From Lachnospiraceae bacterium (lineage in GTDB: Bacteria; Bacillota; Clostridia; Lachnospirales; Lachnospiraceae), in contig JAAWBG010000027.1 in the NCBI GenBank assembly GCA_022792535.1, positions 1-45,912 of the forward strand: a stretch of DNA of 45,912 bases, given 5' to 3'. Positions 1 through 45,912 of the stretch are shown here, in pieces (position 1 is the stretch's first letter; every line of letters starts with the position of its first letter). The position numbers and the translations under genes are program-made. The notes below the pieces were generated by a model, which made no database searches, was not told where the DNA came from, and saw only the letters and a program-made list of their open reading frames with translations.

Positions 1-94
1 ATTTCTGATAATTAACCAAAAGTTTCGTTATTTTGTATGACAACAGTGTTTTTCATATGGTAATTATAGTATATATTTACAAGAAATACAACCA

Positions 95-1081
95 TTATTT
101 TAAAATTTCTTCTAACATTTCTGTCATTTCTGCATATAGATTATCTGGTCCCTCTGCTTTGAAGACAATGGAAATATACGGGTTCTCCCCCTTTTTACTG
201 TAGAGTACCAGGCAGTTTCCAGCGTCGCTGGTGGTCCCTGTTTTTCCGCCAACTACCTGAATTCCCTCCGGCGGCGTCTTTTCTCCATTTAAAAACTTAT
301 TTGTGGTAGTCCACTCTTTCGTAAAAGACTCACCTGCAGAATTGGTAAATTCTCCGGTATGGTTCTGGCTGCTGATTATTTTTTCAAATTCTTCATTCTG
401 AAGGGCTGTATGAAAAATCAGATACATATCATAAACTGTGGTATAGTGTTCTGGATTCTGTAATCCATGGGGATTGACAAAGTGTGAATTGGTGGCGCCA
501 ATTTTTTTGGCTTCCTCATTCATCAATTTGGCAAACTCCTGGGAACTTCCGGAAATCATGTCTGCAATCACATTTGCGGCATCATTGCCGCTGGATAAAA
601 TCAGCCCATATAACAAATGCTCCAGCGTGGTGGTATCACCTGCGGAAAGTCCGCAAGTGGAGGAACCAGCTTCTAATTGAAGCTCTGCTTCCGTTACCGT
701 TGCTGTGTCAGTTAACTTTCCATGTTTTAACGCCACATAAGCAGTTAAAATCTTTGTAGTGCTGGCCGGATATAAACGCTCATGGACATTTTTTCCAAAT
801 TTCATGGTACATTCCTGGAGATCAAACAATCCGGCTCCTTCGGAAAGGGATGCTGTAATGCCTTCCCTTAAAAGATCTTCTGTTCCGGCAATGCAGAGTT
901 CTTCTGCAAAAAAGGAACTGGAAATACCGCTGCTCTTGGAATATAGTCCAAACAGCTTACTGCTCTCAGAGATATCATAGGCATTTTCTAAAGGGGTACT
1001 CTGACCGCATCCGCAAAGCAAAAGGAAGGATAAAAAAACTCCCGCAAATTTCGTTCTTTTTTTTCTATTTGTACATTTCAC
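95..1081 (-). CDS. D-alanyl-D-alanine carboxypeptidase (PBP5/DacF type), lipoprotein
   Basis: Serine D,D-carboxypeptidase of the S11 family, which trims the terminal D-Ala from peptidoglycan stem peptides outside the membrane. The three penicillin-binding motifs are visible: STTK (SxxK, nucleophile Ser) in the N-terminal third, SGN in 'SSGNDAAN', and KTG in 'GGKTGTTSDAG'. The N-terminus is basic, then hydrophobic, and ends in a lipobox-like LCGC around residue 25, so it is probably a lipoprotein rather than the usual protein with a C-terminal amphipathic anchor. At 328 residues it is a little shorter than typical PBP5 proteins and lacks an obvious C-terminal domain. The start is GTG and overlaps the 3' end of mgsA by 17 bases, with GAGGAGA upstream, so translation is probably coupled. 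It is the last gene of the cell-shape operon. The family assignment is secure; the exact substrate preference is inferred. Confidence 0.9.
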   Translation of the reverse strand: MKCTNRKKRTKFAGVFLSFLLLCGCGQSTPLENAYDISESSKLFGLYSKSSGISSSFFAEELCIAGTEDLLREGITASLSEGAGLFDLQECTMKFGKNVHERLYPASTTKILTAYVALKHGKLTDTATVTEAELQLEAGSSTCGLSAGDTTTLEHLLYGLILSSGNDAANVIADMISGSSQEFAKLMNEEAKKIGATNSHFVNPHGLQNPEHYTTVYDMYLIFHTALQNEEFEKIISSQNHTGEFTNSAGESFTKEWTTTNKFLNGEKTPPEGIQVVGGKTGTTSDAGNCLVLYSKKGENPYISIVFKAEGPDNLYAEMTEMLEEILK

Positions 1082-1460
1082 GCCACTCTAAATCTCCTCT
1101 GTCTAAGGATTTGATCAATAATTCTGCTGTAGCAAGATTCGTTGCCAATGGAATATTATGAATGTCACATAAATGAACCACATTGTTGCCATCTGGTTCA
1201 TGAGATTTTGGACTCAACGGGTCGCGCAAGAAAATGACCAAGTCAATTTGATTGTGTTCTATCTGAGCGCCAAGCTGCTGAGCTCCGCCCAAGTGTCCTG
1301 CAAGGTATTTGTGAATTGATAGATTAGTCACTTCTTCAATCAGCCGTCCTGTAGTTCCTGTTGCAAATAAATCATTTTTGCATAAGATTCCCCGATAAGC
1401 AATACAAAAATTCTGCATCAATTTTTTCTTGGAATCATGTGCGATTAGTCCAATATTCAT
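1065..1460 (-). CDS. mgsA: Methylglyoxal synthase
   Basis: Converts dihydroxyacetone phosphate to methylglyoxal and inorganic phosphate, a bypass that relieves sugar-phosphate stress. The 131-residue length fits the family. Family signatures are visible: the N-terminal IGLIAHDSKK, the phosphate-binding ATGTTGRL, HLGGAQQLGA, and the catalytic region with Asp in 'VIFLRDP' followed by 'SHEPD' and 'NIPLATNLATAE'. It lies one base after rodA and overlaps the carboxypeptidase gene, so it is transcribed with wall-synthesis genes. The context suggests a link between glycolytic flux and wall growth, but that link is inference. Confidence 0.93.
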   Translation of the reverse strand: MNIGLIAHDSKKKLMQNFCIAYRGILCKNDLFATGTTGRLIEEVTNLSIHKYLAGHLGGAQQLGAQIEHNQIDLVIFLRDPLSPKSHEPDGNNVVHLCDIHNIPLATNLATAELLIKSLDRGDLEWREMYK

Positions 1461-1461
1461 T

Positions 1462-2586
1462 TTAAAAACCCTCCATTCTGTATTTTAGAGGTTGAAGGCC
1501 TACGTTTAATACAAGGCCTATTCCTATAAAAAGACTTACCAGGGAGGTGAGTCCGTAGCTGACAAAAGGCAGCGGCAGCCCTGTATTTGGCATCAATCCT
1601 GTGACAACACAGATGTTAACAAAGGTTTGAAAGCCGATCCAGGCAGCAACACCTCCGCAAATTAGTTTTCCAGGCAGATCTTTTGCTTTTCTACCTACTA
1701 AAATACACTCTATTACGATCAACAGCAATAACACTAAGATGATAAGGCTCCCCACAAAGCCCAGTTCTTCTCCTGCAACTGCAAAGATAAAGTCTGTCTG
1801 AGGTTCTGGAATGTAATTTCCATTTTTGACAGAGAATGCAGTATCGTTGTTCAATCCTTTTCCCCACAGTTGTCCAGAGCCAATGGCCATGATAGAATTC
1901 TGCTGCTGATAAGCGTCCGTTGCATATTTATCCGGCTGCAGCCATGCCATAATACGCCGCCATTGGTAATTATCCAGAATTTTCTGATCTGGCTGCAGGA
2001 TCAGATAGATAAATAGTGTTCCGGCAGGAATCAAAACTGCCAGCACGCCTGCTATTATTTTATAACTTAATCCAGCCAAAAACAAGAGTGCAATAAAAAT
2101 TACTGCGATCACAATACTGGTTGACAAATCCGGCTGATCTTCAATCATATACCAGGGAACAAAAATCAATACGCCGGAAAATAAGATCACAGGCAGCGTG
2201 TTGATCTTTTCCTGATATTTTCCAAAAAACCATGCAAAAAATAGGATTAGCAGCACTTTGGATAATTCGGAGGGCTGAAAACGAAACCCTGCGATTGAAA
2301 TCCACCGCACCGCACCGCCGCCGCTTCCTCCGAATAAATGAAGGGTGATTAAGGAGAGCAGTCCAATGTTAAAGGCGTAGATAAGCCAGTTGAAACGCAA
2401 AATAAAGGAATAATCAATCAAGGAAACCACTGTCATCACAAACAGGCTGAGGACAAGACCAAAAATCTGCTTATTTTGAACAGATTTCTGCGCGCTTCCG
2501 ATTACGCTGATTCCAATGATTGTAAGCGCTGTTACATAAAATATTAAACGGAAATTATAATTTTTTATCTGATATTGTTTCAACAT
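1462..2586 (-). CDS. rodA: Rod shape-determining peptidoglycan glycosyltransferase RodA (SEDS family)
   Basis: Integral-membrane SEDS glycosyltransferase that polymerises lipid II for side-wall growth together with the class B PBP2 encoded upstream. The 374 residues form about ten hydrophobic segments. SEDS hallmarks are visible: 'RWISIAGFRFQPSELSK' near residue 95-110, 'EDQPDLSTS' in the large loop, 'FAVAGEELGF', and the C-terminal 'GLMPNTGLPLPFVSYGLTSL'. Its position with mrdA and mreBCD argues for RodA over FtsW or SpoVE. It starts at ATG, follows minE by 47 bases and is followed by mgsA with almost no gap. Confidence 0.93.
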   Translation of the reverse strand: MLKQYQIKNYNFRLIFYVTALTIIGISVIGSAQKSVQNKQIFGLVLSLFVMTVVSLIDYSFILRFNWLIYAFNIGLLSLITLHLFGGSGGGAVRWISIAGFRFQPSELSKVLLILFFAWFFGKYQEKINTLPVILFSGVLIFVPWYMIEDQPDLSTSIVIAVIFIALLFLAGLSYKIIAGVLAVLIPAGTLFIYLILQPDQKILDNYQWRRIMAWLQPDKYATDAYQQQNSIMAIGSGQLWGKGLNNDTAFSVKNGNYIPEPQTDFIFAVAGEELGFVGSLIILVLLLLIVIECILVGRKAKDLPGKLICGGVAAWIGFQTFVNICVVTGLMPNTGLPLPFVSYGLTSLVSLFIGIGLVLNVGLQPLKYRMEGF

Positions 2587-2633
2587 AATTATCGTTCCTT
2601 ATTCAATATCCCATCATTCTGCTGGGTGTCTGA

Positions 2634-2915
2634 CTATCTAGAAGCACTGGAGTGTTTCATATCTTTAATCGGAATGTTTGCGTACAATGCAGGTACATTC
2701 CCGTTATTTCCTTCGGATTCTGTCTGTGTGATTTGAATATCCAGGCCCTCTGCGTCAATCTCCATATATTTTGAAATAACCTGAATAATATCATTTTTGA
2801 TCATTTCCATTACATCCGGAGAACAGTTGGCCCGGTCGGAAACCAATAATAGCTTTAATCGGTCTTTGGCAATATCCCCGGAGGTTTTTTTCTTAAATAA
2901 ATCCATCAAACCCAT
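2634..2915 (-). CDS. minE: Cell division topological specificity factor MinE
   Basis: 93-residue partner of MinD that stimulates its ATPase and drives MinCD oscillation away from midcell. The N-terminus 'MGLMDLFKKK' matches the membrane-targeting helix, followed by 'AKDRLKLLLVSDRANCSPDVM' (the MinD-contact region, residues about 17-37) and the C-terminal dimerisation domain. It begins 12 bases after minD, behind AGGAGG. Many Bacillus-group firmicutes lack MinE and use DivIVA/MinJ, so its presence indicates an oscillating, clostridial-type Min system. Confidence 0.94.
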   Translation of the reverse strand: MGLMDLFKKKTSGDIAKDRLKLLLVSDRANCSPDVMEMIKNDIIQVISKYMEIDAEGLDIQITQTESEGNNGNVPALYANIPIKDMKHSSASR

Positions 2916-2927
2916 AGTGGTTTCCTC

Positions 2928-3719
2928 CTAATTTTTTTTGAAAATATCTTTCAGCTTTCCCCATACGCTAGACTTGATCTCCAGATCTAAAAATGGAACC
3001 TCTTCTCCTAAGATCCTGTGACAGATATTGGCAAAGGCTTTTCCTGCAAGGCAGTCTGTACCTACCAACGGTTCTCCCTGGTTAGTGGAAATAACGATCT
3101 GCTCATCATCCGGCACTGCACCGATCAAGTCGATAGCTAAAATATCTGTTACATCATTGATATTCATCATATCGCCCCGTTTTACCATATCCATCCGAAG
3201 ACGATTGACAATCAATTCTGTCTTTTTTACTTCATTGGCTCCTAAAAGCCCGATAATCCGGTCTGCATCCCGGATGGCGGATACTTCTGGGGTGGTTACT
3301 ACCAGTGCCCGGTCCGCTCCTGCAATAGCGTTTTTAAATCCCTGTTCGATTCCAGCCGGACAGTCCAGAAACACATAGTCAAATTCTTCTCGTAATTCAT
3401 CAATTACCTTGATCATCTGTTCTGGTGACACGGCCGATTTGTCTCTTGTCTGAGCAGAAGGAAGCAGAGAAAGATTGGGATAACGTTTATCCTTGATCAA
3501 TGCCTGTTTCATCCGGCAATTCCCCTCTACCACATCTACCAGATTATATACGATACGGTTTTCCAACCCCATCACCACATCTAAGTTTCTGAGTCCGATA
3601 TCGGTATCGATCAATACAACTTTCTTATCTAATTGTGCAAGGCCTGTTCCTACATTTGCTGTGGTGGTAGTCTTTCCAACTCCGCCCTTTCCTGATGTTA
3701 TAACAATTACTTCACTCAT
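2928..3719 (-). CDS. minD: Septum site-determining ATPase MinD
   Basis: Membrane-associated ParA/MinD-family ATPase that recruits the division inhibitor MinC to the polar membrane. It shows the deviant Walker A 'GKGGVGKTTTT' at residues 10-20, 'LIDTDIGLRNLDVVMGLENR' around 38-57, Walker B-like 'YVFLDCPAGIE', and 'VVTTPEVSAIRDADRIIG'. It ends in an amphipathic membrane-targeting helix ('WGKLKDIFKKN'). The 263 residues are the usual length. It sits between minC and minE in the classical order. Confidence 0.96.
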   Translation of the reverse strand: MSEVIVITSGKGGVGKTTTTANVGTGLAQLDKKVVLIDTDIGLRNLDVVMGLENRIVYNLVDVVEGNCRMKQALIKDKRYPNLSLLPSAQTRDKSAVSPEQMIKVIDELREEFDYVFLDCPAGIEQGFKNAIAGADRALVVTTPEVSAIRDADRIIGLLGANEVKKTELIVNRLRMDMVKRGDMMNINDVTDILAIDLIGAVPDDEQIVISTNQGEPLVGTDCLAGKAFANICHRILGEEVPFLDLEIKSSVWGKLKDIFKKN

Positions 3720-3739
3720 CCTACTATATCCTCCTGCTT

Positions 3740-4423
3740 TTATATATTATTCAAAAGACCCTTTGTAATCGGCTCAATATAAATATTGCTGTCTTTTACA
3801 ATTGCCACCTGTGGTTCTGTTTGAGGCTGCTGCTTCTTTCCCCGTTTTTTGACTTTAGTTACTTTATCGGCGCTTCTTCCGATAATATCTCCAATCTTTA
3901 TCTGAATCGGATCCATGTCCAGCGCCGCCACAAATGCCTGCTCATTGCCGCTTGCCCCCGCGTAAGCGTTTCCTTTTAGAGCCCCCAGCACAACAATATT
4001 TCCCTTAGATACCACTTTTGCACCAGGATTCACGTCCCCCAGTATGACAATACTTGATTCACAATCCAGCACCTGACCAGAGCGAAGGGTTCCTTTATAA
4101 AATTCCCCGGTCCGGCCGGCCTGTTCTTCCTCAAAACGTTCTATTTTCTGACGGACGATCTCTTCTTTTAAAGCATCGTTATCTAAAATACAGATAATGT
4201 TTACTGAGGTATTGTCTGTGATGGTTTCTATAATCCGAAATTCCTCTTCCTGCGTCAAAGTTCTTCCCTCAAATGAAATAGCCATTTTTGCGTCTTTAAA
4301 AAATCCTTCCGAATCCTTGAAACGTTCCAAAATACAATCCAGCAGTTCTTCAAAATCCATCCCTGGGTCTAAGATCAGGTTGATCCCATATTTATTACTT
4401 TTTAATACTACCGGCTTTGACAA
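3740..4423 (-). CDS. minC: Septum site-determining protein MinC
   Basis: Inhibitor of FtsZ ring assembly, delivered to the membrane by MinD. The C-terminal half carries the beta-helix domain with typical short repeats ('VVSKGNIVVLGALKGNAYAG', residues about 137-156) followed by 'FVAALDMDPIQIKIGD'. The N-terminal domain (about 1-105) is more divergent, as is normal for the family. The start codon appears to be TTG: GGAGG lies seven bases upstream and no ATG gives a comparable N-terminus. It is separated from mrdA by 17 bases. Confidence 0.92.
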   Translation of the reverse strand: MSKPVVLKSNKYGINLILDPGMDFEELLDCILERFKDSEGFFKDAKMAISFEGRTLTQEEEFRIIETITDNTSVNIICILDNDALKEEIVRQKIERFEEEQAGRTGEFYKGTLRSGQVLDCESSIVILGDVNPGAKVVSKGNIVVLGALKGNAYAGASGNEQAFVAALDMDPIQIKIGDIIGRSADKVTKVKKRGKKQQPQTEPQVAIVKDSNIYIEPITKGLLNNI

Positions 4424-4440
4424 ATTTATCCCTCCAAATC

Positions 4441-7329
4441 TTAATCTGTAAATCCATTCGCAGTACTTTCCACTTCCACTGCCTGTCCATTTAATAGAGT
4501 GCTTTCATCTGCAAGTTTGAAATAATATTTTAGAATATTGCTGGAAACTTCTGCGGCATTGGCGGAAGTATATCCATAAGCAATTCTTGTGGCAATGGCG
4601 ATCTCTGGGTTATCAAAAGGCGCATATCCAATAAACAATGCATGGTTGGCTCTGGTAGGAATCTGCTGTGCAGTACCTGTTTTTCCGGCAACTGCAATGG
4701 GGAAATCTTTAAAAGATTTATTATTTTCGGCTACCATGCGCATTCCATTGTGAATTGCATCCCAGGAAGCGGCTGATACTTCTGTGATATTTCGTATCAC
4801 CTCCGGTTTAAATTCCTTCACCAATGTTCCATCAGAAGTGGTCTCTTTATCCAAAAGGGTTAACTTATAGATTTTTCCGCTGCTTGCCACTGCTGCCAGA
4901 TACCTGGCAATCTGTGTGGTTGTATAGTTGTGATTGCTCTGTCCAATGGATGAGGTAATGGGATATTCGTCTGCAATATGAGGATCGTTTTCTGGTATTT
5001 CAATTCCTGTCTTCTCACCCAAACCAAACAGAGAGGCATATTTTTGGATCGTATCAATTCCTTTGTTCTCATTATAAACTCCGGCAGAAGAACTCATACG
5101 GTAACCAATTTCATAGAAGAAATAGTTGCAGGAATCCCGAATCGCCTCAGAAACATTGATGGAACCATGGGTATTTCCTGGATAGATCCAACACTTAGGG
5201 GAAGGATTGATCTCTTTGTACTCTCCCAGGGTAAGAATCTGTTCTCCAACATTGATCACACCTTCTGTCAATGCCGCCGCCGCGGTGACAGGTTTAAAGG
5301 TTGAGCCTGGAGCCGTCTGCTGTTGTGTAGCATTGTTATACTGAGGAATAGACAGATCCTGCTGGAGGCTGGAAAAATATTCTGAATCTACGGTATTGGC
5401 AAGACGGTTCGTATCATATCCCGGATAAGTGACGCATGCCAAAAGTTCTCCTGACTTCGGGTTTACCATCACACAGCTTGCAGTACAAGGGTCCAGTGCA
5501 AGCTGAGCCGGCGTAATCTCTAACTTCTTTATTTTATCGCGTATAAAATTATAGGCGCTGACGCTTCCGCTTTGAAGGGCGAACAGATCTTCCTGATTCT
5601 CTTGTAAAATATTCTGTTCAAACAGCAAGAGACAGATCTGTGTTCCAGAAATTAATTCCTGATTTATCATATGCTTATAGATTTTTTTGGTAAATTCCCG
5701 GTCTGTTTTCAGCTCTTCTATCACATAATTTACAAGGGCGTCATAGATCTCTGTGGAATCTGAGTATTTCGATTCTGTATCAAACTTCGTGATATCAATC
5801 CAGTCCATGGAAATAGCCCGGCGCAGATATTCGCTGAGACTTACCGTATCTTCTTTCCATCCCTTGTACACTTCATCTTCGGTATCCACTTTTTCTGTCA
5901 GAAAAATATCGTTTTCTTCTAACATAGAAAGAATATAGCTCATGTACATTTGCTGTTCTGAATCTAAGTCTTCGTAAGGAATTGGAGAAACAGCAGAGAA
6001 TTGCTGGCGCAGGCTTTCTAATACAGCAGACTGTTTCGTCAAAAAGGCTGAATATACCTGCTGTTCCACTGATTTTGCATCCTCTTCTCCAAAATGATCA
6101 ATCTGAATTACGTTATTGTTGATAAGCGCAAAGAAAACGTCATCAATTGGAATCTGGATATCAGAGGCAGTACCAGAATTGGTATCGTACTCTTTGATAT
6201 TCTGAATCTGGGCATACAGGATTCCGGCAAGTTCCTGCTCCAACATACAATAAACTGCTTTCTGAAGATCAGCGTCTAAAGACAAATACACATCATTTCC
6301 AGAAGAAGCATCCACCTCTTCTATCATCTTAGTAATTCGTCCCACACTGTCCGCATAAAATTTTTCTATCCCTTTGGTTCCCTGCAGTTCCTTATCCATA
6401 ACTTGTTCAATCCCAGATTTTCCAATGACATCGTTTAAGGTATAATTGTCAGATTTTTTGGAAAGGTCCTCATATTCAGCTTGGGAGATCTTACCAGTGT
6501 ATCCGATAATATGAGAAAAATACAGACTGTCCACATATTTTCGAATGCTGTCTTCTGTAATGTCGATTCCCTGCAAAATCTCTGAATTCTCTTTGATCAC
6601 GGCAACCGTTTCCTCACTGACATTTTCCGCTATGGTAGTTAAGACATAACGCTGATAACTGTTTTGAGAAATGGCATATCGAAGAACCATGATCTTGTAA
6701 GCTTCGTCTTCTGTATAATAGACAATATCTTTTTCTTTTTGATCTTCATACTCTCTGCCCTCCACAAAAATGGAAAAATTGTTCTGCAGATATTCCATTA
6801 CCTGTTCTGGCGTGGCAGATTCTTCATGGTACCCTAATTTCTTATTGTATTTTAAATCTCCAATTTTGGTCCGTCCATAAACGTCTGCAAGAAAACGTTT
6901 TAAAGCGCTTCCAGACACATTGAAGTCATAGACTCCTTTTTCATTTTTCTGTATTCCAAAATTGTTACTGATGGAATCGCCTTTTTCTTCGATCATATGG
7001 ATGACGGTATTTAATTCCTCGTTCAGCATACGATTTTTCTGTTTATTGCTCTCATAGACTCCGTTATCTTCAATGGTAACAGAATAAGAAAGCTCATTAT
7101 AAGCCAGAAGTTTACCGTTTCGGTCGTAAATGCTGCCCCGTGTTCCAGAGGTAATACGCTCTTTTTGAATGAGAAGGGTATAGTTGTCCAAATATTCCTT
7201 TCCATTGATAATCTGTAATACGAAAACCCGCTGGATCAAAACGGAAAATAAGATAATGATCACAACGCTGAGTACAAATAATCTGGAATTAATCAATTTT
7301 TTACCGAAATTTTTTATAGATTCAAACAA
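4441..7329 (-). CDS. mrdA: Penicillin-binding protein 2 (class B transpeptidase), enlarged
   Basis: Class B PBP that cross-links side-wall peptidoglycan with RodA. It has one N-terminal membrane segment (about residues 10-32), a pedestal/dimerisation region beginning 'GTRGSIYDRNGKLLAYN', then the transpeptidase domain with STFK (about residue 675), SCN (about 731) and KTGTAQQ (about 880). About 962 residues is far longer than the 630-720 usual for PBP2, because some 300 extra residues lie between pedestal and transpeptidase. Two TTG starts are possible. The one at 7329 is preferred because GAAGGAG lies 11 bases upstream and it overlaps the mreD stop by eight bases; a TTG at 7353 would add eight residues. 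Confidence 0.9.
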   Translation of the reverse strand: MFESIKNFGKKLINSRLFVLSVVIIILFSVLIQRVFVLQIINGKEYLDNYTLLIQKERITSGTRGSIYDRNGKLLAYNELSYSVTIEDNGVYESNKQKNRMLNEELNTVIHMIEEKGDSISNNFGIQKNEKGVYDFNVSGSALKRFLADVYGRTKIGDLKYNKKLGYHEESATPEQVMEYLQNNFSIFVEGREYEDQKEKDIVYYTEDEAYKIMVLRYAISQNSYQRYVLTTIAENVSEETVAVIKENSEILQGIDITEDSIRKYVDSLYFSHIIGYTGKISQAEYEDLSKKSDNYTLNDVIGKSGIEQVMDKELQGTKGIEKFYADSVGRITKMIEEVDASSGNDVYLSLDADLQKAVYCMLEQELAGILYAQIQNIKEYDTNSGTASDIQIPIDDVFFALINNNVIQIDHFGEEDAKSVEQQVYSAFLTKQSAVLESLRQQFSAVSPIPYEDLDSEQQMYMSYILSMLEENDIFLTEKVDTEDEVYKGWKEDTVSLSEYLRRAISMDWIDITKFDTESKYSDSTEIYDALVNYVIEELKTDREFTKKIYKHMINQELISGTQICLLLFEQNILQENQEDLFALQSGSVSAYNFIRDKIKKLEITPAQLALDPCTASCVMVNPKSGELLACVTYPGYDTNRLANTVDSEYFSSLQQDLSIPQYNNATQQQTAPGSTFKPVTAAAALTEGVINVGEQILTLGEYKEINPSPKCWIYPGNTHGSINVSEAIRDSCNYFFYEIGYRMSSSAGVYNENKGIDTIQKYASLFGLGEKTGIEIPENDPHIADEYPITSSIGQSNHNYTTTQIARYLAAVASSGKIYKLTLLDKETTSDGTLVKEFKPEVIRNITEVSAASWDAIHNGMRMVAENNKSFKDFPIAVAGKTGTAQQIPTRANHALFIGYAPFDNPEIAIATRIAYGYTSANAAEVSSNILKYYFKLADESTLLNGQAVEVESTANGFTD

Positions 7330-7852
7330 ATTTACTTGCACTCCTTCTCTCAATGGTCTCTAATTTCTGATTAATCTTTAAAATGATAAAATAAAGCACA
7401 ATGGTAATTAAAATAGTGTACACCAGTTCTGGCAGCATAATGTGCAGCAAATAATATCCTAATCGGAATTTTCCCCGCAGGAAAAATAAAAATAAATATA
7501 CCAGTATATTATAGGAAAGGTCGCTCATTGCAATCAGGATCAGCGGCAGCTTGATATCGTCCGGGAAAAACAATTTTCGGAAAAAACCATTAACATAGCC
7601 GATACAGGTATAGATCAGGGCATAGAATCCAAGTACTCTTCCAAAGAAAATGTCCAGCAGCAGACCGCTGAAAAATCCAATCCACATGCCTTCTTTTCTG
7701 CCTCGCATAAATCCAAAAGAGGATACCACAACGATCAAAAGATTGGGCGAAATAGAAGCGAAGGATAAGGTCTGAAATAAAGTGCTCTGCAACAGAAAAC
7801 ATACCACGATAATTGCAAATACCACCAGCTTACGTCTCAGCCTCAATCTCAT
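7322..7852 (-). CDS. mreD: Rod shape-determining protein MreD
   Basis: Small integral-membrane component of the elongasome. It is about 176 residues, almost entirely hydrophobic, with five or six predicted membrane segments, and contains 'LLIVVVSSFGFMRGRKEGMWIGFFSGLLLDI', which has the style of the MreD signature. Identification rests on this profile plus its fixed place between mreC and mrdA. Of two in-frame ATGs, the second (7852) has GGAGG at a proper six-base distance; the first, two codons upstream, abuts the ribosome-binding site. Confidence 0.88.
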   Translation of the reverse strand: MRLRLRRKLVVFAIIVVCFLLQSTLFQTLSFASISPNLLIVVVSSFGFMRGRKEGMWIGFFSGLLLDIFFGRVLGFYALIYTCIGYVNGFFRKLFFPDDIKLPLILIAMSDLSYNILVYLFLFFLRGKFRLGYYLLHIMLPELVYTILITIVLYFIILKINQKLETIERRSASKFV

Positions 7853-7865
7853 TTCCATCCTCCTT

Positions 7866-8726
7866 CTAATCTTTTTGAACGGTTTTCTTATCCAATATCA
7901 CCAGGACTTCCTGCAAGTGCTGGAAATCCACTGCAGGGGTAATGGTCCCTGAGTAAGTCAGGTTATTGGAATCCCGCTCAATGGTACTTACGTAGCCGAT
8001 CAGGATTCCCTCTAGGTATTTGTCACTGATATGGGAGGTTACAATCTGCTCTCCTGTCTCTATGGCTTTTTCATCGCATTTCAGATCCGTAAATTCAATG
8101 ACTTGCTTTTCATTCATAGTTGCAAGATTTCCATGTACAATACATCGGTCTGCTGTGGACAAAGCCATACCGCTTACATTGCTGGCGTCGTCAATGACAG
8201 CCCGGACTTTGGCATAATTGGGTCCCGTGTCAATGACAATACCTACCAGACCGCTGCCGGCAATTACATTCATATCTTTTTCAATGCCGTCCTTGCTTCC
8301 TTTGTCAATTAAAAAAGTATTAAACCAATTACCACCGTCATTTCCGATTACCCTGGCTGCAACTTTTTTGTAACTGGGATATTTTTGATCCAGTTCCATC
8401 AGCTCCCGCAGGTTGTCTAACTCATACTGTTCCAGCTTAATGGTATTCAGCTGCTGGGTCAGACGGTCCACTTCTTCCTGCAGTTCTTTATTGTCCTGCA
8501 TCACATCCCGCATGGACTTTAGGTCATCTGCTCTGGATACAAACCAGGAACCAATCGTATTGATCCCCTTCTGCATGGGTACAAACACATATCCGGCAAT
8601 GGTATTGAGAGGACCTCCCGACAGATTCAGAGTAAAACTTACAAACATGAGAAGAATGCAGAATCCTGTCAGGATCAGCAGTGAATATTTAGTTGGAATC
8701 GAATGTTTCGTTGATTTACGTTTCAT
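7866..8726 (-). CDS. mreC: Rod shape-determining protein MreC
   Basis: Bitopic elongasome scaffold that activates PBP2/RodA outside the membrane. It has a cytoplasmic basic start, one membrane helix (about residues 14-34), a coiled coil (about 65-105, 'QLNTIKLEQYELDNLRELMEL') and the paired beta-barrel MreC domain with 'VIGNDGGNWFNTFLIDKGSKDGI' and 'GLVGIVIDTGPNYAKVRAVIDD'. At 286 residues it is typical. It lies 14 bases after mreB and 13 before mreD. Confidence 0.94.
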   Translation of the reverse strand: MKRKSTKHSIPTKYSLLILTGFCILLMFVSFTLNLSGGPLNTIAGYVFVPMQKGINTIGSWFVSRADDLKSMRDVMQDNKELQEEVDRLTQQLNTIKLEQYELDNLRELMELDQKYPSYKKVAARVIGNDGGNWFNTFLIDKGSKDGIEKDMNVIAGSGLVGIVIDTGPNYAKVRAVIDDASNVSGMALSTADRCIVHGNLATMNEKQVIEFTDLKCDEKAIETGEQIVTSHISDKYLEGILIGYVSTIERDSNNLTYSGTITPAVDFQHLQEVLVILDKKTVQKD

Positions 8727-8740
8727 AAATATTTACACCT

Positions 8741-9760
8741 TTATTTATAAATTCTGGTCTTCATGCTGAATGCCAGCTTTCGGTATTTTTCATCGGATAC
8801 GATCTTGTTCAAGCCTCTGACTGCACTTTCTTCTGGAAGTTCGCAGGTATTCACACGAATGTTGGTGATCTGCGTGAACAGTTCGTCTAATCTCTTGATC
8901 TTAGAAGAACCGCCGGTAATATAGATACCAGAATGAATAATATCCCGCGCCAGCTCAGGCGGCGTTTTTTCCAGGATCATTTTGATAGAATTGCAGATGG
9001 AATTCAGATTGTCCTTGATGGCTTCATAGACCACAGAGGAAGAAATTTCCATCTCAATAGGAAGTCCGCTTACCACATCCCGGCCTACGATTACAGCGCT
9101 CTGCTCTTCCTCTTCCGGAAGGGCGCATCCCAAAGTCTCTTTTAAATACATGGCGGTCTTCTGGCCGATTACCAAACTGAAATTTCGTTTCAGATAATTG
9201 ATGATAGATTCGTCAATCCGTTTTCCGCCAAAATAGAGCAGATCGCTTAACACCAGTCCGCCCAGGGAGATCACAGAAATCTCTGTGGTATCCGCTCCGA
9301 TATTCACAATCATAAATCCGGTGGGGGAATTGACGTCTAGTTCCAGACCTACAGCGTCTGCAATGGGTTTCTCACAGAGCAGCACGCTTTTTGGTTTAAA
9401 CTTGCTTTTATAAAACAGATCGAAAAACGCCTTTTTCTCAACTTCGGTGATATCCGTAGGCACAGCCACAATAAATTCAGCGCCTTTGATATGGCTTTTT
9501 ACGTGCTTATCCAGCACTTCCCCGATCATGGTCTGCATATTATTGTAATCTGCAATGACCCCGTTTACTACCGGGAATGACACCTGAATGGAATCAGGGG
9601 CTTTCTCATACATGGCATATGCGTCGTCTCCAAAAGCATATAGCTGATTCTTGTTTACGATGGCAATGGTATTTTTCTCATTGACTACTTTTCCGGTTGC
9701 CTTGCAAAATATTTTCAGATTGCAGGTACCAAGATCGACTCCATAAACATTTGCTGACAT
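8741..9760 (-). CDS. mreB: MreB-family actin-like protein, divergent
   Basis: Actin-fold ATPase expected to form membrane filaments that orient the elongasome. Phosphate-1 motif 'VDLGTCNLKIF' (residues 8-18), 'PIADAVGLELD' and the C-terminal adenosine motif 'ITGGSSKIKRL' are all recognisable, and the gene heads mreC-mreD. The phosphate-2 motif, normally DxGGGTT, reads 'NIGADTTE' with Asn at residue 153, and overall similarity to textbook MreB is modest. It may be a specialised paralogue with another MreB elsewhere in the genome. The start is ATG with AGGAAAGGA upstream. Confidence 0.85.
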   Translation of the reverse strand: MSANVYGVDLGTCNLKIFCKATGKVVNEKNTIAIVNKNQLYAFGDDAYAMYEKAPDSIQVSFPVVNGVIADYNNMQTMIGEVLDKHVKSHIKGAEFIVAVPTDITEVEKKAFFDLFYKSKFKPKSVLLCEKPIADAVGLELDVNSPTGFMIVNIGADTTEISVISLGGLVLSDLLYFGGKRIDESIINYLKRNFSLVIGQKTAMYLKETLGCALPEEEEQSAVIVGRDVVSGLPIEMEISSSVVYEAIKDNLNSICNSIKMILEKTPPELARDIIHSGIYITGGSSKIKRLDELFTQITNIRVNTCELPEESAVRGLNKIVSDEKYRKLAFSMKTRIYK

Positions 9761-9777
9761 AATTTACGTTCCTTTCC

Positions 9778-10482
9778 TCAACCTAAAAGGTCATTTTCTC
9801 TAAAGCTTATATATCTGTTATCGCCGATAATAATGTGATCCGCAAGGGCAATTCCCAAGATAGCTCCGCTTTCCATCACCCGTCTCGTGACATTTCTGTC
9901 CGCCTCGCTTGGGGAAGGATCGCCGCTGGGATGATTGTGGACCAGTACAATATGAACTGCCTGATACTCCAGCGCTTTTAAAAAGATTTCTCTGGGTGAT
10001 ACCAGGGAATGGGTTACTGTACCAACGGAGATAACCTCATCTCCCAAAAGACTGCATTTTGCATCAAACATTGCCAATAACAGTTTTTCTTTTGCTTCAT
10101 GCCGCAGGGACTCCATATAATAATCTGCAATACTGGCTGGTTCATTTAATATGATATTTTGAAACCTGCTGGTCTTTGCAATCCGTCCTGCAAGCTCGGC
10201 AATACATTTTAACTGGGCCGCTTTCACCCGTCCGATTCCTGGAATCTTCTGCATCTCTTCTGGATGCATATAATTCAAATTCAACAGGTTCCTGTCTCTC
10301 TGAGACAAGATCAGCTGGGCAAGCTGCAATGCGGTTACGTCTCTGGTTCCGCTCCTTAAAATCACTGCCAGCAGCTCTGCATCAGACAGCATCTGAGCTC
10401 CATAGCGGAAACATTTTTCCAGAGGCTGTTCTGATTCCGGCATTTCTTTCATTGTAATATGTGTATTCATTATTTTTCCCAT
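9778..10482 (-). CDS. radC: RadC family JAB-domain protein
   Basis: 234-residue RadC-like protein. It has an N-terminal helix-hairpin-helix region ('IPGIGRVKAAQLKCIAELAGRI', about residues 74-95) and a C-terminal JAB/MPN metalloprotease-like domain with the zinc motif 'HNHPSGDPSPSEAD' and 'LADHIIIGD'. Family members are conserved but their cellular role is unsettled; a repair function is not well supported. It lies 17 bases upstream of mreB, a neighbourhood shared by many firmicutes, and is the first gene of the cell-shape operon. Confidence 0.93.
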   Translation of the reverse strand: MGKIMNTHITMKEMPESEQPLEKCFRYGAQMLSDAELLAVILRSGTRDVTALQLAQLILSQRDRNLLNLNYMHPEEMQKIPGIGRVKAAQLKCIAELAGRIAKTSRFQNIILNEPASIADYYMESLRHEAKEKLLLAMFDAKCSLLGDEVISVGTVTHSLVSPREIFLKALEYQAVHIVLVHNHPSGDPSPSEADRNVTRRVMESGAILGIALADHIIIGDNRYISFRENDLLG

Positions 10483-10584
10483 TGCTCTCTCAAAACCAAG
10501 GAAAAAGTTTTACATTTTATTTTAGCACAAAAGAAGGGGCATGTATACTAATATATTGTTAAAAAATCATAAAGTTTTTCATAA

Positions 10585-10612
10585 TCATATTTTTTATCAT
10601 CATATTTTTTAT
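10585..10612. repeat. Two 13-bp AT-rich direct repeats
   Basis: The sequence TCATATTTTTTAT occurs twice in tandem, at 10585-10597 and 10600-10612, in the AT-rich gap after the PLP-lyase gene and just over its stop codon. It may be simple AT-rich slippage DNA or part of a weak transcription end. No GC stem is seen. Confidence 0.5.
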
Positions 10613-11898
10613 AATTTTACCAAACCTGCCTCATATAATTTCTGTAGAGACATGAGAATCCCAAGCTTTCCATGATACCAGGTGAGTCCTCCCTGAAAAT
10701 ACACTGCGTAAGGTTCCCGCAGAGGACCGTCTGCGCTTAGTTCAATGGAGGAGCCCTGCACAAAAGCTCCTGCCGCCATAATCACTTCATCGTCATATCC
10801 TGGCATTGCCCATGGTTCTGGGGTAACATGACTGTCCACTGGAGCTGCTTCCTGAATTCCTCTGCAGAACGCGATCAAGGCTTCCGGACTCTTTAAGGTC
10901 ACTGCCTGGATAATGTCATGGCGGCTTTCTGATCCGTTTGGAATCACAGAAAAACCGAGATTTTCATAGATATTTGCGGCGAATACAGCGCTTTTCAGCG
11001 CGCTTGCCACAACGGTAGGAGCCTGGAACAATCCTTGATAGAAAGACTGTATCACCCCAAGAGAGGCTCCTACCTCTTTGCCCAGTCCCGGTGAAGTCAG
11101 CCGATAAGATGCATTGTCAATGCATTCTTGTCTGCCCACAATGTAACCGCCGATAGGTGCAAGTCCTCCTCCTGGATTTTTGATCAGAGAGCCTACGATC
11201 ATGTCCGCTCCCACTTCTAAGGGTTCCTGCGCCTCCACAAATTCTCCATAGCAATTGTCTACCATACAGATGAGATCTGGCTTACTATTTTTGACAAAAG
11301 AGATCAATTCTCCGATCTGTCTTACTGACAGCGTGGGCCTTGTCTGGTATCCTTTGGAACGTTGAATCGTCACAAGGCGGGTCTTTTCATGGATGGCCTG
11401 CCGAATTCTCTCATAGTCAAAACTTCCATCTGGAAGCAGATCTACTTGGCGGTAGGTAACGCCATATTCTGCCAGAGATCCCATGGAAGGCCGGATACCG
11501 ATTACTTCTTCTAACGTGTCGTAAGGCTTCCCTACTGGAGAGAGAAGTTCGTCTCCTGGGCGCAGATTAGACATCAGGGCCAGGGCCAATGCATGGGTAC
11601 CGCAGGTAATCTGAGGACGTACCAGAGCAGCCTCTCCCTGGAAACAGGAAGCATACACCTCCTCTAAGGTATCTCTTCCCAGATCGTTATATCCATATCC
11701 GCTGCTTCCCATAAAGCACTCTGCACTGACTTTGTGGGCCTGCATGGCTTTTATCACTTTCAGCTGATTATATTCTGCAGTTTCGTCCATCTGTTGGAAC
11801 CGGTCTTTTAATTTCTGTTCTATTTCCCGTCCATAGTCCAAAACTTTCTCACTGATGCCTAATTCACAGTATAGCTCTCTTGCGACGTCCTTACTCAT
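10609..11898 (-). CDS. Methionine gamma-lyase-like PLP enzyme (aluminium-resistance family, COG4100 type)
   Basis: Fold-type I PLP-dependent enzyme of 429 residues. It shows 'FMGSSGYGYNDLGRDTLEEVYA', 'PQITCGTHALALALMSNLRPGDELLS', the active-site neighbourhood 'MVDNCYGEFVEAQEP' and the presumed Schiff-base lysine in 'GSLIKNPGGGLAPIGG' (about residue 240). Members are annotated as methionine gamma-lyase family or aluminium resistance proteins; the true substrate is generally unproven. It follows miaA by 70 bases in the same orientation and is often found next to miaA/mutL in clostridia. The family is certain, the reaction is not. Confidence 0.85.
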   Translation of the reverse strand: MSKDVARELYCELGISEKVLDYGREIEQKLKDRFQQMDETAEYNQLKVIKAMQAHKVSAECFMGSSGYGYNDLGRDTLEEVYASCFQGEAALVRPQITCGTHALALALMSNLRPGDELLSPVGKPYDTLEEVIGIRPSMGSLAEYGVTYRQVDLLPDGSFDYERIRQAIHEKTRLVTIQRSKGYQTRPTLSVRQIGELISFVKNSKPDLICMVDNCYGEFVEAQEPLEVGADMIVGSLIKNPGGGLAPIGGYIVGRQECIDNASYRLTSPGLGKEVGASLGVIQSFYQGLFQAPTVVASALKSAVFAANIYENLGFSVIPNGSESRHDIIQAVTLKSPEALIAFCRGIQEAAPVDSHVTPEPWAMPGYDDEVIMAAGAFVQGSSIELSADGPLREPYAVYFQGGLTWYHGKLGILMSLQKLYEAGLVKL

Positions 11899-11968
11899 AA
11901 TCCATTTTCCTTCCTGGAGCCTTTGGTTACTGCTCCTTCTTATCTTCTCTCAAATTTATTCAGAAGAA

Positions 11969-12916
11969 TCATTTCAGAATCTGTTTTTCCTCTAATTCCT
12001 GTCTCATATATGTTAAAATTTTGTCATTGTCATAGTCAAAGTCTTGTTTTGGAATCCAGGTAACTTCTCGTTCTCTGCGAAACCAGGTGAGCTGGCGTTT
12101 TGCAAAATGCCTGGTATCCCGCTTGATTCGGTAAAGGGCTTCTTCTAGAGAACAGTCTCCCTCCAGATAGTCCAGGATTTCTTTGTAGCCAAGTCCCTGC
12201 ATGGAAGTCATCTCTTTTTGATAACCCATTGCTTTTAACTTTTGAACTTCCTCCACCAATCCTTCTCTTATCATCTGATCCACCCGCCTGTCGATTCTGT
12301 CATAGAGGCGTTCCCTGCGGTCGTTTAAGACAAAATAGGAAAAAAGGTAGGGGGACTCTCTCAACCGCTCCTTCTCATTGTGTGATGATATTTTTTCCCC
12401 AGACAGATGATAAAATTCCAAAGCCCGTATGACCCGCTTTTTATTATTTTCATGAATTGTGGCAGCCGCTTCCGGGTCCACTTCTGCAAGCATTTCATGG
12501 AGTATATGGGCTCCTTTTTCTCTGGCAAGGGTTTCTAAGTAGTTCCGATAATCTTTCTCTTCCTGTTGTTTCGTAAAATCAATATCATACAATACCGCCT
12601 GGATATAGAAGCCGGTTCCTCCAGTGAGAATGGGGATTCTGCCCTGCAGGTAAATTTCTTCCATGTAATTTTTGGCATATTCCTGGAATTTTACCACATG
12701 AAATTCCTCATCTGGCTCAAAGGTATCTATGAGATAATGAGGGATACCCTGCATCTCTTCTCGTTTTATTTTAGCGGAACCGATATCCATGTGGCGGTAT
12801 ACCTGCATGGAATCTGCTGAAATCACAGATCCCTGCACCATATGGGCCAGGGCAATGGAAAGCTCTGTTTTTCCAACTGCCGTAGGGCCGGTTAAAATAA
12901 TCAATGGTTTCTTCAT
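11969..12916 (-). CDS. miaA: tRNA dimethylallyltransferase
   Basis: Adds a dimethylallyl group to N6 of A37 in tRNAs reading UNN codons. It has the P-loop 'GPTAVGKTELSIALA' (residues 10-24), 'ISADSMQVYRHMDIGSAK', 'HYLIDTFEPDEEF', 'ILTGGTGFYIQAVL' and the C-terminal 'DTRHFAKRQLTWFRRE'. The 315 residues are normal length. Its ATG overlaps the mutL stop as ATGA, so the two are translationally coupled, a pairing seen in many bacteria. Confidence 0.96.
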   Translation of the reverse strand: MKKPLIILTGPTAVGKTELSIALAHMVQGSVISADSMQVYRHMDIGSAKIKREEMQGIPHYLIDTFEPDEEFHVVKFQEYAKNYMEEIYLQGRIPILTGGTGFYIQAVLYDIDFTKQQEEKDYRNYLETLAREKGAHILHEMLAEVDPEAAATIHENNKKRVIRALEFYHLSGEKISSHNEKERLRESPYLFSYFVLNDRRERLYDRIDRRVDQMIREGLVEEVQKLKAMGYQKEMTSMQGLGYKEILDYLEGDCSLEEALYRIKRDTRHFAKRQLTWFRREREVTWIPKQDFDYDNDKILTYMRQELEEKQILK

Positions 12917-14871
12917 GATAACACCCGCTTAAATTTCTTTTCCAGTTCATATTTGGACATGGAGATAATCGTCGGTCTGCCATGGGGACAGTGATAAGGA
13001 TTCTCCAAGGTCAGAAGTTCTCCAATCAGAGCTTCCATTTCCGCCTTGGACAAGCTTTGATTTCCTTTTACTGCCGCTTTACAGGACATAGACGCAATTT
13101 TTTCCGTGATCATCTGAGGCTTTTCATTTCCATGGAAGTCGGCAAGACTGTCTAAAATTTCAATAACCAATTCCCTGTCGTTTAATCCAAAAAGATTTGC
13201 CGGAACGGCAGTTACTGAGTATTCTTTTCCGCCGAAATGCTCAATCTCATACCCTAATGAAAGGAAATATTCCATATATTTTTTCAGCAAATCTTCTTCC
13301 TGCATATTCAAAGTCAGCAGAATCGGAGGATAGATGACCTGAGAAGTATATTCCTTTTGTTCCATGGAAGCTAAAGTCCGTTCATACAGGACTTTTTCAT
13401 GGGCTGCATGTTGATCTATGATATAGAGATGTTCTTCAAATTCCACCAGCCAGTAGGTGTCAAAAAGCTGTCCGATCATCCGGTGGTCTGGCTGTGAAGA
13501 CAGATCCAGCAGTTTTCGAGGCTGTTTTGATTCTGTCTGTTCTTTTTGAGGAGGGTTCTCTTCCCATGCTTTTTTGTCAAATACCGTCTCTTCCGCCGCC
13601 AATTCCGGCTGTTTTGATACTTCTGTTTTTTCCAGAAAATCCCCAAAGGCTATCTGAGACTGTTTCGGAGAAGATTTGGCAGTCTTCTCTGCCTGTTTCG
13701 GTCTGTCCTCGTATTTTGGCTCATAGGGGCTGTCCTTTCGAACCGCCTGTTTTACTGCCTCCAACCGTTTCTTTTCAAAAGGTTCCGGCGCCTTCTTACC
13801 AGCTTCTAAATATGCTTTTTTCTCCTGATTCTGCTGCTTCTTTGCCTCCCGTTCCTGGTCTAAAGCCACCTGGTACACCAGTTCGCTTTGGTTGATGGCG
13901 TCCCGCAGAAGCTGGGAGAGAAATTGATAGACCGCCTCTCCATTGCCAAACCGCAATTCCATCTTTGTGGGATGTACATTGACGTCTAACAAAGTCCCCT
14001 GGATGGAAAGCTGAAGCACTGCAAAAGGATATTTATGCTGCATGACAAAAGATTGATAAGCTTCTTCTATGCTTTTGGCAATCAGACTGCTCTTGACATA
14101 CCGCCCATTGATAAAATAATTTTCAAAATTACGGTTTCCTCTGGAAATCAAAGGTTTTCCGATAAAGCCAGAGACAGAAAACATCTCGTTCTCTCCCTGA
14201 ACCTCAATCAAATTGGCGGCAATATCACGTCCGTAAATATGATAAATAATCTCCTTTAAATTAGAGTTGCCGGAAGTGTGAAGCTTGGGCTGATTATTTA
14301 CGATCAGCTTAAAAGAAATTTCCGGATGAGATAATGCAAGCCTTTCCATCAAATTTCCAATATAACCAGCTTCCGTCTGGGGAGTTTTCAGAAATTTCCT
14401 TCTGGCCGGGGTATTGTAAAAGAGATTCCGCACCAGAAATGTGGTTCCTTCCGGGGCGCCGATTTCTTCGAAAGATTTCTCTTTTCCGCCCTCAATCTGA
14501 TAGCGCACGCCGCTTAAACTCAGAGATGTTTTTGTGATCAGTTCCACCTGGGCCACAGCCGCAATGCTGGACAAAGCCTCTCCTCGAAATCCCAGAGAAG
14601 ACACGGTGATCAGATCTTCCACACTGCGGATCTTGCTGGTGGAATGACGTTGAAATGCCAAAGGAACCTGCTCTTTTTCAATGCCGCATCCATTGTCAGT
14701 CACCCGGATAAAAGAAATACCGCCTTCTTTGATCTCTACGGTGATGGCGCTGGACTTTGCATCAATGGCATTTTCTACCAATTCTTTTACCACAGAAGAA
14801 GGTCTTTCAATCACTTCTCCCGCCGCTATTTTGTCAATGGTCTGCTGATCCAGAATCTCTATGTTCGGCAT
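12913..14871 (-). CDS. mutL: DNA mismatch repair protein MutL (endonuclease-type)
   Basis: GHKL ATPase that links MutS mismatch recognition to strand incision. N-terminal motifs: 'IAAGEVIERPSSVVKELVENAIDA', 'DNGCGIEKE', and 'SLGFRGEALSSIAAV'. A low-complexity Lys/Glu/Gln/Pro linker spans about residues 340-455. The C-terminal domain contains 'DQHAAHEKVLYE', the metal-dependent nuclease motif, and 'CPHGRP' near the end, as expected where no MutH exists. At 652 residues it is typical. It lies between mutS and miaA. Confidence 0.96.
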   Translation of the reverse strand: MPNIEILDQQTIDKIAAGEVIERPSSVVKELVENAIDAKSSAITVEIKEGGISFIRVTDNGCGIEKEQVPLAFQRHSTSKIRSVEDLITVSSLGFRGEALSSIAAVAQVELITKTSLSLSGVRYQIEGGKEKSFEEIGAPEGTTFLVRNLFYNTPARRKFLKTPQTEAGYIGNLMERLALSHPEISFKLIVNNQPKLHTSGNSNLKEIIYHIYGRDIAANLIEVQGENEMFSVSGFIGKPLISRGNRNFENYFINGRYVKSSLIAKSIEEAYQSFVMQHKYPFAVLQLSIQGTLLDVNVHPTKMELRFGNGEAVYQFLSQLLRDAINQSELVYQVALDQEREAKKQQNQEKKAYLEAGKKAPEPFEKKRLEAVKQAVRKDSPYEPKYEDRPKQAEKTAKSSPKQSQIAFGDFLEKTEVSKQPELAAEETVFDKKAWEENPPQKEQTESKQPRKLLDLSSQPDHRMIGQLFDTYWLVEFEEHLYIIDQHAAHEKVLYERTLASMEQKEYTSQVIYPPILLTLNMQEEDLLKKYMEYFLSLGYEIEHFGGKEYSVTAVPANLFGLNDRELVIEILDSLADFHGNEKPQMITEKIASMSCKAAVKGNQSLSKAEMEALIGELLTLENPYHCPHGRPTIISMSKYELEKKFKRVLS

Positions 14872-14892
14872 GTTCTACTCCTTATCTGTCAG

Positions 14893-17544
14893 TTACCAAC
14901 GGTTTTTCAGTTTACTTTGAAGCTGATATAATTTGTTTAACGCGTCAATGGGTGTTAAATTCCCCAGATCCAGTTCGGTCAATTCCTGAATAATATCATC
15001 GTCTTTTACTGTATCAAAGAGAGACATCTGTGTCAAATCCACCTCGTCCAGCTTTTCCGATTTTTTCCTGTGACTTTTATTTCCAGTTTCTGAGATCAGC
15101 GTTCCCGTAAGCTCTGCAATATCGTGTGCGCTCAATTCTTCAGAAATGACTTTGGCCCGTTCAATTACGCTTTCCGGAACGCCGGCCAGCTTTGCCACCT
15201 GGATGCCATAACTTTTATCTGCGCCTCCAGGAACGATCTTTCTTAAAAAGACCACGTCATCCCCTTTTTCTTTTACGGCAATACAGTAGTTGTTGACGCT
15301 GTTCAGCTTTCCTTCCAGCTCTGTCAGCTCATGGTAATGGGTGGCAAATAAAGTTTTGGCTCCCAGCAGTTTCGGATTGCTGATATGTTCCACCACTGCC
15401 CAGGCAATACTCAGCCCGTCAAAGGTGCTGGTTCCTCTACCAATTTCATCTAGCACTAAAAGACTGCTGCCGGTGGCATTCCGCAGAATATTTGCCACTT
15501 CCGTCATCTCCACCATAAAAGTACTTTGGCCGCTGGCCAGATCATCCGAAGCCCCTACACGGGTGAAAATCCGGTCTACAATTCCGATTTTTGCACTGTC
15601 TGCCGGGACAAAACTGCCAATCTGCGCCAGCAGCACGATCAAGGCAGTCTGCCGCATATAAGTGGATTTACCTGCCATATTAGGACCTGTGATAATTGAA
15701 ATTCGCCGTTTACTGTTGTCTAAATAAGTATCATTTGCGATAAACATATCATTGTTTATCATCTTTTCCACCACTGGGTGACGTCCGTTTTTAATGTCAA
15801 TCACTCCTGTTTCGTTGATGGAAGGCCGGCAGTAATTGTTCTGTTCCGCCACCAGAGAAAGAGAGGATAAAACATCAATTTTGGCCACTGCTTTGGCAGT
15901 CTTTTGAATGCGCAGAACCTCTGCTGCAATTTTATCCCGGATAGTGCGAAACATTTCATATTCCAGAGACACCAATTTGTCCTCTGCCCCCAGAATAATA
16001 TCTTCTAATTCTTTCAATTCTGCTGTGATATATCGTTCTGCATTGGCTAAAGTTTGTTTTCTGGTATAGTAATCTGGAACCAGATTCTGGTAGGAATTTG
16101 TCACTTCCAAGTAATAACCGAAAATTTTATTGTACTTAATACGGAGATTGCGGATTCCAGTTTTCTCCCGCTCCTTTGCCTCCAGTTCCATCAGCCAGGT
16201 CTTACCCTCTGTCTTGGCATGACGCAGTTTATCAATCTCCTCGTCATATCCTTCTTTGATCATTCCTCCATCCCGAATAGAAATGGGCGGTTCCTCCACA
16301 ATGGAAGACTCAATTAGGCGATAGATATCCTGAAGATCGTCCATCTCAGCATAGATCTCTTTCAGCAGAAAAGTGTCAAACTCTTCCAGAAGAGTTCGAA
16401 TATGGGGAAGCATTTTCAAAGAACTTTTAAAAGCAGTTAAGTCTCTAGGGTTGGCCGTTTGATAAGTCACACGGCTGATCAGACGTTCCAGGTCATAAAT
16501 AGGATTCAGATACTCTCGGATCTCTTCCCGGATCATAGCATTTTGATTCAGAGAAGAGATAGCGTCTAAACGCTGTTCGATCTGGCTTTTATTGATCAGA
16601 GGCTGTTCCACATAACTGCGGAGCATCCTTGCCCCCATAGCTGTCTTGGTCTTATCCAATACCCACAACAGGGAACCTCGCTTTTGTTTTTCCCGCAGTG
16701 TCTCCACAAGTTCCAGATTCCGTCTGGTAGAACTGTCGATAATCATATATTTTCCGGTAATATACAGCCGCAGAGAGGTCATATTGGCAAGGGTGTTTTT
16801 CTGCGTCTCGTAAAGATATTTCAGCAATGCACCGGAAGCAATGGTTCCGCATTCATAATCCTGAATGCCAAGTCCTTGAATATCAGATATTTTAAAATGT
16901 TCCAACAGAGTATTTTTAGCGGTCTCATCGCTGAAGTACCAGGATTCCAGAGAATAAACTGCAATCCCCAGACGCTGTTTTAAATCCTCAAAATCCATGC
17001 CTGTCATGTAAAAGGCTTCGTTGCAGATAATTTCTGAAGGGGCAAACTTATAGATTTCATCCAGAAGTTTCTGTTCCTGATCCACCTCTGTGATATAATA
17101 ATCTCCAGTGGTCACATCGGCAATGGAAACCCCATATCGGTCTTCCATATAGACAATACACATAATATAATTGTTTTTCGTCTCGTCCAAAGCCTGGGTG
17201 TCCAAGTTGGTTCCAGGAGTAACGATCCGAACCACCTCCCGGCGAACCAGGCCTTTTGACATTTTCGGGTCTTCCACCTGCTCGCAGATAGCCACTTTAT
17301 AGCCCTTTGCCACCAGTTTGTTCAGATAACTCTCCACCGAATGATAGGGCACTCCGCACATAGGCGCCCGCTCTTTCTGGCCGCAGTTTTTTCCAGTTAA
17401 AGTGATTTCCAGCTCCTTTGAGGCAACTTGCGCATCTTCAAAAAACATCTCGTAAAAATCGCCGAGACGATAGAATAAGATACAATCTTTGTAGTCTTTC
17501 TTGGTATCTATGTATTGCTGCATCATTGGGGTGTATTCTGACAC
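14893..17544 (-). CDS. mutS: DNA mismatch repair protein MutS
   Basis: Mismatch-recognition ATPase. The mismatch-reading Phe-x-Glu is in 'GDFYEMF' near residue 30; the C-terminal ATPase has Walker A 'GPNMAGKSTYMRQ', 'RIFTRVGASDDLASGQSTFMVEM', 'LLVLDEIGRGTSTFDG' and 'FATHYHEL'. The ORF could open upstream, inside the preceding gene, but GTG at 17544 is the better start: GGGAGG lies 11 bases before it, it falls just after the upstream stop, and it gives the family-typical beginning ('SEYTPMMQQY'). This makes about 883 residues. Confidence 0.95.
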   Translation of the reverse strand: MSEYTPMMQQYIDTKKDYKDCILFYRLGDFYEMFFEDAQVASKELEITLTGKNCGQKERAPMCGVPYHSVESYLNKLVAKGYKVAICEQVEDPKMSKGLVRREVVRIVTPGTNLDTQALDETKNNYIMCIVYMEDRYGVSIADVTTGDYYITEVDQEQKLLDEIYKFAPSEIICNEAFYMTGMDFEDLKQRLGIAVYSLESWYFSDETAKNTLLEHFKISDIQGLGIQDYECGTIASGALLKYLYETQKNTLANMTSLRLYITGKYMIIDSSTRRNLELVETLREKQKRGSLLWVLDKTKTAMGARMLRSYVEQPLINKSQIEQRLDAISSLNQNAMIREEIREYLNPIYDLERLISRVTYQTANPRDLTAFKSSLKMLPHIRTLLEEFDTFLLKEIYAEMDDLQDIYRLIESSIVEEPPISIRDGGMIKEGYDEEIDKLRHAKTEGKTWLMELEAKEREKTGIRNLRIKYNKIFGYYLEVTNSYQNLVPDYYTRKQTLANAERYITAELKELEDIILGAEDKLVSLEYEMFRTIRDKIAAEVLRIQKTAKAVAKIDVLSSLSLVAEQNNYCRPSINETGVIDIKNGRHPVVEKMINNDMFIANDTYLDNSKRRISIITGPNMAGKSTYMRQTALIVLLAQIGSFVPADSAKIGIVDRIFTRVGASDDLASGQSTFMVEMTEVANILRNATGSSLLVLDEIGRGTSTFDGLSIAWAVVEHISNPKLLGAKTLFATHYHELTELEGKLNSVNNYCIAVKEKGDDVVFLRKIVPGGADKSYGIQVAKLAGVPESVIERAKVISEELSAHDIAELTGTLISETGNKSHRKKSEKLDEVDLTQMSLFDTVKDDDIIQELTELDLGNLTPIDALNKLYQLQSKLKNRW

Positions 17545-17548
17545 GATA

Positions 17549-19177
17549 TTATTTTCCTCCCGCTTCTTTTGTATTTTTTGCGTATTTTTCTGCAATGGCC
17601 TCTGCAATCTTCATGCCGTCCATGGCCGCTGACAGAATCCCGCCTGCATATCCTGCCCCTTCACCGCAGGGATACAGACCAGGTATATTGCTTTCAAATG
17701 TTTCATCTCTTGTGATCCGTACCGGAGAGGAGGTTCTGCTCTCCACACCGGATAAAATAGCATCATCTCGGTCAAAGCCAGGAATAGAATGCCCAAACTG
17801 ATGGATTCCCTGACAGAAGGAAGCCGCGATCTCTTCCGGGAACAGCTGATGGAGGGCTCCAAACGTATGCTGTCCTTTGAAACAGGAGGGAAAACTGCCG
17901 TAAGATGTTGAAATCTTCCCCTTTTCAAAATCTCCAAATAATTGCTGCGGAACTTTCCCGCCGCCTAACTGATAAGATTTTTCTTCTAATTTCCGCTGAA
18001 ATTCCACGCCGCTTAAGGGGTGGGAAGAACCAAAATCTTTCGGTGTTACTGTAACAATAATAGCGCTGTTGGCATTTTCGCCGCCACGGCCGCTGTAACT
18101 CATTCCGTTGACAGCGATACGTCCCTTTTCTGAAGAGGCGTTTACCACATAGCCGCCGGGACACATACAAAAAGAATAGACGCCTCGTCCATTTTCCAGA
18201 TTCGCAGTTAATTTATAGGAAGCTGCCGGAAGGATTTTGGCCGCCTCCTGCCCATACTGGCTTTCGTTAATCAGAGATTGTGGATGTTCTACCCGAAGTC
18301 CCACTGCAAATGATTTGGCTTCCATATTCAGCCCTGCCTCTAAAAGCATGGCAAAGGTATCTCTGGCGCTGTGGCCGATGGCAAGAACTGCCAGATCTGT
18401 CTCAATGGTAAATTCTTTCCCATCCGTGACACAGGTTAGGGCATGTAGTTTTTCCTGTCGAAACTCCAGATCTGTAACGCAGGTGCGAAAATAGAAAACA
18501 CCGCCCCAGGCTTCAATCTGTCTGCGCATATTTACAATCACATCCCTCAGTTTATCGGTTCCAATATGAGGTTTATTCTGATATCGAATGGCTTTTGGTG
18601 CTCCATGGCGAATCAAGATATCCAAGACTTCCCTGTTTCGTCCCTTTACATCTTTGACCATTGTATTTAATTTTCCATCTGAAAAAGTCCCTGCGCCTCC
18701 TTCTCCAAATTGAACGTTGGATTCTGTCTGCAGCTGATTGGTCTGCCAGAAAGCTTCCACATCCTGCATGCGGTCTTCCATCCGTTTTCCACGTTCGATA
18801 ATGATAGGGGCATAGCCATGTTTAGCCAAAAGATAGGCGCAGAATAATCCAGCCGGACCGCTTCCTACAATCACAGGAGGAGCCTTCAGAGTCTCCTGTC
18901 CACTGTCTGGAAACTGATAGCAGTGATCTTTTGCAGGAAAAATCTGATTTTTCTGGTTTTCTTTTCTGCGCTGAAGTACCTGAGCTTCTTTTTTCACTTG
19001 GATATCTACTGTATAGACATAGCAGATCTCTTGTTTCTTCCGGGCGTCAATAGATTGCTTTTGAATCTGACAGCTTAGAATTTCCTTTGGAGAGATATGA
19101 AGTAATTTTGCAATTTTCTGTAAGAATTGTTCCTCTGTATGAGAAATAGGAAGTTTCAACTGTTGAACCCTTATCAT
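17549..19177 (-). CDS. FAD-dependent oxidoreductase (COG2509-type)
   Basis: 542-residue flavoprotein. The dinucleotide-binding motif 'VIVGSGPAGLFCAYLLAKHG' starts near residue 102, after an N-terminal domain of about 95 residues characteristic of this uncharacterised family. Further family features are 'NVQFGEGGAGTFSDGKLNT', 'LAIGHSARDTF' and the C-terminal FAD contact 'GLYPCGEGAGYAGGILSAAMDG'. The substrate is unknown. Its ATG overlaps the stop of the upstream flavoprotein as ATGA, and mutS begins four bases after its stop. Confidence 0.85.
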   Translation of the reverse strand: MIRVQQLKLPISHTEEQFLQKIAKLLHISPKEILSCQIQKQSIDARKKQEICYVYTVDIQVKKEAQVLQRRKENQKNQIFPAKDHCYQFPDSGQETLKAPPVIVGSGPAGLFCAYLLAKHGYAPIIIERGKRMEDRMQDVEAFWQTNQLQTESNVQFGEGGAGTFSDGKLNTMVKDVKGRNREVLDILIRHGAPKAIRYQNKPHIGTDKLRDVIVNMRRQIEAWGGVFYFRTCVTDLEFRQEKLHALTCVTDGKEFTIETDLAVLAIGHSARDTFAMLLEAGLNMEAKSFAVGLRVEHPQSLINESQYGQEAAKILPAASYKLTANLENGRGVYSFCMCPGGYVVNASSEKGRIAVNGMSYSGRGGENANSAIIVTVTPKDFGSSHPLSGVEFQRKLEEKSYQLGGGKVPQQLFGDFEKGKISTSYGSFPSCFKGQHTFGALHQLFPEEIAASFCQGIHQFGHSIPGFDRDDAILSGVESRTSSPVRITRDETFESNIPGLYPCGEGAGYAGGILSAAMDGMKIAEAIAEKYAKNTKEAGGK

Positions 19178-20463
19178 AGGCCACCTCTTTTTTTCTGAAA
19201 CTCATGCTCCCAATGAGCTTCTTTTCCACAAAAACCAGCGGCGGAGATTCCTGCCATATACCCGCTGGTCCAGGCCCATTGCAAGTTATAGCCGCCGCAC
19301 ATACCATCTATGTCCATAACCTCCCCTGCAAAAAAAAGCCCGTTGACTCGTTTTGATTCCATAGTTTTCGGACAGATCTCATCTGTGTCAACGCCGCCGG
19401 CTGTTACCTGGGCTCCGTCAAACCCTTTGGTTCCTATTACATCCACTGTGAAATTCTGTGTCTGAAAGGCCAGGCTCTTTCGTTCTCTTTCACTGCAGCG
19501 TACCGCTGGTTTCTCCGGTATGATCTTACTCTTCTTCAACAAGACGAGATTGAGTTTTTCTGGAAATAATCCAATCAAAGCTTCTCTGGCAGTCTTGTCT
19601 GCGCCCCAAACATAAAATCGGTTTTCTAACAATTCTTCTGTCTGCTTCCGATTCAAATCTGGAAGAAAGTTGATACTTGCCCTCACCTTTTTGTCATAGA
19701 GAAGACCATAGGCTCCATAGCGGCTGACCTGAAATACCGGAATACCGGAAATACCAAAAGAAGTCAGTTGAAGTTCTCCTCTGTCCTCTGAAATTTTTTC
19801 ATCATCTATGTAAAGTTCCACCTTACCGTCTGCACGAATTCCTGCAATTTCTTTGAAAAATGACTGTTTTACTTGCAATTGCACCAACGCAGGCACGATA
19901 TCTGTCAATTTATGTCCGAAACTTACAAGATAGGGAATGCCGCTGCCATCGCTGCCCGTCTGTTTCGCCGCTTTTCCACCAGTGGCAATAATACAGGATC
20001 TACTCTGAAATCCTCCTTGTTTGGTCTGAAAGAGAAAAAAATCATTTTCTTTTTGAATGGAACGAATACCAATCTCATAACCTATGGATACAGAGAGTCT
20101 TCGACATTCCATCAACAGTACTTCCCGTATGGCAGAGGCTTGTCCGCTTGCAGGATAATAATAGCCATCTCGTTTGCTCCTGGGCTCTATTCCCAGTTCC
20201 TGAAAAAAGGCCAATGTTTCTTTCAGGCCAAACTGTTCCAGCGCAGGCAAGACAAAGGCAGGGTTCTTGCCTCTGTAATATGCAATGCCCTGCTTTTCAT
20301 TGGTAAAATTACATTTTCCATTTCCTGTGGCAAGGATCTTCTTCCCTGCTTGATCCATATGTTCTAAAATGAGAACCTTTGCACCTGCTCTTGCCGCCCA
20401 GATTCCTGCAGTAAGACCCGCTGCCCCTGCCCCCACAACGATCACATCAAATTGGTTTTTCAT
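19174..20463 (-). CDS. NAD(P)/FAD-dependent oxidoreductase, HI0933/BaiN-like family
   Basis: 429-residue flavoprotein with N-terminal 'VIVVGAGAAGLTAGIWAARAGAKVLILE' (residues about 7-34), 'KKILATGNGKCNFTN', 'ATGGKAAKQTGSDGSG' and C-terminal 'GLFFAGEVMDIDGMCGGYNLQWAWTSG'. These are hallmarks of the HI0933/BaiN-like family (Rossmann fold plus inserted domain). Some members are bile-acid 3-oxo-delta4-cholenoate reductases, but most have no proven substrate, so no symbol is given. It is the first gene of the repair operon, behind a strong promoter. Confidence 0.87.
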   Translation of the reverse strand: MKNQFDVIVVGAGAAGLTAGIWAARAGAKVLILEHMDQAGKKILATGNGKCNFTNEKQGIAYYRGKNPAFVLPALEQFGLKETLAFFQELGIEPRSKRDGYYYPASGQASAIREVLLMECRRLSVSIGYEIGIRSIQKENDFFLFQTKQGGFQSRSCIIATGGKAAKQTGSDGSGIPYLVSFGHKLTDIVPALVQLQVKQSFFKEIAGIRADGKVELYIDDEKISEDRGELQLTSFGISGIPVFQVSRYGAYGLLYDKKVRASINFLPDLNRKQTEELLENRFYVWGADKTAREALIGLFPEKLNLVLLKKSKIIPEKPAVRCSERERKSLAFQTQNFTVDVIGTKGFDGAQVTAGGVDTDEICPKTMESKRVNGLFFAGEVMDIDGMCGGYNLQWAWTSGYMAGISAAGFCGKEAHWEHEFQKKRGGL

Positions 20464-20518
20464 AAGTGTTTCTCCAAACTGATTTCAGATCTCCTGAAAC
20501 CAGGACTCCTTGAGATAA

Positions 20519-20547
20519 ATTATAGCATACCTAATTATAAGATTCAA
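20519..20547 (-). promoter_or_regulatory. SigA-type promoter for the FAD-mutS-mutL-miaA operon
   Basis: On the minus strand TTGAAT (20542-20547) is followed after exactly 17 bases by TATAAT (20519-20524), and TG stands one base before the -10 (extended -10). The start of transcription would be near 20512, about 50 bases before the first ATG. Confidence 0.75.
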
Positions 20548-20552
20548 GGCTG

Positions 20553-20960
20553 CTAACTGGTGTAATTTTCCAGGAAATTGTAGAGCTGGCCCTCTGTTTC
20601 AATGGGTTTTCCCTGTCGGATTTCTTCCTGCAGATCTGTGGGAAGATTAGTTACAAGAATATCTGTGACAGCGTACAGTGTTTTCCGGTCTGCATAATAG
20701 ACTGCCACATAACCTTCTTCCTCTAACAGGATATATGCATAAGATGTGACGACTTTTAAACTTTCTTCCAGGTCTTCTTCTGCCCTTTTCGTCTCCTGCT
20801 GTGCCAAAAGAGATTGATTCTCCTGCTGCAGAAGTTCAATCTGTTTTTCGTAATTTTTCCAGTTTTTCTGTGTGCCTGCAAAGAATCCAATGCTGAGACT
20901 GCAGGCAGCGCTAAGAATAATACCAAACAGAAATAAGCGGATACTACATTTTCTTTCCAT
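20553..20960 (-). CDS. Small membrane-anchored protein with coiled coil, unknown function
   Basis: 135 residues: a short basic start, one membrane helix (about residues 8-28), a coiled coil (about 35-68, rich in Gln, Glu and Leu) and an extracytoplasmic C-terminal domain of about 65 residues ('EEEGYVAVYYADRKTLYAVTDI', then a Glu-rich end). The C-terminal part is reminiscent of small domains seen in BofC-like sporulation proteins, but this is only an impression from the sequence. It has ATG with GGAG upstream and stands alone between the flippase gene and the repair operon. Similar small proteins occur in related genomes as hypotheticals. Confidence 0.7.
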   Translation of the reverse strand: MERKCSIRLFLFGIILSAACSLSIGFFAGTQKNWKNYEKQIELLQQENQSLLAQQETKRAEEDLEESLKVVTSYAYILLEEEGYVAVYYADRKTLYAVTDILVTNLPTDLQEEIRQGKPIETEGQLYNFLENYTS

Positions 20961-21049
20961 CTCAAACTCCTTTTTAATGGTAGTATCTGCTAATTTTTCT
21001 ATCTTTATACAATTTTATATAGATTCTGTTTTCAAGATATCATCTTCTG

Positions 21050-22705
21050 CTACATTAAATGCAGTTTTTTGCCAATCTTAATAATCAGATTTCCCATCGG
21101 AAAGCTCCGCAATTCGTGTTCACGCAGGCCTCGCAGCAGCAACAACAGTATTCCATAGACACAGACGCCTACCACAATAGAGGTAAGTGTAGAAATGGCG
21201 TTGATCTTGATGGTTTTCATCATAAAATAGTATACGCCATATACAACTCCACCCATAATCGCTGCTGAAATTCCAGGGACAATAAAGGTCCGTTTGATCT
21301 CCTGCCGATACCGCAGATATTTCCGAATGGCCATTCCATTTAAAATACACATCAAAAAGGAAAAGAAGGTATTTGCCCATACCACTGCATAGATATTCAG
21401 ATCTAATCCATACATCAGAGCCGCCAGTACGCCAATATGTATCACCAGTGCAATCACAGCATTTTTTACCGGAACATTCATTCGATTGATTCCCTGAAGA
21501 ATGCCGTTGCTTAAGGTTGACAGAGAGTAAAAGATAATGGAAACTGCACCAATCTGCATCATTCGGGCGGTCAGCTCCCGGCTGTCCTGAAACAGAAGCT
21601 GCAAAATCGGAGATGCAAGAACTCCCATTCCCACAGCGCATGGAATGGCGATTACCATAATAAATCGTATGGAGTAAGCGATTTTTCGTTTTACCTGAGG
21701 GATGTCCTTTGCTGCAAAGGCGGTGGAGAGGCTTGGAACGCTGGAAGCCGATATGGAGGAAGCGATAGCAATCGGTACGTTTACCAATACCTTATATTCT
21801 CCCACATAGATTCCCCACATGGTACTATAGTCTTTGGCCTTATATCCCTGCAGTGCTGCAATCTGTTTAAAAACCCCCAAATCCAGGAAAGAAGTAATAT
21901 TGTAAATGGTAGTGCTCAGCAATACAGGAATAATAGTGAGGATCAGCACAGAAAAGATGGAACGGTAACTTTCCACATGTTTACTTCGATCCCTCTGAGC
22001 CATCCGTTTAAAGACCGGACGGTATATGATCAGCACAAACAAGGTGAACAAGAGAGCCGCTAAAGCTCCTGCCCCAGTTCCGATGGTTCCTCCTGCCGCA
22101 CCGTAGGCCTCCGCGTAGGTAGCGGGATTGCCCAATACAGCACCGATCCTTGTGCCATATTGATAGAGCATATAAGCAGTCCACACGCTGATCACAGCAT
22201 TGATCACTTGTTCGATCAACTGAGACACCGCGCTTGGCATCATGGTACCCATGCCCTGAAAAAATCCCCGGACTACCCCAAGAACCGCCACAATCAGCAA
22301 TGTGGGAGCCAGTACTTGAAGGGCAAAGATACTTAAAGGCGTTCTTACAATGTAAGTTGTAATAATACCGGCACCAAAATAGATGATCAAACCAGCAATG
22401 GTTCCAGACAAAAAAGCAAAGATCAAAGCTCCCTTAAAGATTCGATAAGCATTTCTTTTCTGTCCCTTTGCCATTCTGGTAGAAACCAATTTGGAAACTG
22501 CCAGCGGAAGACTATAGGAGGAGATCAACAGCAAAATACTGTAGATCTCCATCGCAGTGCCATAATAGTCATTTCCAATATCACCGATAATTGATTTTAA
22601 GGGAATCCGATACAGCAATCCTATGACGCGGCTGATAATAGAGGCCACTGCCAGGATCGAACCCTGTACCAGAAAATTAGATTCATTTTTCTTCGTTTTA
22701 CTCAT
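21050..22705 (-). CDS. MOP-superfamily lipid/polysaccharide flippase, SpoVB/MurJ-like
   Basis: 551-residue polytopic protein with about 14 membrane segments. It begins 'FLVQGSILAVASIISRVIGLLYRIPL' and contains 'VVRGFFQGMGTMMPSAVSQLIEQ' and 'LSTLSNGILQGINRM', all typical of the SpoVB/YtgP branch of the MOP superfamily. Members translocate lipid-linked wall or polysaccharide precursors (lipid II in YtgP/MurJ-type proteins, or the spore cortex role of SpoVB). The sequence alone does not separate the two roles, so no symbol is assigned. It is flanked by same-strand genes. Confidence 0.85.
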   Translation of the reverse strand: MSKTKKNESNFLVQGSILAVASIISRVIGLLYRIPLKSIIGDIGNDYYGTAMEIYSILLLISSYSLPLAVSKLVSTRMAKGQKRNAYRIFKGALIFAFLSGTIAGLIIYFGAGIITTYIVRTPLSIFALQVLAPTLLIVAVLGVVRGFFQGMGTMMPSAVSQLIEQVINAVISVWTAYMLYQYGTRIGAVLGNPATYAEAYGAAGGTIGTGAGALAALLFTLFVLIIYRPVFKRMAQRDRSKHVESYRSIFSVLILTIIPVLLSTTIYNITSFLDLGVFKQIAALQGYKAKDYSTMWGIYVGEYKVLVNVPIAIASSISASSVPSLSTAFAAKDIPQVKRKIAYSIRFIMVIAIPCAVGMGVLASPILQLLFQDSRELTARMMQIGAVSIIFYSLSTLSNGILQGINRMNVPVKNAVIALVIHIGVLAALMYGLDLNIYAVVWANTFFSFLMCILNGMAIRKYLRYRQEIKRTFIVPGISAAIMGGVVYGVYYFMMKTIKINAISTLTSIVVGVCVYGILLLLLRGLREHELRSFPMGNLIIKIGKKLHLM

Positions 22706-22774
22706 AAGACTTCCTTAGATTCTTCCCTTTCACCTGTAGGTACATCGGATAACGGTAGCTTTCCAACAGGACCT

Positions 22775-23896
22775 TTACTGTTCTGCCGCTCTTGCCTCAG
22801 ACAATTCTTCTTCTGTTGCATACACGCCGAAACGATCCTGATAATCTTTGCGGGCAATACATACCCAGGTCTTTCCCTGATTCAAAGTAATTTCTTCTCC
22901 CTCTGCATTAAAATAACGAGCCGGGGAGTCTTCATTTGCTTTGGTCCAGGTTACTTTTTCCATTTTACCATTCGTGATATAGATTCCTTCTCCACCTGAC
23001 GTGGTATTGATATCCATATATCCATTGTCATCTTTGTATGACCAGTCACAGTACTGGATCAGAATATTTTTTGCTGTAAGCTGACTTTCATTTGCCCCGT
23101 CAATGTGTTTGTCCTTAAACTCATAGCGATAGTACAGTCCGTCTTCTGCATTGTATACAAACCAGGGTTTGTTGACAAAATACCCGGGACTCACCACAAG
23201 GGCGTCCTCACCATTAGCGAGTTCTACTGTTGTGTCATCATCGGCAAACTGATAATGTCCGCTGTAGTTATCAGAAAGCTCTGTGCGGTAGCCTTTCTTC
23301 TCGATTCCGGCATTGATGCCTTCCTCACTAGTGAATGCATTATGGGGAGATTTCCGGTTGGTGTCCCGATAAAACATAATGGACTCAATGGCAGAATCCA
23401 TGCCGCTTAAATTGTGCACGTCGTCCTGAGCCAAAATCGGTTCTGCATAAACTGCTTGTCCATAATGGGTATAAATCGCGTCAAATTCCTTTGCAAAATA
23501 GATGAAATAATGACGACAGCTTCGTACAGATCCTATTTTGTCCAATCCGGAATAATCCTGGAAAATAGCCATCAGACGAGTATAGGATCCCTCCACTGGA
23601 ACTTCATAGATTACGTCTGCTGAGGAGATTCCATACTGTGGCAGAGCGTCAGAGGTATTTCCGATCATAATGGCAACCGGCCTCTTTGCCGCCAAAGCTT
23701 CATCAATCCACTCTCCGGTCAGGTAGCTTCTCGCCTTTCCTTCTGGATTAGCTGGTTCCGGCTCCGGTTCTGGTTCCGGTTCTTCCACTACCGGTTCCGG
23801 TTCTGGTTCCGGCTCTGGTTCTTCTTTTTTGCCGCAGCCAGCCAGCATACTTAAAATACATGCAGCCAACAGCAGCCATAGGATACGTTTTTTCAT
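22775..23896 (-). CDS. DUF3048 (YerB-like) lipoprotein
   Basis: About 373-residue exported lipoprotein. The signal peptide ends in the lipobox 'LAGC' (about residues 17-20), followed by a Glu-Pro repeat linker and the DUF3048 domain ('RPVAIMIGNTSDALPQYGISSADVIYE', 'FQDYSGLDKIGSVRSCRHYF'), with the C-terminal DUF3048 half ending in 'GKTWVCI'. The function is unknown. The frame opens farther upstream, but ATG at 23896 has GGAGG at seven bases and gives a proper signal peptide ('MKKRILWLLL'). It follows ybeY on the minus strand. Confidence 0.87.
   Translation of the reverse strand: MKKRILWLLLAACILSMLAGCGKKEEPEPEPEPEPVVEEPEPEPEPEPANPEGKARSYLTGEWIDEALAAKRPVAIMIGNTSDALPQYGISSADVIYEVPVEGSYTRLMAIFQDYSGLDKIGSVRSCRHYFIYFAKEFDAIYTHYGQAVYAEPILAQDDVHNLSGMDSAIESIMFYRDTNRKSPHNAFTSEEGINAGIEKKGYRTELSDNYSGHYQFADDDTTVELANGEDALVVSPGYFVNKPWFVYNAEDGLYYRYEFKDKHIDGANESQLTAKNILIQYCDWSYKDDNGYMDINTTSGGEGIYITNGKMEKVTWTKANEDSPARYFNAEGEEITLNQGKTWVCIARKDYQDRFGVYATEEELSEARAAEQ
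23754..23823. repeat. Low-complexity Glu-Pro codon repeat
   Basis: A run of short near-repeats (GGTTCCGGTTCT-like on the plus strand) encodes two blocks of alternating Glu-Pro just after the lipobox of the DUF3048 protein, separated by VVEE. It probably forms a stiff extended linker from membrane to domain and is a likely site of repeat-number variation. Confidence 0.8.
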
Positions 23897-23948
23897 ATTC
23901 ATTCCTCCAAATTTTCTTTGTGGCTTGGTATAGAAATACACCATAAAT

Positions 23949-24443
23949 TTATCTTAAAATGCCCATCTGCTCCAGGATATTTTTCTGCTTTTCTTCCATA
24001 ACTGCAGCATCCTCCTGTGTCATATGGTCATATCCAAACAAATGAAGCATACTGTGCAGGATTAAAAAAGCATATTCTCGTTCCAGACTGTGGCCAAATT
24101 CCTCAGCCTGAGACTGAATCTTGTCCACACACAGTACAATATCCCCTAAAAAAGCCTCTCCTGTATCAGGATTAAAATTATCTTCTTCTTGTTCCACAGA
24201 TTCAAAATCCCCTGGTTTTTCATAAGAGATCATCGGAAAAGAAAGCACGTCTGTGGGAGCGTCAATCTGGCGGTATTCCTGGTTTAAGCGCTGAATCTCT
24301 TCCAAAGAAACCAACAGAAGACTGATCTCTGCTTCAAAAGGAAAGGACTCTGCATCTAAGGCAGCCTGTATCACTTTCTCTGCAAGTCTTTTATGATCAA
24401 AAGGAAATGAGACCTTTGTCTCTTCTTCTAAAATAAGGGTCAA
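23949..24443 (-). CDS. ybeY: Endoribonuclease YbeY (16S rRNA maturation)
   Basis: 164-residue metal-dependent RNase involved in 16S rRNA 3' maturation and ribosome quality control. The three-histidine zinc motif is clear in 'HSMLHLFGYDHM' (about residues 131-142), with 'NQEYRQIDAPTDVLSFPM' and 'GDIVLCVDK' upstream. The start appears to be TTG overlapping the stop of the PgpH-like gene (TTGA), with AAGGAGG ten bases upstream. The order phoH - pgpH-like - ybeY is conserved across firmicutes. Confidence 0.93.
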   Translation of the reverse strand: MTLILEEETKVSFPFDHKRLAEKVIQAALDAESFPFEAEISLLLVSLEEIQRLNQEYRQIDAPTDVLSFPMISYEKPGDFESVEQEEDNFNPDTGEAFLGDIVLCVDKIQSQAEEFGHSLEREYAFLILHSMLHLFGYDHMTQEDAAVMEEKQKNILEQMGILR

Positions 24444-25699
24444 AACAGCTTCGCCTCCTTGACAAGGTAATCTCTGATCTTTAGAAACATATTCATACTG
24501 AAACCAGATTCGTCATACAAGCCGGTTGCAGAATTATCATTTAAAGTCTGATACACCAGAATATCCTGATTCCAGGAACTAGAGAGAGTTGTCTTATCTA
24601 AAATCTCAAATTTGGCAACTACGCTGTCCACAATGTGCACGATTGCAGATTCCACTGTGGAAGGCAGCTTTTGTTCGCCGTTATATTCCTGTAATATAGC
24701 TACGATCTCTCTGGGAAGATGATTGCTTCTTGCCAGAGCCACTCCGTTTTCCACATAAGGTTCTCCTTCCATTCTACCGAGACGATAATAAAATCCTCCC
24801 GCCGCCGCCACATTGGGGTCGGCTCCCACTAAAATGGCACAGCCTGCAGAAAGTTCCGCCACTTTTTTTGCATGGGCATAATCGGCGTGGGAAAAATTCC
24901 AAACTGCCTGTACCAGTCCGAAATCTTCCTTCAATATCCGTTCCAATGCCTGCTTCCTGGAAACATCAAGATGAATACATAGTTTCTGGTACAAGGCTGC
25001 AGCGCCTATGGAAGAAAATATTCCATTACACACTCCATAGATTAACACATTCCCATTTAATTGGCCAGTCTGAACAAAAGAAAACAAAAAAATACTGACG
25101 AAGGTATAGAAAAACAGAAAAATGATTCCCCAACGCTGATTTTCATTTTTCTCAAAAAAAGTTACCGCCAGACACCCGCCGATCAACAAAAATATATCGC
25201 ACAGCAGGATATAAATATTTTCCTGTCCGCAGAGAGAAAGGACTGTTACATGGAAAACACCTGCCATCATGCCAAAAAAGGAATTTGTGATTACCCGCAT
25301 TCCCAGGGAAAAAAGCAGCACCGGTCTTGCATATTCTGGAAGAAAGTTAAGCAGAACTGCTGCGACACAGGAGATAAAATACCACTGGGCAATTTTTTTA
25401 TAATTGCCGGCTTTTTCATAGAATCTATCTTCCTGCAGACGATAAAATTCCATTCCTGCCAGAAATACAACCGTATAAAAAATACCAAAAAATACCAGAA
25501 CTGCCATTCGATCTTTTTCCTGGTGTCTGAGAGTTCCGGCAAAGACACATTCCAGAATCCCAAAAGCTGCCATACCAGCAAGCATAAGCCTTCGCTGTCT
25601 GCTGTCATGGTCTCTCAAATTTCTTAGACTTTCCATTTTTGGTTTTTTCTCTGCTGTTGTTTCCGGTTCCTTTTCTCTCACGTTTTTCATATTCCTCAT
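24440..25699 (-). CDS. PgpH-like (YqfF) membrane protein with degenerate HD domain
   Basis: 419 residues: a charged N-terminus, six or seven membrane segments (about residues 38-240) and a cytoplasmic C-terminal domain that aligns by eye with the HD phosphohydrolase domain of PgpH, the cyclic-di-AMP phosphodiesterase found at this locus. The family's long extracellular domain is absent and the protein is little more than half the usual length. The metal-binding sequence YHDIGK is replaced by 'YYRLGR' (Tyr305-Arg306), and the later HH-G motif by 'EYNGE', although His276 ('YAHAKK') remains. It is therefore probably not a phosphodiesterase. The first ATG overlaps phoH by 95 bases; internal ATGs at 25690 or 25636 are possible starts. 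Confidence 0.78.
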   Translation of the reverse strand: MRNMKNVREKEPETTAEKKPKMESLRNLRDHDSRQRRLMLAGMAAFGILECVFAGTLRHQEKDRMAVLVFFGIFYTVVFLAGMEFYRLQEDRFYEKAGNYKKIAQWYFISCVAAVLLNFLPEYARPVLLFSLGMRVITNSFFGMMAGVFHVTVLSLCGQENIYILLCDIFLLIGGCLAVTFFEKNENQRWGIIFLFFYTFVSIFLFSFVQTGQLNGNVLIYGVCNGIFSSIGAAALYQKLCIHLDVSRKQALERILKEDFGLVQAVWNFSHADYAHAKKVAELSAGCAILVGADPNVAAAGGFYYRLGRMEGEPYVENGVALARSNHLPREIVAILQEYNGEQKLPSTVESAIVHIVDSVVAKFEILDKTTLSSSWNQDILVYQTLNDNSATGLYDESGFSMNMFLKIRDYLVKEAKLF

Positions 25700-26633
25700 A
25701 AGCCTTTACTATTTTCTGTACCAAGGGGTGACGTACCACGTCACTGCTGGTCAATGTACATATTCCAATATCCTCCACATTTTTCAGAACCCTGAGAGCT
25801 ACGTCCAGTCCGGACACACTGCCAGGGGCCAAGTCTTTTTGAGTGGCATCCCCCGTCACCACAACTTTTGAGCCAAAGCCGATTCGGGTCAGAAACATTT
25901 TCATCTGAGCCGGCGTTGTGTTCTGAGCCTCATCCAAAATGATAAAAGCATTGTCCAGAGTTCTTCCCCTCATATAGGCAAGGGGCGCCACCTCAATCAG
26001 GCCTTTTTCCATATTTTTCTGAAAACTGTCCGCGCCCATAATCTGATATAATGCATCATAAAGAGGCCGCAGATAAGGATCAATCTTGCTCTGGAGATCT
26101 CCAGGTAGAAATCCCAGCTTCTCTCCCGCTTCAATGGCTGGTCTGGTCAAAATGATCCGGCTGACTTCTTCCTTTTTAAAAGCAGTGATTGCCATAGCCA
26201 TGGCAAGGTATGTCTTTCCAGTTCCGGCAGGCCCCATGCCAAATACGATCATTTTATTACGAATCTCATCCACGTATTTTTTCTGTCCAAGGGTCTTTGG
26301 TTTGACCGGCTTGCCGTTGATGGTATGACATATCAATTCTTTGTCAATTTCTAAAATAGACGATTCTTTCTCCTCAAAGGTAAGGGAAATGGCATAATCT
26401 ACATTCTGTTCTGTAATCTCATTGCCCCGCTTCGACAATTCAAAGAGCTGTGCAAATACTCTGGAGGCTTTTTTTACATCGTTGTTGGGACCCAGCAGTT
26501 TCATCTTATTCTCCCGGATTACCACGGTAACTCCAAAGGCCCGCTCTATCTTTTTCATAAATACATCAAACTGTCCGAACACATTCGACATATGTTCGGC
26601 AGGCATATCAATCTCTGTTTCCATCAGACTCAT
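25605..26633 (-). CDS. phoH: PhoH family ATPase
   Basis: 342-residue PhoH-like P-loop protein. It has an N-terminal KH-like region (about 20-95), Walker A 'GPAGTGKTYLAMAMA' (about 132-146), 'RPAIEAGEKLGFLPGDLQSKIDPYLRPLYDAL', and Walker B with 'AFIILDEAQNTTPAQMKMFLTRIGFGSKVVVTGD'. The C-terminal tail is basic and Lys/Gly/Asn rich. The family is thought to act in RNA metabolism alongside YbeY. Its start overlaps the end of yqfD by 26 bases, and its own 3' end overlaps the PgpH-like gene. Confidence 0.95.
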   Translation of the reverse strand: MSLMETEIDMPAEHMSNVFGQFDVFMKKIERAFGVTVVIRENKMKLLGPNNDVKKASRVFAQLFELSKRGNEITEQNVDYAISLTFEEKESSILEIDKELICHTINGKPVKPKTLGQKKYVDEIRNKMIVFGMGPAGTGKTYLAMAMAITAFKKEEVSRIILTRPAIEAGEKLGFLPGDLQSKIDPYLRPLYDALYQIMGADSFQKNMEKGLIEVAPLAYMRGRTLDNAFIILDEAQNTTPAQMKMFLTRIGFGSKVVVTGDATQKDLAPGSVSGLDVALRVLKNVEDIGICTLTSSDVVRHPLVQKIVKAYEEYEKRERKGTGNNSREKTKNGKSKKFERP

Positions 26634-27870
26634 CTTCTATCTGCCCTTCCTGTGGTATCTCTGTGATTGTAGTGTCCTTCCGGGTGCCAATAGGTTCTAT
26701 GACTTTTATGGTTCCAGAGGCAGTACAATTTTTTCCATCTGTTACTATCATAACATTATTTTCTATAATTTGAACCCCTTTTTGTGTTAATTCTGCACAA
26801 AATTCCTCCAATTTTGCTCTTGCAGCCTGTTCTGCCTCCTGCTTGCTGTATCGCTTTTTCTCTGTTTTGTATTCTTTACAAGTCTCCTTTGTAAAGAGCA
26901 GCGGCAGATAAAAAGTCTCTCCTATTTTCACTGGATATTCATTGGTAATCACATCATAGTCTGAGAATTTTCGAAAAAAATGGGGCAGTTTCATCTGCAG
27001 ATTCCACAGTCTCATGCCATAAGCTGCACTTTCTTCCCCAGTAAATACCTTATCTTCGTATCCCATGGAAAACTGATCTTCATACATATACTGAGTGATT
27101 CCCAGAATATCTGCATCAGAAACACAATATTGATAGGAGGCGACTTCTCCACTGTCGTTGAGCACTGGATTCTTTCCCTCTACCAATAAATCCCCTGGGT
27201 GAACCTCGCTTCCTTTTTCCACATAAGGGGTTCCCTGTCTAGTGAGAATACTATAAATGACAGCGTCTTTATCGGCGATCAGGTCACTGGGCCCGGTATC
27301 TTCCTCAGCCTGCTTGGATGCCTGCTGATTTGCCGCAAGATTTTCCTGAATATCAATGATCAGCATGGTTCCTTCTAGTTTTGCGGAAGCCCAGATAATA
27401 TCTCCATATCCTGCCCGAAGTTCCTCTTCAATCTTCTCACAATCTATTTTGCTTTTTAACCGCCCATGATATACCTGATTTTTTTCCAGAAATTTTATAA
27501 TATTGCTGTCTGTTTCATGGAGGTTCCCGTGAATCTCAATTTTCCAGATAAACAGCGACATAGTATAGAGTAGACCGCAACAAAGAAAAATTCCTGCAAA
27601 AAACAATTTCCGCTTCCGGTAACGGCTCATCAGAAAGGGAAGTCCCACTCTTTCTAAAATCACAAACTTTGTCCTGGTTTTTCGCAAAATTGGTTTTAAT
27701 CGTTTTAATCCCCGGACACTGATGCAGAAAACATAATTGTCTTCCTCATATTCCAAGTTCCAGATTAAAATATTATGGTTACTGCACAGGTTCAAAAACC
27801 GCTCCGGTGCATACCCTGAAAGTTTGATTTTAACATACCCCTGCAAAAATTTCAATTTATCAATTAACAA
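26608..27870 (-). CDS. yqfD: Sporulation protein YqfD
   Basis: 420-residue YqfD-family protein of the mother-cell sporulation programme (SigE regulon in Bacillus). It has the N-terminal 'LQGYVKIKLSGYAPERFLNLC', one membrane helix near residues 90-110 ('FFAGIFLCCGLLYTMSLFIW'), then an extracytoplasmic domain with 'IEIHGNLHETDSNIIKFLE' and 'VHPGDLLVEGK'. The start is TTG with AAGGGG eight bases upstream, which matches the family's N-terminus. It lies 39 bases after yqfC and is expected to share its promoter. Confidence 0.92.
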   Translation of the reverse strand: MLIDKLKFLQGYVKIKLSGYAPERFLNLCSNHNILIWNLEYEEDNYVFCISVRGLKRLKPILRKTRTKFVILERVGLPFLMSRYRKRKLFFAGIFLCCGLLYTMSLFIWKIEIHGNLHETDSNIIKFLEKNQVYHGRLKSKIDCEKIEEELRAGYGDIIWASAKLEGTMLIIDIQENLAANQQASKQAEEDTGPSDLIADKDAVIYSILTRQGTPYVEKGSEVHPGDLLVEGKNPVLNDSGEVASYQYCVSDADILGITQYMYEDQFSMGYEDKVFTGEESAAYGMRLWNLQMKLPHFFRKFSDYDVITNEYPVKIGETFYLPLLFTKETCKEYKTEKKRYSKQEAEQAARAKLEEFCAELTQKGVQIIENNVMIVTDGKNCTASGTIKVIEPIGTRKDTTITEIPQEGQIEDESDGNRD

Positions 27871-27909
27871 ACTTTTTACCCCTTATGTCGGTCCATAGCA
27901 GTTGAACAG

Positions 27910-28212
27910 TTACGATTCATACAAAATTCCCTGAATACAGCCGGTAATTTTCATTTCTTCATTGGTGTAGTATTCTACCAGCAGCCTTTTTCCCTGAATC
28001 GTTACCTGACAAGTCTTTGTCTGCAGACGGATCTTCTCCTGGGTATATTCAATAATCCCTTTATAATTCTCCACCAGCACATGATTTCGTCCAGTGGCGG
28101 TGATAATCACTGCCCCATACATAATATCCATAGGCAGTTCTAAGGATTCCACAAGATTTGATTTTACATTTTCTTTTACCTGATTGAGTTTGTTTCGTTT
28201 TCTTTTTCCCAT
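27910..28212 (-). CDS. yqfC: Sporulation protein YqfC (YabP/YqfC family)
   Basis: 100-residue YabP/YqfC-family protein with the domain 'LPMDIMYGAVIITATGRNHVLVENYKGIIEYTQEKIRL' and 'GKRLLVEYYTNEEMKITGCIQGILYE'. It is paired with yqfD as in other spore formers; the molecular function is not known. No Shine-Dalgarno sequence precedes the ATG, and a SigE-like promoter ends six bases upstream of it, so the message may be leaderless. Confidence 0.92.
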   Translation of the reverse strand: MGKRKRNKLNQVKENVKSNLVESLELPMDIMYGAVIITATGRNHVLVENYKGIIEYTQEKIRLQTKTCQVTIQGKRLLVEYYTNEEMKITGCIQGILYES

Positions 28213-28217
28213 ATTGT

Positions 28218-28246
28218 ACTATATGACATAGAAAAAAGATTTATGC
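28218..28246 (-). promoter_or_regulatory. SigE-like promoter for yqfC-yqfD
   Basis: The minus strand reads GCATAAAT (28239-28246), 13 bases, then CATATAGT (28218-28225). Against the Bacillus SigE consensus (GHATADWT, CATAHAHT) the -35 matches all eight positions and the -10 seven of eight. The -10 ends only five bases before the yqfC ATG. Confidence 0.7.
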
Positions 28247-28269
28247 CGCGAGGGTCAAATGCCAGAAGG

Positions 28270-29574
28270 TTAACGAAGGATTCCCTTTATCATAGGTACG
28301 GGACCAGTCTTTTCCTCCTGAATCTCATAGGCACGTACCACTCTTCCATAGGCTTTTTTGGCTTTTTCCATATCGTTGGCGTAAATCGTCGCTAAAGTGT
28401 CTCCAGGATTTACGGCGTCCCCTCGTTTCTTGTTTAGGAGCAAGCCTACTGACAAGTCAATGGAACTTTCTTTTGTCATACGTCCCCCTCCCAGATCCAG
28501 GCTGGCCAATCCAATCTCCTCTGCCTGGATGCCAGAGACAAAGCCTTTCTCTGTATTCATCACTTGTAACTGGACTGCCCCAGTCGGCAGGAGTTCTGGT
28601 TGATATACCAGTTGTTTGTCTCCGCCCTGTGCTTCCACAAATTCTGCTAATTTATCCAATGCAGTTTTCTTTTGAATGGTCTCTTTTAATAAATATTCTG
28701 CCTCTTCTGCTGTCTCTGCCTTTCCTGCCGCCAGAACCATCTCTCTTCCTAGGGCATAGACCACTTCCATAAAATCTGCCGGGCCGAGACCATTAAGGGA
28801 AAGAATTGCCTCTTTTACCTCCAGAGAATTGCCTATCGCATTTCCAAGAGGCTGAGACATGTCGGTAACCACCGCAGTCATTTTCTTTCCAGCATTCTTG
28901 CCAATGCGAACCATCTCCTTGGCAAGGGCAAAGGCGTCTTCTTCCTGCTTCATAAAGGCGCCGTTTCCCGTTTTCACATCCAGTACAATAGCGTCTGCCC
29001 CCGCCGCCAGTTTTTTACTCATAATACTAGAAGCAATCAGAGAAATCTGGTCTACGGTAGCGGTCACATCCCGCAATGCATAGAGCTTTTTATCTGCAGG
29101 GGCAAGGTCGGCAGTCTGTCCCATAATGGCCAGTTTGATCTGATTGACATTTTGATAAAACTGGCTCTCAGTCAGCTCTGTGGAAAATCCTGGAAAACAT
29201 TCCAATTTATCAATAGTTCCTCCTGTGTGGCCCAATCCCCGGCCGGACATTTTAGCCACTGGAATTCCCAAAGAAGCCACCATAGGAGCCAGCACCAGGG
29301 AGGTCTTATCTCCAACGCCGCCGGTACTGTGCTTATCTACCTTGATCCCTTCTATTTGAGACAAATCCAAGACCTTTCCACTGTCCCGCATAGCCAGCGT
29401 GAACGCCAAAGTTTCTTCCTCATTCATTCCCTGAAAACAGATGGCCATCATCAATGCCGACATCTGGTAATCTGGAATCTCTCCTCTGGTATACCCCTGG
29501 ATCATAAACTGAATCTCCTGATCAGTCAGAATCTCTCCCTGTTTTTTTCGATTGATGATCTCATACATTCTCAT
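28270..29574 (-). CDS. pdp: Pyrimidine-nucleoside phosphorylase
   Basis: Phosphorolyses thymidine, deoxyuridine and uridine for nucleoside salvage. It shows 'DKHSTGGVGDKTSLVLAPMVASLGIPVAKMSGRGLGHTGGTIDKLE' type motifs (about residues 84-130), 'DQISLIASSIMSKKLAAGADAIVLDVKTGNGAFM', and the C-terminal domain ending in 'VPMIKGIL'. The frame is open upstream, but ATG at 29574 has GGAGGAGA six bases before it and yields the normal 'MRMYEIINRK' start, about 434 residues. It overlaps the preceding gene by 14 bases, so it is co-translated with the TPR-like/Hsp90 genes. Confidence 0.93.
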   Translation of the reverse strand: MRMYEIINRKKQGEILTDQEIQFMIQGYTRGEIPDYQMSALMMAICFQGMNEEETLAFTLAMRDSGKVLDLSQIEGIKVDKHSTGGVGDKTSLVLAPMVASLGIPVAKMSGRGLGHTGGTIDKLECFPGFSTELTESQFYQNVNQIKLAIMGQTADLAPADKKLYALRDVTATVDQISLIASSIMSKKLAAGADAIVLDVKTGNGAFMKQEEDAFALAKEMVRIGKNAGKKMTAVVTDMSQPLGNAIGNSLEVKEAILSLNGLGPADFMEVVYALGREMVLAAGKAETAEEAEYLLKETIQKKTALDKLAEFVEAQGGDKQLVYQPELLPTGAVQLQVMNTEKGFVSGIQAEEIGLASLDLGGGRMTKESSIDLSVGLLLNKKRGDAVNPGDTLATIYANDMEKAKKAYGRVVRAYEIQEEKTGPVPMIKGILR

Positions 29575-30709
29575 GAAAAATCTCCTCCAGTTCCTGCCTA
29601 TAATAATCAGATCCATTGCGCGCGTCAAATTTTTTGGCAGTCTGCCAAACCCGCCTATAGTAAAAGTCAAATAATTCTCTAATTCGATATGTTCCATCTT
29701 CCCGATACAGCGGAAATGAAGAATCATAATGTATTTTTACTGTCTTCCCCTTCCGGACTCTGCCTAATTCCCGGAAAAAGATACAGATATTTTCTTCTGC
29801 CTCTAATTGTTCCAGAGGACTTCTAAGTCTCAGCCATTCCTTCCAATGCTCTTTGTATAATTTCAATGCCTTTCCCATATTGGTATAGGCATAGCAGGCC
29901 AAAAAGTCATCCCAGCACTCATATTCTGTTTCCCCATTCATATGGCGTTCCACAAGCCGGCAGAAAGTCTCCGCTTTTTCATAATTCTTATGTTTCATAT
30001 AATAGTGCATGTAAGACACCTTCATCCGAAGCCAGGCGCTTCTCTTGCTTTCTCCTCCGCATATCAGGGAAAAATTTTCAATTTCATGGGACAGCCCCTG
30101 GGCTTTTTGAAAATCATTCTGATCCAGATAAAATTGGATCTCCATATTCCGTTCGCAGGCTTTACAGTCACTATGTCCGTCTCTTGACATTTTTTCGAAC
30201 TGATGAAAATATTCTTCTGCCTTTGCTTTGTCGATCTGCCAGTAAAAACTGTACATAGACCCATAATAATTTCTCAGACTGATTCCCATGCTGACGCAGC
30301 GTTTCCTATAATCTTCAAAAAAATTCCGGCAGTCTTCCATAGAAATTTGATAATAATCAACACAGTCTGTCAATACCCATTTGTAAACCCACATCACATG
30401 TTCTATCTCATAGGCAAAAGCATAATTAGGATTGCCGGGAAGTTTCGGATCTTGATCTGCCAAGGCAAGGAGCTCTGGAAAAATAATCAGACAGTCCATA
30501 CTGTCCCCATAAAAAGTAGACTCCCGGCAGGCCATGATACGGAAAAAAATCTGATAAGGAAGATCTCTATGCTGGTCCGCCTGCTGAATCCCATAGCGCA
30601 GAGCTTCCATTCTGGCTTTTCCATGAGAAAGATTTTCTTCTATCTCATCTATCATTCTTTCAGGATGATAATCAGAGGAGAAAGAGGGGGTATTTTTTAT
30701 TTCAGACAT
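29561..30709 (-). CDS. Helical-repeat (TPR-like) protein paired with Hsp90-like gene
   Basis: 382-residue soluble protein with no signal peptide or membrane segment, not recognised by name. It is rich in Tyr, Phe, Glu and Lys and organised as repeated helix pairs ('AKAEEYFHQFEKMSRD', 'QNDFQKAQGLSHEIENF', 'HKNYEKAETFCRLVERH', 'NMGKALKLYKEHWKEW'), which looks like tetratricopeptide-type repeats from about residue 150 to 310. Its start overlaps the stop of the Hsp90-like gene by eight bases, so the two proteins are probably made in step and may interact. A role as a client adaptor or sensor partner is inference. Confidence 0.7.
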   Translation of the reverse strand: MSEIKNTPSFSSDYHPERMIDEIEENLSHGKARMEALRYGIQQADQHRDLPYQIFFRIMACRESTFYGDSMDCLIIFPELLALADQDPKLPGNPNYAFAYEIEHVMWVYKWVLTDCVDYYQISMEDCRNFFEDYRKRCVSMGISLRNYYGSMYSFYWQIDKAKAEEYFHQFEKMSRDGHSDCKACERNMEIQFYLDQNDFQKAQGLSHEIENFSLICGGESKRSAWLRMKVSYMHYYMKHKNYEKAETFCRLVERHMNGETEYECWDDFLACYAYTNMGKALKLYKEHWKEWLRLRSPLEQLEAEENICIFFRELGRVRKGKTVKIHYDSSFPLYREDGTYRIRELFDFYYRRVWQTAKKFDARNGSDYYRQELEEIFHENV

Positions 30710-32525
30710 CAGTAAGCCCCCTTTCCATCAGAAGCAGAATATTTCGATTTAACATGCTCATTTCATTGTTATGAAGAGAAAAACCGCCGATCTGCAAAGC
30801 CTGTACATAGAGAATCTCCAGAAACACTTTTAACATATCTTCCGACTCAATTTCCACTAACTTTTTCACAATGGGATTGAGATAGTTAAAGTAAAGCGTC
30901 GCCGCTGTACTTGTGGAAAAATCTTCTGCAAATGCATCCAGCATGTGGAAAAACATGGCGTCTGCCTGGGATCTTGAAGATGCGATCTGACGGCTGATTA
31001 CCGTGTTCTCATCAATCAAGTAAAAGGTAGGCTGATGCGCCGGTGAAAAAGCCTTCAGTTCCGCCCGGCAGTCGTGGCTCTGCAGAATCCGGTTTGCTTT
31101 TGTCAGAAAATCAAATCCTTTATCCTGATCTTCAGGAGAAAGGTCCTGCATCAAATCTTCTACTTCCCATTCCTCCACAGGACTGACCTTTCGATCAAAT
31201 ACCTTTCCTAATTGTTCCAACAAATCTAATGCGTGTACATAAGAAACATTGATCAAAAGCCGATCCTGGGCAAAAAACAATTGAGATAATTGTTTGTATT
31301 TCTCTCTTGTAGGCGCATAGACCAAAGGCTCGCTGCTGACCCTGAGGTCATAACCTGTCATCGTCCCTCTGGTGGTCTCAAATTCAAAATAATCAATCAG
31401 CGTTTCAAAAAGTTTGGAATCGGACAGCGCAAGAGACATCAATGTCAGATGATGAATTTGAAAAAAACGTCCAAACAATTCTGGTTCTTCCCCCGCCAGA
31501 GCGTCAATGTATTCCATCAAGGCATTTTCAATAGCCTCTCTGGCAGATTCCAACATACCATCCACGTAAAATCCTTCTCTGGAAGCAGTGGGACGCAGAT
31601 CTGTGGTGTGTACAATGCACTTTGTAAATACCGCCCAGTCAGGGATCAAATTATCTCCCTTTTCTGTCAGCAGCATATGCTTCAGATAAATTCGATGATT
31701 GGATTTGGCAGAAGGCAGAACCGTATAATTCAAAATATAGGCAACGCCAGACACGTTTCCCTCCTCGGACTGAAAGGTGACACAGTCTAAAAATTGTTCT
31801 CCAAATATCATCTGACCAAACAACAGCAATTCCTGTTTATTTGTCCTGCGTCCTTCCCAAGGCAGGTAAGCAGGGTTGATCTGCTGCTGTCTGCCCTGCT
31901 GCTGAATCGTGATTGGGAAGGGCAGGAGCAGGCCATAATAAGTAAGAAGATGCTCAATCGTCTCTCTGGTAAAATACTCATCCATCTCCGGTTTTGCCCG
32001 CAGGATTACTTTTGTGCCTGGAGACGCGAGCCATTCTGTCTCCTCTTCTTGCCCCTTTTCTTCTGTGTGCGGCAAAGTTTCTATCGTATAAGTTCCGTCT
32101 GGTTTCCCCCTCCACTCCAGTACTGGAGCCTCTTTGCTCCGACAGGATTTTGTGATCATACGAATCTCATCAGATACCATAAAACAAGAAAGCAGGCCGA
32201 TCCCAAACCTTCCAATATAATCGGTACGCAGATTCCGGTCTGTAAGCTCCCGCTTGGAAGATTCCCCAATAATGGCCAGAAATTGATGAATTTCTTCTTC
32301 TGTAAGTCCTTGTCCATTGTCCGTAAAAATCAGACGTCTGCCTTCTTCTATCTCCAAAGTGATGGCTCCCTGAGGGCTGTCACTCTGCAATTTCTTTCTT
32401 CCAGTAATGGCGTCCACTGCATTTTGCAGCAATTCCCGAATATAAACGTCTGGACTGCTGTAAAGATGATCTGACAATATCTCAATCATTCCCCCTAAAT
32501 TCACTTTAAAACGAAAATCTTCCAT
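30702..32525 (-). CDS. Divergent Hsp90 (HtpG-like) family protein
   Basis: About 607-residue GHKL ATPase of the Hsp90 family. The N-terminal ATP site is intact: 'YIRELLQNAVDA' (Asn-box), 'FTDNGQGLTEEEI', and the lid/G2 region 'GRFGIGLLSCFMV'. The middle domain carries 'TASREGFYVDG', equivalent to the catalytic-Arg loop of HtpG. The rest diverges strongly from canonical HtpG, and no MEEVD-like tail is present. ATG at 32525 is chosen because AGGAGG lies nine bases upstream; a TTG at 32534 abuts it. It overlaps dus upstream by 20 bases and the TPR-like gene downstream. Confidence 0.85.
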   Translation of the reverse strand: MEDFRFKVNLGGMIEILSDHLYSSPDVYIRELLQNAVDAITGRKKLQSDSPQGAITLEIEEGRRLIFTDNGQGLTEEEIHQFLAIIGESSKRELTDRNLRTDYIGRFGIGLLSCFMVSDEIRMITKSCRSKEAPVLEWRGKPDGTYTIETLPHTEEKGQEEETEWLASPGTKVILRAKPEMDEYFTRETIEHLLTYYGLLLPFPITIQQQGRQQQINPAYLPWEGRRTNKQELLLFGQMIFGEQFLDCVTFQSEEGNVSGVAYILNYTVLPSAKSNHRIYLKHMLLTEKGDNLIPDWAVFTKCIVHTTDLRPTASREGFYVDGMLESAREAIENALMEYIDALAGEEPELFGRFFQIHHLTLMSLALSDSKLFETLIDYFEFETTRGTMTGYDLRVSSEPLVYAPTREKYKQLSQLFFAQDRLLINVSYVHALDLLEQLGKVFDRKVSPVEEWEVEDLMQDLSPEDQDKGFDFLTKANRILQSHDCRAELKAFSPAHQPTFYLIDENTVISRQIASSRSQADAMFFHMLDAFAEDFSTSTAATLYFNYLNPIVKKLVEIESEDMLKVFLEILYVQALQIGGFSLHNNEMSMLNRNILLLMERGLTDV

Positions 32526-33465
32526 TGCTGACAACCTCCTGTTCCCGGAATAAGGCTTTTACTATTGTTTCATAATCAGAAAGTGTTCCTGTCTTTCTGA
32601 TTTTCTTTGCATATGGTTCATAATCAGTAAAAGACTGAGCCAGATAAGACCAAAGTTCTTTCATCTTAAACAATACGTTGCGGTCACCGGAAAGAATCTT
32701 CTGATAGCCCTGATACAGCTCTGTATGGAATCTTTGAAACTGTTCCTTTTTCTTTTTCGGCTCTTCGCCTTCTAGAGATTGACGCAGACTAGGATTGGCA
32801 ATAATGCCTCTTCCTAACATCACCGCCGGCAGCGCTGGAAACTTTTCCAGTAAATTCTGGTAATCTCCCTTTGTAAAAACATTTCCGTTATAGCAAAGAG
32901 GGTGCGCGCTTTTTTTCATGGCTTTTTCAAACACAGAAAAGTTTGGGGAACGTCTATAATAATCTTCCCGGACTCTTGGGTGGATGATCAGTTCCTTTAA
33001 GGGATATTGATTGAAGATCTCTAACAAGGGTTCAAACTCTTCCGGGTCCTCCATTCCAATTCTGGTCTTTATAGAAATATCCATCGTAAGAACTGAAAAG
33101 ATCTTTTCCAAAAATCGTTCTAGTTCTCTAGGATGCGCCAGAAAACCTGCGCCTTTTCCCTTTGCAACCACAGTACCGGAAGGACAGCCTAGATTCAGAT
33201 TGATCTCCTGATAGCCATAGGCCGCCAAAGTTTCTGCCACTTTGATAAAATCCTCTGCCTGATTGGTCAGTAACTGCGGTACTACAAATAGTCCTTGATT
33301 ATGTTCCGGCAAAATATCATTGATCTCCCGGCTGTTCATGCCCTTTTTCATTCTAGGAACAATAAAAGGCGTAAAATATTTTTCCATCGGATGAAAAACA
33401 CTGTGATATGCGTTTCGATAAATATAAGTGGTGATCCCTTCTAAGGGGGCTAGATAGTAATTCAT
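32506..33465 (-). CDS. tRNA-dihydrouridine synthase family protein
   Basis: 319-residue FMN enzyme that reduces uridine to dihydrouridine in tRNA D-loops. It has 'MNYYLAPLEGITTYIYRNAYH' at the start, 'INLNLGCPSGTVVAKGKGAGFL' with the catalytic Cys (about residue 94), 'DISIKTRIGM', 'IIHPRV', 'HPLCYNGNVFTKGDY' and the flavin-binding 'VMLGRGIIANPSL'. It is the first gene of the dus-hsp90-TPR-pdp group and is divergent from the cotJ operon. Which Dus subfamily it belongs to is not clear. Confidence 0.92.
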   Translation of the reverse strand: MNYYLAPLEGITTYIYRNAYHSVFHPMEKYFTPFIVPRMKKGMNSREINDILPEHNQGLFVVPQLLTNQAEDFIKVAETLAAYGYQEINLNLGCPSGTVVAKGKGAGFLAHPRELERFLEKIFSVLTMDISIKTRIGMEDPEEFEPLLEIFNQYPLKELIIHPRVREDYYRRSPNFSVFEKAMKKSAHPLCYNGNVFTKGDYQNLLEKFPALPAVMLGRGIIANPSLRQSLEGEEPKKKKEQFQRFHTELYQGYQKILSGDRNVLFKMKELWSYLAQSFTDYEPYAKKIRKTGTLSDYETIVKALFREQEVVSNGRFSF

Positions 33466-33553
33466 ACGGATACTCCCAGTCCTTCTCTGCTGCTTTCTGT
33501 TTCTATTGTTATCTGTAACAAAACAGATTCTGACACGTAAAATACTTCATATT

Positions 33554-33582
33554 ATTTTATCATGACTGAGAGATTTACTCAA
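33554..33582 (-). promoter_or_regulatory. SigA-type promoter for dus operon
   Basis: On the minus strand TTGAGT (33577-33582), 17 bases, TAAAAT (33554-33559), preceded by TG at the extended -10 position. It leaves a leader of roughly 80 bases before the dus ATG. Confidence 0.6.
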
Positions 33583-33668
33583 TTGAAAAAAGTCTTATTT
33601 TAACAAAATCTGCATATCTATATATGCTGTATCCTGGCTTTTATGTCTGAAATTTATTTCCCAACCGC

Positions 33669-33695
33669 ACCATTTCTCCTCTTTTTCATATTGTA
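33669..33695 (+). promoter_or_regulatory. Possible SigK-like promoter for cotJ operon
   Basis: AC at 33669-33670, 16 bases, then CATATTGTA (33687-33695) fits the mother-cell SigK pattern (AC ... CATANNNTA). A poorer SigE-like pair lies about 75 bases upstream. In Bacillus cotJ is SigE-dependent, so the assignment is uncertain; some mother-cell promoter is expected here. Confidence 0.4.
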
Positions 33696-33733
33696 TTAAA
33701 AAGCAAAATTTTAGTAAAGAAAGGATTACCATT

Positions 33734-34195
33734 ATGGCAAATTATCATACATCATCTGATTGCGGCTGCAGCCAGAATATGCCTCAGTGCCAAATGCCAG
33801 GCAGACCTTGTTCTGGAGGTATGCCAAAGCGTCAGATGCCCCAGAAACCATGTCCGTCTCAACGACAGATGTCACCAAAACCATGTCCGGCAAGTATGCC
33901 GCCCTGTCAGGGAACGCCAAGGCCATGCCCAGCAAATGTACCGCCCTGTCAGACAATGCCCAAACCATGTGCAGATATGCCAAAGCATCCCGTTATGCCA
34001 AAACCCGCATGTCCTTCCATGCCGAAAGAATATTTCGATAAATTAGATCTCTTGGCCGGTATGCCTATTGCAATGGCCTATGTTCCATGGCAGTTTTTCC
34101 ATGAAACCTTTGAGCCTGATAAAGCATTAGAATGCGGTACGATCTTTCCGGAATTAAGCAAACCCTTTTGTGGGAAAGGAGGCTGCCCGAAATGA
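33734..34195 (+). CDS. cotJA: Spore coat associated protein CotJA with Cys/Pro/Met-rich extension
   Basis: 153 residues. The C-terminal 55 or so are the CotJA domain ('GMPIAMAYVPWQFFHETFEPDKALECGTIFPELSKPF'), a small component of the spore coat. The N-terminal 95 residues are an extension made of short Met-Pro-x and Pro-Cys-Pro units with about 12 cysteines, so the protein is nearly twice the usual CotJA length. The cysteines may give cross-linking or metal binding in the coat (inference). The start is ATG with AAAGGA upstream. Its stop overlaps the cotJB ATG as ATGA. Confidence 0.88.
   Translation: MANYHTSSDCGCSQNMPQCQMPGRPCSGGMPKRQMPQKPCPSQRQMSPKPCPASMPPCQGTPRPCPANVPPCQTMPKPCADMPKHPVMPKPACPSMPKEYFDKLDLLAGMPIAMAYVPWQFFHETFEPDKALECGTIFPELSKPFCGKGGCPK
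33881..33964 (+). repeat. 42-bp tandem repeat inside cotJA
   Basis: Two consecutive 42-base units encode PCPASMPPCQGTPR and PCPANVPPCQTMPK. The bases of the two units agree at most positions, consistent with a recent duplication. Shorter, more decayed copies (PCP/KPC) flank them. Confidence 0.75.
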
Positions 34196-34458
34196 AAGGA
34201 AATCAGATTGAACAGATGAAATTATTTCAATGGATCAATATGGTGAGTTTCGCAGTGAACGATATTACACTGTATCTTGATACCCACCCTATGGATCAGG
34301 AAGCGATTGCCTACTTTAATCATTTTCGTGAGATTCGCACAAGCGCTTTAAAAGAATATGAAAATTGCTATGGCCCCCTTACCATTGACACGGCAGCGCC
34401 AGATCAAAAATGGCTGTGGGCAATGCAGCCAATGCCTTGGGAAGGAGGAAACTGTTAA
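34192..34458 (+). CDS. cotJB: Spore coat protein CotJB
   Basis: 88-residue CotJB: 'QWINMVSFAVNDITLYLDTHPMDQEAIAYF' followed by 'YGPLTID' and the Trp/Pro-rich end 'WLWAMQPMPWEGG', a signature of the family. ATG at 34192 follows AAAGGAGG and overlaps the cotJA stop. Its own stop overlaps the cotJC ATG (TAATG). It normally acts with CotJA and the catalase-like CotJC in an inner coat layer. Confidence 0.93.
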   Translation: MKGNQIEQMKLFQWINMVSFAVNDITLYLDTHPMDQEAIAYFNHFREIRTSALKEYENCYGPLTIDTAAPDQKWLWAMQPMPWEGGNC

Positions 34459-34676
34459 TGTGGAATTATGAAAAACGATTACAATATCCAGTCAATATTA
34501 CTCAGACCAACCCCCAGATCGCCCAGGTGATCATCAGTCAATTCGGCGGCCCCGACGGTGAGCTCTCCGCTTCCATGCGCTATTTGTCCCAGCGTTATAC
34601 CATGCCTTACCGGGAAGTTGCAGGGCTGTTGACCGATATCGGTACAGAATCCTCTGAAATGTTCACATTCTGGTAA
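34458..34676 (+). pseudogene. cotJC: Interrupted cotJC (5' part only)
   Basis: Codons 1-64 encode a perfect CotJC N-terminus ('MWNYEKRLQYPVNI', 'ISQFGGPDGELSASMRYLSQRY', 'GLLTDIGTE'). CotJC proteins are manganese-catalase-like and about 190 residues, and continue from here with a metal-ligand segment (ELAHLEM-like). Instead the frame runs into eight foreign codons (SSEMFTFW) and stops, leaving 72 residues without any of the later metal ligands. The break coincides with the end of the recombinase element. The 5' part shows no other damage, which suggests a recent or reversible interruption. The 3' part is not in the window. Confidence 0.9.
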
Positions 34677-36058
34677 TTCCAGGAAAAGGGGAGCCATTTT
34701 AAGTACACATCTATATTATTTTTATCCTTTACCACTATTTTCTCCAGAATCTCTTTGTAGAACTCGTCTTCATATTCCACCCCTTCCATAAGTTCCTCAA
34801 CTGCCTCTGCAATTTTGCTGAAATCTGTGCCTGCATGATCTCCTGTAACTGCAGTTCTGATTATGCCAAGCAGATGATTTCTTATGTTCTTCTTATTGTA
34901 TTTTAAACTTTTTGTAACAAGATATATCATAGAAACAAGTTCTTCATTTCGCAGGGTAATCCCCATACATCCAACTTTATTTCCTGCTTTGTCCATATGA
35001 AGACTGCCATATTTCACCGCCTCATTACAGCGCCATGCTTTATACTGACTTCCATCTTTTCGCGTCCGACACCTTGCCACATAGCTGGAACCGCAGCATC
35101 CGCATTTGATTTTACCGGAAAAGAGATAACGTCTGCTGTACTTTGCTTTTCCCTCCTGAGACAGGGAACGTTCATCTAAAATACGGTTTGCTTCTTCGAA
35201 CATTTCACGGGATATAATTGGTTCATGATGGTCTCTGATAATGATAAATTCTTCCTGTCCCCGATTGTATTTTTTCTCATGAGAAAGAAAATCAGGCGTA
35301 TACGTTTTTTTCTGCACCAAATCACCGCAGTATTTCTCATTGCGGAGAATACGAAGGATCACCGTATTCTGCCATTTTTTTGCCTGCCGCATAGGCTGTA
35401 TTCCCGCCTCCTGAAGCTCACGGGCAATGGTGTGGGTGCCTTTCCTTTCATGGACAAATTTATGAAAGATAAGACGGACAATTTCTGCCCCTTCTTTGTT
35501 AACATACATACTGCCATTTTTCACATCATAGCCAAGCATACTCCGTCCAAATACAACACCCTGCTCCATCCTGCGTTTCTGTCCCCACTTGACACGTTCA
35601 GAAGTTTTACGGCTTTCTTCCTGGGCAATCGAAGACATAATGGCAAGACGAAGCTCCGCATCTCCATCTAAAGTATTGATATTGTCATTTAAAAATAAAA
35701 CGCCCACACCGTGACGTTTCAAATCACGGGTGTAATAGATACTGTCCAAGGTATTTCTGGCAAAACGAGAAATCTCTTTTGTGATAATTAAGTCAAAATC
35801 TCCATTTTGAGCACAGGCAATCATGCGGTTAAATTCTTTCCGTTTTTTTGTGTTTGTTCCAGAGATTCCTTCATCTGCAAATATTTCGCAAAGCTCCCAA
35901 TTGGGCGTGCGCTCAATATACTGCTTGAAAAACCTGCACTGGCTTTCAAAAGAATTTGCCTGATCCTCCTTGTCGGTTGATACACGGCAATACGCCGCCA
36001 CACGCTTTTTCTTTTCCGTCATTTTTCGCTCTTGGTTTAAGCGTTCGTATCGATCCAT
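34607..36058 (-). CDS. Large serine recombinase (site-specific integrase/excisionase)
   Basis: 483-residue recombinase. The N-terminal resolvase domain has the catalytic Ser in 'AAYCRVSTDKEDQ' (Ser27) and 'ITKEISRFARNTLDS' with the active-site Arg. The recombinase domain covers about residues 165-290 ('GYDVKNGSMYVNKEGAEIVRLIF'), then a zinc ribbon ('KCGCCGSSYVARC' and a later Cys pair) and a C-terminal coil. It starts at ATG with AAGGAG seven bases upstream. The last dozen residues and stop are encoded by the antisense of cotJC, so the C-terminus depends on the integration site. It most likely catalyses integration and excision of the element in cotJC. Confidence 0.93.
   Translation of the reverse strand: MDRYERLNQERKMTEKKKRVAAYCRVSTDKEDQANSFESQCRFFKQYIERTPNWELCEIFADEGISGTNTKKRKEFNRMIACAQNGDFDLIITKEISRFARNTLDSIYYTRDLKRHGVGVLFLNDNINTLDGDAELRLAIMSSIAQEESRKTSERVKWGQKRRMEQGVVFGRSMLGYDVKNGSMYVNKEGAEIVRLIFHKFVHERKGTHTIARELQEAGIQPMRQAKKWQNTVILRILRNEKYCGDLVQKKTYTPDFLSHEKKYNRGQEEFIIIRDHHEPIISREMFEEANRILDERSLSQEGKAKYSRRYLFSGKIKCGCCGSSYVARCRTRKDGSQYKAWRCNEAVKYGSLHMDKAGNKVGCMGITLRNEELVSMIYLVTKSLKYNKKNIRNHLLGIIRTAVTGDHAGTDFSKIAEAVEELMEGVEYEDEFYKEILEKIVVKDKNNIDVYLKWLPFSWNYQNVNISEDSVPISVNSPATSR
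34641..34649. other. Putative attachment-site junction (attL) in cotJC
   Basis: Native cotJC sequence ends at or within GGTACAGAA (codons Gly-Thr-Glu of the conserved IGTE). Homology to CotJC is lost from 34650. The crossover core should lie in or just beside these bases; the exact dinucleotide cannot be fixed without the other end. Confidence 0.6.
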
Positions 36059-36094
36059 CGCGGTACTCCTTACGACATAAAATACAAAATCACT

Positions 36095-36298
36095 CTACTT
36101 AGCATTATTTTCCTGCTGAAAACTGTATTGTTTTTCTAAAATGAGCAAACATTCATTTTTTTGAGACGGCGTCAGTAAGTTCCGTTTTTCCAAAGATATC
36201 AGAATAGCTTTTTGCATATTCATAAAAAAAGCTGGATAATCTTTCTCTTTCAACTCTGGGACTAACTCTCCCACATAGACGAATTCCTTTTGTTTCAT
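36095..36298 (-). CDS. Small protein upstream of recombinase, unknown function
   Basis: 67 residues, charged, with a C-terminal helical part ('LLTPSQKNECLLILEKQY') and the core 'YPAFFMNMQKAILISLEKRN'. Not recognised. It has a strong GGAGGTG ten bases before its ATG and lies 36 bases upstream of the recombinase, on the same strand and behind the same promoter. By analogy with small partners of serine recombinases, it could be a directionality or expression regulator, but no DNA-binding motif is evident. Confidence 0.7.
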   Translation of the reverse strand: MKQKEFVYVGELVPELKEKDYPAFFMNMQKAILISLEKRNLLTPSQKNECLLILEKQYSFQQENNAK

Positions 36299-36338
36299 GC
36301 AGCAGACACCTCCCTGATTTCTAATATATGAGGCAGTG

Positions 36339-36368
36339 ATTGTACCATAGTAGTACTTTCTATGTGAA
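36339..36368 (-). promoter_or_regulatory. Promoter with internal inverted repeat for small ORF-recombinase
   Basis: Minus strand TTCACA (36363-36368), 18 bases, TACAAT (36339-36344) with TG one base before the -10. Between and over the boxes lies an inverted repeat CATAG (36346-36350) / CTATG (36360-36364), a possible operator. A sequence CATATATT (36323-36330) also fits a SigE -10 perfectly but lacks a good -35. Confidence 0.55.
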
Positions 36369-36422
36369 TATTAGATCCGCAAGTTTGTCTTAGGAATATC
36401 AAGAGAACAGAATTTTTTCATA

Positions 36423-36467
36423 AAAAACAGCAGCCTGTTCCCTGTGGGATTTCTGGCTGCTGTTTTT
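36423..36467 (-). terminator. Rho-independent terminator of the surface-protein gene
   Basis: A 13-base near-perfect stem (36423-36435 with 36455-36467; core ACAGCAGCC/GGCTGCTGT) is flanked by A and T runs on both sides. It starts 17 bases after the stop of the LRR gene, and its symmetrical flanks could let it act in both directions. Confidence 0.85.
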
Positions 36468-36483
36468 GTAAAAAAGTATATCA

Positions 36484-38832
36484 TTATTTCTTAACTTTGC
36501 CGCTTAATTTTACTTTGCTCCATGTGCCGTATAAGGTTTCTTTGCCATACTTCTTATAACTGCGCACTCTTACATAATATTTCTTGCCCTTCTTTAATTT
36601 TGTGAAGGTGTAAGAAGTTTTTGATAAACTCTTAGATTTTACGCTTTTCTTAAATTTCTTATCCGTACTTACCTGAACCTGATACTTTGACGCCATTTTA
36701 TCTTTGGCCCATTTCACAGTCAGTTTTCTGCCCTTTCCTGCTTTTATTGATTTTACAGACTGTTTTTTCGGGCTTACTTTAACTGTCACCTTCTTGGAAG
36801 CTTTTCCTGCCTTGATGGTTATGGTGGCAACTCCAGTATTTCTGATTGTTACCTTTCCAGTCTTCTTATCTACAGAGGCAATTTTAGGCTTAGAACTTGT
36901 AAAGGTCATCTTGCTCTTAGAAGATGCATTGATTTTAAATGGCTTTGTGCCATATGCAACTTTATACACAGTTTTCTTACAGGTAATCGACTCTGCTGGA
37001 TTCTGATCTGCCGCCTTTGTGATAGTAAATTGAACCGTCTTACTGCCAGTATACTTTCCTTTGCCTGTAACAATTGCCTTAGCTGTTCCCACTTTAATAT
37101 TATTACTATACGAAACAGTGTAGTCTGTATTTAATACTAATGTTTTACCATCCAGTTTCACGGTTACAGATGGAGTTTTAGGCTTTCCATCATAAGGATA
37201 GCTTGTTTTTGCCAATGTGACGGTCCCTTTGGAAAGATCAACCCTGCTCTCTGAATTGTCATTATTCCCCGGATGATCACCACTGCTGTTATCATTACTA
37301 TCATCGCCAGTATCAGGATCTGGAGGGGAAGGGGGAACATAATTGTAATGTATCGCCGCCTTTGACACTGCTGTTCCTGTATCGCCCATTTTATTTATGT
37401 TCTTCCACTGGGCTTCCGTGCCGGTAAAATATATATCTTTTAGAGGACAGGCTGAAAAAGCAGCTGATCCTATTGTCCTTACGCTGTCTGGAATGATAAC
37501 TGTAGTCAAACGGGAACAGGAAGCAAATGCCTGGAATCCGATGCTCTCTGCACCTTTTGGAATCTCCACTCCTGCAAGACAGATACAATTCTGAAACATG
37601 CCGTCTCCAATGCGGTCAATGTTTCGGGGCAGCGTTACATTGGTCAGATCATAACATTGTGTAAATAGATTGTCGCCTAGTTTTACCTGCCCGCTGCCAG
37701 GAGCAAAAACTGCGCTTGTCATTTCCTGGCATTGAAAAAATGCTGCGGAACCAACCTCTCTGACACTGGCAGGTAAAGCGATAGAAGTAAGGCTCATACA
37801 TGCAGAAAAAGCATTTTGGCCGATGGTCTCCACACCTTCGGAAATAGACACTGAACTAAGGTTCTGACATTGGCGAAAAGCACTGTCGCCGATGGTTTTC
37901 ACACTAGAGGGGAGCGTCACAGAAATAATGGAAGATTGGCGGAACGCACTGTTTCCAATTGTTGTCACGCCGACGGGAATCTCTACGCTAAGAACCCCGC
38001 AGTTCCAAAAAGCACAGGAGCCGATGCTGGTAATACCATTTTGAATAATAACTTTACGAATCTGGCTGCTGTGTTTGACCCAAGGCTGCTGCTCAGCACT
38101 GTCAAAATCCGGCATTGCTCCTCTGCCAGAGATCGTTACCGTACCTGCCTTAGTCAGACTCCAGGTAAATCCTTCACCAAAATTTCCAGTTCCAATAATC
38201 GTATTGGCACTGGGATCATTGGGTGGAACGTAGCCTTCTGGATAACGGGTGATGTAATGGCTGGTATTGCGCATTACTTCTTCTCTGGATATTGTTCGTC
38301 CCCAATGGACTTTGCCTTTGTGGTCTCCAGTACTTATGTTGCCTTCTGCCACAACCACGCCTGCATCAATTACATCCAGCACAATTACAGTATGGGCGTC
38401 ATTATTTAACCGCAGAATATCCCCAACCTTTATATTTTCAAAGGAAAATCCGCCTGATGCGTACATTCTGGCAGGCAGACTGCCAAATGCTGCATCGCTT
38501 AGTATAAAAGCAAATGCCACGCATCCCACAGCATGGATTCTCTTCCCATCAATATTTCCACCTTTCCAATAGTATCCATTTGAGCCGGAATAAGGTTCAT
38601 TATTCGTCCAAGTCGTCCCTTCTTTATAAGCATCCTGATCCTTTAGAGCAATCATTGCTTCATAAACTTCTGCCGGCGCCAAAGACCCGCTGCTGCGGGC
38701 AGTCAATCTGGCATCCTCTTCCATAAGAGGGTTCTCCTGCTGGAAAGATTCTTCCTGCCAGGCATATACCATTGACTGAGAAGAAATAGAGAAACATAAT
38801 GCTAAAATAACGGAAAGAATTCGTTTTTTCAA
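36484..38832 (-). CDS. Secreted NlpC/P60-like + BspA leucine-rich repeat + Ig/Fn3 surface protein
   Basis: 782 residues, exported (signal peptide to about residue 25, 'SMVYA'). Residues about 55-205 form an NlpC/P60- or CHAP-like domain with candidate Cys in 'HAVGCVAFAF' and His in 'NDAHTVIVLDV'. About 215-500 are BspA-type (LRR_5) repeats such as 'CAFWNCGVLSVEIPVGVTTIG'. After a Asn/Asp/Ser linker come an MBG/Ig-like domain ('YDGKPKTPSVTVKLDGK'), a BIG2-like domain and a Lys-rich Fn3 domain to the end. There is no sortase motif. The start is TTG with GAGG eight bases upstream. It probably binds surfaces or remodels wall; the enzymatic activity is unproven. Confidence 0.82.
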   Translation of the reverse strand: MKKRILSVILALCFSISSQSMVYAWQEESFQQENPLMEEDARLTARSSGSLAPAEVYEAMIALKDQDAYKEGTTWTNNEPYSGSNGYYWKGGNIDGKRIHAVGCVAFAFILSDAAFGSLPARMYASGGFSFENIKVGDILRLNNDAHTVIVLDVIDAGVVVAEGNISTGDHKGKVHWGRTISREEVMRNTSHYITRYPEGYVPPNDPSANTIIGTGNFGEGFTWSLTKAGTVTISGRGAMPDFDSAEQQPWVKHSSQIRKVIIQNGITSIGSCAFWNCGVLSVEIPVGVTTIGNSAFRQSSIISVTLPSSVKTIGDSAFRQCQNLSSVSISEGVETIGQNAFSACMSLTSIALPASVREVGSAAFFQCQEMTSAVFAPGSGQVKLGDNLFTQCYDLTNVTLPRNIDRIGDGMFQNCICLAGVEIPKGAESIGFQAFASCSRLTTVIIPDSVRTIGSAAFSACPLKDIYFTGTEAQWKNINKMGDTGTAVSKAAIHYNYVPPSPPDPDTGDDSNDNSSGDHPGNNDNSESRVDLSKGTVTLAKTSYPYDGKPKTPSVTVKLDGKTLVLNTDYTVSYSNNIKVGTAKAIVTGKGKYTGSKTVQFTITKAADQNPAESITCKKTVYKVAYGTKPFKINASSKSKMTFTSSKPKIASVDKKTGKVTIRNTGVATITIKAGKASKKVTVKVSPKKQSVKSIKAGKGRKLTVKWAKDKMASKYQVQVSTDKKFKKSVKSKSLSKTSYTFTKLKKGKKYYVRVRSYKKYGKETLYGTWSKVKLSGKVKK

Positions 38833-38860
38833 TTGTTCAACCTCATTCTATTTTTATATT

Positions 38861-38888
38861 ATTATAGTCATTCAGAAGAAAGTGTAAA
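38861..38888 (-). promoter_or_regulatory. SigA-type promoter for the surface-protein gene
   Basis: Minus strand TTTACA (38883-38888), 16 bases, TATAAT (38861-38866), overlapping the last codons of the chemoreceptor gene. It gives a leader of about 25 bases. Confidence 0.6.
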
Positions 38889-40841
38889 CTGATCCACCAA
38901 TTTTTTCAGGCAGACAGCCTCGGCAGAAAGCTGTTCACTTGCAGCGGCACCTTCTTCGGCAGTAGCGCTGTTGCTCTGTACAACAGCCGAAATCTGATTA
39001 ATCCCTTCAGAAACCTGTTCCACTGACTCAGACTGTTCATTGGATACGATCGCAATATGATCCATGGAATCCGCCACAGACTGAATACTGTTTACAACGC
39101 CCAACAGAACATCTGCTGTATTTTGGGAGATTTCTGTACCAATATGTACTGCGTCCGTAGAATTTGCAATTAAGTTCGATGTATTTTGCGCCGCCTGTGC
39201 AGATTTACCGGCCAAATTGCGGACTTCCTCTGCAACAACTGCAAATCCTTTTCCGGCGCTGCCGGCTCTGGCTGCCTCCACTGCCGCATTCAATGCCAGT
39301 ATATTTGTCTGGAATGCAATATCGTCTATTGTCTTCAGAATCTTTTCAATCTCCTCAGAACTGGTCTGAATTTTATCCATAGCTTCTACCAAATTCTGCA
39401 TCTTCTGGTTGCACAGGAGAACTTCTTTTCCAGTCTGATGTGTCTGACTTCTTACGTCTAATGCTCCGTTTGCCGTCTCTTTTACTTCTTCCGAAATAAG
39501 ACTAATCCGGGCTGCCAGTTCCTGTACTGAGCTGGCCTGTTCTGTGGTACCCTGGCTAAGGGTCTGGGCGCTTGAGGATAATTGACTGCTGGCGTTGGCC
39601 ACTTCCTCCGCCGAACGATTCACCTGACGCATAGCATTGCTCAGTTCAACCCGCATGTTGCGCATGGAAAGTAAAATATCGTGAAAACTTCCCACATATA
39701 CTTCTTCATGTTCTGTGTGAACATCCAGGTTCTGATTTGCCATCTCATTGAGCAGATAGCTGATATCGCTAATAACCGTGCGCAACCCTTCTACCAGAGC
39801 TTCTGTGGACTGAACCAGAACACCAGTTTCATCCTTATTGGCAACATGGGGCATGGGCGTTTCCAAATCCCCCTCTACCAGCAGCTTCATTCGATTTACA
39901 CAAGCCTTCATCGGTCTGCCGATATTGCGGGCCAGAGCTAAGGCTACAATCACAGAAAGCAATATGGAAACCAAAATTACTGCAATGTTGATCACCATTG
40001 CATCCCGTGTGGATTTCAGATAGTTGATCTGGGGTGCAGTTACCGCGATGCTCCATCCATCCGTATTCGGCACAGGAGCATAGGCCGCAAACATTTTATC
40101 TTTTCCCTTTGTATAGCTTCCGAAACCATTTTTTCCCTGACACATTTCAGCATGAATCGCTGCCAGTTCTTTCAGCGCTGGATCCTTTTTCGCCTCGGTT
40201 TCAATATTTTGAACTGTAATTGTATCAAGGGTAATATCGGCAATTGTATCACCAGACTTATTAATCATGTAAGCTCTGCTGTTTTCACCAATCTGAATAG
40301 CCGATACAATATCGTTTAAAAAAGTCTCACGGGGAACAAAATATACAACGCCCACAATTTCTTTTTCAGAGTTTCCCTCCGCATACAAAGGCGCTGCTAC
40401 CATAATGGACAATTCTCCCGTGACTTTACTGATCAGAGGCTCCGATACAAAAATATTTCCCTCCATGGCCTGACGTACATATTCACGATCTGAGTAATCA
40501 TTTCCATCGAAAATACTAATACCATCCGCCCCCACAATATTTCCTCTCTGGAAGCCATGCATGGAAACGCGCTCGTCAATAATGGTCTGTTTTTCTTCGA
40601 TTGACACTTCCGGATCGGCAAGCTGGGGCATACACCCAACCTCCATGACAACATTTTTATACACCTCAAGTTCCTGCTGTACACGTCCCGCTGCAAGGAC
40701 TGCTGTCTGTCCCATCATCTGCTCTACCGTAGACATAGTATTATTGTAGTTTAATCCAATACTTGAAGATCCGGATGCGACCAAACCAACCAGAACAGTC
40801 AGGATAAGGCATAAGTTGATTTTTGTTCGAATACTTTTCAT
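38868..40841 (-). CDS. Methyl-accepting chemotaxis protein with dCache sensor
   Basis: 657-residue transmembrane chemoreceptor. It has membrane helix 1 (about 8-30), a dCache-like extracellular sensor (about 35-275; '[33 protein letters not shown]', '[16 protein letters not shown]', '[17 protein letters not shown]'), helix 2 (about 282-304) and HAMP ('[23 protein letters not shown]'). The cytoplasmic signalling domain holds the hairpin-tip sequence '[23 protein letters not shown]'. The ligand is unknown; dCache domains of this kind often bind amino acids or other small metabolites. No cheA/cheW lies nearby, so it works with core genes elsewhere or was acquired alone. Confidence 0.93.
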
Positions 40842-40915
40842 TTCATTGTTACCTCCCGCTTACATAACTGAAATATAAGAATTCAGATCAACACTTTATT
40901 AATTCTTACTAAAAT

Positions 40916-40945
40916 ATTATATTAGCTGTTGTCAATATTTGTCAA
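40916..40945 (-). promoter_or_regulatory. Strong SigA-type promoter for the chemoreceptor gene
   Basis: Minus strand TTGACA (40940-40945), 18 bases, TATAAT (40916-40921): both boxes match consensus. TTGACAA occurs twice, ten bases apart, around the -35. The leader is about 65-70 bases and includes GGGAGG before the ATG. Confidence 0.75.
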
Positions 40946-41010
40946 CTATTATCTAGCTTCGAGTTCCTGCGGATTTTAGCCCTCTGGGAACTGCAAAAAT
41001 AGAAATTATT

Positions 41011-41799
41011 TTATGAATCCGTAGAACTTAAAATCTTCTCAATCTCAGCAAGAAGCTGATCTTTTACCGCCGGTTTTAGAAAATATCCAGCTGGTTTTAA
41101 CTTTAGCACTGCCTCAATATTGGCCCGATTATTTACAGCAGTTAAAAAGACCACCGGGATATCCTTCATATCCTCATCGGCACGTATCATTTCCAATGTC
41201 ATTTTTCCATCACAGATAGGCATTTCATAATCCAAAAGGATCAGATCTGGACGTTTTTTTCCAATGGAAGTCATTGCCTGGGCGCCGGAGATTGCCAAGG
41301 TAACCTCATAGCTGTCCTCCAGCATTGCCTTCATGGTTCGAAGAGCTGTCCCATTGTCATCTACCACCAGAATCCTCTTTTTTCCCTGGGTCCCTCCTCG
41401 TTCCGCTGCCGCCTCCCTCTCTACTTCCTCTTTTTTCAATCCAAGTCTTCTGCACACAGCGTTCATAATCACGGTATTTTCCACTGGACGGATCAGATTT
41501 TCAAACTGACTTTCCTCATAATATTTAAAAAAGGTACTGCTTTCTTCTTTCGTTCCAATGGTTAAAACAGGGGTTTGAGGATACTGGTCACTCAGCAGAA
41601 AAAACATAGATGTGTCAATACCATACGCGCCGATTAAACTGATCAAAACTAAATCAGGATTTACGATTTTCAACATGCCCCCTAAAACCTCGGCATTTTC
41701 TGAACAAAGCTGTACATGAAAGAACTGTGACAAAAACGTATTTGTCTCTTTCACCACACTATTGAGTTTTCCTATCAGCAAAATCTTTTTCACTTCCAT
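41011..41799 (-). CDS. Response regulator with pseudo-receiver and receiver domains
   Basis: 262 residues. The N-terminal 125 residues have the layout of a receiver domain ('KKILLIGKLNSVV', 'PDLVLISLIG') but lack the acidic pair and the phospho-acceptor Asp. The C-terminal domain is a complete receiver: 'RILVVDDNGTALR', phospho-Asp in 'PDLILLDYEMP', 'VVFLTA' and Lys in 'YFLKPA'. There is no DNA-binding or enzymatic output, so it would act by protein contact or as a phosphate relay/sink. It follows the hybrid kinase by 18 bases on the same strand and is presumably its partner. Confidence 0.88.
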   Translation of the reverse strand: MEVKKILLIGKLNSVVKETNTFLSQFFHVQLCSENAEVLGGMLKIVNPDLVLISLIGAYGIDTSMFFLLSDQYPQTPVLTIGTKEESSTFFKYYEESQFENLIRPVENTVIMNAVCRRLGLKKEEVEREAAAERGGTQGKKRILVVDDNGTALRTMKAMLEDSYEVTLAISGAQAMTSIGKKRPDLILLDYEMPICDGKMTLEMIRADEDMKDIPVVFLTAVNNRANIEAVLKLKPAGYFLKPAVKDQLLAEIEKILSSTDS

Positions 41800-41817
41800 T
41801 TTCCTCCAATCACTGAC

Positions 41818-44800
41818 TTATCTTTTCATCTGGTCAATCAGTAAATCTCCGATCTGGTCTGCCTCTTCTGCATCCAGGTTTGTTACTGCCTCTGCTAACC
41901 TTTTGATATTCTGTTTCATTTCATCGGAATATTCATATTCCTGTAATTGTTTCATCCATTGATCTGCCTGGTCAATATCCATCTGCTGCATACTGATCCG
42001 CACCATTTCTACGAGAGCTTGTATCACGGAGGGATCTGTCACTTTCTTTTTTTCTTCGGTTCCAATACCAAAAACACCTTGTAATTTCTGCTGATAACTG
42101 CGCCACTCTTCTAAAAATGCATCTGTTACAGATAAGATCACATTTATTTTACCATCTTTCGCCGCATATTCCAATAGTTTTGCCAGGCCGGACAAAGGCA
42201 AAATTCCCACGGTGGCTGCTAAGCTTTTCATGGCATGTACTTGAATTCGATACTGTTCTAACCATTCTGGTTCTGCAATCTGTTCATATGCTTCTTCTAA
42301 ATGTTCCGCTGCAGAATCAATCTGTGCATAAAACTCTTTTACCGTATATTCTAATAATTCCATATCTGGCAAATGCATCCAGGCATACTGCCAGTCCAGT
42401 CCATCCACTTGCGGCAGTTCTTCCAACATATTTTCTGGTCTGATTTCACTGTCTTTCGACAATTCTTTCGTTTCCTTATCCAGGGAAACTTCCTGCAGCA
42501 GCTGTTTTGGCAGCAATTCCCGGATCATATTTTCCAGTTTCTCCGGAACGATTGGTTTTGAGAGGAAATCGTCAAATCCCTCTGCTAAATATCGCTCTCT
42601 TGCCCCAGATACTGCATTAGCGGTCAATACAATAATAGGTGTATTCTGACATGGGAAATCATCAAACTCCTTTATATGATGAAAAGTTTCCAGCCCATCC
42701 ATTTCCGGCATCATGTGATCCAGAAAAATTAAGTCATAGTGATTGTTCTGCACGCACTCTAAACATTCCAGGCCTCCTGCCGCCTCTGCCACCTGTATCT
42801 GCGTCTCTTTCAGGAGATTTCGAAATACTTTACGGTTGACTGCATTGTCATCTACCACCAGTACAGCTGCGTCTGGCGCGCAAAATCTAGTATTATAACT
42901 ATAATTTTCTGCAAGCTGATGAACTCTGGACTCAAAATCTCCAATGGGCGTATCATCCATGATCTCCTGTTCCAGTTCAAAATAAAACTTTGAACCTTTT
43001 CCATACACACTTTCCACCTGGAGTTTACTGCCCAGCAATTCCAGAAGCTGGATTGTGATATTTATACCAAGCCCAGTTCCTTCAATATTGCGGTTTCTGT
43101 CTTCTTCAATCCGCTCAAATTCTGCCGAAAGTTTGGGTAGATCTTCTTCCTTGATTCCAATTCCTGTATCCTCCACCTCAAATCTAAGCACCGCCTTTTT
43201 TTCTTCCCTGCGGCCTTGAATCCGAAACCATACCGTCCCTTCATGGGTATATTTTACTGCATTGGTAAGAATATTTGTCAAAACCTGACGAATGCGCACA
43301 TCATCTCCATACAAACGAGAGGGAATCGTATGTTCCGCTTCCACCTGAAGCTTAATCTCCTTTGCCTTAGCCCGCTGTGCAGCCATATTGGCCAAGTCAT
43401 GTATTAGACTGCTGACATCATATTCTACTGGTACGATTTCCATTTTGCCAGAATCAATTTTGGAAAAATCCAAGATATCATTGATCAGGGACAATAGTGT
43501 CTGCCCTGCCATATAGATATCCATGGCATAATCTTTTATGTTTTGTTCTCTGGATTCCCGCAGAATCATTTCATCCATGCCGAGTACAGCGTTGATAGGC
43601 GTGCGTATCTCATGAGACATACGCGCCAAAAATTTCCCTTTTGCTTCGTTGGCGGCCAGAGCTTCCTGACGCGCTGCGTCTGCATCCTTTTTTGCCTGAA
43701 TTAACTGGGTATTCTGCTGTTCTGTTACCTTTACTTTCTCTTCTAAAAGTTTTGCACTTTCTTCTGCTCTTGCCCGGTATTCTTTCGAAAGCTGCAGAAC
43801 ATGCATAACAGCCATCATAATACAGAACAACGTCATACTATACTGGCCCGCTGTATTTCCCCGGACATTTTCAAAAAAGGTGTTCATGATTACATTCGCA
43901 ATTCCACCTGACAGCAGTACAATCACAGACAAAATGGAAAGCCATGTCTGGTAACTTTTATTTCTATAATCAAACTGAATCAGACTTACGATCGCTATGA
44001 CACACACAGCGCCTACTATTGCTGCAGATATATTAAGCATATCCTCTAAATTTTTTAACTGCAGCAGCTGCAAAAGGATCTGTAAAGCCGCATTGAGAAT
44101 TACGCCGCACAATAACACAGAAAAGCGGCGGGGATAAATTGTACGCAGATTTCGATCAAAATATAAAGTCAAAAACAAAGGAATCAATAATACTAAATAT
44201 TCCTGCATCTCATAGGCTTCCTGTACATCGTAAAAGATACTCAAGGTATCTGTTCCGATAAAGCAGTAAAATCCTGCGGACATTCCGGTTAATCCCAAAA
44301 AAAGTTCGCCTCTGGCAGGCTGGCCAGTATATCTGCGTATCAGCGCAAGCACAAACATAATAATTGCCACAAGCATAATCAACAGACAGCACCCAATATC
44401 GGCAATGTTGTTTCCTACCAGTCCGATCACTACCACATCTCGTGACTCGACTTTAAAATTATTGAGAACAGGCACTGCATCTGGATCAGGGGAAATCAAT
44501 ACAATCCACAGGTTCCCCTCCTGAAATACTTTGGGAATATCCACAAAATGATCACTTTTTCCAGCTAATTCTTTGGAGCCTTTATTTTCCTCCATACCGT
44601 ATTGATACAGTATTGTTCCATCTAAGATGATCTGAACCCTGGCAGCTGTGGAAGAGAAATTCAGCGTAAGACCTGCATATTCAACAGGAATCGTATTTCG
44701 AAAAATAAAAGTACCGCCAGCTTTGGCTGCATCTCCTGCATAAGGCAGATCTACCTCCTGACATTCTTCTTCAAACACATCTTTGCACCACTTATCCACC

Positions 44801-45003
44801 TTCTCCTGATCTTTCAGATCCTGCCAGGATACTTCGTTACTTTCCAGAGAAGCCATCTCCCAGTCTTCATTGAAATTATATTCAATCTGATCTGGCAGCA
44901 TAGACTGCTCTTCTTCCTGCTGCTGAAATTGAAGCAGTGCGATCACCATAAAAATAAGTATAAAAAAAATCGAAATTCCCGCTAATTTTCGTAAATTATT
45001 CAT
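41818..45003 (-). CDS. Hybrid sensor histidine kinase with receiver and HPt domains
   Basis: 1061 residues. It has an N-terminal membrane helix (8-27), an extracytoplasmic domain to about 185 ('LDGTILYQYGMEE', resembling 7TMR-DISM ligand domains), and about seven membrane helices to 400. These are followed by a coiled coil and HisKA with His465 in 'FLARMSHEIRTPINAV', HATPase ('RQVLTNILTNAVKYTHEG', 'GTGLGINI'), a receiver ('AVLVVDDNAVNRKVF', phospho-Asp in 'YDLIFLDHMMPEMDG', about 725-850) and HPt with His about 923 in 'VHAMKSLAATVG'. This is a full intramolecular phosphorelay. A plausible promoter lies at 45043-45071 (TTGAGG, 17 bases, TGGTAATAT). It is probably co-transcribed with the downstream regulator. 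Confidence 0.92.
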   Translation of the reverse strand: MNNLRKLAGISIFFILIFMVIALLQFQQQEEEQSMLPDQIEYNFNEDWEMASLESNEVSWQDLKDQEKVDKWCKDVFEEECQEVDLPYAGDAAKAGGTFIFRNTIPVEYAGLTLNFSSTAARVQIILDGTILYQYGMEENKGSKELAGKSDHFVDIPKVFQEGNLWIVLISPDPDAVPVLNNFKVESRDVVVIGLVGNNIADIGCCLLIMLVAIIMFVLALIRRYTGQPARGELFLGLTGMSAGFYCFIGTDTLSIFYDVQEAYEMQEYLVLLIPLFLTLYFDRNLRTIYPRRFSVLLCGVILNAALQILLQLLQLKNLEDMLNISAAIVGAVCVIAIVSLIQFDYRNKSYQTWLSILSVIVLLSGGIANVIMNTFFENVRGNTAGQYSMTLFCIMMAVMHVLQLSKEYRARAEESAKLLEEKVKVTEQQNTQLIQAKKDADAARQEALAANEAKGKFLARMSHEIRTPINAVLGMDEMILRESREQNIKDYAMDIYMAGQTLLSLINDILDFSKIDSGKMEIVPVEYDVSSLIHDLANMAAQRAKAKEIKLQVEAEHTIPSRLYGDDVRIRQVLTNILTNAVKYTHEGTVWFRIQGRREEKKAVLRFEVEDTGIGIKEEDLPKLSAEFERIEEDRNRNIEGTGLGINITIQLLELLGSKLQVESVYGKGSKFYFELEQEIMDDTPIGDFESRVHQLAENYSYNTRFCAPDAAVLVVDDNAVNRKVFRNLLKETQIQVAEAAGGLECLECVQNNHYDLIFLDHMMPEMDGLETFHHIKEFDDFPCQNTPIIVLTANAVSGARERYLAEGFDDFLSKPIVPEKLENMIRELLPKQLLQEVSLDKETKELSKDSEIRPENMLEELPQVDGLDWQYAWMHLPDMELLEYTVKEFYAQIDSAAEHLEEAYEQIAEPEWLEQYRIQVHAMKSLAATVGILPLSGLAKLLEYAAKDGKINVILSVTDAFLEEWRSYQQKLQGVFGIGTEEKKKVTDPSVIQALVEMVRISMQQMDIDQADQWMKQLQEYEYSDEMKQNIKRLAEAVTNLDAEEADQIGDLLIDQMKR

Positions 45004-45139
45004 TTTATCTTCCGTCCTGATCTATATTTCTACTGTTTCTTCATATTACCACAATTTTCTATATTCCTCAATACAGTGATATTGGAGTTTCTATATTTTT
45101 ACAATATTCCATATATCCTGCAAAAACCTGCTGATTTTA

Positions 45140-45168
45140 TTGCAAAAAAAGTTTTTCAAAGATATACT
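45140..45168 (+). promoter_or_regulatory. SigA-type promoter for the VOC gene
   Basis: TTGCAA (45140-45145), 17 bases, TATACT (45163-45168). Transcription should start near 45175, giving a leader of about 60 bases that contains the hairpin at 45187-45201. Confidence 0.7.
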
Positions 45169-45186
45169 TATAGACAGGATGTCAAA

Positions 45187-45201
45187 AGCACCTTTGGTGC
45201 T
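45187..45201 (+). promoter_or_regulatory. Short inverted repeat in the VOC gene leader
   Basis: AGCACC TTT GGTGCT is a perfect six-base inverted repeat with a three-base loop, just after the predicted transcription start. It could be an operator or a 5' RNA hairpin. No T run follows on the plus strand, so it is not a plus-strand terminator. Confidence 0.45.
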
Positions 45202-45234
45202 ATATAAAAAATAGAAAACAAAAGGAGTTCTAAA

Positions 45235-45597
45235 ATGAAATTAAAGAATGTTCTTATGGTTGTAAATGATATCGAGAGATCGATCGCTTTTTACAGAGAT
45301 CTTTTTGGTTTAGAAGTGATCTTAGATCAGGATGGAAATGTTATTATGACAGAAGGTCTTGTGCTGCAAGACGCTAAAATATGGAAAAACTTTCTTGGGC
45401 GGGATATCATTCCTCAAAATAACGCTGCCGAACTGTATTTTGAGGAACGAGAGATTGAAGCATTTGCAGATAAACTGGAAGCTTACAGCCAGCCCATTGA
45501 ATACGTTAATCGATTGATGACCCACAGCTGGGGCCAGAAGGTGATTCGCTTCTATGATCCAGACGGGAATCTGATTGAGGTTGGAACGCCTATATAA
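45235..45597 (+). CDS. VOC (glyoxalase/bleomycin-resistance) family protein
   Basis: 120-residue single-domain VOC protein with paired beta-alpha-beta-beta-beta modules: 'NVLMVVNDIERSIAFYRDLFGLEV' at the start and 'SWGQKVIRFYDPDGNLIEVGTPI' at the end, which carries the usual metal-ligand Glu. The metal-dependent substrate is unknown; the superfamily includes glyoxalase I, dioxygenases and antibiotic-binding proteins. It has ATG with AAAGGAG upstream, its own promoter, and is the only plus-strand gene of the right third. Confidence 0.88.
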   Translation: MKLKNVLMVVNDIERSIAFYRDLFGLEVILDQDGNVIMTEGLVLQDAKIWKNFLGRDIIPQNNAAELYFEEREIEAFADKLEAYSQPIEYVNRLMTHSWGQKVIRFYDPDGNLIEVGTPI

Positions 45598-45698
45598 CGA
45601 AATCTTATGGCTTTACAGGTATAAAACCCACGCGATACCCCATTAAATCAGTTTTCTTTGTAAAAAATTTCCGCCAGCATCAGGTTTGTACTGCAAAA

Positions 45699-45912
45699 TC
45701 ATTTCCCTTCATTTATTATTTCGCGCAGAACTTTCAGTGCCTTTGTATGCAACAGCTTTACATAGCTGTATGAAAGATCCATTATTTCTGCGATACTTTT
45801 CAATGTTTTCCCGCTATAATAGTGCAGGATAATAATATCGCGCTCCCGCTGTGAGAGCTGTTCGAGAGCGTCTACAAGACTTTTGAGCGTTTCCTCGTTA
45901 AGCATTTCCTCA
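45699..45912 (-). CDS. Sigma-70 region 4-like protein (5' end outside window)
   Basis: At least 70 residues of a C-terminal helix-turn-helix: 'LEQLSQRERDIIILHYYSGKTLKSIAEIMDLSYSYVKLLHTKALKVLREII', the region-4 pattern of sigma-70 family proteins that reads the -35 box. The frame stays open to the window edge (Glu-Glu before the first visible Met), so the true start is off the window. Such small sigma-like proteins are common on conjugative elements and also in the chromosome. Which applies here cannot be told. Confidence 0.75.
   Translation of the reverse strand, partial: EEMLNEETLKSLVDALEQLSQRERDIIILHYYSGKTLKSIAEIMDLSYSYVKLLHTKALKVLREIINEGK

What the first reader, a model, noticed from the sequence alone, without database searches (positions are those of the whole stretch)
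34458..36298. cotJC interrupted by a serine-recombinase element: candidate skin-like, developmentally excised intervening sequence
The sequence shows an intact cotJA-cotJB and a perfect cotJC beginning that stops being CotJC exactly after the conserved IGTE codons, where a large serine recombinase gene begins in the opposite orientation. Elements with a recombinase at their edge inside sporulation genes (skin in sigK, and interruptions of spsM and spoVFB in Bacillus) are excised in the mother cell to rebuild the gene. Finding the same architecture in a coat gene encoding a catalase-like protein of a Lachnospiraceae-type organism suggests a further case. The 5' fragment carries no other damage, which fits a gene still under selection.
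Basis: partly seen in the sequence, partly recalled or inferred. Interest (0 to 1): 0.9.

Follow-up and report, generated by a model that had tools for sequence, protein, structure and literature searches.

The report
Removable DNA inserts splitting spore genes
In this gut bacterium the gene for a spore-coat catalase is cut in two by a stretch of DNA carrying its own cutting-and-joining enzyme, placed so that removing it would restore the gene exactly, and the same arrangement recurs at several places in this gene in many relatives and in other spore genes of the same genome.

Summary
In detail: cotJC stops after codon 64 beside a serine recombinase gene. The missing 3' part lies on another contig of the same genome (C101). 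The parts join in frame into an open 200-residue CotJC, and no second copy was found. Both outer flanks abut in seven relatives with an intact gene, and the two element ends form one palindrome centred on the shared GG. Of 298 genomes sampled from the family, 189 have a cotJC match; among the 67 of them without a strong full-length hit, 52 carry the gene in two or three separated pieces and no full-length copy. Splits lie at about five positions, and recombinases sort into clades by position. 43 of 43 genes reconstructed by script are open. The window's own genome also has split spoIVA, cspB and a D,D-carboxypeptidase gene, with recombinases between the pieces. Best reading: mobile elements excised in the sporulating mother cell, as skin is. 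Excision was not observed, the element's size here is unknown, and elements move between species, which weakens decay tests. New variant of a known kind.

The parts
33734..34195 (+). cotJA, first gene of the cotJ operon
   Evidence: Pfam PF11007
34192..34458 (+). cotJB
   Evidence: Pfam PF12652
34458..34642 (+). cotJC 5' part (codons 1-62 up to the crossover); similarity runs to 34649 because the core is shared
   Evidence: 3' part is on contig C101 from base 1018
34641..34642 (.). inferred crossover dinucleotide GG in core GGTACAGAA (34641-34649)
   Evidence: GG in attL and attR of 15 of 15 elements tested, and centre of the attP palindrome (17 of 25 pairs in this genome, 2-7 at offsets of one to three bases)
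34643..34667 (.). element end: right half of attP with arm GAAATGTTC, inverted repeat of the arm GGAACATTAC on C101
34607..36058 (-). serine recombinase, 483 aa; member of clade A of cotJC-targeting recombinases
   Evidence: Pfam; tree
36095..36298 (-). 67-aa ORF, conserved next to clade-A recombinases; candidate recombination directionality factor (inference only)
   Evidence: 18-sequence alignment; two-helix model pLDDT 89.5; no Pfam match and no PDB fold match below E 0.2
36323..36352 (-). promoter-like site upstream of the small ORF (CATATATT at 36323-36330, GGTACAATC at 36338-36346); imperfect sigma-E-type -35
   Evidence: strict motif in 19 of 24 homologues; this copy is one of the 5 that fail it
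36484..45912 (-). candidate cargo: BspA-type LRR protein, chemotaxis receptor, response regulator, hybrid histidine kinase, sigma-70 region 4 fragment; glyoxalase-like protein (45235-45597, +)
   Evidence: Pfam; that all of this lies inside the element is assumed, not shown (see on the kinase)

Best explanation
The window holds one end of a mobile element that inserts by a large serine recombinase into one fixed place in cotJC (codon 62) and that is most likely cut out precisely in the mother cell during sporulation. Shown: the two gene parts, the att sites, the in-frame join, the empty site in relatives, the recombinase, and recurrence in many genera. Inferred: the recombinase, probably helped by the small protein encoded next to it and switched on by a mother-cell sigma factor, recombines attL with attR, releases the element as a circle and rebuilds cotJC, so the coat catalase is made. 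The mother cell dies, so its loss of the element costs nothing, while the spore keeps the element in its chromosome. This would explain why several recombinase lineages have settled in the same gene and in other mother-cell genes of the same genome.
For: (1) The 3' part on C101 joins to a 200-aa CotJC, with no intact copy found. (2) Empty site: the window's left flank and the C101 right flank abut (L030 and L031 1683|1684) in seven intact relatives. (3) The predicted attP made from C101 and the window is a palindrome centred on GG (17 of 25 pairs; 500 shuffles, maximum 13), which ties the two contigs together as two ends of one element; 13-21 pairs in the other 14 elements tested, above all shuffles in 13 of the 15, not in L011 and G246. 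(4) Recombinases sort by cotJC region with 99-100% support: codon ~62 (31 rows, of which L008 has no cotJC beside it), ~66 and neighbouring variants (8), ~174 (8), ~134 (6), ~30 (12); 65 rows. (5) 52 of the 67 re-examined genomes, out of 189 with a cotJC match, have separated pieces covering at least 190 of 197 positions. EF-P over the same 298 genomes: 295 with a match, 293 of them a single hit. (6) 28 of 28 inserts lying whole in a fetched locus (27 distinct; 1.6-16.9 kb) contain a recombinase. (7) 43 of 43 genes reconstructed by script are open, six of them after two joins; of 28 further sets read by eye 27 are open to the usual end. (8) The window's genome has three more split genes with recombinases between the parts: spoIVA (joined 495 aa, no gap against an intact relative), cspB and a Peptidase_S11 gene. 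spoIVA and cspBA are sigma-E genes in C. difficile (PMC3789822, passages). (9) A sigma-E-type site ATA-N16-18-CATANNNT precedes the small ORF in 19 of 24 clade-A elements against 3 of 815 control ORFs.
Against: No excision was observed. Recombinase genes can be far more alike than the hosts' cotJC (G003/G011 recombinase dS 0.02, cotJC saturated), so elements move between species, many insertions may be young, and intact pieces and low pN/pS do not prove long service while split. The coat catalases may be dispensable: cotCB and cotD mutants of C. difficile had less catalase activity but no marked coat defect (PMC11222575, passage), and 109 of 298 family genomes give no cotJC match. The window's own copy misses the strict -35 of the promoter motif. 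Recombinases of the other clades show no consistent sigma-E or sigma-K site (C 3 of 8, at different places; D 0 of 12; E 1 of 6; B 0 of 4; A2 one of each in 3; control 44 and 35 of 1165). The role of the small ORF is a guess. In this genome distance and orientation of the two parts are unknown. G168's 3' part ends about ten codons early.
Confidence: 0.8

Rival explanations
1. Ordinary integrative mobile elements that happen to use conserved cotJC sequence as attB. The insertion simply inactivates a dispensable coat gene, and the pieces look intact only because insertions are recent.
For: Horizontal movement: near-identical recombinases in hosts with saturated cotJC dS. 109 of 298 family genomes give no cotJC match. 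C. difficile cotCB and cotD mutants show no marked coat defect (PMC11222575, passage). Some genomes show a full-length paralogue beside a partial copy (G195, G140, G050, G232).
Against: No broken part in 43 of 43 reconstructed genes, and in 27 of 28 further sets read by eye. In the window's genome spoIVA is split too, and its product is listed for assembly of cortex and coat (PMC3789822). The 52 split genomes have no full-length copy. A simple hit to a dispensable gene does not explain several recombinase clades converging on it, nor the sigma-E-type site in 19 of 24 elements.
Confidence: 0.1
2. Reversible lysogeny-type switch: the element excises in part of the population at all growth stages and re-integrates, so regulation is not confined to the mother cell. 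The yin element of C. botulinum was reported excised at all time points, with a rise linked to sporulation.
For: attP, attB and recombinase look functional and mobility is evident; precedent in PMC10747680 (passages).
Against: The sigma-E-type site of clade A suggests mother-cell timing. No phage structural gene among the window genes scanned right of the junction, and no close viral relative of the recombinase in IMG/VR (one locus at 43%).
Confidence: 0.08
3. Assembly artefact or chimeric contigs in a draft genome.
For: The window genome is a draft of 150 contigs with 4.86% contamination, and the two parts are on different contigs.
Against: The same junction type occurs within single long contigs, including contigs of 2-4 Mb (G003, G004, G025), and in named isolates (Fusibacillus kribbianus L006, strain 1XD21-29 L011). 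The two ends share one attP palindrome.
Confidence: 0.02

Closest known systems
skin elements in sigK (B. subtilis, C. difficile)
   Same: Serine recombinase next to the interrupted 5' part, short att core with inverted arms, excision rebuilds a mother-cell gene in frame (C. difficile details from passages of PMC5025042; B. subtilis from passages of PMC3416734 and PMC13141910).
   Different: Target is cotJC. In the window genus sigK gives a hit over the cut-off in 27 of 29 genomes (three of these hits were flagged with stops, not examined). One gene is used at about five places by separate recombinase clades, two at once in some genomes.
gin element in gerE of B. cereus ATCC10987 (PMC5595907, passages)
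   Same: Described as not prophage-derived; the element in cspB of the window genome likewise has three recombinase genes in a row.
   Different: The cotJC element has one recombinase at the junction; sequence relation to the gin recombinases was not tested.
SPbeta in spsM (PMC4191935, passages) and yin in yabG of C. botulinum (PMC10747680, passages)
   Same: Rebuilding of a sporulation gene by a serine recombinase; RDF gene with a mother-cell-type promoter whose -35 is imperfect (sprB); heterogeneous excision (yin).
   Different: Those are prophages or prophage-like. The 28 inserts measured here are 1.6-16.9 kb, others in the genus 18-80 kb; gene content was listed for only a few.
Site-specific large serine recombinases sharing one target gene (PMC10083194, passages)
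   Same: Several recombinase clusters converge on one conserved gene.
   Different: That paper's main text does not contain the words catalase or spore, and sporulation only in a reference; supplements not read.
phi027 prophage of C. difficile R20291 (PMC11222575, passages)
   Same: Its attR lies next to a gene for a CotJC-like Mn catalase.
   Different: The passages describe the catalase gene as adjacent, not as interrupted; not examined further.

Membership tests
Sporulation gene-intervening (skin-type) element | Interrupts a sporulation gene, both parts present in the genome | tested here: met
Sporulation gene-intervening (skin-type) element | Parts in direct orientation on one replicon | tested here: inconclusive
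   Not visible in the window genome (two contigs). In relatives 32 of 33 neighbouring same-contig pairs are same-strand, the exception a paralogue fragment
Sporulation gene-intervening (skin-type) element | Site-specific recombinase at the element edge | tested here: met
   open three-domain serine recombinase; recombinase in 28 of 28 inserts lying whole in a fetched locus
Sporulation gene-intervening (skin-type) element | att cores that rebuild the gene in frame, empty site in relatives | tested here: met
Sporulation gene-intervening (skin-type) element | Recombination directionality factor in the element | tested here: inconclusive
   67-aa conserved ORF beside the recombinase; no family or fold match
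Sporulation gene-intervening (skin-type) element | Expression of recombinase or RDF under mother-cell control | tested here: inconclusive
   sigma-E-type site in 19 of 24 elements but not in the window's copy; not consistent in other clades
Sporulation gene-intervening (skin-type) element | Excision during sporulation in the mother cell | not testable with these tools
   needs cultures or reads
Prophage | Phage structural or packaging genes | tested here: inconclusive
   none among the window genes scanned right of the junction; the rest of the element is unseen

The most novel reading that the evidence does not exclude
In many Clostridia, above all Lachnospiraceae, the mother cell rebuilds several of its own genes by cutting out DNA: cotJC alone is invaded at about five fixed sites by five recombinase clades, sometimes two at once so that the gene lies in three pieces, and one genome (the window's) must remove at least four inserts (cotJC, spoIVA, cspB, a D,D-carboxypeptidase gene) to make a normal spore. 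Terminal mother cells would thus be a standing refuge for small mobile elements, a bacterial parallel to programmed DNA elimination.
Probability: 0.55. Interest if true: 0.93.

Novelty: new variant of a known kind. Interest (0 to 1): 0.87.

Why it matters
The known cases in the papers seen are single elements in a handful of genes (sigK, spoVFB, spoVR, spsM, gerE, yabG). Here about a quarter of the sampled genomes with a cotJC match in one large gut family (52 of 189) have the gene split, at several positions, by dedicated recombinases. If excision is confirmed, gene assembly by DNA removal is a routine part of spore formation in gut bacteria; genes annotated as broken or missing may be whole when needed; and a set of naturally distinct serine recombinases with known att sites and candidate directionality factors becomes available. 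It also makes testable why such elements choose mother-cell genes.

Tried and rejected
pN/pS of the two parts is like that of intact genes (5' part 0.030 against 0.025; 3' part 0.061 against 0.069), but one search shows that much of the divergence predates the insertions, so I do not use it as proof of function while split. L016/L021 (recombinase dS 0.28; parts dN 0.007 and 0.004, dS 0.55 and 0.98) is the one pair I found compatible with shared descent of the element.

Structure of the small ORF: confident two-helix model, no PDB match below E 0.2, so no support for RDF identity. Sigma-E or sigma-K sites in the other clades: not consistent. Viral origin: one IMG/VR locus at 43%; 609 phage records match, all below 60% identity.

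Dropped or doubtful rows: G106 looked split but is one gene cut by contig ends with a shared overlap and was dropped, leaving 52 of 53. G056 is a frameshift. G095 and G168 are only 44-56% identical and may be paralogues; they stay in the 52. Of the 189 genomes with a match only these 67 were re-examined, and the match list was cut by the tool. G264 and G258, split at the first site and reconstructed, are outside the 52; G159 and G165 look alike but were not fetched. The 43 genes are those for which I had fetched both parts, not a random sample, and G025/G026 are near-identical. One search covers 15 site-A elements; G294, G299, G318, G133 and G230 were not included. The tree tool warns of long branches.

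sigK in the genus, EF-P in the family and SpoIVA in the genus were chosen as unsplit controls; SpoIVA turned out to be split in the window's own genome.
Full report
What is in the window. The window is the whole of contig C99 (45,912 bases) of a draft genome of 3.19 Mb in 150 contigs, 92.7% complete. It carries cotJA and cotJB and the first 64 codons of cotJC, ending in TDIGTE. Against it, on the minus strand, lies a 483-aa serine recombinase with Resolvase, Recombinase and zinc-ribbon domains (34607-36058) and, 36 bases upstream of it, a 67-aa ORF.

The missing half. A search of the genome with the Mn-catalase family finds two matches only: this fragment and a 3' part on contig C101, whose core GGTACAGAA begins at base 1018. 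Joined there, the two give one open CotJC of 200 residues. In the seven genus relatives with an intact gene (L030-L036) the window's left flank and the C101 right flank lie side by side: in L030 and L031 the matches end at 1683 and start at 1684; in L032, L033, L034 and L036 one unmatched end base lies between, and in L035 sixteen, as the query has. That is the empty site.

How the cut is made. In 15 elements at codon 62 attL and attR share a GG; what follows it in attL (e.g. TAGAGAAGCCCCTGAAATGTTCC) and precedes it in attR (GGAACATT...) belongs to the element. The attP predicted from the two outer halves is a palindrome centred on that GG: 17 of 25 pairs for the window and C101 (shuffle maximum 13), 13 to 21 in the other 14, 0 to 8 at offsets of one to three bases. 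The observed number exceeds all 500 shuffles in 13 of 15; L011 (13 against 14) and G246 (15 against 16) do not. This identifies the crossover dinucleotide and shows that C99 and C101 hold the two ends of one element, although distance and orientation remain unseen. After a GG crossover codon 62 is rebuilt as glycine.

How common it is. Of 29 genomes of the genus, 7 have a full-length gene, 17 have complementary pieces apart (15 at codon 62-68, of which G004 and G006 are also split at codon 174-178; G007 and G028 at 174-178 only), 3 show one piece and 2 none. In 298 genomes sampled across the family, 189 have a cotJC match. I re-searched the 67 without a strong full-length hit: 5 are full length, 53 have pieces covering at least 190 of 197 positions, 8 are partial, 1 is a frameshift. 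One of the 53, G106, is a contig-end effect, leaving 52, none with a full-length copy among its matches. G264 and G258 are further split cases outside that set, reconstructed. The control gene EF-P over the same 298 genomes is found in 295, in 293 as a single hit. Beyond the family, in 195 genomes of the class (128 with a match), many best hits start or end at the same codons. One was fetched and read (G350, L191): 1-64 and 61-200 on one contig with a 45% recombinase between. I did not count the class systematically.

Several places, matching recombinase clades. The splits fall at codons of about 30, 62, 66, 134 and 174, and both parts share a core at the same codon. In 28 of 28 cases (27 distinct) where both parts and the insert lie in one fetched locus, a serine recombinase lies between or at the edge; these inserts measure 1.6 to 16.9 kb. 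A tree of 65 recombinases separates clade A (codon 62, 31 rows), a clade of codon-66 and neighbouring variants (8), C (codon 174, 8), D (codon 30, 12) and E (codon 134, 6), with 99-100% support. The row that breaks the pattern is L008, a clade-A recombinase with no cotJC piece beside it. Six reconstructed genes carry two inserts at once (G004, G006, G318, G246, G257, G076). 43 of 43 genes reconstructed by script are open over 199 to 213 codons, 255 in G076, and from codon 28 in G243. The frame was anchored on the CotJC alignment, so what this tests is the absence of stops and shifts. Of 28 further sets read by eye, 27 are free of stops after the crossover up to the usual end; the 3' part of G168, only 44% identical, ends about ten codons early.

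Mobility. Recombinases can be almost identical in hosts whose cotJC differs up to saturation (G003/G011 dS 0.02; G025/G011 0.13). The elements therefore move between species. Their other content varies in the few I listed: SDR, DUF5714 and rhodanese genes in L006 (3.8 kb), a large protein in L016 and L021, and a Spo0A C-terminal domain protein with a short recombinase in the smallest, G319 (1.6 kb). Distances of 18 to 80 kb between parts occur in the genus. In the window the 9.4 kb to the right (LRR protein, chemotaxis receptor, kinase and regulator) may be cargo, but homologues of the kinase (66-72% identical) lie in the host flank upstream of cotJA in five relatives (G003, G004, G007, G025, G026), so captured or rearranged host DNA is possible.

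Control of excision. Upstream of the small ORF clade-A elements share TTATATGGTACAATC...CTCATACATT, while sequence further upstream differs between many of them. The sigma-E form ATA-N16-18-CATANNNT is present in 19 of 24 and in 3 of 815 control ORFs. A C. difficile paper gives ATA as the sigma-E -35 motif and AC for sigma-K (PMC3789822, passages); the spacing and the CATANNNT form are recalled. The window's own copy keeps the -10 but has CTA for ATA, so it fails the strict test, as do L006, L007, L080 and L101. The elements are related, so the 24 are not independent. In C. difficile the skin RDF is a 72-aa acidic protein under sigma-E and SpoIIID (PMC5025042, passages); the 67-aa ORF is a plausible counterpart by place and size only. 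Some members of other clades have small upstream ORFs of their own. Their recombinases show no consistent sporulation promoter; clade C, with 3 of 8, is above the control rate of 44 of 1165, at three different places.

Other genes of the same genome. Chosen as a control, SpoIVA proved to be split in the window's own genome; of the other 25 genus genomes with a match 24 are intact and G010, a 63% complete draft, shows a partial hit. The parts (C56:14881-16098 and 19567-19844) share CCATACATATG, are 3,479 bases apart, and join to 495 residues aligning without gap to the protein of G005, with a 549-aa recombinase between. Checking other recombinases gave two more: a Peptidase_S11 gene beside scpA/scpB-like ORFs, split at profile position 110, with complementary pieces in 10 of 29 genus genomes; and cspB, split between prodomain and subtilase by three tandem recombinases, with complementary pieces in 6 of 29. 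In those other genomes I did not look for recombinases. The shared core is CGCCTGTG plus GGC in the S11 gene and GG only in cspB. spoIVA and cspBA are sigma-E genes in C. difficile, and the operons of the catalase genes cotCB and cotD are sigma-K dependent (PMC3789822, passages); cotJC and dacB are listed as sigma-E genes of B. subtilis (PMC3416734, passages). Calling the S11 gene dacB, and its neighbours scpA and scpB, is my inference from recall of the B. subtilis gene order and of those proteins. sigK gives a hit over the cut-off in 27 of 29.

Judgement. That several recombinase lineages target mother-cell genes, with precise in-frame att sites and almost no decayed targets, is best explained by excision in the mother cell. 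What is missing is any direct sight of excision, and the coat catalases may be dispensable (PMC11222575, passage). Literature searches in the open part of PubMed Central listed no report of a split cotJC by title or abstract start; of the eight papers I opened passages of two. Subscription papers are not held and supplements were not read. The paper on vfbin and vrin is known to me only through PMC4191935.

Noticed in passing
L189 (G000:C56:14000-20600), parts at locus 882-2099 and 5568-5845: spoIVA of the window's genome is split by a 3.5-kb stretch with a serine recombinase; core CCATACATATG; joined product 495 aa without gaps against the intact relative.
   Followed up: yes
L197 (G000:C126:5000-13000), 2151-2765 and 7063-7845: Peptidase_S11 (D-Ala-D-Ala carboxypeptidase) gene next to scpA/scpB-like ORFs split at Pfam position 110 by a 4.3-kb stretch with a DUF4368-type recombinase; complementary pieces in 10 of 29 genus genomes.
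   Followed up: partly
L196 (G000:C108:4500-15000), 7654-8151 and 1463-2806: cspB-like germination protease gene split between prodomain and catalytic domain by three tandem serine recombinases; complementary pieces in 6 of 29 genus genomes.
   Followed up: partly
L102 (G319:C99:98500-103000), 1487-1819 and 2042-2956: Smallest cotJC insert (about 1.6 kb) encodes a Spo0A C-terminal DNA-binding domain protein and a recombinase that stops early (305 aa); it may depend on another recombinase.
   Followed up: no
window 41818-45003: Histidine kinase with 66-72% homologues in the host flank upstream of cotJA in G003, G004, G007, G025 and G026 (in G026 with the regulator beside it), but right of the recombinase here: captured or rearranged.
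   Followed up: partly
L085 (G013:C4:75000-94900), 18990-19160: Genome with an intact cotJC also has, 16 kb downstream, a relic of an element end joined to cotJC codons 60-92.
   Followed up: no
L112 (G077:C68:13500-18670), 1164-1586 and 4704-5126: Two copies of the cotJC 3' part 3.5 kb apart on the same strand.
   Followed up: no
L073 2896-9056; L023 8605-12505: Three recombinases in a row: in L073 (G004) inside the cotJC insert, suggesting stacked insertions; in L023 with no cotJC nearby.
   Followed up: no
C. difficile R20291, CDR20291_1465 (PMC11222575, passages): Prophage phi027 sits next to a CotJC-like catalase gene; whether its att site lies in or near that gene was not examined.
   Followed up: no
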